From the NCBI RefSeq assembly GCF_001040705.1, contig NZ_CVQP01000010.1, positions 12,251-76,250 of the forward strand: 64,000 nt of DNA. Reading direction: 5' to 3'. The notes beneath the pieces are model-generated. The model was not told where the DNA came from, made no database searches, and saw only the letters and a program-made list of their open reading frames with translations. The position numbers were made by a program, and so were the translations under genes. The DNA comes from Rhodococcus sp. RD6.2. GTDB taxonomy: Bacteria; Actinomycetota; Actinomycetes; Mycobacteriales; Mycobacteriaceae. Shown here piece by piece: positions 1-64,000 of this stretch. Positions within the stretch are counted from its first letter, which is position 1; the number at the start of each line of letters is the position of its first letter.

Positions 1-17
1 CGACGCGGCGCCGAACA

Positions 18-1226
18 TCAGAGGATGCACGTCAGCGACCAGTACACGACGAGAGTCGTCACAGCCATCGAGGTCACGTTCGCGATGAACGGGTGGAACA
101 ACGGAGGAAGCGGCTTTGCGAGCAACCGGGCGACGGGAGCCCCGAGCACGGCGCCGATAGCTGCGCCCAGGATGAGGGCAGGCCAGCTACCGTCGAAGGC
201 GACCACGGCGGTCGGTGCACTCGAGACCACGGGAACGTAGGTCGCGGTCCACCCCCCACCTCGGTACCACTGCCGCCACAGCACCACCCCGATGGCGGAC
301 GCGAGTACCTGGGCGAACAGTATCCGGGGCAACAGTTCGAGACCGTAGCCCGCGAAGCTCGGATCGATGAGGAACCCGACACACGCGCCGACGATCATCA
401 GGCCGCCGGCCCATTCGCTGCCGATGAACTGCGCCTCAGAGAAGTCGGCGATCACGCGGCGAATCGTCCACGCAGCTTCGCCGTGACCAACGGTCGATCG
501 GACCGCCGCGTGCGGTGGCGGCGGATCTTCGGTCACCCTCATCCAAGGCAGGACACGGCACACTGCGCACGCGATCAGACCCCCGACAGCCATCGCCGAG
601 ACGATGCCGACGACATTCGGGATCCCTGTTGGGACACAGAGGTTCGCGATGAAGAGCATCGCGAGAGGCGGTACGGTCACGACTCCGAGAACGGCAGCGG
701 TGACCAAGATCGCCCAGCCGCGCCCGTAGAGCAACACGACGGCCGCGGGGACCGAGGCCACGACGACGAACGTCGGCTGCCACTTCCCGTCCGCGAGCAG
801 GCTGCGGAAGATCAGATTCGTGGTCGACAAGGACAGAACCACCGATCCGATCATCCAGGGAAAGCGCGCCCCGAACCCGTACGAGACGGGTGTGCCTGCG
901 AACCGGGACGACGACCGCCACAGGAGAAACGCGACGAACGCGCCCGCGAGCAGGCCGACCGACGCGAGTGGACTCTTGTACGACAGCGGCTCGGTGAAGT
1001 CTCCGAGCACCCAGGTCCACCACGCCGTCCATGACGTCGAGACGTCGGAGGTCCACTGCTCATAGCTCTGCATCGACGCCGAGCGTGTGGAAGTGACAGA
1101 TTCGAGTAACAGTGCGACACCCAATGCGGTTACACAGACAATCGATGCGCCGAGAACTGTTCCGACAGAAGCATACTGACGTGGTCTCGCGAGGGAACGT
1201 TCGATAGAGGACTTGGTCGTCGACAT
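18..1226 (-). CDS. Polytopic membrane protein with internal duplication
   Basis: I do not recognise the family. The 402-residue protein is almost entirely hydrophobic, with roughly ten membrane segments. Its two halves are clearly related: residues about 73-217 and 258-394 each begin with V-(L/I)-x-D-F-(T/S)-E, and each has a later segment matching V-x-S-x-P-x-A-V-V followed by I-A-N and S-M-A-V. The start ATG at 1226 is chosen because GGAAAGG lies just upstream; the reading frame stays open further but that extension looks non-coding. It lies 110 bases downstream of the amidase gene on the same strand, so a transport role for the amidase substrate or product is a reasonable guess, nothing more. 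Confidence 0.7.
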   Translation of the reverse strand: MSTTKSSIERSLARPRQYASVGTVLGASIVCVTALGVALLLESVTSTRSASMQSYEQWTSDVSTSWTAWWTWVLGDFTEPLSYKSPLASVGLLAGAFVAFLLWRSSSRFAGTPVSYGFGARFPWMIGSVVLSLSTTNLIFRSLLADGKWQPTFVVVASVPAAVVLLYGRGWAILVTAAVLGVVTVPPLAMLFIANLCVPTGIPNVVGIVSAMAVGGLIACAVCRVLPWMRVTEDPPPPHAAVRSTVGHGEAAWTIRRVIADFSEAQFIGSEWAGGLMIVGACVGFLIDPSFAGYGLELLPRILFAQVLASAIGVVLWRQWYRGGGWTATYVPVVSSAPTAVVAFDGSWPALILGAAIGAVLGAPVARLLAKPLPPLFHPFIANVTSMAVTTLVVYWSLTCIL

Positions 1227-1336
1227 GCTGACCTTTCCAGGGCCGATGGAGCACAGAATCGCGACCGAAGGGTCGCGTCGGTGAACTGACCTACACGGAG
1301 GGGAAGGAAGCAGGAATCCCTCCCCCTCCGGCCCGG

Positions 1337-2815
1337 TCAGATCGGCCGTGCGGCAGGAATGCGGTAGTGGTCGCTCCAGGGACGTGCACGCTCGAACGCG
1401 GCGATCGCAGCCATGACACCTGCATCGTCGTGCCTGCGCCCCATGACGAGCATGCCCACCGGTAGCCCGTTCGAGAGGCCGGCTGGTACGGATGCACTGG
1501 GGTTTCCCGTGAAGTTGGTGAAATAGGTCATGCACCAACCGATCAGCGGATCCACTGCCTCGCCGTTGATCTCTCTGGGGCCCTGAGTTTCTCCGTCGTC
1601 GCTGTTCAGGACGGGCATGCACGCCAGCGTCGGAGCAACGATGTAGTCGTATTCCGTGAAGACCTCAACGAATCGGTCGTAGACGCCGGTCCTCATGCGC
1701 TGATCCCGGATGAGATCGTCCGCGCCGAGAGTGGGAACCAGATCGACCCAGTGCATCATCGCCTCCGGCAGCTCGTGCGGAGTTTCCGATCGCAGATCGA
1801 CGCCGTCCTCGGCGAGAGATACCAACGTCTCGTGAACTCCGAACGCGGTTACCCGCGACCACATGTCGCTCAGTTCGCGCTGCGAGACGGTGAAGCCGAA
1901 GTCGACGGGTTCGACAACTGCACCGAGATCCTCGAACACCCGCACCGCGTCGTCGACGACGTCCCGAACCTGTTTCTCCACCGGGAAGATCCCGTAGTCC
2001 GCGGTGTATCCTATGCGCTTGCCCTTCACTCCTCGCGTGAGCGCACCCATGAAGTCGACGGTTTCGTCGAGGGCGATCGGGTCTCGTGGATCGAAGCCAT
2101 GCAGTGCAGTCATGGCGAGCGCGGAGTCTTCGACGGTGCGGGTGATCGGCCCTTCGTAGAGGAAGCAAGAGGTTCCGAAGGCGTTCGGCCGGGCGACGAA
2201 AGGCAGGCGGCCAGCCGACGGCTGAAATCCGACCACACCGCTCCACGCGGAGGGGATGCGGATCGATCCACCACCGTCGGTTGCGCCTGCGAGCGCGACC
2301 ATTCCGTCCGCTACCGCTGCCGAACTTCCGCCGGACGAGCCGCCGGGATTCCGGGTCGGATCGAACGGGTTCCGGGTGGGCCCCACGGTTGCGTTGTCCG
2401 TGGTGCCGCGAAATCCGAAGGCGGGACTGTTGGTCTGCCCGACAACGATGCTGCCGGCGGCCTCGACACGTGCAGGGAACATGCTCCAGGTGTCGGAGAT
2501 GTTGCGATGCAAGGCCGACAGGCCCCCGAGTGTCGCGGGCCAGCCCGGCTTGAATCCGAACAGATCCTTCATGAGGCTGGGCACACCCGCCAGCACCCCG
2601 ACGTCTTCACCCCGGGCGATCCGCCCTTCCAACTGCCGAGCACAGGCACGGGCATCGTCATATCCCTTGTACGTCACGGCATTCAGACTCGGGTTGCGTC
2701 GTTCGATCCGTTCGATCGCCGCCTCGGTGGTCTCCACTGGTGAGAGGTCTCTGGCCCGCACTGCTCGAGCGGTCTCCGCCGCGGAAAGGGTGTCGAGTTC
2801 GGAAGATGTCGTCAT
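1337..2815 (-). CDS. Amidase (amidase signature family)
   Basis: This 492-residue protein belongs to the amidase signature family, which hydrolyses amide bonds with a Ser-cisSer-Lys triad. All three residues can be placed: Lys83 in S-L-M-K-D-L, the cis-serine Ser160 in the first half of G-G-S-S-G-G, and the nucleophile Ser184 in G-G-G-S-I-R-I-P-S. Length is normal for the family. The start at 2815 has GAGGAG eight to nine bases upstream. The gene is followed by a membrane protein and preceded, across 220 bases, by a LuxR-type regulator on the same strand, suggesting an inducible small-molecule degradation unit. The substrate cannot be read from sequence; indoleacetamide, nitrile-derived amides and carboxamides are all possible. 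Confidence 0.9.
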   Translation of the reverse strand: MTTSSELDTLSAAETARAVRARDLSPVETTEAAIERIERRNPSLNAVTYKGYDDARACARQLEGRIARGEDVGVLAGVPSLMKDLFGFKPGWPATLGGLSALHRNISDTWSMFPARVEAAGSIVVGQTNSPAFGFRGTTDNATVGPTRNPFDPTRNPGGSSGGSSAAVADGMVALAGATDGGGSIRIPSAWSGVVGFQPSAGRLPFVARPNAFGTSCFLYEGPITRTVEDSALAMTALHGFDPRDPIALDETVDFMGALTRGVKGKRIGYTADYGIFPVEKQVRDVVDDAVRVFEDLGAVVEPVDFGFTVSQRELSDMWSRVTAFGVHETLVSLAEDGVDLRSETPHELPEAMMHWVDLVPTLGADDLIRDQRMRTGVYDRFVEVFTEYDYIVAPTLACMPVLNSDDGETQGPREINGEAVDPLIGWCMTYFTNFTGNPSASVPAGLSNGLPVGMLVMGRRHDDAGVMAAIAAFERARPWSDHYRIPAARPI

Positions 2816-3035
2816 CGGTGTCTCCTCACGCCGCGAACGCGACGGTTCGCGTAGGGCTGACTCGCGCAGCGGAAGCCACGACGAGGCGGGCGGAGGCGAG
2901 TCGCCGATTCATGCCGGCGTTCCACGTTTTTCCTCCGCCTCGGACCACGTCGAGGGGTGTGCGAACGGCTCCGCCGACGGCCTCGAGTGGCCCGATGCGG
3001 AAAATGTAATCTGCGTCACGTAGGCGACGCTTCGG

Positions 3036-4046
3036 TCAAATTACGTATCTTTCGTCAACGCCGAGCAGCCCTTCACGATCAGCGAGGAGTGCGGCAGCCG
3101 TCCTGGTCGGGACGGCGAGCTTGGCAAGGATGTGTTCGACGTGCGTGGTGACCGTTCGCACGCTCGTCGACAGTGCCTGTGCGATAACGGCGTTCGATGC
3201 GCCGGTAGCCAACGCGGCGAGAACATCCAGCTCGCGTCGGGTCAGACCGTATGGAAGTGGTTCCCGCCGCCAAGTCACCACTGCCCGACATGTCGAACCG
3301 CTGAAGGGAAACAACTCGACCGTCAGTGGGTGCGGCCGCGATCGTCGACCACGACGATCGCCGTCAGGATCGCACCAGCGAAAACGCGCCGGGCGGTCCG
3401 CCCTCGACAGAGCCTCGGTTATCGAGTCCAGCAAAGCCGGAGCGGGCAAACCCTCGGGGGTCAGCGGCACCCACCCGTGGTCCCGGTCGAGTGCCGCGGC
3501 CGGTAGCTGCGGCGAGTGCAACGAGACGAACTGCCGTGCCGGCGCGAGGCGATCCACGAGCGGAGCCATCCCGGCCCCGACGATTCCCAGAATGTCGCGC
3601 ACGTCGTCTGCGGGCGGCGTAGCCACTTCCAGGTTGAGCAGCAGCATCCCCAAGTACGCACCGTCGATTGCACGCAACAGCATCGTGGCGCCTTCTCGGA
3701 ACCCGTGTGCCTCGACGGTTTCGACGTAGAACGCCGATTCGCGCCGGTCGAACGGGCAGTCCTTCCAGAAGACCGGTTCCTCGCGCTGTTCCAGCACACT
3801 CCAGACACGATCGGTCTGATAGTGCGGCCCGTTCAGTGCAGCGCGCATCTCCGCCGTGTACCCCCGGCTGGCGACGGTGCGATGCGCCGACGTCTTCGGG
3901 TTCCAGACAGCGATCTGCGCGGCATCGTAGGCGACAATCTCTGCCAACTCACCGAGCACTGCATCGGCACGCTCATCGATCGGCGACGTGTCGGCGACGA
4001 TCGCCGAGATCCGTCGCGCCGAGCCCACCATCGACAACCTGGACAT
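3036..4046 (-). CDS. LuxR-type transcriptional regulator with GAF-like N-terminus
   Basis: A 336-residue regulator. The last 60 residues form a LuxR helix-turn-helix: L-T-R-R-E-L-D-V-L-A-A-L-A-T-G is the usual opening and T-V-T-T-H-V-E-H-I the recognition region. The N-terminal 180 residues resemble a GAF-type sensor domain. The frame is open to 4205, but that part overlaps the MocR gene. I place the start at ATG 4046 because a -10 hexamer TATGAT (bases 4053-4058, minus strand) ends six bases before it, the spacing of a leaderless transcript. It lies upstream of the amidase on the same strand and may control it; the ligand is unknown. Confidence 0.8.
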   Translation of the reverse strand: MSRLSMVGSARRISAIVADTSPIDERADAVLGELAEIVAYDAAQIAVWNPKTSAHRTVASRGYTAEMRAALNGPHYQTDRVWSVLEQREEPVFWKDCPFDRRESAFYVETVEAHGFREGATMLLRAIDGAYLGMLLLNLEVATPPADDVRDILGIVGAGMAPLVDRLAPARQFVSLHSPQLPAAALDRDHGWVPLTPEGLPAPALLDSITEALSRADRPARFRWCDPDGDRRGRRSRPHPLTVELFPFSGSTCRAVVTWRREPLPYGLTRRELDVLAALATGASNAVIAQALSTSVRTVTTHVEHILAKLAVPTRTAAALLADREGLLGVDERYVI

Positions 4047-4137
4047 TGCTCCATCATAGGGAGTTGTCGAGCAGGCGGGAGGTGCTCTCGCCGAGGGTAA
4101 TTGACGCGACTGTTCGGTTTGCGACGAGTAGGGTTCG

Positions 4138-5520
4138 TTACCCTTCCACGAGCCGCGCGACCCGGCGGATACCTTCGGTGATCTGGGGGACCGAGGCGGC
4201 GGCATACGAAAGGCGTACGTAGGCCGCCGGCGGCTCGTCGAAGTAGAAATGGCCGCCGTCTCCGATCAACACGCCGGCGTCCTGCGCTGCAGCAGTCAGT
4301 GCCGCTGTATCGGTGCCCTCCGGCAGCTTGGCCCACAGATGGATGCTGCCCTGCGGGACATACGGCACTCGCACTCCGGGAAGCGTGGCGGCGATCTCAC
4401 CCAGCATCACATCTCGCCGTTCCGCCAGGTGCGACCGGAGCCTCTTGAGATGCCGCGGCCATGCATTCGAGGTGAGCAGACTCAGCGCGACCTCCTGCAC
4501 CAACGGAGGCACACACATGTCGTCCGCGATGCGCGCCGTCCGGAGTCGTTCGCCTGCGGGTCCTCGCGCCGCGATCGCAGCTACACGCAGCCCCGGCGCA
4601 GCCGACTTGCTCAGGGTGGCGATCGAGACCACATAGCCGTCCGGATCCTGGGTGAACAGCGGCAAGGGCGCGCGACCGTCGATACTCAGATGCCGAGCCC
4701 AGTCGTCTTCGACGATGAATGCACCGTGGCGGGCGGCGAGCTTGAGCACCTCTTCGCGACGAGAAGCGCTCAACACGGCACCGGTCGGATTCGCGTAGCA
4801 GGGTTGGAGATAGATCACTCTCGCGCGGGTGCGTTCCAGAGCGTCGGCGAGCTTGTCGGGCCGGATGCCGTCGGCGTCCGCGGGGACGACGACGAGCTCG
4901 AGACCGGCTGCCTGTGCGGCGATCATCGCACCCGGATAGGTGGGACTCTCGGCAATCACGGTCGCCCCGGGGTCGGCAAGGGTGCGCAACGCATAGACGA
5001 GCGCCTGCTGTCCCCCGGGCACGATCAGCACGTCGCTCGGGTCGGCGTGGAACTCCTCGGAGAAGACACGGCGCAGGTCCGGCAAGCCGAACGGGGGCGC
5101 CATCGTCCACGCCCGCGGGCTTCGCGCGGCGCGAGCACCCAGGGACCTGAGATCTTCGAGAGGCTGCAACTCAGGGGCCAGATAGCCCCACGACAGCTGG
5201 ATGTCGTCGGCAGTTCCATAGGCTCCCAGACGGGATGTTCGGCGCGCATCGACCCGTGCGCGGCCGAGCGATTGCGACTGCCACGAGTAGTCGGGTTCCG
5301 GAAGCCGGTCTCGCCCGACGATGAACGTCCCTCGGCCCGGCTCCGCCTTGACCACCCCGAGCGCTTGCAGCTGCGCGATCGCGTGGGAAACCGTCGCAGC
5401 ACTGGCCTGGAACTCACTCGAGAGCCGGCGAACCGGGGGCAGTTTCTCACCGACACGCATCGAGGCCGCCCGATCGCGCAGGATCGCGGCCACCTCCGCA
5501 GCTCTGTTATCGTTATTCAT
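4138..5520 (-). CDS. MocR/GntR-family regulator with aminotransferase-like domain
   Basis: A 460-residue MocR-type regulator: an N-terminal GntR winged helix (residues about 5-68, ending G-R-G-T-F-I-V) joined to a fold-type I aminotransferase domain. The pyridoxal phosphate lysine is Lys305 in T-L-S-K-S-A-A-P-G-L-R. In this family the domain senses an amine or PLP and controls an adjacent, divergent gene. Here that neighbour is a BenE-type transporter starting 82 bases away, and paired inverted repeats lie in the shared promoter region. The target is therefore probably the transporter together with its own gene. The inducer is unknown. Confidence 0.88.
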   Translation of the reverse strand: MNNDNRAAEVAAILRDRAASMRVGEKLPPVRRLSSEFQASAATVSHAIAQLQALGVVKAEPGRGTFIVGRDRLPEPDYSWQSQSLGRARVDARRTSRLGAYGTADDIQLSWGYLAPELQPLEDLRSLGARAARSPRAWTMAPPFGLPDLRRVFSEEFHADPSDVLIVPGGQQALVYALRTLADPGATVIAESPTYPGAMIAAQAAGLELVVVPADADGIRPDKLADALERTRARVIYLQPCYANPTGAVLSASRREEVLKLAARHGAFIVEDDWARHLSIDGRAPLPLFTQDPDGYVVSIATLSKSAAPGLRVAAIAARGPAGERLRTARIADDMCVPPLVQEVALSLLTSNAWPRHLKRLRSHLAERRDVMLGEIAATLPGVRVPYVPQGSIHLWAKLPEGTDTAALTAAAQDAGVLIGDGGHFYFDEPPAAYVRLSYAAASVPQITEGIRRVARLVEG

Positions 5521-5540
5521 GAATGTATTGGATAACGTTA
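5506..5540. promoter_or_regulatory. Probable MocR operator, inverted repeat
   Basis: CGTTAT at 5511-5516 is repeated inverted as ATAACG at 5532-5537, centre to centre about 21 bases or two helical turns. Two smaller palindromes are embedded: ATTCATGAAT at 5515-5524, which covers the MocR start codon, and TAACGTTA at 5533-5540. The AT-rich stretch stands out from its surroundings. The position in the divergent promoter region fits autoregulation plus control of the transporter gene. Confidence 0.5.
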
Positions 5541-5601
5541 CTCATCCACTGTCAATCGCGTTACCGCGGACTGCGGTCGACACTCCACGGGAGCTCGCCG
5601 C

Positions 5602-6861
5602 ATGAGTGTGCTGCGCTCGGTGCTCAAGGACGTTTCCGCGACGGCTCTCGTCGCCGGAGTGATCTCGGCACTGGTGAACTATTCGGGCCCCTTCCTCATC
5701 GTGCTCGAGGCAACTCGCGCAGCCGGATTGAACGAAGCGCAGACCGCCTCATGGGTGTGGGCCGTGTCCATCGGCAACGGCGTGTGCAGCATCGCGCTGA
5801 GCCTTTTCACGCGAATGCCGATCATCGTGGCTTGGTCGACGCCGGGCGCCGCGCTCCTGATCGCATCGTTGGGCGGGTTCAGGTTCTCCGACGCGGTCGG
5901 CGCCTTCCTGATCGCGTCGATCGCTGCCGCCGTGGTCGGATACACAGGTTGGTTCGGATGGCTGCTCGATCGCGTGCCCGCGCCGGTGTTGCAGGCGCTA
6001 CTGGCCGGCATCCTGCTCCCCTTTGTCATCTCGGCCGGTGCCGCATTCGAAGCGGCTCCGCTGCTGGCCGGGAGCGTGATCGTCACCTACTTCATCGGCA
6101 AGCGGTACTTCGACCGGTACGCCGTACTGGCGGCCCTTATCGTCGGGGTGACGACCGCAGCCTTCACCGGTTCCTTCAAGACGATGAGCGTCGGGCTGAC
6201 GATCACCGGCCCAGTCCTCACGACGCCGACCTTCAATGTCACCGCGCTCGTCAGCATTGGGCTTCCTCTGTTCATCGTGACAATGGCCTCACAGAATGCA
6301 CCCGGGCTCGCGTTGCTGCGCTCCGAGGGCTACGCACCCAACGATCGACTCCTTGTCGGGTCCATCTCCACGGTCTCCGCGCTGCTGGCCCCGGCCGGCA
6401 ACCACGGCATCAACATCGCGGCCATCACCGCGGCTATCGCCGTCGGCCCGGAGTCGCATCACGACCGGAATCGTCGTTATGTCGCAGGGCTTTCCGCGGG
6501 GGTCGCGTACCTGCTCGTTGGCGTCTTCGGCGGCTTCCTCGTCGCGGGTTTCCAGTCCATCCCGTCCGAGACCATCACGACGCTCGCTGCGGTGGCACTG
6601 CTCGCCTCGACGCTCACCGCGTTGAAGGGAGCGACGGGCGGCGACGCCCGAACCGGGGTCTCGGCGCTCACCACGCTCGCGATCACGATGTCAGGCATCG
6701 TCCTCGTCAGCGTGGGGAGCGCATTCTGGGGGCTGCTCGCGGGTGGTGCCGTGTACGCGATCTTGGGCCTGCCCGCGGTGAAGCGTCGCCCCACTCGCGC
6801 GACGAGCGTCGAGAGCCCCTCTCCAGACTCGGACGCGCTTGCCGAGGAGACGGTCCGCTGA
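5602..6861 (+). CDS. BenE-family transporter (benzoate/H+ symporter type)
   Basis: A 419-residue membrane protein of about eleven to twelve helices with the BenE-family features: R-M-P-I-I-V-A-W-S-T-P-G-A-A after the second helix, and A-P-A-G-N-H-G-I-N in the middle. Characterised members import benzoate with protons; actinobacterial relatives may carry other small carboxylates or heterocycles. The start ATG at 5602 has GGGAG upstream. It is divergent from the MocR regulator, which is its likely controller. No benzoate dioxygenase genes are visible nearby, so benzoate as substrate is not supported by context. Confidence 0.82.
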   Translation: MSVLRSVLKDVSATALVAGVISALVNYSGPFLIVLEATRAAGLNEAQTASWVWAVSIGNGVCSIALSLFTRMPIIVAWSTPGAALLIASLGGFRFSDAVGAFLIASIAAAVVGYTGWFGWLLDRVPAPVLQALLAGILLPFVISAGAAFEAAPLLAGSVIVTYFIGKRYFDRYAVLAALIVGVTTAAFTGSFKTMSVGLTITGPVLTTPTFNVTALVSIGLPLFIVTMASQNAPGLALLRSEGYAPNDRLLVGSISTVSALLAPAGNHGINIAAITAAIAVGPESHHDRNRRYVAGLSAGVAYLLVGVFGGFLVAGFQSIPSETITTLAAVALLASTLTALKGATGGDARTGVSALTTLAITMSGIVLVSVGSAFWGLLAGGAVYAILGLPAVKRRPTRATSVESPSPDSDALAEETVR

Positions 6862-7079
6862 GATCGTGACGGATCACTCGGTCGAGGCCGCCCTCATCGG
6901 CCTCGTATTCCTCATGCATTGACACAAAGCGCTGCAGGACACGCCCCGCTACTTTGACGGATCTCAGGAGAGTCGGCGAAGCCCGTCAATATCGGTGAAC
7001 CGCCGGATCGCGGTCGGACACGCGACCGGCGGTCGCGCCGGAGCGCGAGCTGTATCCGGTCCCGATGCTGCTTGACCTG

Positions 7080-7520
7080 CTAGGCGATGTAGCGGGGCCG
7101 CCCGGCGTCCGCCCAAGCCTGGAAGCGGGCGTCGATCCGCTCCGCGATCACGGCGTATGTCTCCCAGCTGTCCTCGACCCGGTAAATGTCCGACGCGGTG
7201 GTGTCGAACGCATCGAGGTAGTCGTCGATGTATCGAGAGTCGTCGTTCTCGCCGGCGTAGTACGCGACGGCGAAGGCGTTGCCGTCGGCGGTGAGATCGT
7301 CGCTGACGAACTTCTCGTCGAGCACCTTCATCAGAAAGGCGCCGGGCGTCGCCTCGTGTGACTTGAGCGGTTCGAGTTCATCCTCGACGTCCTCCCCGGC
7401 GAAGCCGCTCAGCAGGCACCACGCTACGAACATGCCGATGTGAGTGCCACCGGCAGCGTTCGGCAGATCGTCGGGAAAGTTGCCGCCGTAATGCCAGTCG
7501 GCGTCGTCGTATTTCGTCAT
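7080..7520 (-). CDS. Conserved hypothetical protein, possible immunity/DUF7832-like
   Basis: A 146-residue acidic protein that starts M-T-K-Y-D-D-A-D-W-H-Y-G-G and continues with G-G-T-H-I-G-M-F-V-A-W. Small proteins with this opening are common as single genes in many bacteria and have no assigned function; I believe they match DUF7832 but cannot check. There is no signal peptide or membrane segment. The start at 7520 has GAAAGAAG upstream; the longer open frame to 7613 runs through a hairpin and is unlikely to be translated. It stands alone between the transporter and a long non-coding stretch. Confidence 0.7.
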   Translation of the reverse strand: MTKYDDADWHYGGNFPDDLPNAAGGTHIGMFVAWCLLSGFAGEDVEDELEPLKSHEATPGAFLMKVLDEKFVSDDLTADGNAFAVAYYAGENDDSRYIDDYLDAFDTTASDIYRVEDSWETYAVIAERIDARFQAWADAGRPRYIA

Positions 7521-7571
7521 GGATTCGCTTCTTTCGGTTCGGCCCGCGTTTTGCTGTGCCCCACGAACCAC

Positions 7572-7613
7572 ATGGTCTCCGCAACTTCTCGGGGGGGGTG
7601 TTGCGGAGACCAT
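7572..7613. repeat. Perfect 14-bp inverted repeat (hairpin 1)
   Basis: ATGGTCTCCGCAAC (7572-7585) and its exact complement GTTGCGGAGACCAT (7600-7613) enclose a 14-base loop containing a run of eight G. The position is upstream of the small gene at 7080-7520, so it could form in that transcript's leader or end transcripts arriving from the right. No T-run follows on either strand. Confidence 0.7.
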
Positions 7614-7615
7614 CC

Positions 7616-7650
7616 GTGCCCCCTGGAGCGGGGACCGTTCCAGGGGGCAC
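7616..7650. repeat. Perfect 12-bp inverted repeat (hairpin 2)
   Basis: GTGCCCCCTGGA (7616-7627) and TCCAGGGGGCAC (7639-7650) form a perfect stem with an 11-base loop, beginning two bases after hairpin 1 ends. The stems differ in sequence, so this is not a simple duplication of the first hairpin. Confidence 0.7.
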
Positions 7651-8006
7651 GTCGACTACGGCCGGGTCAGCAACCGTATTGCTCTCCGGGATCCAACCCG
7701 CGCTCAAATGGGTGCTCGCGCGGGAGATGCCCAGGAGGCAACATACGCGATGGCCTGGTTCGACATCGCTCCATCGATCGGATAAAGACCTTCGACCGAC
7801 AGGGGCGCGTCGGCGTGCTCAGTTGACTTACGCTTTCTACGCGTTCGTGTCTGGACACTGCAGGGATCCGGCAGTACTCCTTGCCCGGCATCGGACGCCA
7901 GTCGACCGTCGACATCACAGGTAGAGCCCAGGATCGCGTCGAACCGCGCTGGTCAAACTAGCGTCGCGTTTCGCTAATCTTCGCTGCAAGTCGACACCGG
8001 CGGCGA

Positions 8007-10253
8007 CTACCCCCGCGCCATGTCCACAAATCGTGAGTAATGCAGCTGGTGCGCAACGGTAATCGTGGCCGTGGGACCCCCTCGGTGCTTGCCGAGGATG
8101 ATGTCGGCCTCGCCACCTCGCGGGTCGTCGCGCTCGAATGCGTCGGGGCGGTGCAGCAGCATGACCATGTCGGCGTCCTGCTCGAGTGAGCCGGACTCAC
8201 GGAGGTCGGAGACCTGGGGGCGCTTGTCGGTTCGCTGCTCCGGGCCACGGTTCAGCTGACAGATGGCGACGACGGGGACTTCGAGTTCCTTCGCAAGAAG
8301 CTTGAGGCTACGCGAGAATTCGGAGACTTCCTGCTGACGGGATTCGACCTTCTTGCCGGACGTCATCAGCTGCAGGTAGTCGAGGACGACGAGTTTGATG
8401 TCGTGTTTCTGCTTGAGCCGCCGCGCTTTTGCACGGATCTCCATCATCGTGAGGTTGGGCGAGTCGTCGATGTACAGCGGCGCCTCGCTGATCTCGCTCA
8501 TGCGCCGCGCCAGGCGGGTCCAGTCGTCGTCGGTCATCTTGCCGGACCGCATGTCCGACAGTTTGATCTTCGCCTCGGCGGACAGGAGTCGCATGACGAT
8601 TTCCGTCTTGCTCATCTCCAGGGAGAACAGGACGCTGGCCATGCCGTGCTTGATGGAGCACGACCGCATGAAGTCCATGCCGATCGTCGAGTTGTGCGTC
8701 GGGACCATCGTGCGGCCCGCGAGGTACAGGTGGTCGGCGTTGTCGACCTCGACGCACCGCACGGGGACACTGTCGATGCGGCGCACCGCAACGATGCGCC
8801 GCACACCGACTCGGCCGGGATGGTTGCCGCGAAATTCCTTGTGCAGCATTGCCTTCCGATGTCCACCGAAAACGTCGTCCTCGGTCGCGAACGTGACCGC
8901 GGTTCCGTCGACCCGGAACTCGTAGCCGAGCCCGGCGAGCAGGTCGGCGAGACCGGGCACGAATTCCGCTCCCGGAGCGTTGATCCCGATCGAGCCGTCC
9001 TCCGCGACGGTCGCGACGGTGTCGAGGACACCGGCGAGCAGCATGCGGCGCTGCGACTGCGACGCGCGCAGGTAGCGGGCGGGGATCCGCCGCGTACCGG
9101 CGTCACACACGGCGGCGAGGTCGGCGTCACCTTCGGCTTCGATCCGCATGACCACTTCGGGGTCGGCCGCCGAGGCGGCGACGGTGCCGTCGCCGAGCCA
9201 CGCCCCGAGCGTGTACGGCGGGACGGGCAGCGACTCCGCGGGCAGATCGAGCGGCCGGGCGTTGACGACGACGTGTCCGGCGTCGAGGGTGGCAGCGATG
9301 TCGCCGGTGATCCGGACTGCGGTGGCGCCGTCGACCTCCGTCTCCCACTGGTGCTGCTCGTCGGCGACGAGGACGGTGCCGTCCGAGAACTCGACCTCGT
9401 AGCAGGGCCGGTCGGTCATCACCTCGGTCGCCGCGACGACGGTGGTGGGCCTGCCGTGCGCGTCGACGAGAAGGTCACCGACGGCGACCTCGCCCATCGT
9501 GGTCCAGCCGGTCGGGGTGGGCAGGGGAGTGTCCAGCGCGAGCGCCTTGCCGACACCGGGGCGGGCCGCGACGATGATCATCTGACCCGGGTGCAGGCCG
9601 TTGGTGACCTCGTCGAGCTCACTGAAGCCGGTGGGAACACCCAGGGAGATGCCACCGCGGCTGGCGATGGAGTCGATCTCGTCCATCGTGGGCTGCAGCA
9701 GTTCCTCGAGAATGACGAAGTCCTCGACGGCGCGACGCTTCTCGGTGACCTCGTACACCTCGGCCTGCGCGCGGTCCACGACCTCGGCGACGTCCTGGCC
9801 GTCGGCGCCTGCGTAGCCGAACTGGACGATGCGGGTGCCCGCCTCGACGAGGCGGCGCAGGATCGACTTCTCCGCGACGATCTCGGCGTAGTAGCCGGCG
9901 TTGGCTGCGGTGGGGACCGTCTGGGTCAGCGTCACCAGGTAGGGGGCACCACCGATGCGTCGCAGTTCGCCCTTGCGGTCCAGTTCGGCGGCGACGGTGA
10001 CCGGGTCGGCGGGCTCACCGCGCGAGTACAGGTCGAGGATCGCGTCGTAGACGCTCTGATGGGCGGGACGGTAAAAGTCGCCGGGACGCAGCTTCTCGAG
10101 CACGTCCGCGATGGCGTCCTTGCTCAGCAGCATGCCGCCGAGCACGGACTGCTCCGCGGTCATGTCCTGTGGGGGCTGACGTCCGAAGTCCTCACGGGGC
10201 GGCTCGTCCGGCTCCGGGTAGTCCGAGTGTCCGCGATCGTCAACAACCGCCAC
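8007..10253 (-). CDS. dnaB: Replicative DNA helicase DnaB with intein
   Basis: The replicative helicase that unwinds DNA ahead of the fork as a ring hexamer. The N-terminal domain opens with D-Y-P-E-P-D-E and R-Q-P-P-Q-D-M-T-A-E-Q-S-V-L-G-G-M; the RecA-like motor includes the split Walker A loop, L-V-V-L-D-Y-L-Q-L-M-T-S-G-K-K (Walker B region) and S-G-S-L-E-Q-D-A-D. An intein of 285 residues (237-521) interrupts Walker A between G-V-G-K and S-T. Without it the helicase is 463 residues, normal length. I use GTG 10253 as start: it gives V-A-V-V-D-D, matching the mycobacterial N-terminus, and has GGAAGGGA upstream; an in-frame extension to 10340 is unlikely. It ends the rpsF-ssb-rpsR-rplI direction of genes but lies behind a terminator, so it probably has its own promoter. 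Confidence 0.97.
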   Translation of the reverse strand: MAVVDDRGHSDYPEPDEPPREDFGRQPPQDMTAEQSVLGGMLLSKDAIADVLEKLRPGDFYRPAHQSVYDAILDLYSRGEPADPVTVAAELDRKGELRRIGGAPYLVTLTQTVPTAANAGYYAEIVAEKSILRRLVEAGTRIVQFGYAGADGQDVAEVVDRAQAEVYEVTEKRRAVEDFVILEELLQPTMDEIDSIASRGGISLGVPTGFSELDEVTNGLHPGQMIIVAARPGVGKALALDTPLPTPTGWTTMGEVAVGDLLVDAHGRPTTVVAATEVMTDRPCYEVEFSDGTVLVADEQHQWETEVDGATAVRITGDIAATLDAGHVVVNARPLDLPAESLPVPPYTLGAWLGDGTVAASAADPEVVMRIEAEGDADLAAVCDAGTRRIPARYLRASQSQRRMLLAGVLDTVATVAEDGSIGINAPGAEFVPGLADLLAGLGYEFRVDGTAVTFATEDDVFGGHRKAMLHKEFRGNHPGRVGVRRIVAVRRIDSVPVRCVEVDNADHLYLAGRTMVPTHNSTIGMDFMRSCSIKHGMASVLFSLEMSKTEIVMRLLSAEAKIKLSDMRSGKMTDDDWTRLARRMSEISEAPLYIDDSPNLTMMEIRAKARRLKQKHDIKLVVLDYLQLMTSGKKVESRQQEVSEFSRSLKLLAKELEVPVVAICQLNRGPEQRTDKRPQVSDLRESGSLEQDADMVMLLHRPDAFERDDPRGGEADIILGKHRGGPTATITVAHQLHYSRFVDMARG
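8691..9545 (-). other. Intein in DnaB Walker A loop, class 3 features
   Basis: A 285-residue protein-splicing element inserted between the lysine and serine of G-V-G-K-S-T. It starts with alanine (A-L-A-L-D-T-P-L-P) rather than Cys or Ser, and ends P-T-H-N with serine as first extein residue. The tryptophan, cysteine and threonine that define class 3 inteins can be placed at intein residues 67 (Q-H-Q-W), 264 (V-R-C-V-E-V) and 283 (P-T-H-N). The middle holds relics of a LAGLIDADG homing endonuclease: L-G-A-W-L-G-D-G-T and L-L-A-G-V-L-D-T-V-A; the second motif lacks the expected acidic residue, so nuclease activity is probably lost. Splicing must occur for helicase activity because the insertion destroys the ATP site. 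Confidence 0.93.
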
Positions 10254-10436
10254 GCGATAACCGTCCCTTCCGGAGTACGTGCCCGCCGCGCAGAACGCGA
10301 CCGGACACCGTACAAGATTGATACGCCTGCCCACCGACACGATCCCGCGGCTGCCCCGATCGGCCGGCTCGCGGGGCGCTTCGTGAACACGCCCGCGACG
10401 ACGTTATGCACCGTCGCGGTTCGGATCAACATCGGG

Positions 10437-10579
10437 TTGTGCACACACCTGTGGATGAATTGTGGAATTGCCTGAACGACACTGTTCACCAGTTGTGGAC
10501 AACCTGGGGACAACGAACATCACACATCCCAAACATCCAGGTGAGGACCTGTTTATCCGTTCACACACATGTGGATTGA
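10437..10579. promoter_or_regulatory. Cluster of DnaA-box-like sequences
   Basis: Six nonamers resemble the actinobacterial DnaA box TTGTCCACA or the general TTATCCACA. TGTGGACAA at 10494-10502 is an exact match on the minus strand. TTGTGCACA at 10437-10445 has one mismatch. TGTGGATGA (10450-10458), TGTGGATTG (10570-10578), TGGGGACAA (10505-10513) and TTATCCGTT (10553-10561) are weaker. The main origin in this group is expected at dnaA-dnaN, which is not in the window, so these may serve DnaA titration or control of dnaB. Confidence 0.5.
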
Positions 10580-10722
10580 AAGTCGTTCGGCGTGTCACAT
10601 CTCTTGACAAGCCGGGCGTGTTGCGCATACCACTCGATTTCACAAGGTGATGTGGCACACAGTGACAGATCCCAGGATCCTTTGGGCTGCTTAGGTATCC
10701 GTCACAACGTTCTGACGTGCAC

Positions 10723-10738
10723 CGTTTCGCGTGAAACA
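10723..10738. other. parS-like centromere site
   Basis: The reverse complement reads TGTTTCACGCGAAACG, matching the conserved bacterial parS sequence TGTTTCACGTGAAACA at 14 of 16 positions. In actinobacteria parS sites cluster within a few hundred kilobases of the origin and load ParB. The neighbouring DnaA-like boxes and core replication gene agree with an origin-proximal location. One half-site is intact and the other carries the two differences. Confidence 0.55.
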
Positions 10739-10744
10739 CAAAAA

Positions 10745-10779
10745 ACGGGGCCCCGCAGACCAGGTCTGCGGGGCCCCGT
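10745..10779 (-). terminator. Rho-independent terminator after rplI
   Basis: A perfect 16-bp stem (10745-10760 with 10764-10779) and a three-base loop. Read on the minus strand it is followed by a run of T (complement of the A-run before 10746), the textbook form for ending the rpsF-ssb-rpsR-rplI transcript. Confidence 0.9.
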
Positions 10780-10797
10780 CGGTGAACGGGCGTCGGA

Positions 10798-11253
10798 CTA
10801 GCCGGCAACCACGTTCAGGTGGAACTTGGCGGTCACATCCGGGTGCAGGTTGACCAGCACCAGGTGCTTGCCGACAGCCTTGATGTGAGCCTTCGGCAGC
10901 TCGATCGAGCGCTTGTCGACCACGGGGCCACCCGCAGCCTTGATGGCACCGGCAACGTCGGCGGCCGTGACCGAACCGAACAGCTTGCCCGAGTCGCCCG
11001 CGGTCTTCACCGACAGCGAGATGCCCTCGACGCCCTCGATAGCGGCCTTGAGCTCCTTGGCGTGGTCCAGGCCGCGCACAGCGCGCGCTTCCTGGGCACG
11101 ACGGATGCCGTCGACCTGCTTCTGTGCGCCACGGGTGGCAACGATGGCCAGACCGCGGGGCAGCAGGTAGTTGCGGCCGTAGCCGTCCTTGACCTCCACG
11201 GTGTCGCCGGGCGCACCGAGGTTGTCCACGTCAGCAGTGAGGATCAGCTTCAT
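10798..11253 (-). CDS. rplI: 50S ribosomal protein L9
   Basis: L9 binds 23S rRNA near the L1 stalk and helps keep the reading frame. The 151-residue protein has the N-terminal RNA-binding domain signature G-D[19 protein letters not shown], a long central helix and the C-terminal domain ending H-L-N-V-V-A-G. Length is standard. It is the last gene of the rpsF-ssb-rpsR-rplI operon, 17 bases after rpsR, and is followed within 20 bases by a strong terminator. Confidence 0.98.
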
Positions 11254-11270
11254 GTCTTCCCTCCCTTTCC

Positions 11271-11513
11271 TTAGCGAGCCGTAGAGACGTAAGGAAGCAG
11301 GGCGACCTCACGCGAGTTCTTCACGGCAACCGCAACGTCCCGCTGGTGCTGGACGCAGTTGCCGGTGACACGGCGCGCGCGGATCTTGCCGCGGTCGCTG
11401 ACGTACTTACGCAGCAGCGTCGTGTCCTTGTAGTTGATCTGCACGTTCTTTTCCTTGCAGAAGGTGCAGACCTTCTTCTTCATCACCTTGTCGCGCAACG
11501 GCGGCTTCGGCAT
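11271..11513 (-). CDS. rpsR: 30S ribosomal protein S18
   Basis: An 80-residue S18 that binds 16S rRNA together with S6. It begins M-P-K-P-P-L-R-D-K and carries C-T-F-C and G-N-C-V-Q-H, the cysteine-rich, zinc-binding (C+) version of the protein. Actinobacteria often have a second, cysteine-free copy elsewhere that is used under zinc starvation; whether this genome does cannot be seen here. It lies 71 bases after ssb in the operon. Confidence 0.97.
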
Positions 11514-11584
11514 TGTCCTTCTCCGTACTTCTCAATGTTTCTCGCGTTCGATCCGCGACAGGGACCTTCAGTCCCCGGCCGGGA

Positions 11585-12103
11585 TCAGAACGGCGGTTCG
11601 TCGTTTCCACCGCCACCGAAGGATCCGGACGCCTGCGGGGCATTGCCCCACGGATCGTCGGCCGGACCGGAAGACGCCGGGCGTCCACCGCCCGAGCCAC
11701 CCGAGGAACCGAACCCGCCGCCGCCACCGCCGCCACCACGGTTGGCCTTGTTGACCTTGGCCGTGGCGTAACGGAGCGAGGGGCCGATCTCGTCGACCTC
11801 GAGCTCCACAACGGTGCGCTTCTCGCCCTCACGGGTTTCGTAGGACCGCTGCTTGAGCCGGCCCTGCACGATCACCCGCGAGCCACGAGTCAGCGACTCG
11901 GCGACGTTCTCCGCTGCCTCACGCCAGATGTTGCAGCGGAGGAACAGCGCTTCGCCGTCCTTCCACTCGTTGCTCTGGCGGTCGAACGTGCGGGGCGTGG
12001 ACGCGACCGTGAAGTTCGCGACCGCGGCACCCGCGGGGGTGAAGCGGAGTTCGGGATCGGCCGTCAGGTTTCCTACGACGGTGATCACGGTGTCGCCTGC
12101 CAT
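11585..12103 (-). CDS. ssb: Single-stranded DNA-binding protein
   Basis: A 172-residue SSB. Residues 1-110 form the OB fold ([18 protein letters not shown], then [14 protein letters not shown]). A glycine-rich linker with eight consecutive glycines follows, and the acidic tip is G-N-D-E-P-P-F, which recruits replication and repair partners. Located between rpsF and rpsR, the conserved actinobacterial order, so its synthesis is coupled to ribosomal proteins. Confidence 0.97.
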
Positions 12104-12186
12104 GCGGTTCCTCCTGCAGTGTGTGGAATCCAGATTGCCCCGAGCCTAGGGCGTCACTCGGACACTCGCGGCTCGACGCAGACAGG

Positions 12187-12474
12187 TCACTTGTTGTGGC
12201 GCAGAACCTTGGTGCGGAGCACCGATTCGTTCAGGCCGAGCTGGCGATCCAGCTCGTTGACCGTGTCCGGGGTCGCCTTCAGGTCGATGACCGCGTAGAT
12301 GCCTTCGCTGTGCTTGGCGATCTCGTAGGCGAGACGACGCTTGCCCCAGATGTCGACGTTGTCGACGGAGCCGCCGTCCTGGCGGACAACATTGAGGAAC
12401 GTATCCAGCGACGGGGCGACGGTGCGCTCGTCCAGGCTGGGGTCGAGAATGACCATCAGTTCGTAATGACGCAT
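12187..12474 (-). CDS. rpsF: 30S ribosomal protein S6
   Basis: A 95-residue S6, the partner of S18 on the 30S platform. It opens [12 protein letters not shown] and contains [10 protein letters not shown]. It is the first gene of the operon and has a strong ribosome site (AGGAGG at 12487-12492, minus strand), thirteen to fourteen bases from the ATG. The leader upstream can fold into hairpins (see separate entry). Confidence 0.97.
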
Positions 12475-12486
12475 AAGACCTCATCA

Positions 12487-12550
12487 CCTCCTATGGACTG
12501 TGTAACGGTCACGGACGTTCCGTGACAGGAGGGTCGTTGCGTCAGCAACC
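12487..12550 (-). promoter_or_regulatory. Structured leader of rpsF operon, candidate S6:S18 autoregulatory RNA
   Basis: Upstream of rpsF the leader can form two hairpins: an 8-bp perfect stem at 12508-12526 (GTCACGGA/TCCGTGAC) and a 5-bp stem at 12536-12549 (GTTGC/GCAAC). In many bacteria the S6:S18 complex binds a leader RNA to limit its own synthesis. The base following the first stem reads CCG, a trinucleotide important in that motif, but I cannot confirm the full consensus by eye. Confidence 0.4.
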
Positions 12551-12645
12551 TTTGCAGGGTACACGAGGCGCCGCTGACCTGCGAAATCGCCCCCGCACCC
12601 CACGGGCGTCCAACTTCGGGCGTCGGTGCCCATAGGGTGGTTCGC

Positions 12646-14016
12646 ATGCGGACACCGACCCGGGCGAACCTGTGGACGCCCCTCGTGGTGACGCTGGTGT
12701 GCGGTCTGACGCTGGCGCTCGGCTACCTGAACAAGGCTCGGTGCTCGGGAGTCCCCTACGACTCGCAGGGCCGCAGCCTCGTGTTCGACCGTCTCAAGGA
12801 CTCCTCCGTCTGCTACTCCGACATCCAGTTCCTCTGGCTCGGACGCAGCATCAACGACCACGTCTTCCCGTACCTGAGCGGCGGGATCACCGGCGACGGC
12901 GGGCTGACGGGCGGCACCGTCGAGTACCCGGTGCTGAGTGGACTGCTGATGTGGCTCGGCGCGATCGGCGCGCACACCGACGCCGAATTCCTGCTCCAGT
13001 CCGCGCTGATCCTGGCCCCGTTCGCGCTGGCGACGGCGTGGATGCTCGGCCGCATGTCCGGATGGGCCGCCCTGCTGTGGTCGGCGGGCCCACCGCTCGT
13101 GCTCTACGCCTTCCACAACTGGGAACTTCCCGTCGTCGCCGCGGCCACCGCAGGCATCTTCGTCGTCGTCGCGTTCGACCGCGTGCCGCTCCGGACGCGG
13201 GGCGTGATCGCCGCGGTCCTGCTCGCAGTCGGCTTCTGTCTCAAGATCTACCCGGGCATCTTCGTCCTGCCCCTGGTCGCGTTCGTGCTCACCGGAGGAG
13301 TGGGCGGACGCGAACTGCCCGCGTCCGTGCCTGGCCGGTACGACGTGAAGGGTGCGCTCGCGGTCGCGGGTGCCGCGGTCGCGACGACGGTGGCGATCAA
13401 CCTGCCGTTCGCGATTCTCGGGTGGGACGGGTGGCTGGCGTCGTTCGCCTTCCAGTCCGACCGTCAGGCCGACGTCACCACGAACTCCGTGTGGTTCTGG
13501 GGAATTCGGCCTCTGTTCGACTCGGTCGAGGGCACCGACAGCGACTACGCCCGGTTCGTGTCCCTCGCGTCACCGCTCCTCGTCCTCGCGTCGTTCGCGC
13601 TGGCACTGTGGTTCGGCTGGCGCCGCTACCGGCGTGACGGCACGTACGCGTGGGTCGCGGTGAGCGGGGCGATGCTGTGCGGATTCCTGTTGCTGCACAA
13701 GGTGCATTCACCGCAGTACACGCTGTGGCTCATTCCGTTCCTAGTCCTGCTGCGCGTGCCGTGGACGCTCGTCGCCGGCTACCTGCTGGCGGACCTGGCG
13801 ATGGGTATCGGCGTGTTCCGTTACTTCGCCGCCCTCAGTGCGGGGGAAGACGCGTCCACCGAGGAACTCGCCGTCCAGTTCGGCGTGTGGGGACGCGCGG
13901 TTCTCCTGGTGGTGTTCTACGTCCTGTTCCTCCGTGCGGACCTACGCCGCCGACGGGACACCGAGGACGACGCACCAGAGACTCCCGCCGTTCCGGTGGG
14001 GACGAGCCCCGTCTGA
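12646..14016 (+). CDS. GT87-type membrane glycosyltransferase
   Basis: A 456-residue integral membrane protein of ten or more helices, of the GT87 (DUF2029) family, which in mycolic-acid bacteria uses polyprenyl-phosphate mannose to build lipomannan and related envelope glycans. The hallmarks are E-Y-P-V-L-S-G-L in the first loop and H-S-P-Q-Y-T-L-W-L-I-P near the end. The ATG at 12646 is preceded by the -10 hexamer TAGGGT (12633-12638) with seven bases between, which fits a leaderless transcript; GTG 12637 is the alternative. It resembles the protein at 14661-16274 and points the other way; a small lipoprotein gene lies between. Confidence 0.85.
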   Translation: MRTPTRANLWTPLVVTLVCGLTLALGYLNKARCSGVPYDSQGRSLVFDRLKDSSVCYSDIQFLWLGRSINDHVFPYLSGGITGDGGLTGGTVEYPVLSGLLMWLGAIGAHTDAEFLLQSALILAPFALATAWMLGRMSGWAALLWSAGPPLVLYAFHNWELPVVAAATAGIFVVVAFDRVPLRTRGVIAAVLLAVGFCLKIYPGIFVLPLVAFVLTGGVGGRELPASVPGRYDVKGALAVAGAAVATTVAINLPFAILGWDGWLASFAFQSDRQADVTTNSVWFWGIRPLFDSVEGTDSDYARFVSLASPLLVLASFALALWFGWRRYRRDGTYAWVAVSGAMLCGFLLLHKVHSPQYTLWLIPFLVLLRVPWTLVAGYLLADLAMGIGVFRYFAALSAGEDASTEELAVQFGVWGRAVLLVVFYVLFLRADLRRRRDTEDDAPETPAVPVGTSPV

Positions 14017-14023
14017 CCACCGG

Positions 14024-14608
14024 TCAGCGGTCACCGATCGACACGACCAACTGCATGCCGCCGTCGACCGCGCGCTCATCGACCTCGACGGCACCGGCGT
14101 CGGCGCGCAGCCCGATGAACGACTGCACGATCGAGTCGATCGCCGGCAGCTCGACGACCTCCACGACGCGGCCGAGGTCCGGGTCGACGTGCTGCCGGGG
14201 TTGCTCGCCGGGGCCCGTCACCCCACTGAGATCGACCTGCACGATCGACTCCCCGGCGACCGGTGCGATCGTGGCGCCGCCGTACGGAACCACTTCGGAC
14301 ACGACCCGCAGGGACCACCCGACGGCTCCGTCGCCCTGAACGGTGAAGGCGATCTCGTCGCGTCCACCCGCGGCCGCCAGATCGACGGCGGTCAGCACGG
14401 GCAACGGCGGCGGCGAGTACGCCGACGCGTCACCCGGGATCAGCGCCTGTGTCGGCGGGGCCGCTGGTGTGCCGACGACGAGGGTGCCGGACTGCGGCAG
14501 GCCCACACAGCATCCGCTCGACACCGCGGGGCCGGTGTTGGTTCCCGATCCACAGGCCGAGAGGACCGCCACCGCGGCGAGGCAGCCGGCGAGCTTCATA
14601 CGCGTCAC
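14024..14608 (-). CDS. Small lipoprotein with AMIN-like domain
   Basis: A 194-residue exported lipoprotein: signal peptide M-K-L-A-G-C-L-A-A-V-A-V with lipobox L-S-A-C at residues 16-19. The mature part resembles the AMIN-like domain found in many actinobacterial lipoproteins: R-D-E-I-A-F-T-V, then S-E-V-V-P-Y-G-G and V-D-L-S-G-V, near strands of a small beta-sandwich. The function is unknown; binding to cell-wall polymers is possible. It ends 8 bases from the end of the upstream GT87 gene (convergent) and starts 50 bases after the next GT87 gene on the same strand, so it probably shares that transcript. Confidence 0.72.
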   Translation of the reverse strand: MTRMKLAGCLAAVAVLSACGSGTNTGPAVSSGCCVGLPQSGTLVVGTPAAPPTQALIPGDASAYSPPPLPVLTAVDLAAAGGRDEIAFTVQGDGAVGWSLRVVSEVVPYGGATIAPVAGESIVQVDLSGVTGPGEQPRQHVDPDLGRVVEVVELPAIDSIVQSFIGLRADAGAVEVDERAVDGGMQLVVSIGDR

Positions 14609-14660
14609 GGTCGAAATCTATCCGTCGAACCCGGGCGGCGCGGCCGGAAACGCCGATCCG

Positions 14661-16274
14661 TCAGCCGATCCGCACCGGACCGGCCGTCGACCACGCCTGC
14701 GGTGACGGCACGGGACGCAACCATCGGGGCAGCCACCGTGGCGGGTCGTCGGGCGCACCGTCGAGGACGCCGCCGACGGGATCGTCGACGCCTGCGCCGC
14801 GCACCAGATCCTCGGCGGGGCGGTAGATCTGCCGAATCACCATGACGCACAGCACGATCACCGCGAGGTCGCGGACCACGACCGTTCCGGTGAACCACTG
14901 CTCGGGCAGTCCCTTGTTCGACACCCCGAGGTAGTAGAACATCCGCGGCACCCACACGATCGCGTCGATCGTCATCCACGCCAACAGGATTCGACGATGG
15001 GGGAGTGCCAGTACCGCGAGCGGCACCAGCCACAGCGAGTACTGCGGACTCCACACCTTGTTCGTCAGCAGGAACCCGGCGACCAGCAGGAAACACAGTT
15101 GCGCCACCCGCGGCCGGCGCGGCGCCGTCAATCCGATCCACCCGATGCCGACGCATACCGCGACGAACAGCAGCAGCGACACCGCGTTCAGCGTCGTCGG
15201 GCTCTCGCCGCGCGCGAGCGGACCGTCGAATCCCGCCCACCCCGTGAAGGACGAGACCACGTTGTACAGCGAATCCGGATCGGCACCCCGTTCCGAGTTG
15301 AGCCGGAAGAACTCCCACCACCCGGACGGGTACAGCAGCGCGATCGGAAGATTCACCACCAGCCACGCCGCACCCGCGCCGACGGTCGCCCGCCACCAGT
15401 CCCGGACGCGACCCGCGCGCAGGCACAGGACGAGGAGCGGACCGAGGAGCAGCAGCGGGTACATCTTCACGGCCCCACCGAGCCCGAGCAGAACACCCGC
15501 GAGAACCGGTTTCCGGCGCGCCCACGCGAGCAACCCAGTTCCCGCGAAAGCCGTTGCCAGCGGATCGAAATTGGTGAACGCGTGCACCACGACGAGAGGG
15601 GACACCGCGACAAGCGTCGCGTCCCACACCCGCCTGCCCGCCAGCAGCACCGTCGACCACACCGTCACCAGCCAGGCGATCGCCAAGCCGAACGCGACGA
15701 CGTTGAAGTACAGCACCACCTGCAGCGCACCGGGCAGCCACGGCGCCGCATGCCACGCCTTCGCGACCGTCATGGACGCGTACTGGTAGAGCCCGGCGAG
15801 CACCGGATACTCCATGTAGCGGGTCTGGACGGAACCGTCGGATGCCGGTTCTTCCCAGGACTTCTTGTACGGGAACGCGCCCTGGTCCAGGCGTTCCGCA
15901 CCGTACAGCGGCACCGTGTCCGAGTAGCAGAGCGCCGTGTACTGACGGCTGCCGCTCCAATCCAGGCCGAGTGCACCGTCCGGCCCGTTCGGAGCCTGCT
16001 GGATGCAGGGCGCCTTCGCCGTCCATCCCAGAGCCAGGAAGATCACCGCGAGCAGCAGGATCACCCGCAGCGGTGTCCAGAAGGGCTGCCGCCCGATCAC
16101 CGCCCGCTTGCCCACCGGACCGCCGAGCACCGTCGACACCTGTGCGCCGAGGGCGTCGGTGCGGCTCGGCAGGTCCCGATCGGCGCTGCGCAGGTCGTCG
16201 GCCAGCGGGGCCGGTGACACGATGGTCACCGGACCCGTGGAATCCGCTGCGCTGTCCCCTGAGTCGTCGGCCAC
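14661..16274 (-). CDS. GT87-type membrane glycosyltransferase, Rv0051-like
   Basis: A 537-residue polytopic membrane protein with an extra cytoplasmic N-terminus of about 65 residues. It has the same marks as its neighbour at 12646: M-E-Y-P-V-L-A-G-L and W-S-P-Q-Y-S-L-W-L-V-P. Position next to ponA matches M. tuberculosis Rv0051. The likely role is transfer of a sugar from a lipid-phosphate donor to an envelope glycan on the outer face of the membrane; the acceptor is unknown. The GTG start has TAACGT (16282-16287, minus strand) seven bases upstream, a leaderless arrangement. It lies 21 bases after ponA, so read-through is also likely. Confidence 0.83.
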   Translation of the reverse strand: MADDSGDSAADSTGPVTIVSPAPLADDLRSADRDLPSRTDALGAQVSTVLGGPVGKRAVIGRQPFWTPLRVILLLAVIFLALGWTAKAPCIQQAPNGPDGALGLDWSGSRQYTALCYSDTVPLYGAERLDQGAFPYKKSWEEPASDGSVQTRYMEYPVLAGLYQYASMTVAKAWHAAPWLPGALQVVLYFNVVAFGLAIAWLVTVWSTVLLAGRRVWDATLVAVSPLVVVHAFTNFDPLATAFAGTGLLAWARRKPVLAGVLLGLGGAVKMYPLLLLGPLLVLCLRAGRVRDWWRATVGAGAAWLVVNLPIALLYPSGWWEFFRLNSERGADPDSLYNVVSSFTGWAGFDGPLARGESPTTLNAVSLLLFVAVCVGIGWIGLTAPRRPRVAQLCFLLVAGFLLTNKVWSPQYSLWLVPLAVLALPHRRILLAWMTIDAIVWVPRMFYYLGVSNKGLPEQWFTGTVVVRDLAVIVLCVMVIRQIYRPAEDLVRGAGVDDPVGGVLDGAPDDPPRWLPRWLRPVPSPQAWSTAGPVRIG

Positions 16275-16295
16275 GGGGGCGACGTTACCGACCGC

Positions 16296-18995
16296 CTACC
16301 GTCCCTGTCCCCGGGGCACGAGTTGCCCGTAGTCCTGTGTATCGGACTCCTCCTCGTCCCCGACGGTCGGCTGACCGGCAGCGGGTCCGTCCGCTGTGGT
16401 CCCCCGGCCCGTCGTCGGGGCAGGCGCCAACCCGGGGATCGGGATCGTGATGCCGGGCAGGACCTCGACCGGAGTCGTCGTCACCACCACCGGCGGCAGC
16501 GTCAACTTCGGCGACGGCGGAGTCGTGGTCGGCGGCGGTGTGTAGGGCGCCGTGTAGGCCGGCACACCGGCCTGGCCACCGATCGCCTCGGGCTTCGGGA
16601 ACGTCTCGTTGTCGGTGCCCTCGAGCGCACCGTCCATCGTGTCCTTCCAGATGTCCGACGGCAGACCCGATCCGTACATCAGTCCGCCCCACGCATTCGT
16701 CAGCGGCAGACCCTGTTCGGTACCCACCCAGACCGCGGTCGACAGCGACGGCGTGTAGCCGACCATCCAGGCGTCCTTGTTCTGCCCCGTGTCGCCGAGC
16801 TGCGCCGTACCGGTCTTCGCGGCCGACGCGCGGCCCCCTGCGAGGCCGTGACTCTTCGAGTACGCGGCGATCGGCTGCATCGCCGCGGTCACGTTGTCCG
16901 CCACCGCGGGCTTGAGCCGAACCTCGCCCGTCGACGCCTCACCGCGATCGAGCAGGACGGTGCCGTCCGAGGTGACGACCTTCTGGATGAAGTGCGGTGC
17001 GCGGTAGACGCCGGACGCGGCGAGCGTCGCGTACGACGACGCCATGTCGATGACGCGCGACTGGTACTGGCCCAGCACGATTCCGTTCTCCGACTTGCCG
17101 TTCGGCTCCTGGAGGCTGGTGCCCTCGACGGTCGGGATCTGCTCGGGGATGCCTGCCTTGTGCGCGATCTCCGCGATCTTCTCCGGGCCGTCCTCGATGG
17201 ACAGCATCTGCCGGTAGAAGCTGGTGTTCAGCGACCGCTTGAGCGCCTCGGCGATGGTGCAGTTGCCGCAGGACTCGCCTTCGACGTTCGTGATGGTGAC
17301 GCCGCCGAGGGTGAGCGGGCCGCTGTCGTACATCTTCGACAGCGGGATCCCCTCGTTCAGCGCCGACGCGAGGCCGAACACCTTGAACGACGAACCGGTC
17401 TGCAGGGCGGCCTGCGCGAAGTCGTAGCCCGCGCCCTGCTCGCCGCCGTAGTACGCCTTGACGCCACCGGTACGCGGGTCGATCGAGACGACGGCCGTAC
17501 GGGTCTCCGGGTTCTCGCCCTCCATGTTGGTGGCGACCGCGTCCAGCGCGGCCTGCTGCGCCTGGTTGTCGATGGTGGTGGTGATCTGCAGGCCCTCGGT
17601 GTTGAGCACCTGCTCGTTGATGCCGTTGGCCTCGAGCTCCTTGACGACCTGCCTGCGGATGAGGCTCGCCGGACCGCTGCCGACGGCACCGGTGTCGGCC
17701 TCCTCCTGCGGCACCACGTACGGGTAGACCATCCCCGCGCGCTGACCCGAGTCGAGCGTCTTGGCACCGACCATGCCGTCGAGGACGTAGCCCCAGCGGG
17801 TTTCGGCTCCGGTCGGGTTCGTGGACGGGTCGAGGCCGTACGGCTGCTGGATCGTCGCGGCGAGGACGGCGCCTTCCTCGACGGTCAGCTCGCCGACCGG
17901 CTTGTCGAAGTACGCCTCCGAGGCAGCCGCGATACCGAACACGCCACGACCGAACGGGATGGTGTTCAGGTAGGCGGCGAGGATGTCGTCCTTCGACCAC
18001 TGGCGGGCCATCTTCGCGGAGATGACCAGCTCCTTCATCTTTCGGGTGAGGGAGCGCTCCGAGCCGACGAGTGCGTTCTTCACGTACTGCTGGGTGATCG
18101 TCGAGCCACCACCCGCGCTCTCCCGGCCGAGCACGTTGTCCCGGGCCGCGCGAGCGAATCCGGACACCGAGAAGCCCGGGTTCGAGTAGAAGTCGCGGTC
18201 CTCCGCGGCGAGCACCGCATTGCGGACGTGCTCGGGGATCTCGTCGATCGACACGTCGGTGCGGTTGCCCTCCGGCGGCACGATGGTGCTGATCACGGTG
18301 CTGCTGTCGCTGGCATAGATCGTCGCGACCTGATTGGTCTTGATGTCACCAGGACGCGGCACGTCCTGCCCGATGTACGCGACCATGAAAACCAGCATGG
18401 GCACGACCAGGCCGAGCGCGACGAGGCTGTAGGCGGTTCGGCGGATGATCTTCCAGCGCTTCGACTTCATCTTCTTCGGGGGTGTCGGGGGTTGCCCGCC
18501 GGTGCCACCGGACCCACCGGAACGACCGGTCGGCGGGGGACCTGCGGGAGGACGGCCGCCGCCACCGCCCGCTTGCGTGGGACGCGACGTGGCGGCGGCG
18601 CCGGCGGAGGCGGCGCGGGTCTGAGCCGACGCGGACTGCCTGGTCCGATCCGGCTGGCTGGGCGGGGTCGGGCGAGGAGGAAGCGGTGCGCCGGGACGCT
18701 GCCCGGACTGCGGCGGGTACGGCTGTCGCGGCGCATCCTGCTGCGGGCGCGGCGCCCCCTGCTGCGGGCGCGGCTGACCCGGGTACGGCTGCGGGGGACG
18801 GCCACCGGGGCCGGCGGCGGGATACCGCGGCGGCTGGCCCTGCCCGGGTCGTCCGGGCTGAGCGGGACCGGGCCTGCCGTAACCGGGCGGCTGATTCGGC
18901 TGCGAGTACCCCGGAGGGCGCCCACCCGGGTGCGGGCCGGGACGAGGCTCTCCGGTGGGTCGACCACCCTGCGGATCGTTGTAGGGGGAACTCAC
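16296..18995 (-). CDS. ponA: Bifunctional penicillin-binding protein 1 (PonA1 type)
   Basis: A class A penicillin-binding protein of 899 residues that polymerises and cross-links peptidoglycan. Order: a proline/glycine/glutamine-rich cytoplasmic tail (about 1-170), one membrane helix (S-L-V-A-L-G-L-V-V-P-M-L), the GT51 glycosyltransferase domain with catalytic Glu265 in E-D-R-D-F-Y and G-G-S-T-I-T-Q-Q, and the transpeptidase domain with nucleophile Ser535 in S-S-F-K, S-L-N and K-T-G-T-A. A proline/threonine-rich end follows. GTG 18995 is taken as start because GGAG stands nine bases upstream; the frame is open ten codons further. In mycobacteria PonA1 drives polar growth and its tail is phosphorylated. 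Confidence 0.95.
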   Translation of the reverse strand: MSSPYNDPQGGRPTGEPRPGPHPGGRPPGYSQPNQPPGYGRPGPAQPGRPGQGQPPRYPAAGPGGRPPQPYPGQPRPQQGAPRPQQDAPRQPYPPQSGQRPGAPLPPRPTPPSQPDRTRQSASAQTRAASAGAAATSRPTQAGGGGGRPPAGPPPTGRSGGSGGTGGQPPTPPKKMKSKRWKIIRRTAYSLVALGLVVPMLVFMVAYIGQDVPRPGDIKTNQVATIYASDSSTVISTIVPPEGNRTDVSIDEIPEHVRNAVLAAEDRDFYSNPGFSVSGFARAARDNVLGRESAGGGSTITQQYVKNALVGSERSLTRKMKELVISAKMARQWSKDDILAAYLNTIPFGRGVFGIAAASEAYFDKPVGELTVEEGAVLAATIQQPYGLDPSTNPTGAETRWGYVLDGMVGAKTLDSGQRAGMVYPYVVPQEEADTGAVGSGPASLIRRQVVKELEANGINEQVLNTEGLQITTTIDNQAQQAALDAVATNMEGENPETRTAVVSIDPRTGGVKAYYGGEQGAGYDFAQAALQTGSSFKVFGLASALNEGIPLSKMYDSGPLTLGGVTITNVEGESCGNCTIAEALKRSLNTSFYRQMLSIEDGPEKIAEIAHKAGIPEQIPTVEGTSLQEPNGKSENGIVLGQYQSRVIDMASSYATLAASGVYRAPHFIQKVVTSDGTVLLDRGEASTGEVRLKPAVADNVTAAMQPIAAYSKSHGLAGGRASAAKTGTAQLGDTGQNKDAWMVGYTPSLSTAVWVGTEQGLPLTNAWGGLMYGSGLPSDIWKDTMDGALEGTDNETFPKPEAIGGQAGVPAYTAPYTPPPTTTPPSPKLTLPPVVVTTTPVEVLPGITIPIPGLAPAPTTGRGTTADGPAAGQPTVGDEEESDTQDYGQLVPRGQGR

Positions 18996-19080
18996 GTGGG
19001 GTATCTCCAGTACTTGCGTGGACACGACTGTGTCACTCGGTATCGGCCGGTTCGGCCTCGGTCAAGGTCGTCGGCGCGAT

Positions 19081-19506
19081 TCACTCACTCGCCGTGCGCC
19101 TGGTGTGGGCGCGGGTCGTTCGCGTACGTGCCGGTTTCGGTGTCGGTACCGACCCGAGAACGTACGACTGCACGAGGTGGTTCCAGTTGCAGGTACGGCA
19201 CACCTCGACGACGTGGACGGAGAACTCCTCCTGCGTCGCCTCGAGGCGGACCAGTTCCTCGGCGGTCCTGGCCGATCCGGACACCGGGCCCAACTTGTCG
19301 CCGAAGACCCACGACACCAGCGTGAGCTGCTCTTTTCGACAAATCGGGCACGCGACGTCCGACGGGGTCCCGTGGAACTTCGCGGCGCGCAGCAGATAGG
19401 GAGTGGCATCGCACACCTCGGTCACCCCGGTCCGGCCGGAGTACACCTCGGCCAGCAGGGATCGCCGCTGGAGGGCGTAGTCCACCACCTGCCGCTGCAA
19501 TCGCAC
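19081..19506 (-). CDS. DUF5318 protein (Rv0049-like)
   Basis: A 141-residue protein strongly conserved in mycolic-acid bacteria: V-R-L-Q-R-Q-V-V-D-Y-A-L at the start, C-D-A-T-P-Y-L-L-R-A-A-K-F-H-G, then C-P-I-C-R-K-E-Q and C-R-T-C-N-W-N-H. The two C-x2-C pairs suggest a zinc ribbon. No function is established. Overlapping open frames in the other phases are shadows; only this one matches the conserved protein. GTG 19506 gives the N-terminus seen in mycobacteria. It lies upstream of ponA on the same strand, as in M. tuberculosis, and may be co-transcribed with it. Confidence 0.85.
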   Translation of the reverse strand: MRLQRQVVDYALQRRSLLAEVYSGRTGVTEVCDATPYLLRAAKFHGTPSDVACPICRKEQLTLVSWVFGDKLGPVSGSARTAEELVRLEATQEEFSVHVVEVCRTCNWNHLVQSYVLGSVPTPKPARTRTTRAHTRRTASE

Positions 19507-19657
19507 GTTGACCAGAGTACGTGGGAGACCCTTGCCGGTCTCGGGTCGTGCTGCAGATTCCAGCCGCCGCTCCTGGACAAACAGGAAGAATCGCCCAGCT
19601 GGACGCGGGTGACGATCCACACACGGCACGGTGTCGCGCCACCCCTATGATTCCCGG

Positions 19658-20497
19658 GTGTCACCGCTGCGCGATTCGACCCGAGCCAGGGACCTCGACC
19701 GCACCAACGCCCGCTGGCTTCTCGACGCCGCGTACGCGGAGGGACAGCTCGGAGCGGGCGAGTACCACGACCGGATCGCGCAGGCTGCGTCCGCCGCGAC
19801 CCTCCGGGACCTCCGGGACCTCACGTCGGACCTGCAACTGCCCGCCTCGGTCGTCTCCAGCCACCCGGTCGGCCGCCGGTCCATCCGAGGTCGACTCGTC
19901 GCCGGGGCGGCGATCGTGGGTGTCGTCCTCGTCACCGTTGTCGTCGCCGTGGCCGTCGGCCGGGGCGGATCGGGCGCCGACGCCCAGAACCCGCCTGCCG
20001 CCGTCCCGCCTGCCGCCGGCGTCGTCGACCCCGGCGACGACCTCTCACCGCCGGACCTCACGACGCCGATCGACACCTTCACCGCAGCGGGTGTCGACGC
20101 CGTCGTGGACCGCTACCGGTTCCAGTTCGGCGACACCGTCGCCACCTCGCTCGCGCTGTACCCCGACGCGGTGCGGGTGACCCGCGCCGCCGCGGGCGCA
20201 CCGGGTCGTTCCGACATCTACGAACTGACCGGCTCGTTCGTGCACGCGGGCACCGAGGCGTCGCCGCCGAAAGCCGCCCCGGTCGACCTGTCGCTGATCG
20301 ACTCAGCAGCAGTCGCACGACTGATCGCCGAGGCCCCGGCCCGGATCGGCGAACCGGACGGCCGCGTCGAGCACGTCTACGTGGCCGGCTCCAGCAGGCC
20401 GACCGTCACCGTCTACGTGCACGACGACGCCCGCGGGCTCGGCTACGTCGTCGCAGGCATCGACGGCAGCGGCGCCCAGGCGATTCGGGCGAATTAG
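19658..20497 (+). CDS. DUF1707 membrane protein, paralogue 1 of 3
   Basis: A 279-residue protein with an N-terminal DUF1707 domain (R-A-R-D-L-D-R, L-L-D-A-A-Y-A-E-G-Q-L, H-D-R-I), one transmembrane helix (about 78-100) and an extracytoplasmic domain with Y-R-F-Q-F-G-D-T-V and R-V-T-R. Two paralogues follow directly. GTG 19658 is the likely start: TATGAT (19646-19651) ends six bases before it, so transcription should begin at the start codon. The family is fused to various membrane domains in actinobacteria and its role is unknown. M. tuberculosis has a single gene here (Rv0048c). Confidence 0.82.
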   Translation: MSPLRDSTRARDLDRTNARWLLDAAYAEGQLGAGEYHDRIAQAASAATLRDLRDLTSDLQLPASVVSSHPVGRRSIRGRLVAGAAIVGVVLVTVVVAVAVGRGGSGADAQNPPAAVPPAAGVVDPGDDLSPPDLTTPIDTFTAAGVDAVVDRYRFQFGDTVATSLALYPDAVRVTRAAAGAPGRSDIYELTGSFVHAGTEASPPKAAPVDLSLIDSAAVARLIAEAPARIGEPDGRVEHVYVAGSSRPTVTVYVHDDARGLGYVVAGIDGSGAQAIRAN

Positions 20498-20507
20498 TAT
20501 TCCGCCC

Positions 20508-21359
20508 GTGGCCCGCCCGTACCCGCCGTCGACCCGCGCGACCGACACCGACCGCTCCGCCGTGCTCGTACTCCTCGACGCGGCCTTCACCGACGGACAA
20601 CTCGATGCGGCCGAGCACGACCTGCGGGCAGGCCTGCTCGCGGACGCCAGAACCCTCGGCGACCTGGCCGCCCTGGTCGAGGATCTGCAGGACGCGACCC
20701 CGCCCCAGCCCACCACCTCGATCCCGGAGAGTTCGGCGCCCGCGGACCCCGCGGCCCGCGCCCGCCGATTTCTCGTCGGAACCCTGGTTGCCTCCGCTGC
20801 GGCCGCGATCGCCGCGTTCTGGTTCGTCGGCCGCGAGGAGGCACCCGTGGTGGCTGCTCCGGTCGCCGCGACTGTCGATGATGTGACGGCGCTGCCGGCT
20901 CGCGTCGTCGCGACGCCCGACCTTCGGACGGCCGAGGGATTCGCGCAGTTCGTCGAGGACTATCGCGCCAAGTTCGGCGACACCGTCGTCGACGACGTCA
21001 CGATCTACGACAACTCCGCGATGATCACCCGCGCGATGCCGCAGCAACCGAACCGGGAGATCGAGTACGCCTACCGATACGGGTTCGCACCGGCGTACGA
21101 CCCGACAACGCGAAGCCTGGACACTCCGACCGTGGACCTCGCCGCCGTAGACCAGCCCGCGCTCGCGAGGCTGCTCGCGGAGGCACCGTCGATGCTCAAC
21201 GTTCCGGGCGGGGAGATATCGCACATCTCTGTCGATCCCGCCGACCGGCACGGGCCGGCGTCGCTCCGTGTCTTCATGTCCAACGAATTCAGCGAGTCCG
21301 GACATCTCGAGGCGTCTCTCGCCGGTGAGGTGCTGCGCACCTGGCCGTACGGACAGTAA
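20508..21359 (+). CDS. DUF1707 membrane protein, paralogue 2 of 3
   Basis: A 283-residue sister of the preceding protein: T-D-T-D-R-S-A-V-L-V-L-L-D-A-A-F-T-D-G-Q-L at the N-terminus, one membrane helix, and D-Y-R-A-K-F-G-D-T-V-V-D-D-V-T-I-Y outside. The GTG start is preceded by TAGTAT (20495-20500), which overlaps the stop codon of paralogue 1 and leaves seven bases to the GTG, again a leaderless pattern. So although the genes are only ten bases apart, this one probably has its own promoter. Confidence 0.82.
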   Translation: MARPYPPSTRATDTDRSAVLVLLDAAFTDGQLDAAEHDLRAGLLADARTLGDLAALVEDLQDATPPQPTTSIPESSAPADPAARARRFLVGTLVASAAAAIAAFWFVGREEAPVVAAPVAATVDDVTALPARVVATPDLRTAEGFAQFVEDYRAKFGDTVVDDVTIYDNSAMITRAMPQQPNREIEYAYRYGFAPAYDPTTRSLDTPTVDLAAVDQPALARLLAEAPSMLNVPGGEISHISVDPADRHGPASLRVFMSNEFSESGHLEASLAGEVLRTWPYGQ

Positions 21360-21369
21360 GGAGACCCCG

Positions 21370-22182
21370 ATGGCCACGACCCCCGTGAAGCTTCGTGCGC
21401 GCGACACCGATCGCGTCGAAACGTGCAGCCTGCTGGACACGGCACACGCAGAGGGACAGTTGACCGACGCCGAGCACGCGACTCGCACCGATCGGGCGAT
21501 GAAGGCCGTCACCTTCGAGCAGTTGGGCAAGCTGGTCGACGACCTGCAGATCCCGTCGCTGTACGCCCGGTCGGCGGTGGTTCGCCCGGACCGCCGCCCT
21601 CGAGACAAACAGCCCGGCGTCGCTCGGCGATGGGCAAGCGCTGCCGGAATCGTGGTGGTCGCGGCCGGGATCGGTGCCCTCGCCGGATCGTGCTCGGACG
21701 GCAGCGTCGGAGGCTCGGCGTCCCCGTCGATCCCCACCCTCACGACGGGTGAGGGGATCGCACACTTCATCGACGACTACCGTGCGACGTTCGGCGACAC
21801 CGTCGCCGACGAGGTCCTGCTGTTCCCTGAGCAAGGGTCGATCGACCGGAAGTCGGACAGCGACCCCACCCGGTACGTCGGCTACACCTACGACGGCGAG
21901 TTCGATTCGTTCGACAGCGATTCCGCCCGACCGAGGGACACCCGCACCCTCGACCTCGGCGCGGTGGATGTGCCTGTGATCGCACAGCTCGTGTCGGGTG
22001 CCCCGCAGTCGGTGCGAGTCCCCGACGGCACGGTGTCGCAGGTCCGGTTCGAGTATGGGACGAACGACCGGATCGCCGAACCCGTGGTGACGATCTACGT
22101 GCAGGACGAGTACGACAGGTCGGCGTTCATGACCACCACCTTCGACGGCGACATTCTCGGGGTGTACTTCCCCTCAGACTGA
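21370..22182 (+). CDS. DUF1707 membrane protein, paralogue 3 of 3
   Basis: A 270-residue third copy: R-A-R-D-T-D-R-V-E, L-L-D-T-A-H-A-E-G-Q-L, one membrane helix, and D-D-Y-R-A-T-F-G-D-T-V-A-D-E-V-L-L-F in the outer domain. In contrast to the first two, its ATG has a normal ribosome site (AAGGAG overlapping the stop of paralogue 2), so it depends on the upstream transcript. The outer domains have diverged more than the DUF1707 parts, which suggests different partners or ligands. Confidence 0.82.
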   Translation: MATTPVKLRARDTDRVETCSLLDTAHAEGQLTDAEHATRTDRAMKAVTFEQLGKLVDDLQIPSLYARSAVVRPDRRPRDKQPGVARRWASAAGIVVVAAGIGALAGSCSDGSVGGSASPSIPTLTTGEGIAHFIDDYRATFGDTVADEVLLFPEQGSIDRKSDSDPTRYVGYTYDGEFDSFDSDSARPRDTRTLDLGAVDVPVIAQLVSGAPQSVRVPDGTVSQVRFEYGTNDRIAEPVVTIYVQDEYDRSAFMTTTFDGDILGVYFPSD

Positions 22183-22311
22183 GCTTCGCGGCGCTCACTC
22201 GCACCGGAGAAGCACCAGGTCAAGCTATTTTCTGCGACGCGCTCCTCAACGGATATCCCGAGGACGACTGACTTCTGCGCCACATTCTCGTTTGCTACCC
22301 GTGCGCTCGTA

Positions 22312-22328
22312 TATATCGGCGCGATATA
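22312..22328. promoter_or_regulatory. PadR operator (palindrome)
   Basis: TATATCG-GCG-CGATATA is a perfect palindrome with a three-base centre, AT-rich at the ends, 53 bases before the PadR start codon. PadR-family proteins typically bind such ATAT-containing inverted repeats and repress their own operon. The right arm overlaps a possible -10 sequence (GATATAGT). Confidence 0.65.
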
Positions 22329-22381
22329 GTTAGTGGTCGCATCATGCGGTTAGGTTCGGACGATCGAGGAGGGTGGACAGG

Positions 22382-22942
22382 ATGCTCGAGCTCGCGGTTC
22401 TCGGGCTGCTCCTCGAGTCGCCCATGCACGGATACGAGCTGCGTAAGCGGCTGACCGGCCTCCTCGGCGCGTTCCGCGCCTTCTCCTACGGATCGCTCTA
22501 CCCGACGCTGCGCCGAATGCAGGCCGACGGGTTGATCGCGGAGGACGCCTGCCCGGACGGGACCCTGAAGCGCCGCGCCCGCCGCGTTTACCAGCTGACC
22601 GACAAGGGCAGGCAGCGGTTCACCGAACTGGTGGCCGACACCGGACCGCAGAACTACACCGACGACGGCTTCGGGGTGCATCTCGCCTTCTTCAGCCGCA
22701 CCCCCGCAGAGGCGAGGATGCGAATCCTCGAGGGGCGACGCCGTCAGGTCGAGGAGCGCCGGGAAGGGCTCCGCGACGCGATCGGGCGGGCCAGTGGCTC
22801 GCTGGACCGCTACACCCGCCAGCTCCACCAACTCGGACTCGAGTCGAGTGAGCGTGAAGTGCGGTGGCTCAACGAGCTGATCGCCGCCGAGCAAACACCA
22901 ACAGCGTTACCCAAGAAAGAAGGAGAACCCGACCATGGGTGA
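22382..22942 (+). CDS. PadR-family transcriptional regulator
   Basis: A 186-residue regulator: PadR winged helix at residues 1-85 ([20 protein letters not shown], then [11 protein letters not shown]) and a helical C-terminal dimer domain. ATG 22382 has GAGGAGG upstream and gives the N-terminus of the mycobacterial homologue (Rv0047c); GTG 22373 is in frame but less likely. The gene overlaps ino1 by eight bases, so it is translated with, and probably controls, inositol synthesis. The palindrome at 22312-22328 is the likely binding site. Confidence 0.92.
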
Positions 22943-24029
22943 GAACAGCACCGCGGTGCGCGTGGCCATTGTGGGCGTGGGGAACTGTGCCTCGTCCTTG
23001 GTCCAGGGCGTCCAGTACTACCAGGATGCGGACGAGAACGCGTCCGTTCCCGGCCTGATGCACGTCAAGTTCGGGCAGTACCACGTCCGCGACGTGAAGT
23101 TCGTCGCCGCGTTCGACGTCGACGCCAAGAAGGTCGGGTTCGACCTCTCCGAGGCCATCAACGCCAGCGAGAACAACACGATCAAGATCGCCGACGTGCC
23201 GCCGCTCGACGTCCCCGTCCTGCGTGGCCCGACCCTCGACGGCATCGGCAAGTACTACGCGCAGACCATCGAGGTCTCCGACGCCGAGCCCGTCGACGTC
23301 GTCAAGGCGCTCAAGGACGCTCAGGTCGACGTCCTCGTCTCCTACCTGCCGGTGGGCTCCGAAGAGGCCGACAAGTTCTACGCGCAGTGCGCCATCGACG
23401 CGAACGTCGCATTCGTCAACGCCCTGCCCGTCTTCATCGCCTCCGACCCGGAGTGGGCCGCGAAGTTCAAGGACGCGGGCGTCCCGATCGTCGGCGACGA
23501 CATCAAGTCGCAGGTCGGCGCCACCATCACGCACCGCGTGATGGCGAAGCTGTTCGAGGACCGCGGCGTCGTGCTGGACCGCACGTACCAGCTCAACGTC
23601 GGCGGCAACATGGACTTCAAGAACATGCTCGAGCGTGAGCGCCTGGAGTCGAAGAAGGTCTCGAAGACCCAGGCCGTGACCTCGAACCTCACCGGTTCGC
23701 TCGCGGGCAAGGTCCACGACCGCAACGTCCACATCGGTCCCTCGGACTACGTGGAGTGGCTCGACGACCGCAAGTGGGCGTACGTCCGCCTCGAGGGTCG
23801 TGCGTTCGGTGACGCCCCGCTGAACCTGGAGTACAAGCTCGAGGTCTGGGACTCGCCGAACTCCGCCGGCATCATCATCGACGCCGTCCGCGCCGCGAAG
23901 ATCGCCAAAGACCGCGGCATCGGTGGACCGGTCTACCCGGCTTCCGCCTACCTGATGAAGTCCCCGCCGATCCAGATGGCGGACGACAAGGCACGTGCCG
24001 ACCTCGAGGCCTTCATCATCGAGGCGTAG
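22935..24029 (+). CDS. ino1: Inositol-3-phosphate synthase
   Basis: Converts glucose 6-phosphate to inositol 3-phosphate with NAD+, the first step to phosphatidylinositol, lipoarabinomannan and mycothiol. The 364-residue protein starts with the dinucleotide-binding loop [12 protein letters not shown] and contains [22 protein letters not shown] and the C-terminal [14 protein letters not shown]. This is the short actinobacterial/archaeal form. It overlaps the PadR gene (ATG at 22935) and ends at a strong hairpin. Confidence 0.96.
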
Positions 24030-24076
24030 CCACGCCGACGCGCGACGACGGGCGGACTCCGCCCCGAAGGTCAGCC

Positions 24077-24131
24077 GAACGGGCGGTTCCCGGGCAGGTC
24101 ACTCGACCGATGCTCCGGGAACCGCCCGTTC
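24077..24131. terminator. Bidirectional hairpin between ino1 and SDR gene
   Basis: A perfect 17-bp inverted repeat (24077-24093 with 24115-24131) with a 21-base loop lies between two convergent genes, 47 bases after the ino1 stop and 3 bases before the stop of the short-chain dehydrogenase gene. No T-run follows; in GC-rich actinobacteria such hairpins still commonly mark transcript ends. Confidence 0.7.
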
Positions 24132-24134
24132 GCG

Positions 24135-24890
24135 TCACGTCATCTTCGCGACGACGGACAGCGGCAGCACCTTCATCGCCAGCGACACCGGCAGCCACGG
24201 CCATGCGGGCACGTACGCCTTGGCGGGTTCCTTCTCGATCGCCTTCACCAGTGCGCGGCACCCTGTTTCGGTGTCGACGATGAGCGGCACCTTCTTCACG
24301 TTCTCGTTGATCTCCGACCGGATGAAGCCGGGGAAGACGGTGCTGACGTCGATGCCGGTCTTCGCCAGGTCCGCGCGCATCCCCTCGCCGAGCGACGCGA
24401 CCGCGGCCTTCGATGCCGCGTAGGTGGTCATGTTCCGTGGCATGCCGCGCACCGCACTCACCGACGAAATCAGCACCAGGTGACCGGTGTCGCGCGGCCG
24501 GAACAGTTCCAACGCCGCCTCGGACTGCGCGAGGGCGCCGAGGAAGTTGGTGTTCGCGGTCTGCGCGTTGGCGCGGAAGTAGCCGGTACCGAGGGGCTGG
24601 CCCTTCCCGAGACCCGCGTTGACGATCACCCGGTCGAGTCCGCCGAGTTCGTCATCGAGCTCGCGAAAGACCGTGAACACCTCGTCGTGGCGGTCGACGT
24701 CCAACGTCCGGATCGCAACGGTGACACCGGGATTCGCGGCGAGCAATTCGTCGCGCAGCTCCTCCAGCCGCTCGGTCCGACGGGCCGCGAGCGCGAGGTT
24801 GCGCCCGCGAGCGGCGAACTCCCGCGCCATGCCACGGCCGAGACCGGAGCTGGCCCCGGTGATGAGGATGTTCTTGCGGAGTCTGTCCAT
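24135..24890 (-). CDS. Short-chain dehydrogenase/reductase
   Basis: A 251-residue NAD(P)-dependent oxidoreductase. It shows T-G-A-S-S-G-L-G-R-G (cofactor loop), R-R-T-E-R (NADP-type basic residues), N-A-G-L-G-K, a catalytic serine in L-I-S-S-V-S and Y-A-A-S-K-A-A-V. A hydrophobic end (W-P-W-L-P-V-S-L-A-M) suggests membrane association. The start ATG 24890 is chosen because M-D-R-L-R-K-N-I-L-I-T-G is the normal spacing to the cofactor loop; the frame runs open to 24926. TACGCT six bases upstream may be a leaderless promoter. The substrate is unknown. Confidence 0.85.
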   Translation of the reverse strand: MDRLRKNILITGASSGLGRGMAREFAARGRNLALAARRTERLEELRDELLAANPGVTVAIRTLDVDRHDEVFTVFRELDDELGGLDRVIVNAGLGKGQPLGTGYFRANAQTANTNFLGALAQSEAALELFRPRDTGHLVLISSVSAVRGMPRNMTTYAASKAAVASLGEGMRADLAKTGIDVSTVFPGFIRSEINENVKKVPLIVDTETGCRALVKAIEKEPAKAYVPAWPWLPVSLAMKVLPLSVVAKMT

Positions 24891-25009
24891 GTTGGAAGCG
24901 TATCGGCAGGCGTCACGCCGACACACCGGTCATGACCTGCGCCGCTGCGGCTCGCCGCTCGCCTAGCGTCGAGGTGGTTCATTCCCGAAAACGACAAGGA
25001 CGGATCACC

Positions 25010-25957
25010 GTGACCCAGCATGTCAACGTCGACAACTTCGTCCGGGCCGAAACGGACCGCATGTTCGCGGACCTGCAGCGTGATGCCGGCGGTGTCAACG
25101 CCTTCTCGCACAACCGCGAGCCCGCGTCGATCGACCACCAGACGGTAATCCGACTGAACCGGGACACCCTCTACAGCTTCGCCGTCGTCGATCTCGCCGC
25201 GGGTGCGACCATGACGATCCCCGATCACGGCGACCGGTACCTGTCCGCGATGGTCGTCAATCAGGACCACTACGTGGGCGAACTCTTCCACGACGCGGGC
25301 ACGTACGAACTGCGGGCAGCCGACTTCGGGACGCGGCACGTGGTCGTCGCGGTACGCATCCTCGTCGACCCCGCCCTGGACGGCGATCTCGAGGCCGTGG
25401 CAGGCATCCAGGACGGGCTGGGCATCGAGGCGGGCTCCGCGGAACCGTTCGTCGCACCGGACTACGACGTCGCGAGCCTGGACGCCACCCGCGCCGCGCT
25501 GTTGACGCTGGCGGCGGGCCTGACCGGGTTCGACCGCACGTTCGGCCGCCCCGACCAGGTGGATCCCATTCGCCACCTCATCGGCACGGCCGCCGGATGG
25601 GGTGGCCTCCCGACGGACGAGGCGTCCTACATCGGAGTGAACCCGGGGCTGCCACCCGGTCGCCACGAACTGACGCTCCGTGACGTTCCCGTCGACGGCT
25701 TCTGGTCGGTCTCCGTCTACAACAAGGACGGCTATTTCGAGAAGAACGCGGGAAATGCGTACAGCGTCAACAACATCACCGCAGAACCGAACTCGGACGG
25801 GTCGGTGACGGTGCGCTTGGGCGACTTCCCCGACGGCACACCGAACGCGATTCCCGTCACCGACGGCTGGAACTATCTGGTGCGCCTGTACCGCCCGCGG
25901 GCGGCGGTGAAGAACGGCAGCTGGCAACTGCCGGCGTTGGAACCGTCGGCGCGGTGA
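25010..25957 (+). CDS. DUF1254/DUF1214 domain protein
   Basis: A 315-residue protein with an N-terminal DUF1254 part (T-V-I-R-L-N-R-D-T-L-Y-S, then Y-L-S-A-M-V-V-N-Q-D-H-Y) and a C-terminal DUF1214 part (G-F-W-S-V-S-V-Y-N-K-D-G-Y-F). Members are found across bacteria with no settled function; the fold is a beta-sandwich. No signal peptide is seen, so it is probably cytoplasmic. GTG 25010 has AAGGA nine bases upstream; the upstream part of the open frame overlaps the divergent SDR promoter. It converges with the second penicillin-binding protein gene. Confidence 0.82.
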   Translation: MTQHVNVDNFVRAETDRMFADLQRDAGGVNAFSHNREPASIDHQTVIRLNRDTLYSFAVVDLAAGATMTIPDHGDRYLSAMVVNQDHYVGELFHDAGTYELRAADFGTRHVVVAVRILVDPALDGDLEAVAGIQDGLGIEAGSAEPFVAPDYDVASLDATRAALLTLAAGLTGFDRTFGRPDQVDPIRHLIGTAAGWGGLPTDEASYIGVNPGLPPGRHELTLRDVPVDGFWSVSVYNKDGYFEKNAGNAYSVNNITAEPNSDGSVTVRLGDFPDGTPNAIPVTDGWNYLVRLYRPRAAVKNGSWQLPALEPSAR

Positions 25958-25973
25958 CGCGACCCCGGCGTCG

Positions 25974-28157
25974 TCACCCGGGAATCGGGATGACGACGCC
26001 GGGCAGGATCTCGATGTTCCGGGGCAGGGGAGCGACGGGGATCTCCGGCGGAACGATCACCGGCGGCGCGACAGCCGGGGGAGGTGCGTCGGGTGCGGGC
26101 TGCGGTGCCATGTGCGGCGCTATGGCGGGGGTGCCTGCTGATCGCACCGACGTGGGTGAGGTCGCACCGGAGTTGGCGGGTACGCCTGCCTGACCGCCCA
26201 CCGGTTTCGGCCAGGGGAACGACTCCCAGTCGGTGTCCTCGAGTGCGCCGTCCATCGTCGCCTTCCAGATGTCCGACGGCAGCCCGGAACCGTAGATCGA
26301 TCCACCCCACTGGGTGACGATGGACTGCGCCTGCTCGGTGCCGACCCACACCGCCGTCGACAGCGACGGCGTGTAGCCGACCATCCACGCATCCTTGTTC
26401 AACCCCGTGTCGCCGAGCTGGGCGGTACCCGTCTTCGACGCCGAAGGCCTGCCGCCCGCGAGGGCGTGACCGTTGGAGTACGAGGCGATCGGCAGCATGG
26501 CCTGGGTGACGTTGTCCGCGACCGGTGCGGGAAGGCGCTGTTCGCCGGGATCGGGAGCGCGGTCGAGCAGCACACGGCCGTCGGCGGTGACGACCCGCTG
26601 CACGAAGTGCGGCGCCCGGTAGACACCCGACGCCGCCAACGTCGCGTAAGCCGATGCCATGTCGATCACCCGAGTCTGGTACTGGCCCAACACGATTCCA
26701 TTCTCCGGTGGACCTCCGTTCTCGCTGAGCGTCGGACCGTCGACTGCGGGGATCTGCATCGGGATACCTGCGGCGTGCGCGGCGTCCGCGACGCTCTGCG
26801 CCCCGCCGTCGAGGGACAGCGTCAACCGGTAGAAGCTGGTGTTCAGCGACCGCTTCAACGCCTCCGCGACAGTGCAGGTGCCGCACGACTCGCCGCCGAC
26901 GTTGCCGATGGTCACGTTGCCGACCGTGAGCGGTGCCGAGTCGAAGGTGGTCTGTAGGCCCCGGCCCTCCTCGAGGAGCGCCGCGAGCGCGAACACCTTG
27001 AATGCCGAGCCGGTCTGCAGCGGGGCCTGTGCGAAGTCGAATCCGGCTCCGTCGGCGCCGCCGTAATAGGCCCGCACCGCACCGGTTCTCGGGTCGATCG
27101 ACACCACCGCCGTGCGCAACTCGGGCGGTTCCCCGTCGAGTGTCTCCGTGACCGCGTCGATCGCTGCCGCCTGCGCCACCGGATCGATGGTCGTGGTGAT
27201 GAGCAACCCCTCGGTGTTCAACTCCTGCCCGCTGACCCCCGACGCCGCCAACTCGGCGAGGACCTGCGCCCGGATCAACCCTTCGGGACCACGTGCGGCG
27301 CCCGCCTCGTCGAGCTGCGACAGCGGGACGGTGGGTGGAAACTCCTGTGCCGCACGATCCTCCGCGGACAGCACGCCCATCTCGACCATGCCGTCGAGGA
27401 CGTACTCCCACCGTTCCTGGGCCGAGTCGACGTTCGTCTCGGGATCGAGCGATGACGGAGTGCGGATCACCGCCGCCAGCACCGCCCCCTCCGACACCGA
27501 CAGTTCGCCGACCGGCTTGCCGAAGAACGCCTTCGACGCCGCCGCGATCCCGTACGCGCCGCGTCCGAAGTAGATGGTGTTCAGATACGCAGCGAGGATG
27601 TCGTCCTTCGACCACTCACGCGCCATCTTCGACGAGATGACCAGCTCACGCATCTTCCGCATGACGTTGCGATCCGCCCCGACGAGGGTGTTCTTCACAT
27701 ACTGCTGGGTGATCGTCGATCCGCCGCCCGCACTTTCGCGGCCGAGGACGTTGTCACGAGCGGCGCGGGCGAAGCCGCTGACCGAGAACCCGGGATTGGT
27801 GTAGAAATTGCGGTCCTCGGCCGAGAGCACCGCCATCCGCACATGTTCGGGAACCTCGTCGATCGCGACGTCGGTCCGGTTGCCCTCGGGTGGAACAACT
27901 TTCGTGATGGGGGAGCCGTCGGCCGCGACGATGGTCGCGACCTGGTTGGTCCGCATGTCCGACGGCCGCGGCACCACCGCCCTCATGTACGACACCGCGA
28001 ACACGGTGGCGGGGACGAGCAGCAGGAGCACCACTGTTGCGAGCGCCGCCCACAGGAGGCGGCGCCGGCGTCTTCGGCGCGGCGGGGCGGAACCCGACGC
28101 CTCGCCGTCGTCGGAACGGTGCTTCTCGTCAGGCTCCGGCGGCGTCGGGCCAGTCAC
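25974..28157 (-). CDS. Second bifunctional penicillin-binding protein 1
   Basis: A 727-residue class A penicillin-binding protein closely related to the one at 16296-18995 but with a short arginine-rich cytoplasmic tail (R-R-R-R-R-R-R-L-L-W) instead of the long proline-rich one. It has one membrane helix, the GT51 domain with Glu114 in E-D-R-N-F-Y and G-G-S-T-I-T-Q-Q-Y-V-K-N, and a transpeptidase domain with Ser384 in S-A-F-K, S-L-N and S-K-T-G-T-A. The end is proline-rich. GTG 28157 has AGGAG seven to eight bases upstream; GTG 28163 is the alternative. Both enzymes carry intact catalytic sets, so this is not a decaying copy. Confidence 0.93.
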   Translation of the reverse strand: MTGPTPPEPDEKHRSDDGEASGSAPPRRRRRRRLLWAALATVVLLLLVPATVFAVSYMRAVVPRPSDMRTNQVATIVAADGSPITKVVPPEGNRTDVAIDEVPEHVRMAVLSAEDRNFYTNPGFSVSGFARAARDNVLGRESAGGGSTITQQYVKNTLVGADRNVMRKMRELVISSKMAREWSKDDILAAYLNTIYFGRGAYGIAAASKAFFGKPVGELSVSEGAVLAAVIRTPSSLDPETNVDSAQERWEYVLDGMVEMGVLSAEDRAAQEFPPTVPLSQLDEAGAARGPEGLIRAQVLAELAASGVSGQELNTEGLLITTTIDPVAQAAAIDAVTETLDGEPPELRTAVVSIDPRTGAVRAYYGGADGAGFDFAQAPLQTGSAFKVFALAALLEEGRGLQTTFDSAPLTVGNVTIGNVGGESCGTCTVAEALKRSLNTSFYRLTLSLDGGAQSVADAAHAAGIPMQIPAVDGPTLSENGGPPENGIVLGQYQTRVIDMASAYATLAASGVYRAPHFVQRVVTADGRVLLDRAPDPGEQRLPAPVADNVTQAMLPIASYSNGHALAGGRPSASKTGTAQLGDTGLNKDAWMVGYTPSLSTAVWVGTEQAQSIVTQWGGSIYGSGLPSDIWKATMDGALEDTDWESFPWPKPVGGQAGVPANSGATSPTSVRSAGTPAIAPHMAPQPAPDAPPPAVAPPVIVPPEIPVAPLPRNIEILPGVVIPIPG

Positions 28158-28365
28158 ATGCACTCTCCTGAAGTCTCAGGGGTCGGCACAGCAAGACGGG
28201 CGGACGAGCCCGTCCTCCTCGCATCGTGGCATCGACCGGCGCCGACGTCCATCACCGGCGACACGCCAGCGTGTCCCGGTGCAGTTCACCTTCGCAGGGT
28301 GAGGCGGGAGGGGACACGTTCACGGACGGTGGAGTGATACTCGCAACCTGTGCCAGGAGGCCGAC

Positions 28366-30264
28366 ATGTGCCAGTCCCCGAAGGATGCCAGCCCGGCAAC
28401 GGCGGCAGCCAACCGTGCCGCGGTCGACAAGTACGACATGACGGACCGGCAGGACTTCACGGATTCTCGGCACGGCCTCATCGCCGAACTCCCCGGCAAC
28501 GTCACGGGGCCGGACGGCTCGGTCATCTTCGACCCGACCGATTTCGACTACATCGGTGACGACGTTCCGGCCCCTGATTCGGTCGAGCCGAGCCTGTGGC
28601 GGCAGTCCCAGGTGATCCGGCACGGCGGACTCTACGAGGTGACGAAGGGCCTCTACCAGGTCCGCAACAACGACATCGCGAACCTCACCGTCGTCGAAGG
28701 CGACGACGGGCTGATCGTGATCGACTGCATGGCGGGTGTGGAATCGGCACGACAGGGCATGGACCTGATCCGCGAACACATCAGCGACAAGCCCGTCGCG
28801 GCGGTGATCTACACCCACACGCACATCGACCACTACGGCGGCGTCAAGGGCGTCGTCGACGCCGAGGACGTGGCGTCCGGCAAGGTGCCGATCATCGCGC
28901 CGGGCCACCAGTTCGACAAGTACGCGATCGGCGAGAACGTGGTCGCGGGCAATGCGATGGCCCGCCGCGCCGCGTACGCGTTCGGGGGTCTGCTCGAACC
29001 CGGCCCCACCGGCTTCGTGACCTGCGGCATCGGCATCGCGAGCACGAAGGGACCCGAGGTTTCCTACATCTCCCCGACCGACCTCGTCACGGAGACAGGG
29101 GTTCGCCGCGAGATCGCGGGTATCGAGTTCGAGTTCCTCTACGCCCCCGACACCGAGGCACCGGAGGAGATGCACATCTGGATCCCGCAGCTGTCCGCGC
29201 TGACCTGCGCGGAGAATGCGAACCACTCGCTGCACAACATCCAGACCCTGCGCGGCGCCCGGACCCGAGACGCCCGCAACTTCGCCCGGTACCTCGACGA
29301 GACCCTGGAACGATGGGGCGACGCGGCCGAGGTGCACTACGGGCCGCACACCTGGCCGGTGTGGGGAAACGCGAACGTCGCCGGCTTCATCGAATCGCAG
29401 CGCGACACCTACAAGTACATCCACGATCAGGCGCTGCGCCTCGCAAACAAGGGCTACACGCCGCTCGAGGCCGCGGAGGTCATCGAGCTGCCCGACGAGC
29501 TCGGTCGCAACTGGGCCAACCGCGGCTACCACGGCACCCTGCATCACGACGTCCGTGCGGTCTACACCAAGGAACTGGGCATGTGGGACGGCGACCCGGT
29601 GTCGCTGCACCCCCACCCGCCGGTCGAGTCCGCGAAGCGGTTCGTCGAGTTCGCGGGTGCCGACAACATCCTCGCCGAGGGCAGGCGCGCCGTGGAGGCC
29701 GCCGACTACCGGTGGGCCGTCGAGATCCTGCACAAGTTGGTCTTCGCGCAGCCGGACAACACCGCGGCGCGTCAGTTGCAGGCGGACGCGTACGAGCAGA
29801 TGGGCTACCAGGCCGAGGGACCGCAGTGGCGCGGAATCTTCCTCAGCGCCGCACTGGAACTGCGCGACGGCATCAAGCCGATGCCGTTCACCACGGCCAG
29901 CAAGGACACCATCCTCGGCATGCCGATCGACATCCTCTTCGACTTCGTCGCCGTGCACGTCGACGGACCGAAGGCCGCCGACGTGGACGTGCGCATCGAC
30001 TTCGACTTCACCGACCGCGGCGAGACGTGGACCATGTGGATCCGGCGCGGCACGCTCAATGCCCGCCGCGGTGCGTCGGGCAAGACGCAACTGACGGTGT
30101 CGGGAACGAAGGCGGCACTGACCGGTGTGCTGCTGCAGCCGGGCAGCGCGGGCAGGCTGGCGGAGGCCGGCGCCATCAACCTCGACGGCGACGCGCACGC
30201 GCTCGCGACGTTGGGCTCGGTCCTGGACGAGTTCGATCCGGCTTTCCCCATCGTCACCCCGTGA
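28366..30264 (+). CDS. SdsA-type alkylsulfatase (metallo-beta-lactamase fold)
   Basis: A 632-residue hydrolase that cleaves primary or secondary alkyl sulfates. It has the metallo-beta-lactamase zinc motif T-H-T-H-I-D-H-Y-G-G (His151, His153, Asp155, His156), the second metal region E-N-A-N-H-S-L-H-N, a helical dimer domain (N-R-G-Y-H-G-T-L-H-H) and a C-terminal sterol-carrier-like domain (S-G-T-K-A-A-L-T-G). Length fits SdsA1. There is no signal peptide, unlike the Pseudomonas enzyme, so it probably acts inside the cell. ATG 28366 has AGGAGG upstream. It is divergent from the second penicillin-binding protein gene. Confidence 0.9.
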   Translation: MCQSPKDASPATAAANRAAVDKYDMTDRQDFTDSRHGLIAELPGNVTGPDGSVIFDPTDFDYIGDDVPAPDSVEPSLWRQSQVIRHGGLYEVTKGLYQVRNNDIANLTVVEGDDGLIVIDCMAGVESARQGMDLIREHISDKPVAAVIYTHTHIDHYGGVKGVVDAEDVASGKVPIIAPGHQFDKYAIGENVVAGNAMARRAAYAFGGLLEPGPTGFVTCGIGIASTKGPEVSYISPTDLVTETGVRREIAGIEFEFLYAPDTEAPEEMHIWIPQLSALTCAENANHSLHNIQTLRGARTRDARNFARYLDETLERWGDAAEVHYGPHTWPVWGNANVAGFIESQRDTYKYIHDQALRLANKGYTPLEAAEVIELPDELGRNWANRGYHGTLHHDVRAVYTKELGMWDGDPVSLHPHPPVESAKRFVEFAGADNILAEGRRAVEAADYRWAVEILHKLVFAQPDNTAARQLQADAYEQMGYQAEGPQWRGIFLSAALELRDGIKPMPFTTASKDTILGMPIDILFDFVAVHVDGPKAADVDVRIDFDFTDRGETWTMWIRRGTLNARRGASGKTQLTVSGTKAALTGVLLQPGSAGRLAEAGAINLDGDAHALATLGSVLDEFDPAFPIVTP

Positions 30265-30267
30265 GGG

Positions 30268-30471
30268 TCAGCGTGCTCGGCGCCAGCTCCGGATCGCGGC
30301 GCCGAGCGCGACGACCAGTCCGAGCAGCACCAGCGACGGCGTGGCCCCCTGGTCGCCACCGACGATGCCGACGACCGCCGCGATCAGCGCCATCAGCGTG
30401 AAGAAGCCGAGGATGCCGATCAGCATCTCCAGCTGCTGACGCTTGCGCGCCCGCCGTCTGCCGTCGTTCAT
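30268..30471 (-). CDS. Small two-helix membrane protein
   Basis: A 67-residue protein with a basic N-terminus (R-R-R-A-R-K-R-Q-Q) and two membrane helices, ending R-S-W-R-R-A-R. It follows the sugar permease gene by 13 bases on the same strand and is probably the last gene of that operon. Similar tiny membrane proteins follow ABC importers in other actinobacteria; the role is unknown. Confidence 0.6.
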   Translation of the reverse strand: MNDGRRRARKRQQLEMLIGILGFFTLMALIAAVVGIVGGDQGATPSLVLLGLVVALGAAIRSWRRAR

Positions 30472-30484
30472 GCGGAGAAACCGC

Positions 30485-31492
30485 TCACGACTTGACGCCG
30501 CCCGCGGTCAGACCGGACACGATCCGGCGCTGGAAGATCAGCACCATGATCACCAGCGGGACCGTGACGAGGGTGCCCGCCGCCATGATCGCCGCATACG
30601 GCTGGCTGAACGCGTCGGGGCCCTCGAACCGGGCGATCGCCACGGTCACCGGTTCGGTGCGCTCGTTGGACAGCAGGCTCGCGAGGAGGAATTCGTTCCA
30701 GGTCGCGATGAACGCGAGGATCGCCGTCGTGAACAGTGCCGGCGCCGCCAGCGGCAGCAGCACCATGCGGAACGCCTGCCCGCGCGTCGCGCCGTCGATC
30801 CTCGCCGCCTCCTCCAGTTCCCACGGCAGGTCCGTCAGGAACGAGGTGAGGGTGTAGACCGTCAGCGGCAGGACGAACGAGATGTTCGGGATGATGAGCG
30901 CCTGGTACTGCCCGATCCAGCCGAGGTCGCTGAACAGCTGGAACAGCGGCGTCACAAGCGCCACGGTCGGGAACATCGACGCGCCGAGGATGACACCGAC
31001 GACGAGGTACTTCCCACGGAACTCGATGCGCGCCAAGGCATAGGAGGTGAACACGCCCAACGCCAACGCGACGGCGGTGGTGACGGCACCGATGATCATG
31101 CTGTTGCCGATGGCGCCGAGGAAGTCGTTACCCGTCTCGGTGGACAGCGCGTCGCGGAAGTTGTCCAGCGTCAGGTGCGTGGGCCACGGCGTCGTGCTGA
31201 ACGTGTAGGCGCTGTCGCGGAATGCGGTGACCACCATCCAGTAGAACGGGGCCAGGCCCCACACGAGAATGGCGATCACGCCGATGTAGTTGCGGATCGC
31301 AGGTCCGACCGGCTGCTTGCGACGCTGCAGGGGAGCGGGTTCCGGCTCCGGCTCCTCCGGTTCCTCGAACGCCGGGATGGCGGGGATGAGGATCGTCTCC
31401 ATCGAATCGTTCGGGGTCTCGCTCGTGAACCGCTCGTACGGTGCGGAGCCGCCCTCGGGGGCACTGCCCTCGGGAACGCTGTGCCGTCCCAT
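30485..31492 (-). CDS. Sugar ABC transporter permease (SugB/MalG type)
   Basis: The inner-membrane half of a carbohydrate importer. The 335-residue protein has a proline/glutamate-rich N-terminal tail of about 65 residues and six membrane helices; the coupling loop that contacts the ATPase is E-E-A-A-R-I-D-G-A-T-R-G-Q-A-F. Its ATG (31492) overlaps the stop codon of the partner permease by one base, a sign of translational coupling; GTG one codon upstream is also possible. Together with the partner, the binding protein and the ATPase it forms a complete CUT1-type importer like mycobacterial LpqY-SugABC. Confidence 0.9.
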   Translation of the reverse strand: MGRHSVPEGSAPEGGSAPYERFTSETPNDSMETILIPAIPAFEEPEEPEPEPAPLQRRKQPVGPAIRNYIGVIAILVWGLAPFYWMVVTAFRDSAYTFSTTPWPTHLTLDNFRDALSTETGNDFLGAIGNSMIIGAVTTAVALALGVFTSYALARIEFRGKYLVVGVILGASMFPTVALVTPLFQLFSDLGWIGQYQALIIPNISFVLPLTVYTLTSFLTDLPWELEEAARIDGATRGQAFRMVLLPLAAPALFTTAILAFIATWNEFLLASLLSNERTEPVTVAIARFEGPDAFSQPYAAIMAAGTLVTVPLVIMVLIFQRRIVSGLTAGGVKS

Positions 31493-32556
31493 CACCGATC
31501 ACCGCCCTTGCGCTGCTCGTCCTGGGTGCGAACCGCGTTCGCCCCCAGGAACTTCACCATCACGTACGCAACCGCGAAGATCCCCAGGAAGATCAGCGTC
31601 GACAACGCCGACGCGCTCTGCAGGTTGTTCTGCCGGATGTCGGCGACCGTCAGGATGGCCACCGTCGAGATCGGGGTGGACCCGGACGGCCCGCCGAGGA
31701 TCACCGGGAGGTCGTAGATCCGGAGCACGTCGAGGGTCCGGAACAGGACCGCGACCATCAGCGCGGGCTTCACCAGCGGCAGCGTGATGGATTTGAACCG
31801 CTGCCACGCGGACGCGCCGTCGACGCGGGCAGCCTCGTAGACGTCCTGCGGGATCATCTGCAGTCCGGCGAGGATGAGCAGTGCCATGAACGGCGTCGTC
31901 TTCCAGACGTCCGCGATGATGACGGCGAACCGGGACGCCCACGGGTCGGTCATCCACGCGATGTCGGTGCCGAGGAGGCTGTTCGCGATGCCGTTCTCGG
32001 CGAAGATGAAGTACCAGAGCTTCGCGGTGACGGCCGTCGGGATCGCCCACGGGATGAGCACGCTGGCCCGCAGCAGGGATCGACCGACGAAGCTGCGACC
32101 CATGATCGTCGCCATCCACAGGCCGAGCAGTGTGGAGAAGCCGACGATCGTGACGGTGAACAGCAGCGTCACGCCGACCGCGGGCCAGAAATCGGCACCG
32201 AGGGTGCCGGGCGGGCAGGAGCCGCGGCCTGTGCCACAGTTCCCGGTCAGCCACAGCAGGTAGTTGTCGAAACCGGCGAAGCCGCCCGACACGAAGCGGC
32301 CGGTGACCTCGTCGACACCCGGATTGCGCTGGAACGACAGGATCACGGCCTTGATGACCGGATAGACGATCACGACCGCGAGAACGATCATCGTCGGCGC
32401 GATCAGGTACACCGGACGCCAGTCGAAACGCCGTTTCGGCGATGGCGCGGAGGGTGGAGCAGGGGGTGGGGCGGGCGCGGCGACGCCGTGACCGATGTGG
32501 ATCACTTCGGTCACGGCGTCGTTGTCGTGCGCAGCCGGCTCGGGGGAGTCGGTCAT
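31492..32556 (-). CDS. Sugar ABC transporter permease (SugA/MalF type)
   Basis: The other permease of the importer, 354 residues. After a 60-residue proline-rich tail come six helices; the coupling loop is Y-E-A-A-R-V-D-G-A-S-A-W-Q-R-F. An external loop between helices 1 and 2 carries two cysteines (N-C-G-T-G-R-G-S-C), possibly a disulfide. The ATG at 32556 starts M-T-D-S-P-E-P; the frame is open 18 codons further but that stretch runs towards the intercistronic hairpin. The gene lies 109 bases after the binding-protein gene. Confidence 0.9.
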   Translation of the reverse strand: MTDSPEPAAHDNDAVTEVIHIGHGVAAPAPPPAPPSAPSPKRRFDWRPVYLIAPTMIVLAVVIVYPVIKAVILSFQRNPGVDEVTGRFVSGGFAGFDNYLLWLTGNCGTGRGSCPPGTLGADFWPAVGVTLLFTVTIVGFSTLLGLWMATIMGRSFVGRSLLRASVLIPWAIPTAVTAKLWYFIFAENGIANSLLGTDIAWMTDPWASRFAVIIADVWKTTPFMALLILAGLQMIPQDVYEAARVDGASAWQRFKSITLPLVKPALMVAVLFRTLDVLRIYDLPVILGGPSGSTPISTVAILTVADIRQNNLQSASALSTLIFLGIFAVAYVMVKFLGANAVRTQDEQRKGGDR

Positions 32557-32615
32557 CGAACTACCTGATTTCCTCTTCTCGATGTGGACCCACCGAACCG
32601 GCGCAGCCACCCGGC

Positions 32616-32660
32616 GTGAACGGAGCGTTCAGGCCTCGGGGACCTGAACGCTCCGTTCAC
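32616..32660 (-). terminator. Intercistronic hairpin between sugar-binding protein and permease genes
   Basis: An 18-bp perfect inverted repeat (32616-32633 with 32643-32660) with a nine-base loop, starting five bases beyond the binding-protein stop codon. There is no T-run. Such hairpins between a binding-protein gene and its permeases often reduce downstream expression, so that the binding protein is made in excess. Confidence 0.65.
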
Positions 32661-32665
32661 GCGAA

Positions 32666-33949
32666 CTACTTGGCCGCGTTGGTGATGGCGGCCGACATGT
32701 CATCGGCGGCCTGCTGCACGCTCACCGAACCGTTGAGCGCGGCGGTCGCGTTGTCCTGGATCGCCTTGGAGATCGCGCTGTAGTACGGGGTCACCGGACG
32801 CGGCACCGCGTTCTCGAGCGCCGCCTTCAGCGCGGGCAGGTACGGGTACTTGGCGACCAGAGCCGCGTCGTCGTACACCGATGCGAGGACCGGCGGGAAC
32901 GAAGCGTCCGCGAAGGACATCTGGTTCTCCGGGTTCTGGATGAACTCGACGAAGTCCTTGGCCGTGGCCTTGCTCTTCGAGAACACGTTGATGCCGTTGT
33001 TGTAGCCGCCCAGGGTGGACGCGCCTGCGCCTGCCGGGCCGACGATCGGAGCGACCGCGACCTTGCCCTTGACCGCGGAGCCGTCCTTCTCCGCGTTGGT
33101 GTACATGTACGGCCAGTTGTAGGCGTACGCGGACTCACCGCCGACGAACGCGAGGTTCGTCTCTTCCTCGGTGAACGAGGTGGAACGCTTGGCGATGGTG
33201 CCGCCGTTGTAGGCGTCGACCAGTGCCTGCAGGCCTGCGACCGACTGCGGCGACGTGACCTCGGGGGTCTTGCCGTCCTCGGCGACGACCGCGCCGCCCC
33301 ACGAGTTGATGAACTGCGTGGTGTTGACGGTCAGGCCCTCGTACTGCTTGAGCTGCGTGATCAGGCAGTCGGTGGTCTTCGTGACGGCCGCGGCGCAGCT
33401 GTCGGTCAACGCCTTCCAGTCCGCGGGGGCCGCGGGAACCAGGTCGGTGCGGTAGTACAGCAGCTGCGCGTTCGTGTTCTGCGGGGCAGCGAACAGGGTG
33501 CCGCGGTAGGTCGCGCTGTCGACCGTCGCGGGCAGCAGGTTGGCGGTGTCGATGGCGAGGGCGCCGTCGAGGGGCTGCAGCCAACCGTTCGCCGCGAACT
33601 CCGCGGTCCAGGTGACGTCGAGGGCCATCACGTCGTAGTCGGCGTTGCCCGCCTGCAGCGACTGGACCAGCTGGTTGCGCTGGTCGTCGGCCTCACCGGG
33701 CAGTTCCTTGAGGGAGACCTGCTCGTCGGGGTTCGCGGCGTTCCACGATGCGATGACCGGCTGGAGCTTGTCGACGTCGTTCTTGCCCATCGCGAACGTG
33801 ATCGGGCCACGGCCGTCGACGTTCTGGCTGACGGCTTCGTCGACGCTGCCGCCGCTGCTGCTGTCGTCACTGGAACATCCGGCGAGCGCGAGCAGCACCG
33901 CGGCGGATGCCGCCACGGCGATCCGCGAGCGCGTGTTGAAAGAACGCAT
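32666..33949 (-). CDS. Sugar-binding lipoprotein of ABC importer (LpqY type)
   Basis: A 427-residue extracytoplasmic solute-binding protein anchored as a lipoprotein: signal peptide with lipobox L-A-G-C at residues 22-25 followed by a serine-rich linker. The rest is the family 1 binding-protein fold (Y-D-V-M-A-L-D-V-T-W, L-F-A-A-P-Q-N-T-N-A-Q-L-L-Y-Y-R-T-D). The pattern is close to trehalose/alpha-glucoside binding proteins such as LpqY. ATG 33949 has AAAGG upstream. It is followed by the hairpin and the two permeases; the ATPase gene precedes it by 142 bases. Confidence 0.88.
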   Translation of the reverse strand: MRSFNTRSRIAVAASAAVLLALAGCSSDDSSSGGSVDEAVSQNVDGRGPITFAMGKNDVDKLQPVIASWNAANPDEQVSLKELPGEADDQRNQLVQSLQAGNADYDVMALDVTWTAEFAANGWLQPLDGALAIDTANLLPATVDSATYRGTLFAAPQNTNAQLLYYRTDLVPAAPADWKALTDSCAAAVTKTTDCLITQLKQYEGLTVNTTQFINSWGGAVVAEDGKTPEVTSPQSVAGLQALVDAYNGGTIAKRSTSFTEEETNLAFVGGESAYAYNWPYMYTNAEKDGSAVKGKVAVAPIVGPAGAGASTLGGYNNGINVFSKSKATAKDFVEFIQNPENQMSFADASFPPVLASVYDDAALVAKYPYLPALKAALENAVPRPVTPYYSAISKAIQDNATAALNGSVSVQQAADDMSAAITNAAK

Positions 33950-34091
33950 GGTCCACCTTTCGAAAGGACGAATCTTCGGGCCACGGACACCGACTCCCCG
34001 GGCCGAGGCATTGTCGTCGCCTACTGTGGCACGCCCGCAGGATGATTTCGCCTATTACCCCCGCACTGGATCGGTCACGCCACCGCGACCG

Positions 34092-35180
34092 TCACCCCAG
34101 ACGGCGGCCGTCGGACGCCGAGAAGAGGTGCACCTCGTTGGGGTCGACGTGCAGCCGGACGCGGTCGCCCTTGCGCGGCGGGCGACGCCAGTCGGCGCGA
34201 GCGACGATCTCCTGACCGTGGTCGGACACCGAGGCCCACCCGTAGATGTAGGCATCCGAACCGAGTTCCTCGACGACGTCGACCTCCATCTCGACGCCGT
34301 CACCGGCCGCATTCGCGCCGACGAGTTCAAGATGCTCGGGTCGGACGCCGACGACGACCTCGGAGTCGTGCACCAATCCGAGGGTGCTGCGCGGGACCGG
34401 GATCACCACCGTGCCGAACCGCACTCCGCCGTCCACGACGGGGAGGGTGAACAGGTTCATCGACGGCGACCCCATGAATCCGGCCACGAAGACGTTCGCG
34501 GGGCGACTGTAGAGCTCCCGCGGGGATGCGCACTGCTGCAGCACCCCGTCCTTGAGGACCGCGACCCGGTCACCCATCGTCATCGCCTCGACCTGGTCGT
34601 GGGTGACGTAGACGGTGGTGGTGCCGAGCCTGCGCTGCAGCTGCGCGATCTGCGTGCGCGTCTGCACGCGAAGCTTGGCGTCGAGGTTCGACAGCGGCTC
34701 GTCCATCAGGAACACCTGCGGCTGCCGGACGATGGCGCGACCCATCGCGACGCGCTGCCGCTGACCACCCGACAGCGCCTTGGGCTTGCGTTCCAGGTAC
34801 TGCGTCAGGTCCAGCATCTTCGCCGCTTCCTCGACGCGGCGCCGGATCTCGTCCTTCGGGGTCTTCGCGAGCTTGAGTGCGAAGCCCATGTTCTCCGCGA
34901 CCGACATGTGCGGATACAGCGCGTAGTTCTGGAACACCATCGCGATGTCGCGGTCCTTCGGCTCGGCCGAGGTGACGTCGCGGTCGCCGATCAGGACACG
35001 GCCCGAGTGGACCTCCTCGAGGCCGGCGAGCATGCGCAGCGACGTGGACTTGCCGCACCCCGACGGGCCGACCAGCACCAGGAACTCGCCGTCGGCGATG
35101 TCGAGACGCAAGCGGTCGACGGCGGGCGTGTCCGAGCCGGGGAACAGGCAGGTGGTCGAGTCGTAGGTGACTGTCGCCAT
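34092..35180 (-). CDS. Sugar ABC transporter ATP-binding protein (SugC/MsmX type)
   Basis: The ATPase of the importer, 362 residues: Walker A G-P-S-G-C-G-K-S-T, Q-loop V-F-Q-N-Y-A-L-Y-P-H, signature L-S-G-G-Q, Walker B V-F-L-M-D-E-P-L-S-N-L-D-A, H-loop V-T-H-D, and a C-terminal regulatory/TOBE domain of about 120 residues. It is the first gene of the cluster on this strand, an order different from mycobacterial lpqY-sugA-sugB-sugC, where the ATPase comes last. ATPases of this type can serve several sugar importers. Confidence 0.92.
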   Translation of the reverse strand: MATVTYDSTTCLFPGSDTPAVDRLRLDIADGEFLVLVGPSGCGKSTSLRMLAGLEEVHSGRVLIGDRDVTSAEPKDRDIAMVFQNYALYPHMSVAENMGFALKLAKTPKDEIRRRVEEAAKMLDLTQYLERKPKALSGGQRQRVAMGRAIVRQPQVFLMDEPLSNLDAKLRVQTRTQIAQLQRRLGTTTVYVTHDQVEAMTMGDRVAVLKDGVLQQCASPRELYSRPANVFVAGFMGSPSMNLFTLPVVDGGVRFGTVVIPVPRSTLGLVHDSEVVVGVRPEHLELVGANAAGDGVEMEVDVVEELGSDAYIYGWASVSDHGQEIVARADWRRPPRKGDRVRLHVDPNEVHLFSASDGRRLG

Positions 35181-35400
35181 GGGTGTTCGTCGATCCCTTC
35201 ACCGGCTGCGCCGGACGCTCTGGTCACTCCGCAGGCTCCGCGCCTGCGCGCGATGTGTCCGCGCGACAGTATGGCAGGCCCCGCCGGGCGGGCACCGGTG
35301 TCTGCGCCCTGGCCCTTCTGTTCGGGACTGCGGCGGCAGAGAATGGAAGGCGGCCCGTTCGGACCGTGACAGCCCAGCCGACGACCCTGGAGGCACAGTC

Positions 35401-36102
35401 ATGAAACCCGCCGACGACGCGCCCGCCGACACCCGAGTGATGGGCATCATCCATTCCGCGCTCCGCCGCGACCTGTTGCGGCTCCACCTCGTGCTCGCGG
35501 CGGGGCCGGTGCCGGACGACCACCGTGTCGAGCTCGCCGACCACGTGCTCTGGCTGATGGAGCTCCTGCACCACCACCACGAGTCCGAGGACTCCGCCCT
35601 GTATCCGCAGGTGCTGGACCACAACCCCGACTCGGCACCGATGGTCGCGCGGATGAACGAGGACCACCACCGCATCGAACCCGCCATCACGGCGTTCCAG
35701 GAGGCCGCACACGCGTTCCGCGACGGGACACCCGGCTCCCAGGAGCAGTTGGCCTCGGCGCTGGACGGCCTCTCGGAGGTGCTGCTGCCACACCTCGAGC
35801 GCGAGGAACGCGAGATGATGCCGATCGTCTCGGCCAGCATCACCGAGGCGGAGTGGACCGCGTGGGACGAGCAGTACAACATCAAACCGCTGTCGCTGCC
35901 CGAACTCGGCCGCGAAGGCGTCTGGATTCTGGACGGACTCGACGACGCGTCGAGCGACTACGTCGTGCACCTGGTGCCCGCGATTCCCCGTTTCCTGATC
36001 CTGCACGTCCTCGGCCCGCACAACCGTCATCACTTCGCCGACCTGTGGAAGGGGACCGACGCCGAAAACATTCCTTCGCAATCGCTTTCGAGTGGAGCCT
36101 GA
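35401..36102 (+). CDS. Hemerythrin-like HHE domain protein
   Basis: A 233-residue protein with a hemerythrin/HHE four-helix bundle in the first 150 residues; candidate metal ligands are in L-L-H-H-H-H-E-S-E-D, E-D-H-H-R-I-E and L-L-P-H-L-E-R-E-E-R-E. The C-terminal part (P-H-N-R-H-H-F-A-D-L-W) is typical of actinobacterial members. Proteins of this kind bind a di-iron centre and are linked to oxygen, NO or peroxide sensing. ATG 35401 has GGAGG upstream. It is divergent from the sugar ATPase gene and abuts the nitroreductase gene tail to tail. Confidence 0.82.
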   Translation: MKPADDAPADTRVMGIIHSALRRDLLRLHLVLAAGPVPDDHRVELADHVLWLMELLHHHHESEDSALYPQVLDHNPDSAPMVARMNEDHHRIEPAITAFQEAAHAFRDGTPGSQEQLASALDGLSEVLLPHLEREEREMMPIVSASITEAEWTAWDEQYNIKPLSLPELGREGVWILDGLDDASSDYVVHLVPAIPRFLILHVLGPHNRHHFADLWKGTDAENIPSQSLSSGA

Positions 36103-36945
36103 TCAGCGCAGGTGGAATCCGCGGTTCCGCAGCGCCTCACCGATCCGTTCGCGGCCGTTGAGCCCGCCGACGGTGCCGAACCGGACGAGCACACGCTCGA
36201 TCCAGCTGTGCGCGAGTCCTTCTCCCTCGTAGAACGCCCGGATCGTCTGCTCGTACTCGTCGACGGCAGGAAGCTGGGTGTCCTCCCGGTACCTGTCGTG
36301 ATGGACGACGGCCTGCTGCGACAGACGCGGTTTGACGCGGGACGCATCCGACTCGTCCGGGTGCCCGACAGCCAGCCCGAACGCCGCGACCACCCGATCC
36401 GGCAGATGCAATTCGGCAGCCAGATCCTCGGGATGATTGCGGGCGCCTCCGACGAACACCGTTCCCAGGCCGAGTGATTCGGCGGCCAGCGACGCATTCT
36501 GCGCGGCGAGGGACACGTCGACGAACCCGACGAGTGCGGATTCCACGTAGTCGGCACCCTCGAGGCCGTGCTCGTGGCGGTCCGCGAGCTGCGCGAGTCG
36601 CGCGAAGTCCACGAGCCACACCAGGAACACCGGGGCCCGGCGGATGAACTCCTGGTCGCCGGACAGCGTCGCGAGCCGGTCCTTGAGGTCGGGGTCGCGA
36701 ACCACGACGACACTCCACGTCTGCAGGTTCGACGACGTCGGCGCCGACTGTGCTGCCGCGACGATCGCCTCGACGGCGGCGTCGGACACCGGGTCGGGCC
36801 GGAACGACCGAACCGAGCGATGCGCCAATTGCTGCCGGATCACTCCGGTGACCTCGCGTGACGAGCCGTGTTCCGTCCCGTAGCGGTTCGCGAACAGGGC
36901 CGCGTCGGTGTCGCGCGCGGAGGTCGGGTCCAAGGCAGCGGTCAT
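36103..36945 (-). CDS. FMN nitroreductase (NfsA-like)
   Basis: A 280-residue FMN-dependent reductase of the oxygen-insensitive nitroreductase family: H-R-S-V-R-S-F at the flavin phosphate site, S-A-P-T-S-S-N-L-Q-T-W-S-V, and G-L-G-T-V-F-V-G-G. The physiological substrate of this group is often a quinone or flavin. ATG 36945 has GGGAG upstream and gives the expected N-terminus; the open frame continues 32 codons further. Its stop codon directly adjoins that of the hemerythrin gene. Confidence 0.85.
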   Translation of the reverse strand: MTAALDPTSARDTDAALFANRYGTEHGSSREVTGVIRQQLAHRSVRSFRPDPVSDAAVEAIVAAAQSAPTSSNLQTWSVVVVRDPDLKDRLATLSGDQEFIRRAPVFLVWLVDFARLAQLADRHEHGLEGADYVESALVGFVDVSLAAQNASLAAESLGLGTVFVGGARNHPEDLAAELHLPDRVVAAFGLAVGHPDESDASRVKPRLSQQAVVHHDRYREDTQLPAVDEYEQTIRAFYEGEGLAHSWIERVLVRFGTVGGLNGRERIGEALRNRGFHLR

Positions 36946-37111
36946 CGCGTTCTCCCGGGGTGAGGTGTCGGTGTGAGCGGAACTATCCCGTCGTCGCCGG
37001 TGGGCGTCGACGGTTGCACTCATCGCGACGCGAACCTCCACGGCTGTTCCCTACCCGGTCCGTGCGGCACAGTGGAGAGAGCGCACGTCACTGCCACCTC
37101 AGGAGGTATGT

Positions 37112-37906
37112 ATGACCCGCCCCGTTCGCATCGGCGTTCAACTCCAGCCCCAGCATGCTCCCGAGTACACCCTGATCCGCGACGCCGTCCTGCGTGCCGA
37201 GGACCTGGGCGTGGACATTGCCTTCACCTGGGATCACTTCTATCCGCTGCGCGGCGACGCGGACGGCGCCCACTTCGAGTGCTGGACGATGCTCGGCGCG
37301 TGGGCGGAGCAGACGGAGCGGGTGGAGATCGGTGCGCTCGTCACCGGCGGCGGCTACCGCAATCCCGATCTGCTGGCGGACATGGCCCGCACCGTCGACC
37401 ACATCAGTGGCGGCCGCCTGATTCTCGGTATCGGCGGCGGCTGGTTCGAGAAGGACTACACGGAGTACGGCTACGAGTTCGGTACCGCGGGCAGCAGGCT
37501 GACACTGCTGGGCGAGAACCTGGCCCGGATCCGCGAACGCCTGGGGAAGCTGAACCCGCCTCCGCACCGCCACATCCCGATCCTGATCGGTGGCAGTGGT
37601 GAGAAGAAGACGTTGCGCCTGGTCGCGGAGTATGCGGACGTCTGGCACAGCTTCGCCGATCTCGGCGCCCTCGCCCACAAGTCCGACGTCCTCGCCGGAC
37701 ACTGCGCCGACGTCGGCCGCGACCCGCACCGCATCGAACGATCCGTCGCGTGGCCGGGCACCGACTCCGCGCAGGCATTCGTCGATGCGGGCGTGACGCT
37801 GTTCACCGTCGGTACGAGTGGGCCGGCCTACGACCTGTCGACGCTGGCCGACGCGATCCGCTGGCGGGACGAGCACTACGCGCAGCCGCTCGCCGGACTC
37901 GCCTGA
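37112..37906 (+). CDS. LLM-class (F420-type) oxidoreductase
   Basis: A 264-residue luciferase-like TIM-barrel protein: V-R-I-G-V-Q-L-Q-P, A-E-D-L-G-V-D-I-A-F-T-W-D-H-F-Y-P-L, and G-G-R-L-I-L-G-I-G-G-G-W-F-E-K-D-Y. The pattern is that of actinobacterial enzymes using coenzyme F420 rather than flavin. AGGAGG is placed six to seven bases before ATG 37112. The substrate is unknown. It stands divergent from the nitroreductase gene. Confidence 0.85.
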   Translation: MTRPVRIGVQLQPQHAPEYTLIRDAVLRAEDLGVDIAFTWDHFYPLRGDADGAHFECWTMLGAWAEQTERVEIGALVTGGGYRNPDLLADMARTVDHISGGRLILGIGGGWFEKDYTEYGYEFGTAGSRLTLLGENLARIRERLGKLNPPPHRHIPILIGGSGEKKTLRLVAEYADVWHSFADLGALAHKSDVLAGHCADVGRDPHRIERSVAWPGTDSAQAFVDAGVTLFTVGTSGPAYDLSTLADAIRWRDEHYAQPLAGLA

Positions 37907-37978
37907 TCCAAACCGCGCCGCGGGTTCGCCACCGACCTGGATGTCCGAACGGTGTGACGGTTCGCACCCCCGCGGCAG

Positions 37979-37994
37979 ATACCCCCTGGGGTAT
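37979..37994. promoter_or_regulatory. CsoR/CstR-like operator
   Basis: ATACCCC-CT-GGGGTAT, two perfect 7-bp half-sites with a two-base centre, 103 bases before the DUF2892 gene. This G/C-tract palindrome is the form bound by the CsoR family: copper-sensing CsoR, or persulfide-sensing CstR. No gene of that family is in the window, so the regulator must be encoded elsewhere. Confidence 0.65.
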
Positions 37995-38097
37995 GGTGGG
38001 TACCAGTTCCGTCGCACCGAGGTGCACCACGCCTCCCGTCCCTGCCCCGGACGGCTCCTCGGTCGCCGACCATCCGATCCGCACCGAGGACATTCAC

Positions 38098-38364
38098 GTG
38101 ACCCACTCCCACCCCCGCCAGAACTGGACCGTCGAACGCGTTGTGCCACTGATGGGCGGCGTCATGATCCTGCTCAGCGTCGCGCTCGCGGTCGGTCTCT
38201 CACCGTGGTGGCTGGTCCTCACCGGGTTCGTCGGCGCGAACCTCGTCTTCTATTCCGCGGTCGGATGGTGCCCGGCCAGCCTGCTCATGGAGCGCGCCGG
38301 CCTGCCGCGCGCGAGCTGCCGCGTCCGGAACCGCCCGGATGAAGGGAACCCGCGCCCGGCCTGA
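38098..38364 (+). CDS. DUF2892 membrane protein
   Basis: An 88-residue protein with two membrane helices and the motif V-G-W-C-P-A at the end of the second helix, typical of DUF2892 proteins. In many bacteria this domain is fused to or adjacent to rhodaneses and is induced by sulfide or persulfide; that link is supported here by the CsoR/CstR-like palindrome upstream. GTG 38098 has GAGGA upstream. It is the only gene behind the operator. Confidence 0.8.
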   Translation: MTHSHPRQNWTVERVVPLMGGVMILLSVALAVGLSPWWLVLTGFVGANLVFYSAVGWCPASLLMERAGLPRASCRVRNRPDEGNPRPA

Positions 38365-38439
38365 CAAGGCCTGGGTTCCCCGACTCGGACGAGGAGTGGC
38401 ATTCGGCGGCCGCCCGCCCGCCCGGTTACGCTTCCGTTC

Positions 38440-40242
38440 ATGACCCGGTCACGATCGGTCAAGGTGTGGGTCGTTGCGGTGCTGGCGCTCCTACTGGCGT
38501 GCACCGCGACTGCCTGCGGCAACGACTCCTCCGATACCAGCGCATCCACGGACCTGTGCTCGCCTCCCGGCCTCGGCAGCGCCGCGGCGGCGCCGACGAA
38601 CCTGGACGCGGCGGCCGCAGCCGCAGGCGAGGACCGCTACACCACAGCGACCACGACACCGGTTGACCGGATCGACGTGAACTCGCTCGGACTGATCGTT
38701 CCCGGGACGCTCAGTGTCGGCACCCTCTCCGACGCGCCGCCCAGCATCTGCGTCAACTCGGCAGGCACCTTCACCGGATTCGACAACGAACTGCTCAAGG
38801 CGATCGCGGACAAGCTGGGGCTCGAAATCCAGTTCTCCGGCACCGAATTCGCCGGGCTGCTCTCACAGGTCGCGAACCGCCGGTTCGACGTCGGGTCGTC
38901 GTCGATCACCACCACCGACGACCGACGCAAGACCGTCGGCTTCACCAACGGCTACGACTTCGGCTACTTCTCGCTGGTCGTCCCCAACGGCGGTCCGGTG
39001 CAGGCGTTCTCGGATCTGAACGCCGGGGTTCGGATCGGTGTGGTGCAGGGGACCGTGCAGGACGACTACGTCGTCAACACCCTCGGCCTCGACCCGGTGA
39101 AGTTCCCGGACTACAACACCGCGTACGCGAACCTGAAGTCCGGCCAGATCGACGCGTGGGTTGCGCCGTCACAGCAGGCGGAGGGCGCGATCAAGCCGGG
39201 CGACGGCACCTCGATCGTGCAGAACACGTTCAGCCTCAACAACTTCGTGGGTTGGGCGGTGAACAAGGACAACCGAGCCCTGATCGATGCGCTGAACTCC
39301 GGCCTGGACGCCGTCATCGCGGACGGCACGTGGTCCGAGCTGTACACGCAGTGGGTGCCCCGCGAGCTGCCGCCGGGATGGAAGCCGGGTAGCAAGGCAG
39401 CGCCCGAACCGCAGCTGCCCGACTTCGCCGCCCTCGCCGCCGAGCAGGGCACTGCGGAACAAGGCGAGGCGACGGCACCGAAATCGACTCTGGCGCAACT
39501 CGGTGACACCTTCTTCAACTGGGAGCTCTACCGCAAGGCGATTCCCGACCTGCTCAAGACCGGCCTGCCCAACACCGTCATCCTGGCGCTGACGTCCGGG
39601 GTCATCGGCACCGTCCTCGGCATGCTGCTCGCCATCGCCGGTATCTCCCGCACCCGGTGGCTGCGCTGGCCCGCGCGCGTCTATACGGACGTCTTCCGCG
39701 GCCTGCCCGCCGTCGTCATCATCCTCATCGTCGGGCTCGGTGTCGGGCCGGTGGTCAGCGGCCTCACCGGCAACAACCCGTACTGGCTCGGTGCCGCCGC
39801 CCTGTCGCTGCTCGCCGCCGCCTACATCGGCGAGATCTTCCGGTCCGGCATCCAGAGCGTCGAGCCCGGCCAGATGGAAGCGGCCCGCGCGATCGGCTTC
39901 GGATACCGCCGGGCGATGACACTGGTGGTGATCCCGCAGGGCGTGCGCCGCGTGCTGCCCGCGCTGATGAACCAGTTCATCTCGCTCATCAAGGATTCGT
40001 CGCTGATCTACTTCCTCGGGTTGCTCGCCACGCAACGCGAACTGTTCGCCGTCGGCCGCGACCTGAACGCGCAGACCGGCAACCTGTCCCCGCTCGTCGC
40101 GGCAGGCCTGTTCTACCTGGTGCTCACGATCCCGCTGACGCACCTGGTGAATTACATCGACAAGCGCCTGCGAACCGGGAGGGCCGACACCTCCGGCACT
40201 CTCGACGACCTCGAGCAGGCCATCGTCGTGGAGAGGGGATAG
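38440..40242 (+). CDS. Amino-acid ABC transporter, binding protein fused to permease
   Basis: A 600-residue fusion. Residues 1-28 are a signal peptide, with a possible lipobox ending T-A-C; residues about 85-310 form a polar-amino-acid-binding domain (S-I-C-V-N-S-A-G-T-F-T-G-F-D-N-E-L-L-K-A-I-A); residues about 365-590 form a HisM/GlnP-type permease with the loop E-A-A-R-A-I-G-F-G-Y-R-R-A-M and L-V-V-I-P-Q. Separate genes are usual in Gram-negative bacteria; fused forms occur in Gram-positives and tether one receptor to each channel. The ATPase gene follows five bases later. The substrate is probably a polar amino acid such as glutamine or glutamate. Confidence 0.9.
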   Translation: MTRSRSVKVWVVAVLALLLACTATACGNDSSDTSASTDLCSPPGLGSAAAAPTNLDAAAAAAGEDRYTTATTTPVDRIDVNSLGLIVPGTLSVGTLSDAPPSICVNSAGTFTGFDNELLKAIADKLGLEIQFSGTEFAGLLSQVANRRFDVGSSSITTTDDRRKTVGFTNGYDFGYFSLVVPNGGPVQAFSDLNAGVRIGVVQGTVQDDYVVNTLGLDPVKFPDYNTAYANLKSGQIDAWVAPSQQAEGAIKPGDGTSIVQNTFSLNNFVGWAVNKDNRALIDALNSGLDAVIADGTWSELYTQWVPRELPPGWKPGSKAAPEPQLPDFAALAAEQGTAEQGEATAPKSTLAQLGDTFFNWELYRKAIPDLLKTGLPNTVILALTSGVIGTVLGMLLAIAGISRTRWLRWPARVYTDVFRGLPAVVIILIVGLGVGPVVSGLTGNNPYWLGAAALSLLAAAYIGEIFRSGIQSVEPGQMEAARAIGFGYRRAMTLVVIPQGVRRVLPALMNQFISLIKDSSLIYFLGLLATQRELFAVGRDLNAQTGNLSPLVAAGLFYLVLTIPLTHLVNYIDKRLRTGRADTSGTLDDLEQAIVVERG

Positions 40243-40247
40243 AGCCC

Positions 40248-41048
40248 GTGACCGAGTCGCCGAACCCCGAATCCCCAAACCCCGAATCCCCGAGGGCCGA
40301 GTCCCCGAACGCCGAGGCCGCCCCCTCCGGTTCGCTCACCGGCACCGACCTGCACCTGGCGTTCGGACGCAACAAGATCCTGCGTGGCGTCGACATCCAT
40401 GTGGCCGCGGGCACCACCACGTCCGTCATCGGCCCGTCTGGGTCGGGCAAGTCGACGCTGCTGCGTGTCCTCAACCGACTGCACGAACCCGATGCCGGCG
40501 ACATCCTGCTCGACGGACGCTCCGTGCTGGGGGACAACCCGGACGAGTTGCGGCAGCGGATCGGCATGGTGTTCCAGCAGTTCAACCTGTTCCCACACCG
40601 GACGGTCGCCGACAACGTCGCGCTGGGGCCCCGCAAGCTTCGGGGACTGTCGAAGGACGCCGCCCGCGAACTCGCGCTGGAGTATCTCGACCAGGTCGGG
40701 CTGCGGGCGAAGGCGGACTCGCGGCCCGCGAACCTGTCGGGCGGTCAGCAGCAGCGCGTCGCGATCGCCCGCGCTCTCGCCATGAAGCCCGAGATCATGT
40801 TCTTCGACGAGGCCACCTCGGCGCTCGACCCGGAACTGGTCAAGGGCGTGCTCGCGTTGATGGCGGACCTTGCGTCCGGCGGCATGTCGATGATCGTCGT
40901 CACCCACGAAATGGGTTTCGCACGAAGCGTTTCCGACACCGTTCTGTTCATGGACGGCGGTGTGGTCGTGGAGACGGGTAAGCCCGAGGCCCTGTTCGAC
41001 GATCCACAGACCGACCGCCTGCAGTCGTTCCTGTCCCAGGTGCTGTAG
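40248..41048 (+). CDS. Amino-acid ABC transporter ATP-binding protein (GlnQ type)
   Basis: A 266-residue ATPase with G-P-S-G-S-G-K-S-T, V-F-Q-Q-F-N-L-F-P-H, L-S-G-G-Q-Q-Q-R, I-M-F-F-D-E-A-T-S-A-L-D-P and V-T-H-E-M-G-F-A, the standard set for polar-amino-acid importers. The first 28 residues are an unusual tail of four near-identical five-residue units (E-S-P-N-P and variants). It starts five bases after the fused permease gene and serves it. Its stop codon meets that of the convergent enoyl-CoA hydratase gene with no gap. Confidence 0.93.
   Translation: MTESPNPESPNPESPRAESPNAEAAPSGSLTGTDLHLAFGRNKILRGVDIHVAAGTTTSVIGPSGSGKSTLLRVLNRLHEPDAGDILLDGRSVLGDNPDELRQRIGMVFQQFNLFPHRTVADNVALGPRKLRGLSKDAARELALEYLDQVGLRAKADSRPANLSGGQQQRVAIARALAMKPEIMFFDEATSALDPELVKGVLALMADLASGGMSMIVVTHEMGFARSVSDTVLFMDGGVVVETGKPEALFDDPQTDRLQSFLSQVL
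40254..40313 (+). repeat. Four 15-bp tandem repeats inside an ATPase gene
   Basis: Four in-frame units at 40254, 40269, 40284 and 40299, each of the form GAR-TCN-CCN-ARS-SCC, encode E-S-P-(N/R)-(P/A). Variation between units is mostly at third codon positions, apart from two residues. A coding minisatellite of this kind can change copy number by slippage. Confidence 0.75.
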
Positions 41049-41819
41049 CTACACGCCGTGGCGTCCCGCTCCACCGGTGAAGCGGGACGCGCCGTCGACA
41101 CCCTCGGCGAAGACGATCGGAACCCCGTCCGCCCCTTCCCGTCGAAGCGCTTCCACGAGGGGAAGATCCAGTGCCCGGTAGGTGGAGGTCCGGTCCGCGA
41201 GCATGCAGGCCTGGGGAAACGCGGCGATCTGGCGTGCCAACTCCTGCGCGGCCTCGAGCGCCTGGCCGTCGGGAACCACCCGGTTCGCCAGTCCCATCGA
41301 CAGCGCCTCCGCCGCGTCGACGGCCCGTCCGGTGAGGATCATGTCCAGGGCGCGGCCCTGCCCGACGACGCGCGGCAGTCGCACGGTGCCACCGTCGATC
41401 AGCGGGACGCCCCAGCGTCGGCAGAAGACCCCGAACGTCGCGGACTCCTCCGCGACCCGCAGGTCGGCGAGCAGCGCGAGTTCGAGACCCCCGGCGACCG
41501 CGTGGCCGCTGACCGCCGCGATGAGCGGCTTGCTCAGCACCATCCGCGTCGGCCCCATCGGCCCGCCACCGCCGCCGTCCGGGTCGAGGTCGTTTACTCG
41601 CGCCGGATCACCGACCGCGGACAGGTCGGCTCCCGCACAGAACGTTCCGCCCGCACCCCACAGCACCGCGACGCGCTGGGTGTCGTCCGCTTCGAACGCC
41701 GCGAACGCGGCGCGCAGCTCACGCGCGGTCGGTCCGTCGACGGCGTTGCGGCGTTCCGGTCGGTCGATCGTGATCGTGGTGATTCCATCGCTGGACTCGG
41801 AACGGACGGATCCGGGCAT
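41049..41819 (-). CDS. Enoyl-CoA hydratase/isomerase family protein
   Basis: A 256-residue crotonase-fold protein: I-T-T-I-T-I-D-R-P-E-R-R-N-A-V-D, G-A-G-G-T-F-C-A-G-A-D-L (oxyanion loop) and K-P-L-I-A-A-V-S-G-H-A-V-A-G-G-L-E-L-A-L-L-A-D. The glutamates expected of a true hydratase are only partly clear, so isomerase or hydrolase activity is possible. ATG 41819 has GAGGAGG upstream; the open frame extends 13 codons more. No other fatty-acid genes are nearby. Confidence 0.87.
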   Translation of the reverse strand: MPGSVRSESSDGITTITIDRPERRNAVDGPTARELRAAFAAFEADDTQRVAVLWGAGGTFCAGADLSAVGDPARVNDLDPDGGGGGPMGPTRMVLSKPLIAAVSGHAVAGGLELALLADLRVAEESATFGVFCRRWGVPLIDGGTVRLPRVVGQGRALDMILTGRAVDAAEALSMGLANRVVPDGQALEAAQELARQIAAFPQACMLADRTSTYRALDLPLVEALRREGADGVPIVFAEGVDGASRFTGGAGRHGV

Positions 41820-42012
41820 GGTCGCCTCCTCGGCGAGAGCAATCAGAGTGTGCCCCACCGTATAGCCCGATGCCCGGCGAACGGGCAGCGCTCGCCGAGG
41901 GTGCCCGACAGCGCGGGCAATTCGCTGGTCTGCCGTTCACCTGAGCGTTGCCGGGTGCACGCCTGAGCCCCCTACAGTCGCGCGAGTTGTCCATTTCGAC
42001 CAGGAGTTCCAC

Positions 42013-44094
42013 GTGAAACTCAAGCCCCTTGCCCTGTTCGTCACGCACGACGGATCGTCGTCCCGCGCGTCGGTCACGTGCCGCTACAAGTGTGGTGACG
42101 CGTGTTCCCACGACGTGCCGAACACATCCGAAGGCGCGTACTTCGGTGACATCGTGCGGGCGGCCGTGTCGCGGCGCGGGGCGCTGAAGGCAGGCGCGAC
42201 GACCGTTCTCGCCGTCGGCGCGGGCGGACTGCTCGCAGCATGCGGGACCGACACCGCCGTGGCACAGTCGGGCTCGGTCGACACCGGATCGCTGAGCGGC
42301 GGCAGCACCGCACCGGGCACGGGCTTCACCCCCGTCGCCCCGAACACCCAGGACGCCGTCGTCGTCCCTGACGGGTACGAGCATGCAATCGTGATCCGTT
42401 GGGGTGACCCGATTCTGCCCGGCGCACCCGCCTTCGACTTCGACAACCAGACGGCGGCGGCGCAGGCACTGCAGTTCGGCTTCAACAACGACTTCGCCGG
42501 GCTCCTGCCTGTCGACGGTGAACTGGGTGCCTACCTGCTGGTCGTGAACCACGAGTACAGCACCGAGCCGTTCATGTTCCGCGGCTACGACGGCGAGAAT
42601 CCCACCGAGGAGCAGGTCCGGATCGGGCTCGCCGCGCACGGCATATCCGTTGTCAAGGTTCGTGGAGAGGCCGGGACCGGTCGTCTCACACCGGAATTCG
42701 GTCCGCAGAACCGCCGCATCACGGCGAGCACCGAGTTCGTCGTCACCGGTCCCGCCGCGGGCTCCGACCTGCTCAAGACCTCCGCCGACCCGACCGGCAC
42801 CCGCGTCCTCGGCACCCTGAACAACTGCGCGGGCGGTCTCACCCCGTGGGGCACGGTGCTCTCCGGCGAGGAGAACTTCAACCAGTACTTCGCGAACGCC
42901 GAGCAGGTCACCGACCCGACCGTCGCGGCCCGCCTCAAGCGGTACGGCCTCGCCGGCGCCGCGAGCGAGCGCAAGTGGGAACGTTTCGAACCTCGCTTCG
43001 ACCTCGCTCAGAACCCCAACGAGGCCAACCGATTCGGCTACGTCGTCGAGATCAACCCGTGGGATCCGGCATCCACGCCCGTCAAGCATTCCGCGCTCGG
43101 CCGGTTCAAGCACGAGGCCGCGACCATCCACGTCACCGGTGACGGCACCGTCGTTGCGTACAGCGGCGACGACGAACGCTTCGACTACATGTACAAGTTC
43201 GTCTCCGCCAGGAAGATGATGCCCGGACGCGGGCAGGCCAGCATGCGCCACAACCTGACGCTGCTCGACGCGGGCACCCTGTACGTCGCGAAGCTGACCG
43301 GCGACGAACCGGATCGGGTGGACGGTTCCGGAACCCTGCCGCCGAGCGGACGGTTCGCGGGCAAGGGGGAGTGGATTCCGCTGCTGCGCACCGGCGAGGA
43401 CGGTCGAGGCGAGTCGCTCGTCGACGGCATGTCCGCCGAGGAGGTCGCGGTGTTCACCCGGCTCGCGGGCGACAAGGTCGGGGCCACCAAGATGGACCGT
43501 CCCGAGGACTTCGAGCCGAACCCGAAGACCGGCAAGGTGTACGTCGCGCTGACCAACAACACGCAGCGCGGCACCGACGGCAAGGCGCCTGCCGACGAGC
43601 CGAACCCTCGCAACAACAACAAAAACGGGCACGTCCTGGAGATCGAGGACGATCACGCGGGCACCGCCTTCGTGTGGAACATCCTGCTGGTCTGTGGCGA
43701 CCCGACCTCCGCCGACACCTATTTCGGCGGCTTCGACAAGACGCAGGTCAGCCCCATCTCGTGCCCCGACAATCTGGCGTTCGACCCGCACGGCAACCTG
43801 TGGATCTCCACCGACGGCAATGCGCTGAAGTCGAACGACGGCCTGTTCTCCGTCGTCCTCGAGGGCGAGCGGCGCGGCGAGACGAAGCAGTTCCTCACCG
43901 TCCCGAAGGGCGCCGAGACCTGCGGACCGATCGTCGACGACCGGCGCGTCGTGGTCTGCGTGCAGCATCCCGGTGAGGTGGATGGGGCCGGCGCCGACGC
44001 CCCCGCGTCGCACTGGCCGGACGGAGGCACGTCGCAGCCGCGTCCGTCCGTCGTCGCCGCGTGGCGGTCCGGCGGCGGATTTATCGGATCCTGA
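42013..44094 (+). CDS. PhoX-like phosphatase (DUF839), Tat-exported
   Basis: A 693-residue protein of the PhoX/DUF839 family. PhoX is a secreted calcium- and iron-dependent alkaline phosphatase used when phosphate is scarce. The export signal is twin-arginine type but sits about 55 residues inside: S-R-R-G-A-L-K-A-G, followed by a hydrophobic stretch ending L-L-A-A-C-G, also a possible lipobox. Family marks include N-H-E-Y-S-T-E-P, T-P-W-G-T-V-L-S-G-E-E-N-F and S-C-P-D-N-L-A-F-D-P-H-G-N-L-W. GTG 42013 has CAGGAG upstream. The location next to phosphonate genes fits phosphorus supply. A strong hairpin follows. Confidence 0.88.
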   Translation: MKLKPLALFVTHDGSSSRASVTCRYKCGDACSHDVPNTSEGAYFGDIVRAAVSRRGALKAGATTVLAVGAGGLLAACGTDTAVAQSGSVDTGSLSGGSTAPGTGFTPVAPNTQDAVVVPDGYEHAIVIRWGDPILPGAPAFDFDNQTAAAQALQFGFNNDFAGLLPVDGELGAYLLVVNHEYSTEPFMFRGYDGENPTEEQVRIGLAAHGISVVKVRGEAGTGRLTPEFGPQNRRITASTEFVVTGPAAGSDLLKTSADPTGTRVLGTLNNCAGGLTPWGTVLSGEENFNQYFANAEQVTDPTVAARLKRYGLAGAASERKWERFEPRFDLAQNPNEANRFGYVVEINPWDPASTPVKHSALGRFKHEAATIHVTGDGTVVAYSGDDERFDYMYKFVSARKMMPGRGQASMRHNLTLLDAGTLYVAKLTGDEPDRVDGSGTLPPSGRFAGKGEWIPLLRTGEDGRGESLVDGMSAEEVAVFTRLAGDKVGATKMDRPEDFEPNPKTGKVYVALTNNTQRGTDGKAPADEPNPRNNNKNGHVLEIEDDHAGTAFVWNILLVCGDPTSADTYFGGFDKTQVSPISCPDNLAFDPHGNLWISTDGNALKSNDGLFSVVLEGERRGETKQFLTVPKGAETCGPIVDDRRVVVCVQHPGEVDGAGADAPASHWPDGGTSQPRPSVVAAWRSGGGFIGS

Positions 44095-44104
44095 CACGCT
44101 AGGC

Positions 44105-44142
44105 GGTGCGCTACCGGACGTCGGGTCGTCCGGTAGCGCACC
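44105..44142 (+). terminator. Hairpin after PhoX-like gene
   Basis: A perfect 16-bp inverted repeat (44105-44120 with 44127-44142) and a six-base loop begin 11 bases after the stop codon. No T-run follows. It separates the phosphatase transcript from the oxidase transcript. Confidence 0.75.
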
Positions 44143-44173
44143 ACTTCGTGGGACGGGCGGGTTCTTCCTGACG

Positions 44174-44203
44174 GAAGTTGTATATACTTCTTTAAAGAAG
44201 TAT
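44174..44203. promoter_or_regulatory. Palindromic operator before FAD oxidase gene
   Basis: ATACTTCTTT-AAAGAAGTAT (44184-44203) is a perfect 20-bp palindrome in otherwise GC-rich DNA. A third half-site, GAAGT at 44174-44178, pairs with ACTTC at 44186-44190. TATACT (44183-44188) could be the -10 element, so binding would block transcription. The GntR regulator encoded two genes away at 45443 is the obvious candidate. Confidence 0.65.
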
Positions 44204-44238
44204 TGACATCTGCCTGCGTGACGGGAAGGTCCGACCAC

Positions 44239-45381
44239 ATGAGCACAGCCACACTCGAGTTCGACGTCGTCGTCGTCGGCGCGGGCATCGTCGGCCTCGC
44301 CCACGCGTACCACGCCCACAAGCGGGGATTGTCGGTCGCAGTGGTCGAGCACACCGACCGGGTGGCGGGTGCATCGGTCCGGAACTTCGGTCACGCGTGC
44401 ATCAGTGCACAGTCCGGTGAGGCGCTCCGGTACGCCCGGGCCGGGCGCGCGGACTGGCTCACGCTTTCCGTCGAGGCAGGATTCTGGTCGGCCGAGACCG
44501 GGACCGTTGCGCTCGCCCGCCACGACGACGAGCTCGCCGTGATGGAGGAGTTCGCGGCCCTGCGCGGACCGAGCACCGCACGGATGCTCACCCGGTCCGA
44601 GGTGCTCACGCGGGTTCCCGCCGATCCGGGCGGCGTCCTCGGCGGAATGGTCCTGCCGGCCGACCTGCAGGTCGATCCCCGGACCGCGGCACCGAACATC
44701 GCCCGCTGGCTCGAATCGGTTGGCGTGAAGTTCTTCTGGCGTACCGCGGCAACGTCGTTCGAGCCCGGCCTGGTGCGGACGTCACGAGGTGGGATCCGTG
44801 CCGGCACCACATTCGTCACCGTCAACCACGACATCGATCGCCTGTTCCCGGATCTCGGCGAGGACATCGAGTTGCAGCGATGCGCGCTGCACATGGTGAA
44901 AGCGGCTGTCCCACTGAGATTTCCACTCACGACCCCGCTCTTCACCGGCTGGTCCCTGCTGCGCTACAGCGGGTTCGAGACGATGCCGTCGACACCGACG
45001 GTCGCGGCCCGCCTGCACGCCGAGTTTCCCGACGAGACCACGCTCGATCTGCACCAGATGTACACCCCGCAACCCGACGGCACCCTTCTCATCGGCGACA
45101 CGCACATCCGGGAGGTGACCCCCTCGGCGTTCCAGTCCGAGAAGGGCTTCGAGGTGCTGCTGGACCACACTCGGGAACTCTTCGGCGTCCGCACCGTCGA
45201 CGTCGTGGAACGCTGGCAGGGCGTGTACAGCACCGCACCGGGACGCGAATTCCTCCGCGCCGAACCGCTGCCACGCACCCACGTCGTCACGGTCACCACC
45301 GGCATCGGCATGACCACCGGCCTCGGCCTGGCCGCGGCCGGTGTCGCAGCGGCGTTCGACACCGCGGCGGTCGGGGTGTGA
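44239..45381 (+). CDS. FAD-dependent amine oxidase linked to phosphonate use (TIGR03364 type)
   Basis: A 380-residue DAO-type flavoprotein: V-V-V-G-A-G-I-V-G-L-A-H-A-Y binds FAD, followed by A-S-V-R-N-F-G-H-A-C and the C-terminal G-I-G-M-T-T-G-L-G-L-A-A-A. This pattern is that of the TIGR03364 group, which is repeatedly found beside phosphonatase-like hydrolases and is proposed to oxidise 2-aminoethylphosphonate or a relative to the corresponding aldehyde. The start ATG 44239 has GGGAAGG upstream. A GntR gene follows after 61 bases, and the phosphonatase-like gene lies 8.7 kb further on. Confidence 0.82.
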   Translation: MSTATLEFDVVVVGAGIVGLAHAYHAHKRGLSVAVVEHTDRVAGASVRNFGHACISAQSGEALRYARAGRADWLTLSVEAGFWSAETGTVALARHDDELAVMEEFAALRGPSTARMLTRSEVLTRVPADPGGVLGGMVLPADLQVDPRTAAPNIARWLESVGVKFFWRTAATSFEPGLVRTSRGGIRAGTTFVTVNHDIDRLFPDLGEDIELQRCALHMVKAAVPLRFPLTTPLFTGWSLLRYSGFETMPSTPTVAARLHAEFPDETTLDLHQMYTPQPDGTLLIGDTHIREVTPSAFQSEKGFEVLLDHTRELFGVRTVDVVERWQGVYSTAPGREFLRAEPLPRTHVVTVTTGIGMTTGLGLAAAGVAAAFDTAAVGV

Positions 45382-45442
45382 CGCGATCAGGACAGGTGGA
45401 CACGGTGACGGAACAGACCGGTGCAGTAGGGCGGAGGCGGGA

Positions 45443-46156
45443 ATGACCCCCCGACATCAGGAGATCTACGAGAACCTGCGCGCCCAGATCGACGACGGTA
45501 CCTACCGACCCGGCGACGAACTGCCCCCCGAGACCGCGTTGATGGAGCGATGGAAGGTCAGCCGTGGACCGATCCGGCAGGCGCTGAACAACCTTCGCGC
45601 GGAGGGCCTGATCCACACGACCCGGGGGCGACCCGCCCGCGTGCGTCGTCAACCCCAGCCGACGCAGACGCTCGCCTCGTTCACCCCGTTCTCACAGTGG
45701 GCCATCACATCGGGTCGCCGGCCCAGCAACCACACCCTCAGCGTCGGCCGCGTCCGGGCCGGCGCCGAGACCGCCGACGCACTGCACCTCGACGAAGACG
45801 CGTTCGTCGTCGAGGTGGTGCGCCTGCGCTGCCTCGACGGAACCCCCGCGCTGCTCGAGCGCAGCCGGTTCACCGTGGGCGTCGGCCAGAGCCTGTTCGA
45901 GTTCGACGCCGACGAGGGATCCATCACCGACCACCTCGTCGACCGGGGAGTCCGGTTCGCAACGATGCGACACGTACTCGACGCCATCCCGGCGGACGGA
46001 GTCGACGCCGAGGCGTTGCAGATCCCGCAGGGCACACCCCTGCTGCGGGAGCGACGAACCAGCTACGACGTGGAGGGCCATCCGTTCGAGTACTCGGACG
46101 ACCGCTACCACCAGGTCACCTTCTCGATCACGAACGCGATGACCGATCAGGGCTGA
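45443..46156 (+). CDS. GntR-family (HutC/UTRA) regulator
   Basis: A 237-residue regulator: GntR winged helix at residues 1-70 (Y-E-N-L-R-A-Q-I-D-D-G-T-Y-R-P-G-D-E-L-P-P-E-T-A, written in parts; then G-P-I-R-Q-A-L-N-N-L) and a C-terminal UTRA ligand domain (L-E-R-S-R-F-T-V-G, ending Y-S-D-D-R-Y-H). It lies downstream of the FAD oxidase and probably represses it through the palindrome at 44184-44203, responding to an aminophosphonate or a phosphosugar-like ligand. The ATG has GGAGG eight bases upstream. Confidence 0.88.
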   Translation: MTPRHQEIYENLRAQIDDGTYRPGDELPPETALMERWKVSRGPIRQALNNLRAEGLIHTTRGRPARVRRQPQPTQTLASFTPFSQWAITSGRRPSNHTLSVGRVRAGAETADALHLDEDAFVVEVVRLRCLDGTPALLERSRFTVGVGQSLFEFDADEGSITDHLVDRGVRFATMRHVLDAIPADGVDAEALQIPQGTPLLRERRTSYDVEGHPFEYSDDRYHQVTFSITNAMTDQG

Positions 46157-46170
46157 CGCTCCGCGCGACG

Positions 46171-46908
46171 CTACGACCCGAACGGATTGCCGAACACGTG
46201 GATGTCGCCGAGTCCACCGCCGTAATAGTTCAGGTCGATCGCCGCATTGACGCCGGGAATGCGGCCGGAGTCGGTGTACTGCCAGAACGTCCAGTGCCGC
46301 CAGCCGCCCGGCAGCGGTCCGGGGGCGGCGCCGCCGTTGTAGTCGGCGATCCACAGCGGGTAGTTCGAGAACTCGGTGGTGTTTGCCATGGCGGTACGCC
46401 AGAAGTTCGGATACGTGTAGATGATCGGCTGCCTGCCGGTGAGTGCCTGCACCGAGTTCAGGTAGCGGCGGGTCCAGTCGATCAGCGCAGCAGGCGGAAG
46501 GCCGCCGGAATGCTCGATGTCGAGAACCGGCGGCAGGCCTCCGGCGATGACCGGGGCCGCCGTCGAGGCGAAGAACGCGGCCTGTGCCTCGGGGGACTGG
46601 GTGGGGTCCGCATAGTGGTAGGCGCCGCGGGCGATGCCTGCCGCGCGCATGCCGATCCCGTCCTGCACGAAGTACGGGTTGACGTAGTTGAGGCTTTCGG
46701 TGGCCTTGACGATGGCGAACTCGTGACCCGACGCACGCACCGCGAACCAGTCGATGCTCGCGCCGCCGGGGTGCTGCCAGGAAGCGGCGTCAGGCCCGTT
46801 GATCTGGGCCCCCGCGGCTCCCGGCGCCGCGAAGGCGAGCGCCCCGGCCAACAACAGCGGGGCGAGGCGGATGACATTTCGGATACGACCGCGGCGCGTC
46901 GACGTCAT
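46171..46908 (-). CDS. Secreted GH25 lysozyme
   Basis: A 245-residue exported muramidase: signal peptide ending A-G-A-A-G-A, then the GH25 barrel starting N-G-P-D-A-A-S-W-Q-H-P with V-K-A-T-E-S, the catalytic strand P-P-V-L-D-I-E-H-S, and W-T-F-W-Q-Y-T-D-S-G near the end. Related Rhodococcus and Streptomyces enzymes cleave the glycan strands of peptidoglycan. It could serve wall remodelling or attack on other bacteria. It stands alone, convergent with the GntR gene. Confidence 0.9.
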   Translation of the reverse strand: MTSTRRGRIRNVIRLAPLLLAGALAFAAPGAAGAQINGPDAASWQHPGGASIDWFAVRASGHEFAIVKATESLNYVNPYFVQDGIGMRAAGIARGAYHYADPTQSPEAQAAFFASTAAPVIAGGLPPVLDIEHSGGLPPAALIDWTRRYLNSVQALTGRQPIIYTYPNFWRTAMANTTEFSNYPLWIADYNGGAAPGPLPGGWRHWTFWQYTDSGRIPGVNAAIDLNYYGGGLGDIHVFGNPFGS

Positions 46909-47014
46909 CGCCCGAGACTAAACCGACACGTGGTAACGACGCAGCAATTCCGCGGCGATCGTTACCAGCTGTTCGGCGCGGCGTCATGATCACTCGAGCG
47001 CGCGTCGCAACTGT

Positions 47015-48352
47015 TCAGCCCAGCCAGTCCAGCACCGCCGCCGCCGTCCACGACTGCTGCATGCTGCCGAGCGGCTCGCCCGTGAACGGCTCGTAGTACT
47101 CGGCGAAGCTGCCGTCACTGGCCTGCCGCAACCCCTCGCTACGCAGGTGCCGGGACCGTTCGGCCCACCCACGTCGCGCGAAGACCCAGGAGAACAACCA
47201 CGTCATCACCGGCCACACCGGACCACGCCAGTACTCGCGGGACCGGAAGTCGCGCGACACCGGGGAGGTCGACGGCGGCACGCCGTACCGCAGATCCGGG
47301 TGGCCGCAGAACCGCGGGCCCTCGAAGGTTCGCAGCAGCGTCCTCTCGACGTCGCGGGGCAGCCCGCCGCACAGCAGCGGCGCGAACATCGCGATCGTGT
47401 CCGTCCCGATCCAGCGTCCCGTCCGCAGATCGAAGTCGCGGGCGGCGCCGGAGCGCGGATGGGTCGACGCGACGACCCCCGCGCGGAAACGCTCCGCCCA
47501 CTGGTGCAACTCGCGCACATCGGCCTTCGGCGCGGAGTGCTCCTCGCCGATCGTCGCGAGGACGTCGCAGGCGAGCGAGAAGATCGCGCTGACGAACACG
47601 TCCTCGACCGCGAAGCTCATCGCCGAGACCAGTTCCGTGTCGTCGTAGCGGACCTGCTTCATCTCCTCGAGCAGCCACAGGTAGCGGTCGTACTCGGCGT
47701 TGGTCGGTCGTTGCGTCAGGTCCGCGACGACGAACGTGTCCTCCCTCGTGTAGGCCGGGACCGCCCCGGGAATCACGTTGGCGTAGGCGGTGTCCCAGCG
47801 CGGCGAGTTGTCCATACCGGACTCCCAGCCGTGGTAGACCGTGAGCCGACCGGCCTGCGCGGGGTCGCGGGCGTGCGCGAGCCACCGATGCCAGCGCATC
47901 AGGTCGGGCCAGCGGCGGTCGAGAAACTCCTCGGCGACGGCTCGGGTCGTGCGACCGTGCCGGCGGGAGTGGTCGAGGATGCGCTGCACCGCGATGGCGT
48001 GCACGGGCGGCTGGGTGATGCCGGAGGTCTGCGGTGCGACGGGAGCGGCCGCGGCGAGGCCTGTGCACGCCCACCGATCCGGCCCCGGGAAGTAGCCGTC
48101 GACTCCGTTGGCGAAGACGATGTGCGGGATCATTCCGTTGGTCCACTGCGCGGACAGGAGGGTGTCGAGTTCGACGACGGCGCGCTCGACGCTCAGCGGC
48201 GCCAGTCCGACCGAGACGAACGCCGCATCCCAGCTCCACATGTGTGGATACAGACGGGGCGCCGCGCTCGTCATCGTGCCCAGATCGTTACCCCGCAGGA
48301 GGTAGGCGGCTCGCGCCGCGAGCTGGGTCGGGGTGAAACCGGGGTCGGACAT
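47015..48352 (-). CDS. ggh: Glucosylglycerate hydrolase (GH63)
   Basis: A 445-residue alpha/alpha-barrel hydrolase that closely follows the mycobacterial glucosylglycerate hydrolase: A-A-Y-L-L-R-G-N-D-L-G-T-M-T, P-H-M-W-S-W-D-A-A-F, Y-H-G-W-E-S-G-M-D-N-S-P-R-W-D, and the C-terminal S-F-A-E-Y-Y-E-P-F-T-G-E-P. In mycobacteria it releases glucose and glycerate from glucosylglycerate, a solute stored under nitrogen limitation. ATG 48352 is used; GTG 48358 is possible. No clear ribosome site is seen. Synthesis genes for the solute are not in the window. Confidence 0.85.
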   Translation of the reverse strand: MSDPGFTPTQLAARAAYLLRGNDLGTMTSAAPRLYPHMWSWDAAFVSVGLAPLSVERAVVELDTLLSAQWTNGMIPHIVFANGVDGYFPGPDRWACTGLAAAAPVAPQTSGITQPPVHAIAVQRILDHSRRHGRTTRAVAEEFLDRRWPDLMRWHRWLAHARDPAQAGRLTVYHGWESGMDNSPRWDTAYANVIPGAVPAYTREDTFVVADLTQRPTNAEYDRYLWLLEEMKQVRYDDTELVSAMSFAVEDVFVSAIFSLACDVLATIGEEHSAPKADVRELHQWAERFRAGVVASTHPRSGAARDFDLRTGRWIGTDTIAMFAPLLCGGLPRDVERTLLRTFEGPRFCGHPDLRYGVPPSTSPVSRDFRSREYWRGPVWPVMTWLFSWVFARRGWAERSRHLRSEGLRQASDGSFAEYYEPFTGEPLGSMQQSWTAAAVLDWLG

Positions 48353-48413
48353 GCCCACAATTGTGCGACCCGGCCGACCCTTCCGCCTGCCGGGACCGTT
48401 TGTCGCTCGTCAC

Positions 48414-48704
48414 TCAGCCGGTGGGACGCGACACCTCGTCGGAGCTGCGGAACACCAGACGTCCGTCGTCCAGCTTGATCGCCCAGCGCTTCGCCAGCGC
48501 CCAGCTTCGACCGTAGTCGGCGGCGTCCTCGGCGAGGTTGCCGCCGAAGTCGTCGACGATCACGCCCGGGGCCTGCGTCGACTTCCCGCCTTCAGTCACC
48601 GGATCGGCGCTGGTCACCACGGCGTCTCCGACGGCGAGAGGCGGTTTTCCCGCCGCACCGCCCGATGCGGCGGCAGGCTCCTTCTTTTCCTTGCCAGATC
48701 CCAT
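48414..48704 (-). CDS. Small conserved hypothetical protein
   Basis: A 96-residue soluble protein. The first 30 residues are low complexity (lysine, glutamate, alanine, glycine); the rest contains V-I-V-D-D-F-G and the end W-A-I-K-L-D-D-G-R-L-V-F. I do not recognise a function. ATG 48704 has GGAAGG upstream. It lies 61 bases upstream of the glucosylglycerate hydrolase gene on the same strand. Confidence 0.6.
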   Translation of the reverse strand: MGSGKEKKEPAAASGGAAGKPPLAVGDAVVTSADPVTEGGKSTQAPGVIVDDFGGNLAEDAADYGRSWALAKRWAIKLDDGRLVFRSSDEVSRPTG

Positions 48705-48937
48705 GTTCGCGACTTCCTTCCCGATCGCCCGTTCCGGCAGCACTCGTCGGACCGGGGAGGACCACGGCACCACACGGCACCAAGTCTCGTAACCAGAATG
48801 TAGCTGACGTTGTACCGAACATGCTGAACAGAGACCTGGGGGTCATCGTTTGCGCAGTTCAGGGTACTCCGATCTGCGACACAGGTCGGGAGATGACGTG
48901 GGCGCGTCGGCCCGAGCGAACCGATCGCGTCGTGGAG

Positions 48938-49972
48938 TCAGGGTGCGACGGACGAGCGGAGCACCCCCGCCGACGGGGCAGTCAGGACGTGGCGGATGTC
49001 CTCCAACTCGACCGGCGCCGCCACCAGATCGGCCCACGGGAACACCTCGCGGGTGCGATCGAGGAAGTCGACCGCGGCCGTGAGGTGCCGGGGCTCGTAG
49101 TTGTGGACTCCGATGATCGTCAGGTGCCTGCGGACCACGGACTCGGGGTCGAGGGCGAGCGGGGGCCCGGGCGTCACCGACCCTGCCAGCACCAGCACGC
49201 CCCCGACATCGAGCCGCGCCAGGGCCCGCGTGATCGCCTCGGCGGACCCCGAGTAGTCGAGAACCACGTCCACCGTTCCGTCGGTGTCGGCGACGCCACC
49301 GAACCGGTGCGCCACCTCGACCCGAGTCGCGTCGAGGTCGGTGATGCGGACCCTGGCACCGGCCTCGGCGCAGGCCGCGGCGGCGGTGACCCCGAGCATC
49401 CCCGCACCGCAGATCAGGACCCGCTTGCGCAGCAGCGGTCCGGCCGACTCGATCGTCGCCATCACCGTTGCCGTCGCGCAGGCTGCGGGTGCTGCGACCG
49501 CATCCGGCATCCGGTCGGCGACCCGCGCCACGGCGGTCCCTGCGGGGAGCACGATGTACTCGGCGTAGGAGCCCGACAGTGCCCAGTCGCCGCTGAAGGC
49601 TTCGTGCCCGACCTTGCGGACCTCCTCGCACTTCGCGGTGCGGTCCGCGCGGCAGCGCACGCAGCGGCCGCAGGCGACGGTGACAGACCACACGATCCGG
49701 TCACCGACCTCGGCGGCGGCCACGACGCCGCCATCCGAGGTGGGAGGGCCGACGGCCTCGACCACCCCGACCGCCTCGTGCCCGAGCACGGACGGGCAGT
49801 CAGCGGTCCGTCGACCCGTCACGGTGTGCAGGTCGCTGCCGCAGATCGTCGCGAGCCGGACGCGCACCAGGAGCTCGCCCGCACCGAGGGCGGGTACCGG
49901 CACGTCACGGACCTCGATGCCGTCTCCGGTCCAGACGGCGGTGCGGCTCAGACGAGTTGTGAGCGAATCCAT
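48938..49972 (-). CDS. Zinc alcohol dehydrogenase linked to phosphonate use (TIGR03366 type)
   Basis: A 344-residue medium-chain dehydrogenase: catalytic zinc ligands in C-G-S-D-L-H and G-H-E, structural zinc lobe C-G-R-C-V-R-C-R-A-D-R-T-A-K-C, and the nucleotide loop G-A-G-M-L-G-V. This type is named in TIGR03366 as a phosphonate-catabolism-associated dehydrogenase, perhaps acting on the aldehyde or alcohol left after C-P cleavage. It overlaps the phnE gene by 25 bases and is the last gene of the operon. No phosphonate chemistry is needed for its own reaction, so the substrate may be acetaldehyde or glycolaldehyde. Confidence 0.85.
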   Translation of the reverse strand: MDSLTTRLSRTAVWTGDGIEVRDVPVPALGAGELLVRVRLATICGSDLHTVTGRRTADCPSVLGHEAVGVVEAVGPPTSDGGVVAAAEVGDRIVWSVTVACGRCVRCRADRTAKCEEVRKVGHEAFSGDWALSGSYAEYIVLPAGTAVARVADRMPDAVAAPAACATATVMATIESAGPLLRKRVLICGAGMLGVTAAAACAEAGARVRITDLDATRVEVAHRFGGVADTDGTVDVVLDYSGSAEAITRALARLDVGGVLVLAGSVTPGPPLALDPESVVRRHLTIIGVHNYEPRHLTAAVDFLDRTREVFPWADLVAAPVELEDIRHVLTAPSAGVLRSSVAP

Positions 49973-51546
49973 CCGGACAACCTCTCGATGGAATAGACGA
50001 TGACGAAGATGACGACGACGATCGCGCCCGCGACGTCGAAGTTGAGCGTGCGAATCGATTCGAAGAGCAGGAACCCGACGCCGCCGGCACCGACGATGCC
50101 GAGGACCGTCGACGTCCTGACGTTGACGTCGAAGAGGTAGAGCGTCGACCCGACCATCGAGGGCATCGCCTGCGGCAGGACCGCCGCGAACAGCGTCTTC
50201 CACCAGCCGCCTCCGACCGCGCGCACCGCCTCGATCGGGCCCGGGTCGATCTCCTCGATCGCATCGGCCACCAGCTTGGCGAGGAAGCCGACCGATCCGA
50301 TGGCGAGCGCGCAGGTTCCCGCGACGGGTCCGAGTCCCAGTGCCGCGACGAACACCACCGCGAGGATGAGCTCGGGCACGGCCCGGACCAGCAGGATCCA
50401 GCCGCGAGCCAACCAGTACAGCACCGGATGGGGGGTCACGTTCCGCGCAGCGAGGATCGCGACGGGAATCGACAGCACCGCACCGATCGCGGTGGACACC
50501 ACACCGATCGCGACGGTCTGCCAGGCGGCGGTGAACAGGTCGCTGCCCAGCGCGTCGAAGTCCGGCGGGACCATCCGGCCGAAGATCTCCAGCGACGGCC
50601 CGACCCAGGTGAACAGTGACCACGGGTTGATCTCGAGCACCCACAGCGCCGCGACCGTGCCGGAGGCGATCAGGGCGCTGAAAGCGATGCGCCCGAGTCG
50701 ATCCCGACGCGGATTCGACTGCGCAGGCGCGAGGAGCATCCGCCGGATCACGATGGCGACCACCTCCATCGCCGCGATCATCACGAGGATGATGCCGACG
50801 ATGCCGAGCGCGCGGGGATAGATCAGGCCGCGCAGCGCGTCCTGCAGCGCGAAGCCGATGCCCCCGGCGCCCACGAAGCCGAGCACCACCGACATCCTGA
50901 GATTGATGTCGATGCGATAGACGAAGGTACCGATCCATGACGGGACAACCTGCGGCACAACGGCATTGACCATCTCGCGAAGGTAGCCGGCGCCGGTCGC
51001 CCGGACCGCCTCCCGCGGCCCGGCATCGGTCTGTTCGATGGCGTCGGCGAACAGCTTTCCCAGCATGCCGATCGAATGCAGGGCGAGGGCCAGAATGCCG
51101 GGGAGCACCCCGATTCCGAGTGCGCGGACGAAGAGCACCGCGAACAACAGGTCGGGCATCGCGCGGCAGAACGTGATGAAACCTCGGGCCACGGCGTGGA
51201 CGACGGGGTGGGGTGTCGTGTTGCGAGCGGCGAGGAACGCCAGTGGAATCGACGCCGCCGCCGCGAGCACGGTGCCGAGGACGGCCATGAGCAGCGTCTC
51301 GAGTGCCAGTACCCCGATCCGGCCGGGGTCCGAAACCCGTGGGGGCAGCATCCGTTCGATCAGGTTGCCGACCGCGTCGAGACCGCTCAGCAGGGTGCCG
51401 GGTGCGAACTCGATCGACCACGCCGACACCAGCGTCGCCACGAGGGCGGCGAGGGTGAGGGCGGGCAGCATCGCGCGCCGCGGCGGGCGCGGCCCGCGCG
51501 TCCCGGCGGTGTCGCCGCCGGGACGGTCGGTGAGGAGGGTGCTCAC
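49948..51546 (-). CDS. phnE: Phosphonate ABC transporter permease, fused double PhnE
   Basis: A 532-residue protein that carries two complete permease domains in one chain. Each half contains P-x-A-x-L-A-A-R-N-x-T-P-H-P, then A-I-E-x-x-D-x-G-P-x-E-A-V-R-A and a G-F-V-G-A-G-G-I-G-F or G-I-V-G-A-G-G-V-G-F segment. Many bacteria have one PhnE that dimerises or two separate genes; here the halves are joined and have diverged. The GTG at 51546 overlaps the phnC stop codon by four bases, so translation is coupled. It forms the channel of the phosphonate importer with PhnC and PhnD. Confidence 0.92.
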   Translation of the reverse strand: MSTLLTDRPGGDTAGTRGPRPPRRAMLPALTLAALVATLVSAWSIEFAPGTLLSGLDAVGNLIERMLPPRVSDPGRIGVLALETLLMAVLGTVLAAAASIPLAFLAARNTTPHPVVHAVARGFITFCRAMPDLLFAVLFVRALGIGVLPGILALALHSIGMLGKLFADAIEQTDAGPREAVRATGAGYLREMVNAVVPQVVPSWIGTFVYRIDINLRMSVVLGFVGAGGIGFALQDALRGLIYPRALGIVGIILVMIAAMEVVAIVIRRMLLAPAQSNPRRDRLGRIAFSALIASGTVAALWVLEINPWSLFTWVGPSLEIFGRMVPPDFDALGSDLFTAAWQTVAIGVVSTAIGAVLSIPVAILAARNVTPHPVLYWLARGWILLVRAVPELILAVVFVAALGLGPVAGTCALAIGSVGFLAKLVADAIEEIDPGPIEAVRAVGGGWWKTLFAAVLPQAMPSMVGSTLYLFDVNVRTSTVLGIVGAGGVGFLLFESIRTLNFDVAGAIVVVIFVIVYSIERLSGWIRSQLV

Positions 51547-52358
51547 AGCGACCTCGCTGACGCCTCTGCCACATTCGGGTCGACACGCCGGTAGATGTCC
51601 ATGACCTCGTCTCGGGAGATCCCGACGGCCGGCCTGTCCATCACCTTGACGCCGCCGCGCAGCCCGACCAGGCGGTGCGCCCAGCCGAGCGCCAGGTCGA
51701 CCTGGTGCAGGGTGCACACCACGGTGAGCTTCTCCTCGATACACACCCGGAACAGCAGGTCCATCACGACGCCTGCGTTCTCCGGGTCGAGCGACGCGAC
51801 CGGCTCGTCCGCGAGGACGATGCTCGGTCGCTGCATCAGCGTGCGCGCGATCGAGACCCGCTGCTGCTGTCCGCCGGACAGCGTGTCCGCACGCCGCTCG
51901 GCGAACTCGGCCAGTCCCACCCGGTCGAGGTGTTCCATCGCCTCCCTGCGCATGCTCTTCGGATACGTCAGCGCTCCGTACCGCGGCACCGTCAGCCGGC
52001 CGAGCGCACCGACGAGCACGTTCTCGAGGCAGCTGAGCCGGCCCACGAGATTGAAGTGCTGGAACACGAACCCGACGTCCTTGCGCAGCGCGCGCAGCTG
52101 ACGCGCGGACGCACCGTCGACGCGGACACCGTTCACGACGATCCCCCCGGAGGTGACCGGATTCAGACCGTTGACGCACCGCAGCAGCGTCGACTTACCC
52201 GAGCCCGACAGTCCGAGCAGCACGACCAGTTCGCTGCGGTGGATGTCGAGGGACACCCCGTCGAGTGCCACGGTGGACCCGAACGTCTTGGTCACCTTCC
52301 GGATCGAGGCGACCACGTCGTCACCGGCGACGGCGTGGGTGGGACCGGTCTCGTCCAT
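51543..52358 (-). CDS. phnC: Phosphonate ABC transporter ATP-binding protein
   Basis: A 271-residue ATPase: L-G-L-S-G-S-G-K-S-T-L-L-R-C-V-N-G, V-F-Q-H-F-N-L-V-G-R-L-S, L-S-G-G-Q-Q-Q-R-V-S-I-A-R and I-V-L-A-D-E-P-V-A-S-L-D-P. The R-C-V-N-G-L and N-L-V-G-R-L-S-C-L-E-N-V segments are characteristic of PhnC. It lies three bases after phnD and overlaps phnE, giving a tightly packed transporter unit. Confidence 0.93.
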   Translation of the reverse strand: MDETGPTHAVAGDDVVASIRKVTKTFGSTVALDGVSLDIHRSELVVLLGLSGSGKSTLLRCVNGLNPVTSGGIVVNGVRVDGASARQLRALRKDVGFVFQHFNLVGRLSCLENVLVGALGRLTVPRYGALTYPKSMRREAMEHLDRVGLAEFAERRADTLSGGQQQRVSIARTLMQRPSIVLADEPVASLDPENAGVVMDLLFRVCIEEKLTVVCTLHQVDLALGWAHRLVGLRGGVKVMDRPAVGISRDEVMDIYRRVDPNVAEASARSL

Positions 52359-52361
52359 TGG

Positions 52362-53342
52362 TCAGCCCTGGCACTTCTCGGAGCCGGTGACGTCACACAC
52401 GTGGCGGACGCCGTCGTAGTCGGAGTCGGATGCCGCCACGACGCCCCAGGCACGTTCGTCGGTGATGCGGCAGGCGTCACCGGAGCAGAAGCCGGCGGCC
52501 TCGAGGCTCGGGGCGTTGAGCTTCTCCTCGAACGCCGTCTTGAGCTTCGCGATGTTGTCGGCACCGAGATCGTTGTTGGCCGCGAAGACGGAGCCGGCGA
52601 TCATCTCGGACTTCCACACCGTCTTCAGTTCGCCGGGCTTCAGTTCGCCCTTCTCGATCATGGTCTTGTCGACCATGGTGTCGAACGCGAACCCGGCGTC
52701 GCAGTCGCCGGCGGCGATGGCGAGGGCGGACGCGTCGTGGCCACCGGCGTAGATCGGGGACATCGCGGCGGAGATGTCCGCCTCGGAGCCGGACTTGACG
52801 ACACCCGCCTCGATCAGGCCTGCGCTCGGGTAGAGGAACCCGGAGGTCGAGCCCGGGTCGACGAAGCAGACCTTCTTGCCCGCGAAGTCCGTGAGGGCGT
52901 TGACGCCGGCGTTGTCCGACTTGGCGAGACCGTACGACTGGTAGCCGGGGGCGGCGCCCTCGCTCTTGACGACGGCGCCGAGCGGCGTCATCTCGGCGCC
53001 GTTGATGCCGGCAACGACGTAGGCGAACGGGCCGAAGAACGCGAGGTCGACGTTGCCCGCGATGATGCCCTCGACGACGCCCGCGTAGTCGGACGCCTGC
53101 ACGAACTCGACCTTCGAGCCCGTCTCCTGCTCGAGCAGTTTGATGACCGGGTCGTAGCTCGCCTTCAGGTCGGTGGAGTTCTCGGCCGGGATCGCGGCGA
53201 GGGTGATGGTCTCGGGGAAGCCCTGCCCGGTCGTCGCGGAGGCCGACGCGGAGTCGGACCCCGAGCAGGCGGAGGCCGCGAGGGCCAGTCCGGCGATGCC
53301 GGCGACGACAGCGGTTGTCTTGCGGCGCATACGGAGGTTCAT
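52362..53342 (-). CDS. phnD: Phosphonate-binding lipoprotein
   Basis: A 326-residue periplasmic-type binding protein anchored as a lipoprotein (A-A-S-A-C at residues 22-26). Family signs are A-I-P-A-E-N-S-T-D-L, V-D-L-A-F-F-G-P-F-A-Y and V-D-P-G-S-T-S-G-F-L-Y-P, the last a loop that holds the phosphonate group. It is the second gene of the operon, 25 bases after the HAD gene, and supplies the importer's specificity, most likely for 2-aminoethylphosphonate or a related compound. Confidence 0.92.
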   Translation of the reverse strand: MNLRMRRKTTAVVAGIAGLALAASACSGSDSASASATTGQGFPETITLAAIPAENSTDLKASYDPVIKLLEQETGSKVEFVQASDYAGVVEGIIAGNVDLAFFGPFAYVVAGINGAEMTPLGAVVKSEGAAPGYQSYGLAKSDNAGVNALTDFAGKKVCFVDPGSTSGFLYPSAGLIEAGVVKSGSEADISAAMSPIYAGGHDASALAIAAGDCDAGFAFDTMVDKTMIEKGELKPGELKTVWKSEMIAGSVFAANNDLGADNIAKLKTAFEEKLNAPSLEAAGFCSGDACRITDERAWGVVAASDSDYDGVRHVCDVTGSEKCQG

Positions 53343-53367
53343 GGGTTGGTTCCTTCGTGTGGTGGTG

Positions 53368-54042
53368 TCAGGCCGGGAGGATCAACTGCGGGAACTCGGC
53401 GACGGAGCCGACGACGTGGGTGGCGCCCGCGGCGCGGAGGCTCTCCTCGTCGTGGGCGCCGGTGAGGGTGCCGGCGACGATGGAGGCACCGGCGCGGAGA
53501 CCGGAGACGATGTCACTGGAGGTGTCTCCGAGGACCGCCACGTCCCGGACGTCGGCGACGCCGGTGCGCATCAGGGCGGTGAGGATCATGTCGGGAAAGG
53601 GACGCCCGCGCCCGGCATCGGCGGGGCAGAGGGTGATGTCGGCGAGGTCCTCCCACCCGAGCGTGGCGAGGATCTTCTTCTGGGTGCCGCGGCTGAAACC
53701 GGTGGTGAGAGCAACCTTCACACCGGCTGATCGCAGAACGGTGATCGCCTCGGCGGCGCCGGGGATGGGGGAGATGCCGCCGTCGGCGAGTGCCTCGTAG
53801 GCCGCCTCGAAGGCGAGGTTGGCCTGCTCGGCACGTTCCTGGGTGCCGAAGAGAGCGAGGAACACCTCGATCTTCGACTGGCCCATGGTGTCGAGCACGT
53901 AGGTGCGGGCATGGTCGCGTTCGGGGCCCTCTGCCTCGAGACCGACCGCTGTCGCCGCCTCGTCGAAGGCGCGGAGGACGAGCCCGTCGTCGGAAACGGT
54001 GGTGCCTGCCATGTCGAGTACTGCCAGGGCTGTTCGTGTCAC
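53368..54042 (-). CDS. Phosphonatase-like HAD hydrolase (TIGR03351, PhnX-related)
   Basis: A 224-residue HAD enzyme with the special features of phosphonoacetaldehyde hydrolase: nucleophile loop L-D-M-A-G-T-T (Asp10 instead of D-x-D), a cap lysine Lys57 in M-G-Q-S-K-I-E-V that can form a Schiff base with an aldehyde, Arg147 in G-R-P-F-P-D where other HADs have lysine, and G-D-T-S-S-D (Asp173, Asp177). It should break the C-P bond of phosphonoacetaldehyde or a hydroxy derivative. GTG 54042 is preferred because GAAGGA lies eight bases upstream; ATG 54051 overlaps that site. It is the first gene of the operon, behind a PhnF-type operator. No PhnW is nearby. Confidence 0.88.
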   Translation of the reverse strand: MTRTALAVLDMAGTTVSDDGLVLRAFDEAATAVGLEAEGPERDHARTYVLDTMGQSKIEVFLALFGTQERAEQANLAFEAAYEALADGGISPIPGAAEAITVLRSAGVKVALTTGFSRGTQKKILATLGWEDLADITLCPADAGRGRPFPDMILTALMRTGVADVRDVAVLGDTSSDIVSGLRAGASIVAGTLTGAHDEESLRAAGATHVVGSVAEFPQLILPA

Positions 54043-54111
54043 TGGGTTCATCCTTCGGATCGGGAACTGTTGCGGGGGGCCGCAGTTCGGCTCCGGTCAG
54101 TACCCTGAAGG

Positions 54112-54125
54112 TTGGTATAGACCAA
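54112..54125. promoter_or_regulatory. PhnF operator, copy 1
   Basis: TTGGTATAGACCAA, a near-palindrome containing TGGTATAGACCA, the binding sequence described for PhnF of Mycobacterium smegmatis. On the minus strand TTGGTC of the site could be the -35 element, with a 17-base gap to TACTGA, so binding would block the HAD-phnDCE operon promoter. Confidence 0.85.
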
Positions 54126-54169
54126 GGAGCGGACGCGGCTTGAACGCGAAGTGAACAGCAGCGGGCATC

Positions 54170-54183
54170 TTGGTATAGACCAA
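54170..54183. promoter_or_regulatory. PhnF operator, copy 2
   Basis: An identical 14-base copy, 58 bases from the first centre to centre. It lies just upstream of TAGGCT (54191-54196), a -10 element six bases before the regulator start codon, so it is placed to control the regulator gene itself. The regulator therefore probably represses both divergent transcripts. Confidence 0.85.
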
Positions 54184-54202
54184 CGGCTGATAGGCTGCGG
54201 CG

Positions 54203-54913
54203 ATGACCGCCGCCGAACCGCGAGTGCTCAAACATCAGGTCGTTCGCGCGCAGATCGAGAAGCTGCTGCTCGGACTCGACATCGGCGACCCGGTCCCCGC
54301 CGAGCGCGATCTCGCCGAACGCTTCGACGTGGCACGCGAGACTGTCCGGCAGTCACTTCGGGAGCTTCTCGTCGCCGGTCGGATCGAGCGGCGCGGACGC
54401 ACGACCGTCGTCGGCAGACCCAAGGTCGTGCAGCCACTGATGATCGGCTCGTACACCGAGGACGCCCTCGCGCAGGGCCGCACGGCGGGCCGTATCCCGG
54501 TCGGCTGGACCGACCTGAAGGCGGACGAGGAACTCGCCGCGGAACTTCAGATCCCGGTCGGTGCGCCCGTCCTCGAAATCGAACGCGTCCTCACCACCGA
54601 CGACACCCGCGTCGGCCTCGAGACCACGCGACTGCCCGCGTACCGCTACCCCGGGCTGATCACCGACTTCGACCACCGGTCGTCGCTGTACGCCGCGATT
54701 CGGGCCCGGGGCATCGAGTTCGCGCGGACCACCGAGGTCATCGAGACCACCCTGCCGGACGCCCGGGAGGCGGCTCTGCTCACCGTCGACGCACGCACCC
54801 CGATGTTCCTGCTCAACCGCGTCTCCTACGACCAGAACGACATCCCGATCGAGAAGCGCCGCTCGCTCTACCGAGGGGACCGGATGACGTTCACCGCGAC
54901 CCTCACCGGATAG
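54203..54913 (+). CDS. phnF: PhnF-like GntR regulator of phosphonate operon
   Basis: A 236-residue HutC-type regulator: GntR winged helix (P-A-E-R-D-L-A-E-R-F-D-V-A-R-E-T-V-R-Q-S-L, written in order) with G-R-I-E-R-R-G-R-T-T-V-V as the wing, then a UTRA ligand domain ending D-R-M-T-F-T-A-T-L. Its location and the two exact PhnF sites in the divergent promoter identify it as the local repressor, probably released by a phosphonate or by phosphate limitation. The ATG appears to be leaderless. Confidence 0.9.
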   Translation: MTAAEPRVLKHQVVRAQIEKLLLGLDIGDPVPAERDLAERFDVARETVRQSLRELLVAGRIERRGRTTVVGRPKVVQPLMIGSYTEDALAQGRTAGRIPVGWTDLKADEELAAELQIPVGAPVLEIERVLTTDDTRVGLETTRLPAYRYPGLITDFDHRSSLYAAIRARGIEFARTTEVIETTLPDAREAALLTVDARTPMFLLNRVSYDQNDIPIEKRRSLYRGDRMTFTATLTG

Positions 54914-54932
54914 CACCGCCTAAGGTCGGATC

Positions 54933-55610
54933 ATGCGCCCGACAGCACTGATCACCGGGGCGGGACGCGGCCTCGGCGCCGCCATCGCCCGTGAACTCGC
55001 CCCCACCCACGACCTCCTGCTCGGTGGCCGGACACCGGACTCCCTCGACGCGGTCCTCGGCGAACTCGCCGGTGCGCGCGGCTGGCCCGTCGATCTCACC
55101 GACCACGACGCGCTCGCGGACGCGGTCGCCCACATCGACCGGCTCGACGTCCTCGTGCACAACGCAGGAGTCGCCGAGATCGGTACGGTCGAAAGCACCC
55201 CGATCTCGGCCTGGCGGCACATGTACGAGGCCAACGTCCTCGCCGTGGTCGAACTGACCCGACTGCTGCTGCCAACCCTGCGGGAATCGAAAGCTCATGT
55301 GGTACTCATCAATTCGGGTGCCGGACTGCGCGCGAACCCCGGTTGGGGTGCGTACGCGGCGAGCAAGTTCGCGCTCCGCGCCTTCGGAGACACCCTCCGC
55401 GCCGAGGAACCATCGCTGCGCGTCACCTCGATCCACCCGGGACGCATCGACACCGACATGCAGCGCGCCATCGTCGCCACCGAAGGCGACGACTACGACG
55501 CCGACCGCTTCCTCACCCCCGAAACGGTGGCGTGGGCCGTCCGGAACGCCGTCGTGACGCCCCGCGACGCCCACCCCACCGAGATCGTGTTGCGGCCGAA
55601 TCCGCGCTGA
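54933..55610 (+). CDS. Short-chain dehydrogenase
   Basis: A 225-residue SDR enzyme: A-L-I-T-G-A-G-R-G-L-G-A-A-I, G-G-R-T-P, V-H-N-A-G-V-A, serine in L-I-N-S-G-A-G, and W-G-A-Y-A-A-S-K-F-A-L-R. It follows the phnF gene by 19 bases and may be co-transcribed with it. Actinobacterial homologues are frequent and of unknown substrate. It could reduce the aldehyde released by the phosphonate pathway, but it may simply be a neighbour. Confidence 0.85.
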   Translation: MRPTALITGAGRGLGAAIARELAPTHDLLLGGRTPDSLDAVLGELAGARGWPVDLTDHDALADAVAHIDRLDVLVHNAGVAEIGTVESTPISAWRHMYEANVLAVVELTRLLLPTLRESKAHVVLINSGAGLRANPGWGAYAASKFALRAFGDTLRAEEPSLRVTSIHPGRIDTDMQRAIVATEGDDYDADRFLTPETVAWAVRNAVVTPRDAHPTEIVLRPNPR

Positions 55611-55619
55611 CCGAGCGCC

Positions 55620-56798
55620 TTACACGCCGCGGTCCACCAGGACGCAGCGCGCACGCGTGAAGATCGTCGGCATGCACTTGTTGCAGTGGATGCACAGAGA
55701 CCGAGTCCGCTCGTCCTCCGTGATCCGGTTGATCAGATCCGGTTCCCGCAGCAGGGCACGCGCCATCGCAACGAAGTCGAAACCCTCGGCCATCGCGGTG
55801 TCCATGCCGGCCTTGTCGGTGACACCGCCGAGCAGTACGAGCGGCATGTCCACGGCGGCTCGGATCTGGCGGGCCGATTCGAGCATGAACAGCGGCTCGT
55901 ACGGGTACGTGCGAATGAACTGCTTGCCGATCATTTTCACGCCCATCCGGACGAGCGGCTGGTCCATCGCCTTCGCGAACTCGTGCACCGGCGCGTCGCC
56001 GCGGAAGAGGTACATCGGGTTGAGCAGCGAACTGCCCATCGTCAACTCCAGTGCGTCGAGGCTGCCGTCGGCCTCCAACCACTGTGCGACCTGGATCGCC
56101 TCGTCCACCCAGAAGCCGCCCGGGACGCCGTCGTCGATGTTCAGCTTCGCGAGGATCGCGATCCGGTCGCCGACCGCGTCCCGAACCGCGCGCGCCGTCT
56201 CCAACACGATGCGGGCCCGATTCTCCAGCGATCCGCCGTAGGAATCGGTGCGGTGGTTCGTCTTTCGGCTGAGAAACGAGCTGGCGAAGTAGTTGTGGCC
56301 GAAGTGGATCTCGACCGCGTCGCACCCGCTTTCGATAGCGAACCGGGCAGCGTCGGCATGCGCGGCGGTGATGCGGCGGATGTCGTCGAGGGTCGCCGAC
56401 TTCGTGACCTTCATGCTCATCGGGTTGAACGACGTCGACGGCGCGAGCGCGGGCAACCCGTTGGACTTCGCGTTGGCGACCGGCCCTGCGTGACCGATCT
56501 GCGCGGACACCGCCGCCCCTTCGGCGTGCATCGCGTCGGTGAGCCGCCGCAGGCCCGGCACCACCTCGGGTCGCATCCACAACTGCCCGTACTCGGTACG
56601 CCCCTCCGGCGCGACCGCGCAGTACGCGACCGTCGTCATCCCGACACCACCGGCGGCGACCTCGCGATGGAAGTCGATGAGGTCGTCGGTGACCAGGGCG
56701 TTCGGTGTCCGCCCCTCGAACGTCGCCGACTTGATGATGCGGTTGCGCAGGGTGAGGGGGCCCAGCTTGGCGGGCGCCAACACGTCGGGGTGGGTCAC
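55620..56798 (-). CDS. Old-yellow-enzyme family NADH:flavin oxidoreductase
   Basis: A 392-residue FMN barrel protein: L-R-N-R-I-I-K-S-A-T-F-E-G, A-Q-I-G-H-A-G, E-I-H-F-G-H-N-Y-F, and S-Y-G-G-S-L-E-N-R. Near the end it has C-I-H-C-N-K-C followed ten residues later by C, similar to the iron-sulfur site of 2,4-dienoyl-CoA reductase-type enzymes, although the flavodoxin-like C-terminal domains of those enzymes are absent. So it may be a stand-alone barrel with a 4Fe-4S cluster. GTG 56798 has GGAGG upstream. The substrate is unknown. Confidence 0.85.
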   Translation of the reverse strand: MTHPDVLAPAKLGPLTLRNRIIKSATFEGRTPNALVTDDLIDFHREVAAGGVGMTTVAYCAVAPEGRTEYGQLWMRPEVVPGLRRLTDAMHAEGAAVSAQIGHAGPVANAKSNGLPALAPSTSFNPMSMKVTKSATLDDIRRITAAHADAARFAIESGCDAVEIHFGHNYFASSFLSRKTNHRTDSYGGSLENRARIVLETARAVRDAVGDRIAILAKLNIDDGVPGGFWVDEAIQVAQWLEADGSLDALELTMGSSLLNPMYLFRGDAPVHEFAKAMDQPLVRMGVKMIGKQFIRTYPYEPLFMLESARQIRAAVDMPLVLLGGVTDKAGMDTAMAEGFDFVAMARALLREPDLINRITEDERTRSLCIHCNKCMPTIFTRARCVLVDRGV

Positions 56799-56896
56799 GG
56801 CAGATCCTCCGGTCTCGGGTGCACCGAGCCTAGGACAATTTCGTTACCAGTGGAACCGTAATTGTGTATTTCCTGGGCGGAGCGGCTGCCGCCGTA

Positions 56897-56951
56897 GTTC
56901 CTGAATGGCCCATCCATTCACTCAGAGTGAATGGATGGGCCATTCAGGAAC
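56897..56951. terminator. 55-bp near-perfect palindrome after mau-type operon
   Basis: Two 27-base arms (56897-56923 and 56925-56951) are exactly complementary and separated by a single A. It lies 39 bases beyond the stop codon of the last gene of the mau-type operon and is the likely transcript end on the minus strand. The arm has lower GC content than its surroundings. Confidence 0.75.
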
Positions 56952-56990
56952 ACCCAGGGGTCCGATCAGCGGGACGAACTCCGCAGCCGA

Positions 56991-57827
56991 TCAGACGAGG
57001 GCGGCGGCGGCGAAGGCGGCGAGAGCGACGAGCGCGGCGCCGGTCACAGACTGCACCCGGCGATCCACGACGCACATCACCGACAGGAAGCCGGGCATCG
57101 AGCCGCCGCGACGGGTGTGGACGATCGCCGCGAGGCTCGGCATGCACCGCCCGAGCGAGACCACGGTGAACATGGCCGCGCCGAGTGCGGGGGAGCCGGC
57201 CGCAAGGACGCCGAGCACCAGCAGGTAGTACGCGCTGGACCGGATGAAGATCAGGAAGCCCGGGCCGATGATGGCGCCGAACAGCAGCGACACCTTCCAC
57301 GGTTCCATCGTCCTGCGCAGGTGCCGCGGCAACTGCCTGCGCCGCATCGGCGCGGGCATCGTCATCACGCCCAGCTCGTGCAGGCCGTACGCCAGCGCGA
57401 ACAGTGCCCACCCGAAGAGCATCCAGGTCACCGACAGATGAGCGGACACCAGCGAGCCGAGGGCACCGAGCGCCGCGCCGGTGACGGCGCCGGTGGCCAC
57501 CGAGCCGAGCGCGTGCCAGGCGAGCCGGCGCACCGGCGTCGACGTGCCCTTGCGGCCGGGTTGCTTCGGTGCCGCGACCACGCCGGCGACGGACATGCCG
57601 CACGTCGACCAGTTCGCGGCAAGGGACGTCACCAGGCCCGCACCGACCACGGCGGCGGTCAGTGCCGTCGACGTCGACGGATTCGCCAGGGTGGCGACAC
57701 CTGCGCCGACCGCGGCCGCCCCGGCGATCATCCCGACGCGGGCGGGTACCGCAACCGCGTCGCCGAGGGCGGGTCGGATGTCGGGCAGATCGGTCTCGAT
57801 CGGTCCGTGATTGAGGACGGTTGTCAT
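56991..57827 (-). CDS. Membrane protein of mau-type operon (MauF-like position)
   Basis: A 278-residue protein with about seven membrane helices. Cysteines occur in N-W-S-T-C-G-M-S, L-G-R-C-M-P-S and V-M-C-V-V, which would allow disulfide exchange across the membrane as in CcdA/DsbD-type proteins. In Paracoccus the mau cluster has a membrane protein, MauF, needed for enzyme formation; I infer the same role from position, not from clear similarity. ATG 57827 has GGAGG upstream. It is the last gene of the operon, 35 bases after the second cupredoxin gene. Confidence 0.55.
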   Translation of the reverse strand: MTTVLNHGPIETDLPDIRPALGDAVAVPARVGMIAGAAAVGAGVATLANPSTSTALTAAVVGAGLVTSLAANWSTCGMSVAGVVAAPKQPGRKGTSTPVRRLAWHALGSVATGAVTGAALGALGSLVSAHLSVTWMLFGWALFALAYGLHELGVMTMPAPMRRRQLPRHLRRTMEPWKVSLLFGAIIGPGFLIFIRSSAYYLLVLGVLAAGSPALGAAMFTVVSLGRCMPSLAAIVHTRRGGSMPGFLSVMCVVDRRVQSVTGAALVALAAFAAAALV

Positions 57828-57862
57828 CGTTTACCTCCAAAGTCGTTGCTGAACTCGAGTTC

Positions 57863-58210
57863 TCACTCGACCGTGACGGTGCCCGTCATGTACCGGTGCA
57901 CCGAGCAGGTGTAGACGTAGGTTCCCGCGCGGTCGAAGGTGTGCCGAAAGGTGCCGACACCAGCTATCCCACTGTCGAATTCGCCCTCCACTCCCAGCCT
58001 GGGCTCCGCTGCCACGTGATGCAGGACGCCGCCGTCGTCGAACCTCCACTCGACGGTCCCGCCGACGGGAACGGTGACGTCCGCCGGACCGAACTGCACA
58101 TTGCTGATCTCGATCACCGCGTCCGGCGGGCCCTCCCCTGAGCAGCCTGCGAGGAGGACGGCGGCGATGCCCGGAAGCGCGAACCTCCTTCCGATTCCGT
58201 TGCGGCGCAC
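57863..58210 (-). CDS. Amicyanin-like cupredoxin lipoprotein 2
   Basis: A 115-residue blue-copper protein attached as a lipoprotein (L-L-A-G-C at residues 19-23). Type 1 copper ligands can be placed: histidine in V-L-H-H-V, then C-S-V-H-R-Y-M (Cys, His three further, Met six further). The short ligand loop is that of amicyanin. Such proteins accept electrons from the quinone of amine dehydrogenase. The GTG start at 58210 shares its first base with the stop codon of the neighbouring cupredoxin gene (TAGTG), so the two are translated together. Confidence 0.83.
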   Translation of the reverse strand: MRRNGIGRRFALPGIAAVLLAGCSGEGPPDAVIEISNVQFGPADVTVPVGGTVEWRFDDGGVLHHVAAEPRLGVEGEFDSGIAGVGTFRHTFDRAGTYVYTCSVHRYMTGTVTVE

Positions 58211-58551
58211 TATTGCACGATCACCATGCCGACCATCATCGGGTGCGGCGTGCAGTGGTAGGTGTAGGTTCCGGGGTCGCCGAAGGTGTACTCGTAGGTG
58301 CCTTCGGTGAGCAGCTCGCTCTGCAGGACACCCTCGAGCGCACCGTCGCCGGAGACGTCGTGCGGCAGGCCGTTGTCGTCGAACCGCCACTGCACCGTCT
58401 GCCCGGCTTCGATCGTCACGGAGGCCGGCGTGTACGACATGTTCTTCACGTCGATCACCACCGCAGGCTCGGCCGACGCGTCCGCGGAACCGCACGCGGT
58501 CAGGCTCGTCACGGTCGCCAGTGCGGCGAGGAGGGGAAGCAGTTTCTTCAT
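58210..58551 (-). CDS. mauC: Amicyanin-like cupredoxin lipoprotein 1
   Basis: A 113-residue cupredoxin: lipoprotein signal with L-T-A-C at residues 17-20, then V-V-I-D-V-K-N-M-S-Y-T-P, W-R-F-D-D-N-G-L-P-H-D-V (His ligand) and Y-T-Y-H-C-T-P-H-P-M-M (Cys, His, Met ligands). C-T-P-H-P-x-M is the amicyanin loop, so this is the best candidate for the natural electron acceptor of the dehydrogenase. A lipid anchor replaces the free periplasmic location it has in Gram-negative bacteria. It lies 12 bases after the multicopper oxidase gene. Confidence 0.85.
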   Translation of the reverse strand: MKKLLPLLAALATVTSLTACGSADASAEPAVVIDVKNMSYTPASVTIEAGQTVQWRFDDNGLPHDVSGDGALEGVLQSELLTEGTYEYTFGDPGTYTYHCTPHPMMVGMVIVQ

Positions 58552-58563
58552 CGGGGGGTCCTC

Positions 58564-60138
58564 TCAACGGATGTACCGCAGGTTCGCGGTCATCCCGGCT
58601 TCGAAGTGATAGGCGTTGTGGCAGTGGAACATCCATTCGCCAGGATTGTCGGCGTCGAACTCGATCGCGAGTTCGGTACCGGGGAGGACGTTGACGGTGT
58701 CCCGGCGCAGGCCGCCGTAGTCGGGGACGGCGAAGGTGTGGCCGTGGGTGTGCATGGGATGCCACATCGTGGTGGTGTTCGCCATGGTGATGCGGATCCG
58801 TTCGCCCTGCCGCATCACCAGCTTCCCGGCGTCCGGGCCGGCCATGCCCCAGACGTACCGGTCGCCTGCCTGGATCAGTTCGACGCGGTAGTCCCGGTCC
58901 GGAGTCCGTGTGTCGAGGCGAACTCCGTCGGCGGGACGCAGCGCGCTCTCGGCGAGAAGCCGTCCCGACAGTTCCGGAATTGCACCCCCGGCAACCGGAT
59001 GGGCCAACGGCGCGGCATCCGTGGACCGGAGGACGGTGGACGCGTACCCGTCACGTCCCTCGACCTTCGCCACCACCGGCCACGCCCCCGACTTCAGGGT
59101 CACGAGCACGTCGTAACGCTGCGCCATCCCGACGACGAGGGTGTCGGTGGTGGTCGGCACGACGTCGAACCCGTCCACCGCGATCACGGTCAACTCGTGA
59201 CCCGCGACCGCGAACCGGTACGGGGTCTCGGCTGCCGCGTTGATGATCCGCAGCCGGACCCGCGCACCCGGTGCCGCGGTCACCACCTCCGGGTCGTTCG
59301 GCGGTCGCCCGTTGACCAGGTGCAGCGGGTACCCGATGTGCTGGGTCATGCCACCGAGCGGATCCGACGCCCCGTGCCCGCCCGCGACGAGCGACTGCGC
59401 GACGCCGATCGAGTCGGCGGAGTGCACGACCGGGGCGCCACCACCGCCGTGACCGGCGTGCCCACCGGAGATCGCCGGGTTCAATGCCATCAGAACGGCG
59501 TCCGGTGTGGTGCCCAGCCCGTCGAGCCAGTCGTCGAGCACCAGCACGGCGTCGACGTCCGCCCCGGAGGTGTCGTCCGGGTCCTCCACCACCAGCGCAC
59601 CGAACAGACCACGGTCGGCCTGCAGTCCGCTGTGCGAGTGGTACCAATGGGTTCCGGGGTCGGGAACGACGAACTCGTAGTCGAACCCGGTCCCGGGACC
59701 GATCGGCGCCTGGGTCGCCGGGGCAGCGCCGTCCATGTCGTTGCGGATCCGGATGCCGTGCCAGTGCAGCGTCGTGTCCGCGGGCAGGTCGTTGCGGACG
59801 GCCACCTGCAGTCGGTCCCGGGCGGTGACCCGCAGTTCGGGGGCCACCGCCTTCCCGCCGTAGGACCAGGTGTCGACGAGCCGCCCACCGAGGTCGACGG
59901 TGGCGACACCGGCGGTCAACGCGAACGGCGCGACGCGCCCGTTCCACCCCCGGGCCGCCTCCGCCGCCGCGATCTCGGGATCGGTCGGTGCGATGTAGTC
60001 GGGCGGCGACGTGGAGTCCGTCGCCTCGACGAATCCACATGCCGTGGTACCCGTTCCCAGCACCCCGAGGCCGAGGGCCCCGAGGGACCCCAGCCGCAGG
60101 AACCCGCGACGGTCGAGGACGGGCCCACGGCGCGTCAT
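58564..60138 (-). CDS. Multicopper oxidase in mau-type operon
   Basis: A 524-residue multicopper oxidase exported by a twin-arginine signal (L-D-R-R-G-F-L-R-L-G). All copper sites are complete: H-W-H-G, H-W-Y-H-S-H, H-P-M-H-T-H-G-H and H-C-H-N-A-Y-H-F-E-A-G-M. A histidine/glycine-rich loop (G-G-H-A-G-H-G-G-G-G) lies in the middle. Its ATG overlaps the mauB stop codon by four bases, so it is a true member of the operon. It could pass electrons from the cupredoxins to oxygen, or take part in forming the tryptophylquinone, a step done by the haem protein MauG in Paracoccus. No mauG is visible here. Confidence 0.9.
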   Translation of the reverse strand: MTRRGPVLDRRGFLRLGSLGALGLGVLGTGTTACGFVEATDSTSPPDYIAPTDPEIAAAEAARGWNGRVAPFALTAGVATVDLGGRLVDTWSYGGKAVAPELRVTARDRLQVAVRNDLPADTTLHWHGIRIRNDMDGAAPATQAPIGPGTGFDYEFVVPDPGTHWYHSHSGLQADRGLFGALVVEDPDDTSGADVDAVLVLDDWLDGLGTTPDAVLMALNPAISGGHAGHGGGGAPVVHSADSIGVAQSLVAGGHGASDPLGGMTQHIGYPLHLVNGRPPNDPEVVTAAPGARVRLRIINAAAETPYRFAVAGHELTVIAVDGFDVVPTTTDTLVVGMAQRYDVLVTLKSGAWPVVAKVEGRDGYASTVLRSTDAAPLAHPVAGGAIPELSGRLLAESALRPADGVRLDTRTPDRDYRVELIQAGDRYVWGMAGPDAGKLVMRQGERIRITMANTTTMWHPMHTHGHTFAVPDYGGLRRDTVNVLPGTELAIEFDADNPGEWMFHCHNAYHFEAGMTANLRYIR

Positions 60139-61448
60139 TCCAGCACCTGCGGAGTGAGCAGGGTTCCGACGTCCTCGACGGTGCCCGTGACCTCTGCCGA
60201 GCTGACCTTGTCACCGGTGGCGGCGGCGATACCGACGATCGTCTTCTTGGTCTCGCCGTCCACCTCCGGGCCGTCCCCGAGCACGTACAGCGTCGCACCG
60301 TCGACCGACCATGCCATGCTGTCGATCCCGGTCAGTCCGAGATACGGCAGGTCCAGCGTCTTGACCGGAGCGAAGGTCGCCGCGTCGCGCAGTTCGATCT
60401 TCACGACGTCGCCGCCGCGGGCCGAGTCCGGGTGGATCGCCGAATCCGTGTACTCGACGGCGAGGCGACCACCGGTGTTGTCGATGGCGTTCTCCCCGAA
60501 CCGGCCTCCCTCCTGGCCTGCATTGCCGATCGGTGCCACGGCCCCGGTGGGCAGACCATTCGAGAAGTCGAAGACGTAGACGTCGCCGTTCTCTCCGACG
60601 AGCAGTGCCTTCTTCGCATCGGCGGCCCACGTGACCTTGCGGGTGCTGACGAAGTCCTCGGGAAGCACCTTCGACCGCTTGGTCTCCGAGGGGACGCCGG
60701 AGTCGTCGATGGAGATCTGGATCAGCTCACGTGTCTCCTCGCAGATGCTGTACAGCTCGTGGCCGTCGAGCCAGGTGAACGGCCCGCAGCCGATGATCTG
60801 CACCGCACCGCTCTCCTTCTTCGCCTCCAGGTCCACGACCCGGACGCCGTAGAGCCCGTCGTCCCAGGTGACGAAATACTTGCCGTCGGAGGTGACGGCA
60901 TTCGATCCGGGGCGCGAATGCACGCGGGCGTAGTCGGGCAGCGGTGCCTCCGACGGTTCGAGGAGATTGCCCGAGTAGGTGCTCACGATGAAGCTCGCCG
61001 CACCGCGCGACCCGCGGGGTCGCCACACCTCGGCGGCGAGAACGGCTGGATCGCTCGATGTCTCGCCGACGAACCCGTGGATGACCGGATCCCAGATGCC
61101 CGGTCCCACGACGAATCTGCTTCCGGCGACCCCGGTCACCGGGTCGATCGCGTTGACACCCAATTCGAGCTTGCCGAACCCGCCCGCAACGGCGAGCAGA
61201 TCTGTCGACTTGATCGGGGTGATCTCACCGACGTGCACCGGCTCCGGAATGGTGGCGCCGATCTCCTGGTCGTCGTGACCGAGCGAGATGCCCTCACCGG
61301 GCGCGGTGAACGGCACGGTCGGATAGGTGACCTCGCCGGCAGCGGCGTCGTCGTCGGCGGAGCTGCACCCGGCGAGCCCCAGGGTGGCCGCCAGCGGCAG
61401 CACAACCGCTGCCGACCGGGAAAGACGCGTCATGTGTGTGCTTTTCAT
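60135..61448 (-). CDS. mauB: Amine dehydrogenase heavy-chain-like propeller lipoprotein
   Basis: A 437-residue exported protein with lipobox L-A-G-C (about residues 25-28). The rest is a beta-propeller with recurring strands such as L-L-A-V-A-G-G-F-G-K-L-E-L-G-V-N and L-L-V-G-E-N-G-D-V-Y-V-F-D. In methylamine dehydrogenase the heavy chain is a seven-bladed propeller that clasps the light chain. Similarity to MauB is structural rather than close in sequence, so I rely on the position directly after mauA. The ATG overlaps the mauA stop codon (ATGA). ATG 61433 is a possible alternative start. Confidence 0.75.
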   Translation of the reverse strand: MKSTHMTRLSRSAAVVLPLAATLGLAGCSSADDDAAAGEVTYPTVPFTAPGEGISLGHDDQEIGATIPEPVHVGEITPIKSTDLLAVAGGFGKLELGVNAIDPVTGVAGSRFVVGPGIWDPVIHGFVGETSSDPAVLAAEVWRPRGSRGAASFIVSTYSGNLLEPSEAPLPDYARVHSRPGSNAVTSDGKYFVTWDDGLYGVRVVDLEAKKESGAVQIIGCGPFTWLDGHELYSICEETRELIQISIDDSGVPSETKRSKVLPEDFVSTRKVTWAADAKKALLVGENGDVYVFDFSNGLPTGAVAPIGNAGQEGGRFGENAIDNTGGRLAVEYTDSAIHPDSARGGDVVKIELRDAATFAPVKTLDLPYLGLTGIDSMAWSVDGATLYVLGDGPEVDGETKKTIVGIAAATGDKVSSAEVTGTVEDVGTLLTPQVLE

Positions 61449-62125
61449 GCTCCAGCACCGACCTTCGGGCGCTCGGCCGGACGGGTCTGGCAGTCCTCGC
61501 CGATGATGGGCGCCATCGTGCAGGTGTAGGCCTGCGACTCGTCGGAGACGCACCAGATGATCTCCTGGTCGTAGCTTCCCGACACCGGGTTGTACATGAC
61601 CGCCTGCATGTCCGGTTCGCCGCAGAACGCGTTCGAACACGACGGGGCCCCGCAGCAGTCGTAATAGGCGATGAGATAGGTCTTTCCGGTGTCCGGGTTG
61701 GTACAGCAGCCCACCCAGAATTCGGCACCGGGCTTGGAGCCGGGCGCGCAGGTCGTCACGCCGCCGCCGTTGCAGGTGGCACACGAGGTGCCGTCCATGT
61801 TGCACCAGCGCCAGTACTCACACTCGGCGGGATCCTTCCCGTCGTACACCGGTACCAGCGGCTCCGGTGCCTCGGGGGCGGGGGGTGCCTCCTGGGCCAT
61901 CGCGGTGCGGGTCACCGGAAGCGATCCGATCAGCGCGACCCCCGACACCCCCATCGTCCACCGACCCACCCTGCTCAACATCGAGCGTCGCGAAACCCGT
62001 TCGGACAGTTTGCGTCCCGTGCGGCTGGTGAACGATCCGCCCCGACCCGCCATCCACGCGGCCTGCTCGCGAACGGTGTCCTCGTCGACCGGATACCTGT
62101 TCTCGGTCATGTCATGGTGTTCCAC
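61445..62125 (-). CDS. mauA: Amine dehydrogenase light chain with TTQ cofactor site
   Basis: The 226-residue precursor of a methylamine-dehydrogenase-type light chain, which carries the tryptophan tryptophylquinone cofactor and oxidises primary amines to aldehyde and ammonia. A twin-arginine signal (V-S-R-R-S-M-L) is followed by the cysteine-rich domain. The cofactor tryptophans are Trp137 (E-F-W-V-G-C) and Trp191 (E-I-I-W-C-V), equivalent to Trp57 and Trp108 of the Paracoccus enzyme. Fourteen cysteines are in the mature part; the twelve of Paracoccus can be matched. C-E-Y-W-R-W-C-N-M-D-G and L-I-A-Y-Y-D-C-C-G are conserved. GTG 62125 has AAGGAGA upstream. Confidence 0.93.
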   Translation of the reverse strand: MEHHDMTENRYPVDEDTVREQAAWMAGRGGSFTSRTGRKLSERVSRRSMLSRVGRWTMGVSGVALIGSLPVTRTAMAQEAPPAPEAPEPLVPVYDGKDPAECEYWRWCNMDGTSCATCNGGGVTTCAPGSKPGAEFWVGCCTNPDTGKTYLIAYYDCCGAPSCSNAFCGEPDMQAVMYNPVSGSYDQEIIWCVSDESQAYTCTMAPIIGEDCQTRPAERPKVGAGA

Positions 62126-62149
62126 GGACGTGTCTCCTTCTCTCGGAAC

Positions 62150-62749
62150 TCAAGCCGACTTCGCCTGCGCATGCAGGTGCTGGAGGGACGGGGTGCCGGA
62201 CTCGAGGGCGTTGAGCAGACTCTCGACCTGGGCCATGTGGTTGCACAGGCCCTTGCCGGCAATCTTCCCGTGCTCGTCGAGGATCACCCCGTACGGTGTG
62301 GTGCCGACCTGGTAGGCGATGCCGACGTCGCGGGCGTCGACGTAGCTCAACTCGGCTCCGATGTTGCTGCCCGCCAGAAACTCCCGGTGCTCCTCCGGGG
62401 TTCCGTCGGAGATGATCACGACGTCGAGGTCGGACTCGGCACGTGCCATCGATCGCAGTCCGGGGAGCAGGCTCTTGCAGGTACTGCAGCTCGGCGCGGT
62501 GAACATCAGCAGCTGCGGCTTGTCGCGGTGACCGCCGACCCGCACGGAGCGTCCGAGGTGGTCCTCGAGTCCCGCGAACGACGGGCCCGCCTGCGCGACC
62601 TTCGGACCGGTGTCCATCATCCGGGCACCCAGCGGACCGAGCCGCACCTGGACGCGTCCGATCTCCCGCGCCAGGGCCAACGTCATCAGGAACAGCAGCG
62701 CCACCGCCACCGCCAACACGACGACGCCCACCACCAGAAATGTTGTCAT
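62150..62749 (-). CDS. mauD: MauD-like thioredoxin-fold protein
   Basis: A 199-residue protein anchored by one N-terminal helix, with a TlpA-like thioredoxin domain outside the membrane; the redox motif is A-P-S-C-S-T-C-K-S. In Paracoccus, MauD and MauE are required to form the six disulfides of the light chain. The ATG overlaps the mauE stop codon (ATGA) and mauA follows after 24 bases. Confidence 0.9.
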   Translation of the reverse strand: MTTFLVVGVVVLAVAVALLFLMTLALAREIGRVQVRLGPLGARMMDTGPKVAQAGPSFAGLEDHLGRSVRVGGHRDKPQLLMFTAPSCSTCKSLLPGLRSMARAESDLDVVIISDGTPEEHREFLAGSNIGAELSYVDARDVGIAYQVGTTPYGVILDEHGKIAGKGLCNHMAQVESLLNALESGTPSLQHLHAQAKSA

Positions 62750-63384
62750 CGAACCAGTCCCGTCTGTCGTGGAAGTTGTTGAAGGTCGATCACTGCGGTG
62801 TCGTACCGCGACACCGTGTTCGAGGCCCGCAGGTTCATCGACGCGGCCGTGAGATAGTCGTCGACCGGCCTGCGCCCCAGGTGGACGACGGCGCGGATCT
62901 GTGCCACCGCCACCGCCGCCAGCAGGATCAGCAGACCCGCTGCGACGCCGACCAACCTCGCGACCGGTGCCACCTCCGGTGTCGGTACGAGCGCCAGCGC
63001 TGCCGCGACCGTCATGAACGCTCCTGCGCGGACCGCATGGAACCAGCCGATGCGCGGCACCTCGTGTCCGGCGCTGAACGCGAAGCAACCGCAGTCGAGG
63101 TCGCGGCGTCCCCGCGCCAGGTTGACGGTGAGCCCCGTCACGAATCCGGCGAACAGCACGGTTGCCGCCGCCGCGGACCATCGGCCACCCACTCCGGCGA
63201 TCAGCAACACTCCGATCGCGACCTCGACGTACGGCAAGGTCACCGCCACGAGACGTTCCAGCGATGCCGGCAGCAGCCGGTATCCCTTGACCACCATCAA
63301 CAGTCCGTCACGGTCACCGAGTTTCGGGACGCCCGCGAGCAGAAGCGTTCCGCCGAGAATCGATGCCACCACCACCCAGAACAT
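62746..63384 (-). CDS. mauE: MauE-like membrane protein
   Basis: A 212-residue membrane protein with four to five helices and the motif D-L-D-C-G-C-F-A between the second and third, typical of the MauE/DoxX-related family. It probably passes electrons to or from MauD for disulfide formation in the light chain. It is the first gene of the operon. ATG 63384 has GAGAGAGG upstream, about ten bases away. Confidence 0.88.
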   Translation of the reverse strand: MFWVVVASILGGTLLLAGVPKLGDRDGLLMVVKGYRLLPASLERLVAVTLPYVEVAIGVLLIAGVGGRWSAAAATVLFAGFVTGLTVNLARGRRDLDCGCFAFSAGHEVPRIGWFHAVRAGAFMTVAAALALVPTPEVAPVARLVGVAAGLLILLAAVAVAQIRAVVHLGRRPVDDYLTAASMNLRASNTVSRYDTAVIDLQQLPRQTGLVR

Positions 63385-63781
63385 TGATCACGTCCTCTCT
63401 CTCGTCGTGACAATGGTGGTGGGCGAATGCGGCGGTTTCGCTGCGCGCGAGCAACATCCGTACGCATCACGAGTGGAAATAGACCACGGATCGTTCCGTT
63501 CGCATCCGCACTGGTGGAGACCTGAATCCCGGAGCCGACGCCACCCACGAGCGGCGGTGTCAGGGGCGCTCGGCGGTGCACCGACCACATCGATTTCCAC
63601 TTGGGGAAACACCATCGAAACCGTGGCAACACCCGTGAAACCGCCGACGCCCGGGCGCCGCCCTCGCCGACATGAGCCCGCGTCCCTTCGGGAAACTCGC
63701 CGGAAACACGAACCTTCTAGCCTTCCGAAGGACGACCGACCGAATGATGGCCGGCCCGGTGATCGAGAACGAGGTACCGAT
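63385..63781. other. Divergent promoter region, mau-type operon and permease
   Basis: These 397 bases separate mauE from the divergent permease gene. I see no gene. The sequences GAAAC and GTTTC/TTTCC recur several times (near 63594-63645 and 63690-63707), which might be regulator sites, but I could not define a clear palindrome. No mauR-type LysR gene is next to it. Confidence 0.45.
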
Positions 63782-64000
63782 GTGGCAGCCAACAGATCTG
63801 GTGGAAGGTGGTCGCGAAACGGTGGTGCACTCGGCGCCGCGATCGCGCGGGCACGCACCACACCGCCTCCGACACAACAGGTCTTCTCACCGTTGGGAGC
63901 ACTGGGGCGGCGTCAGCTCTCACAGGTCGACCTGATCGGACAATCCCTCTCGACGATCGCGCCTGCGACCGGGATGATCTACATTGCCGCCTGGATGATT
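63782..64000 (+). CDS. Amino-acid/amine permease (APC family), 5' part
   Basis: The first 73 codons of a gene that runs past the end of the window. After a basic N-terminus comes L-S-Q-V-D-L-I-G-Q-S-L-S-T-I-A-P-A-T-G-M-I-Y-I, the first membrane segment of an APC-family amino-acid or polyamine permease. GTG 63782 has GAGG about eight bases upstream. It is divergent from the amine dehydrogenase operon, so import of the amine substrate is a natural guess. The frame has no stop within the window. Confidence 0.72.
   Translation, partial: MAANRSGGRWSRNGGALGAAIARARTTPPPTQQVFSPLGALGRRQLSQVDLIGQSLSTIAPATGMIYIAAWMI

Follow-up and report, generated by a model that had tools for sequence, protein, structure and literature searches.

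A MauG-less TTQ-type mau operon with a multicopper oxidase in Rhodococcus and other actinobacteria

The Gram-positive actinobacterium Rhodococcus sp. RD6.2 carries an eight-gene TTQ-type mau operon, as first noted from the DNA of the window analysed here (64,000 nucleotides of contig NZ_CVQP01000010.1). What distinguishes this operon is a MauF homologue without MauG, together with the genome-wide absence of a match to the MauG family. We lean, with a little more belief than doubt, towards a surface-anchored TTQ amine:oxygen oxidoreductase system in which a multicopper oxidase (MCO) would be the terminal oxidase and TTQ would be made without MauG. The eight genes lie on the minus strand between positions 63384 and 56991, and are followed here by the features upstream of mauE:

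62746..63384, minus strand: mauE homologue, 212 aa, DoxX/MauE-type membrane protein (PF07291, E 1.9e-23; CxC C98/C100)
62150..62749, minus strand: mauD homologue, 199 aa, thioredoxin-like, CxxC C88, C91 (TIGR02661, E 1.3e-51)
61445..62125, minus strand: mauA homologue, TTQ-type light chain, 226 aa (PF02975, E 9.4e-32)
60135..61448, minus strand: mauB homologue of 437 aa, a heavy chain that is MADH-like but divergent (98.4% and E 1e-14 in an hhalign profile comparison)
58564..60138, minus strand: three-domain MCO, 524 aa (PF07732, PF07731, PF00394)
58210..58551, minus strand: cupredoxin 1, amicyanin-like, probable lipoprotein, 113 aa (PF00127, 1e-12)
57863..58210, minus strand: cupredoxin 2, probable lipoprotein, 115 aa, GTG start (PF00127, 7.1e-7)
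56991..57827, minus strand: mauF homologue, integral membrane protein, 278 aa (BLASTP 1e-11; hhalign 99.3%, E 8.5e-21)
63385..63781, no strand: divergent intergenic region, probably regulatory, between permease and mauE (from gene order)
63782..64000, plus strand: permease-like membrane protein, conserved and divergent, from its GTG start codon; it continues to L002:3580

The initial annotation had described a tightly packed, complete TTQ-type operon in a Gram-positive bacterium, with both cofactor tryptophans in mauA, a propeller heavy chain, a complete MCO, two amicyanin-like cupredoxins and a membrane protein. All eight genes were recovered, four of the seven junctions overlap (-4, -4, -4 and -1 nt) and three are gapped (24, 12 and 35 nt), and the gene families are those described; the membrane protein is present, but its identity as MauF had been missed.

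The mauA gene is single-copy in the genome and its product matches MADH light chains in a PDB search (E 4.5e-31). It has a twin-arginine signal (R46 R47) and a cofactor pair, W137 and W191, which falls on the two tryptophans conserved across MADH and AADH and is found in 37/37 and 36/37 aligned rows, respectively, the remaining row (L036) being frameshifted. Two aspartates, D111 and D156, which we take to be the MADH active-site residues beta Asp32 and Asp76, are kept in all 37 rows, and 36 of these have 14 Cys after residue 80, two above the count for the MADH light chain. The heavy chain matched no relevant Pfam family, PF06433 included. Its profile finds MADH heavy chains as top matches in the PDB (E 8.5e-4), and the profile comparison listed above, against 11 Gram-negative heavy chains, spans 331 columns; judged on these alignments, the mauB product is a very divergent MADH-like propeller heavy chain. 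A lipobox-like C28 is present in all 37 heavy-chain rows. Among the maturation proteins, MauE keeps C98 and C100 in the 35 of 35 rows reaching them (one row is gapped), and MauD keeps its CxxC in 36/36 rows and scores 174.8 bits against TIGR02661, below the cut-off of 188.6. The membrane protein had no match in Pfam or NCBIfam; by its BLASTP match to Paracoccus denitrificans MauF and its profile comparison it is a MauF homologue, and it carries the conserved motif NWSTCGMS.

The MCO matches the Pfam families Cu-oxidase_3, Cu-oxidase_2 and Cu-oxidase at 6.7e-36 to 2.3e-26, and has a twin-arginine pair (R10 R11) and a lipobox-like C34. Its copper-ligand motifs (HWHG, HSH, HPMHTH and HCHxxxHxxxxM), presumably the type 1, 2 and 3 copper ligands, are complete and invariant, with eleven checked His/Cys positions and the axial M516 present in 34/34 rows covering the region. 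Cupredoxin 1 has the ligand loop CTPHPMM, with H64, C100, H103 and M106 in 35/35 rows and a C-x2-H-x2-M spacing that is the same as in amicyanin, the copper ligands of which are given in PMC12723479; its best NCBIfam match is amicyanin (TIGR02657, 1.1e-15), at 57.7 bits and so under the cut-off of 110.2. Cupredoxin 2 has the loop CSVHRYM and ligands H64, C102, H105 and M108; in its alignment the rows for L030, L035 and L037 are their single cupredoxin-1-type gene.

The MauG family (PF03150) gave no match in the genome of the host (99.99% complete) or in any of the 36 other mau-bearing actinobacterial genomes. The initial annotation had named a mauG homologue elsewhere in the genome as a refutation, and the search for the family did not supply one. 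The same model detects P. denitrificans MauG at 8.2e-45 and also matches beside all three MADH-type Gram-negative plasmid operons. A MauG concealed in the neighbourhood was rejected: in a scan of 39 stretches for frames of at least 250 aa holding two CxxCH motifs with a spacing of 80 or more, the control L042 (P. denitrificans) was positive on its plus strand, and the lone match, in L034, is by inspection QcrC adjoining qcrA/B. Since PF03150 is unmatched in the mau-bearing genomes searched, TTQ, if formed, seems to be made without MauG.

This gene set, for the most part with its order kept, recurs in 36 fetched actinobacterial loci (light-chain identity 62-92%), so chance does not account for it. 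To the question whether the oxidase is always there, the answer is nearly always: 32 of the 33 complete loci have it. In a sample of 251 genomes of the host family, mauA is present in 40 (42 at E<=1e-3, with G842 and G912, at ~20 bits, dropped as not mauA) and an operon-type MCO in 39 of these, the fortieth genome being a fragmented assembly. Among the 211 genomes without mauA, no such MCO appears at a threshold of E 1e-140. This threshold was chosen after seeing the gap between operon MCOs (1.7e-156 or better) and copper-resistance-like ones (2.5e-122 or worse), with up to five candidates scored per genome, and the resulting Fisher p of 5e-45 overstates the evidence because the genomes are related. 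These counts rule out the oxidase as a chance neighbour. In a phylum sample of 396 genomes, mauA was found in the host genome itself, along with one 20-bit match under the curated cut-off.

The one MCO-less operon comes from a single genome, that of Planctomonas deserti (L035), which has mauEDAB, one cupredoxin and mauF, and elsewhere another, distant MCO but none close to the operon MCO. Operons that lack the oxidase yet make active enzyme had been named as the counter-case; at the gene level, Planctomonas provides an operon that lacks the oxidase. The core proteins of Planctomonas have a branch length of 0.59, against 0.53 in the MCO-bearing sister L034 (Microbacterium). The permease-regulator pair and one cupredoxin are also missing, so the operon may be decaying or rewired. 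mauA occurs in one of three genomes of the genus, which hence yielded no further MCO-less operon, and in one of 299 in a sample of the family, Planctomonas itself.

The permease family recurs in 30 loci, that of the window included, and had no Pfam match; a PDB search gave only a weak resemblance to LAT1 (E 0.7). An IclR-type regulator follows it (L002:3577-4335; PF01614 8e-16, PF09339 9e-11). On the other side, at 53368-56798, lie genes named by eye as flavin oxidoreductase, SDR, GntR and phosphonoacetaldehyde-hydrolase-like; these were rejected as a substrate clue and are uninformative on the amine, since relatives at E 1e-20 occur in only one of 36 fetched loci (L010; flanks of up to 10 kb).

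For comparison, 17 Gram-negative loci out of 30 plasmid records were examined. The mauFBEDACJG clusters of P. denitrificans (L042) and Methylobacterium (L146) share with the Rhodococcus operon MauF, MauB, MauE, MauD, MauA and a cupredoxin, here one that resembles amicyanin, and the light chains are 35-37% identical, both cofactor Trp being common. In contrast to these clusters, the gene order here is E-D-A-B, MauG is absent and MauJ is not among the eight genes, the heavy chain is too divergent for PF06433, and an MCO and a second cupredoxin are added, with parts that are probably lipid-anchored. AADH-type mauBEDA clusters (Pseudomonas, Cupriavidus, Novosphingobium and others; L043, L147, L149, L154) resemble the operon in having TTQ genes without an adjacent mauG. 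MauG-less clusters are ordinary for the AADH type (14 of the 17 plasmid loci from Gram-negatives), a point that the initial annotation had missed; the oddity here lies in MauF standing without MauG and in PF03150 being matched nowhere in the genome. On two of the 11 AADH-type records searched, both Burkholderia replicons, PF03150 matches elsewhere on the same record. Unlike the operon, AADH-type clusters have cytochrome c genes in 8/9 annotated loci (exception L044), and no MauF or cupredoxin match in 14 loci, with an MCO match in Chimaeribacter alone. On the Chimaeribacter arupi plasmid (L151), which had no PF03150 match, a MauG-less mauBEDA is followed, after two small genes, by an MCO distantly related to the operon MCO (27-32% identity); the locus differs in having a c-type cytochrome in place of cupredoxins and an AADH-like light chain.

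In the scheme that we infer, the light chain would be exported via the Tat route, MauE and MauD would assist its disulphide formation and MauF would take part in a further maturation step, TTQ being formed from W137 and W191 without any MauG-family dihaem enzyme. The light chain would partner the propeller heavy chain and oxidise a primary amine. TTQ would hand the electrons to one or both amicyanin-like cupredoxins, which would pass them to the type 1 copper of the MCO for the reduction of O2 to water; heavy chain, cupredoxins and MCO would all be held at the surface by lipid anchors. The sequence itself shows the gene content, homologies, ligands, lack of a PF03150 match and co-occurrence, whereas TTQ, the electron path, the lipid anchors and the amine belong to the proposed scheme. 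The initial annotation had offered two roles for the MCO, TTQ maker or terminal oxidase; the pair was well chosen, but the two are unequal, the all-copper chain being better supported. Four observations favour an oxidase over a maturase: the operon retained in Planctomonas is devoid of the MCO; a further MCO and cupredoxin pair in R. erythropolis lies away from mauA; the axial Met516 is invariant; and the Chimaeribacter plasmid has an MCO beside its MauG-less mauBEDA. Met-ligated type 1 copper has a modest potential, and suits electron uptake from a cupredoxin and suits Trp oxidation poorly. To our knowledge, Enterobacterales generally lack cytochrome c oxidase, so Chimaeribacter would need a private oxidase. 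The second R. erythropolis MCO passes the 1e-140 threshold, and the tree places it within the clade of operon MCOs (97/98), but on a branch flagged as long. By eye, it lies beside an iron-siderophore-type binding protein-like gene and ABC exporters, a neighbourhood that could mean metal oxidation and would then count against a terminal oxidase.

Alternatively, the MCO may replace MauG, oxidising a precursor light chain (probably with a monohydroxylated Trp) to TTQ with O2, which we regard as rather unlikely. We know of no TTQ-completing enzyme other than MauG. The place of the MCO in the operon, its near-perfect co-occurrence with mauA and the lack of a MauG-family match in the genomes searched would all be in keeping with such a replacement, as would the MCO adjoining the MauG-less mauBEDA of Chimaeribacter. 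MauF, present here, is found in 3/3 Gram-negative loci with MauG and 0/14 without, a hint that MauG has a substitute here, perhaps the MCO, which counts against the MCO as terminal oxidase. Against replacement, however, stand the Planctomonas operon, with no close MCO relative in its genome, the MCO-cupredoxin pair without mauA and the modest oxidising power of Met-ligated type 1 copper; moreover, a nearby MCO is lacking in 13 of the 14 Gram-negative loci without MauG, so such TTQ clusters need no adjacent MCO. The fuller version, in which the actinobacterial MCO displaced MauG and builds TTQ with copper and O2, possibly serving also as terminal oxidase in a wholly haem-free system, we likewise hold to be unlikely.

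A role of the MCO outside the electron chain, in copper or metal handling (as cuprous oxidase, or in cupredoxin copper loading or detoxification), appears improbable. In NCBIfam the MCO does score best with the copper resistance MCO model (247.7 bits, where the cut-off is 479), and the next relatives among 15 genomes searched, from the same actinobacteria (L075-L077), are 41-46% identical and lie, by eye, in copper-resistance-like neighbourhoods. These relatives are, however, unlinked to mau genes and form a separate clade, parted from the operon MCO by a branch of length 1.82 with support 100/95; in addition, the operon MCO occurs only with mauA among the 251 genomes, at the threshold used, and its gene begins within the last 4 nt of mauB. 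Finally, cupredoxin electrons could enter the bcc-aa3 respiratory chain, leaving the MCO superfluous or a side or safety outlet, as the Planctomonas operon and the L034 cassette, which sits between cta-like and qcr-like genes, might suggest, but with the MCO retained near-perfectly and none of the operon genes coding for a cytochrome c this is very improbable.

A literature search, with most subscription journals outside its reach, brought up no paper recognised as treating an MCO-bearing mau operon of actinobacteria. Two papers describe MauG as the enzyme completing TTQ in MADH (PMC6405878, PMC7876137), and one review (PMC8292978) makes methylamine dehydrogenase the enzyme of Gram-negatives and methylamine oxidase that of Gram-positives, a division that the operon, at the gene level, does not fit. 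A conserved TTQ operon without a MauG-family match would mean either that a second route to TTQ exists or that the cofactor differs. The maturation of MauG-less TTQ enzymes thereby becomes testable in a tractable Rhodococcus, and the operon suggests an extracellular, haem-free amine-to-oxygen chain that may be of use in amine biosensors or biocatalysis.

Eight genes lie on the minus strand between positions 63384 and 56991 of the window, which spans bases 12251–76250 of contig 10 in the 5.57-Mb Rhodococcus sp. RD6.2 genome (99.99% complete). Neighbouring genes overlap at four junctions and are 12–35 nt apart at the other three. They encode MauE and MauD, the light chain (TTQ-type) and heavy chain of the enzyme, a multicopper oxidase (MCO) of three domains, a pair of cupredoxins and a membrane protein. 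The light chain is located as follows:

61445–62125, minus strand: TTQ-type light chain (MauA homologue)

Its residues W137, W191, D111 and D156 align with the cofactor tryptophans and aspartates of methylamine (MADH) and aromatic amine (AADH) dehydrogenases and, with all eight genes found, the complete TTQ-type operon proposed in the initial annotation is borne out; judged by its predicted parts, the enzyme belongs with the TTQ-type amine dehydrogenases. W137 is kept in 37/37 aligned rows and W191 in 36, the exception being a frameshifted draft contig (L036). The nearest named relative is the operon of Rhodococcus triatomae, with a light chain 92% identical. Actinobacterial light chains have 14 cysteines in their mature part and a C-terminal extension absent from MADH, which probably provide an extra disulphide. 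The heavy chain has no useful Pfam match in any of 12 members examined, one of which weakly matches SMP-30/gluconolactonase; in a PDB search with its profile, MADH heavy chains rank first (E 8.5e-4), and it aligns with a profile built from 11 heavy chains of Gram-negatives (98.4%, E 1e-14, 331 columns). The membrane protein is homologous to MauF (BLASTP 1e-11 against the Paracoccus denitrificans protein; profile comparison 99.3%, E 8.5e-21), and its gene lies between mauA and mauB in Kineococcus, which makes it part of the system and not merely of the operon end.

TTQ in MADH is described as being completed by MauG (PMC6405878), and CTQ, a related cofactor, as being served by flavoproteins (PMC7876137). 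A search for the MauG family, PF03150, came back empty for the RD6.2 genome and for each of 36 mauA-bearing genomes, some of them drafts or MAGs; because MauG was sought and not found, this is not a canonical mau cluster. The same model recovers P. denitrificans MauG (8.2e-45) and matches beside 3/3 MADH-type plasmid operons, and a dihaem-protein motif search around the operon returned only QcrC, at one locus. PF03150 genes do occur elsewhere on two Burkholderia replicons bearing AADH-type genes, and a MauG homologue that lies apart from mauBEDA has been reported in Methylacidiphilum infernorum (PMC2474590).

We lean, slightly, towards a surface chain running from amine through TTQ and cupredoxin to the MCO and O2, with TTQ made by a MauG-free route. 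Three of the 36 loci (L036–L038) are short contigs; the other 33, spanning the whole stretch, all contain mauE, mauD, mauA, mauB, MauF and at least one cupredoxin, and 31 have the second (missing from L030 and from L035, Planctomonas deserti). On the question raised in the initial annotation, whether the oxidase is always present and mauG always absent, the MauG family has no match in the 36 genomes and the MCO is in 32/33 loci, Planctomonas being the exception. In a sample of 251 genomes from the family, mauA occurs in 40 and the operon-type MCO in 39 of these, the remaining one being a 75%-complete assembly in about 950 contigs; none of the 211 without mauA has it (E 1e-140). Within the genus, mauA and the MCO occur in the same two of six genomes. 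No variation is seen at the axial Met or at the eleven His/Cys copper-ligand positions that were checked. Among the flanking genes, a divergent upstream permease-like protein is present in 30 loci, the window's included, an IclR-type regulator beyond it, present in RD6.2, is called in 15, and other families reach at most about nine, mainly in R. erythropolis-like strains. The genes adjoining the operon at 53368–56798 (phosphonoacetaldehyde-hydrolase-like, GntR, SDR and flavin oxidoreductase, named by eye) are shared only with R. triatomae among the 36 loci.

It is conceivable, though unlikely, that the MCO itself makes the cofactor. Of 30 plasmid records that contain a mauA relative, 17 were examined, and in each of these Gram-negative loci MauG, MauF and MauJ are all present or all absent: they occur together in three (P. 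denitrificans, L042; Methylobacterium, L146; and L148, also MADH-type) and have no match in the other 14, over stretches of 12–20 kb. MauF without MauG therefore marks the actinobacterial operon apart, and hints at something standing in for MauG. Against the MCO in that role is the Planctomonas operon, which keeps mauEDAB, one cupredoxin and mauF in open frames with no MCO within it; the closest match in that genome is a distant MCO at a separate site (31%, E 3e-6). Its core proteins have a branch length of 0.59 versus 0.53 in the MCO-bearing sister Microbacterium, and so show no visible decay. Its mauB still ends in ATGA, the overlap used by most operons that have the MCO, though perhaps by chance. 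The case comes from one genome (mauA is in 1/3 Planctomonas genomes), and with the permease, the regulator and one cupredoxin also missing, the operon may have been rewired. R. erythropolis, moreover, has a second MCO and cupredoxin about 6 kb from the operon MCO with no mauA there (MCO about 60% identical; L074, about 10531–15266), and type 1 copper with a Met ligand is a modest oxidant.

An MCO has no match nearby in 13 of the 14 MauG-less plasmid loci. The fourteenth, from Chimaeribacter arupi (L151, 3592–8908), has in one row a MauG-less mauBEDA, an annotated c-type cytochrome, a small protein and an MCO 27–32% identical to the window's, so that TTQ genes and an MCO are paired here for a second time. 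Since Enterobacterales are generally not known to have cytochrome c oxidase, we read this MCO as a terminal oxidase of the system's own, recruited independently; a part in maturation would also account for it. An AADH-type mauBEDA on a Paracoccus sp. SMMA_5_TC plasmid (L150, 1810–10868) is preceded by an SCO-family protein and followed by one of the tyrosinase family, and may be a further case of MauG-less TTQ genes with a copper oxygen enzyme as neighbour. The absence of mauF and mauG from the aromatic amine dehydrogenase cluster was reportedly described in 2001.

Less probable still is a role of the MCO in metal handling. The second R. erythropolis MCO adjoins an apparent siderophore-type binding lipoprotein and ABC exporters, which could point to metal oxidation. 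The operon MCOs group in a clade of their own (100/95), distinct from the copper-resistance-like MCOs that these genomes also carry. We give the least credence to the bcc-aa3 chain as main electron sink; P. denitrificans amicyanin, whose C-x2-H-x2-M ligand spacing (PMC12723479) cupredoxin 1 shares, carries electrons from MADH to cytochrome c-551i, whereas the window's operon has no cytochrome gene. In Microbacterium stercoris (L034, 3070–19564) the mau cassette is apparently inserted between ctaC-ctaD-ctaF and qcrB-qcrA-qcrC, named by inspection.

One review attributes methylamine dehydrogenase to Gram-negative and methylamine oxidase to Gram-positive bacteria (PMC8292978), and in our literature search we recognised no paper on an actinobacterial mau operon of the present type. 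Twin-arginine segments start MauA (R46 R47) and the MCO (R10 R11), and an invariant cysteine closes the signal segment of MauB (C28), the MCO (C34) and the cupredoxins (C20 and C23). We take these cysteines to resemble lipoprotein sites, that of the MCO being less typical; MauB, the MCO and both cupredoxins thus look like lipoproteins by sequence, and would be anchored to the outside of the cell membrane in a bacterium without a Gram-negative periplasm. In the surface chain that we favour, TTQ would form without MauG, the amine would be oxidised at TTQ, and electrons would pass to a cupredoxin and on through the MCO to O2 at the cell surface.
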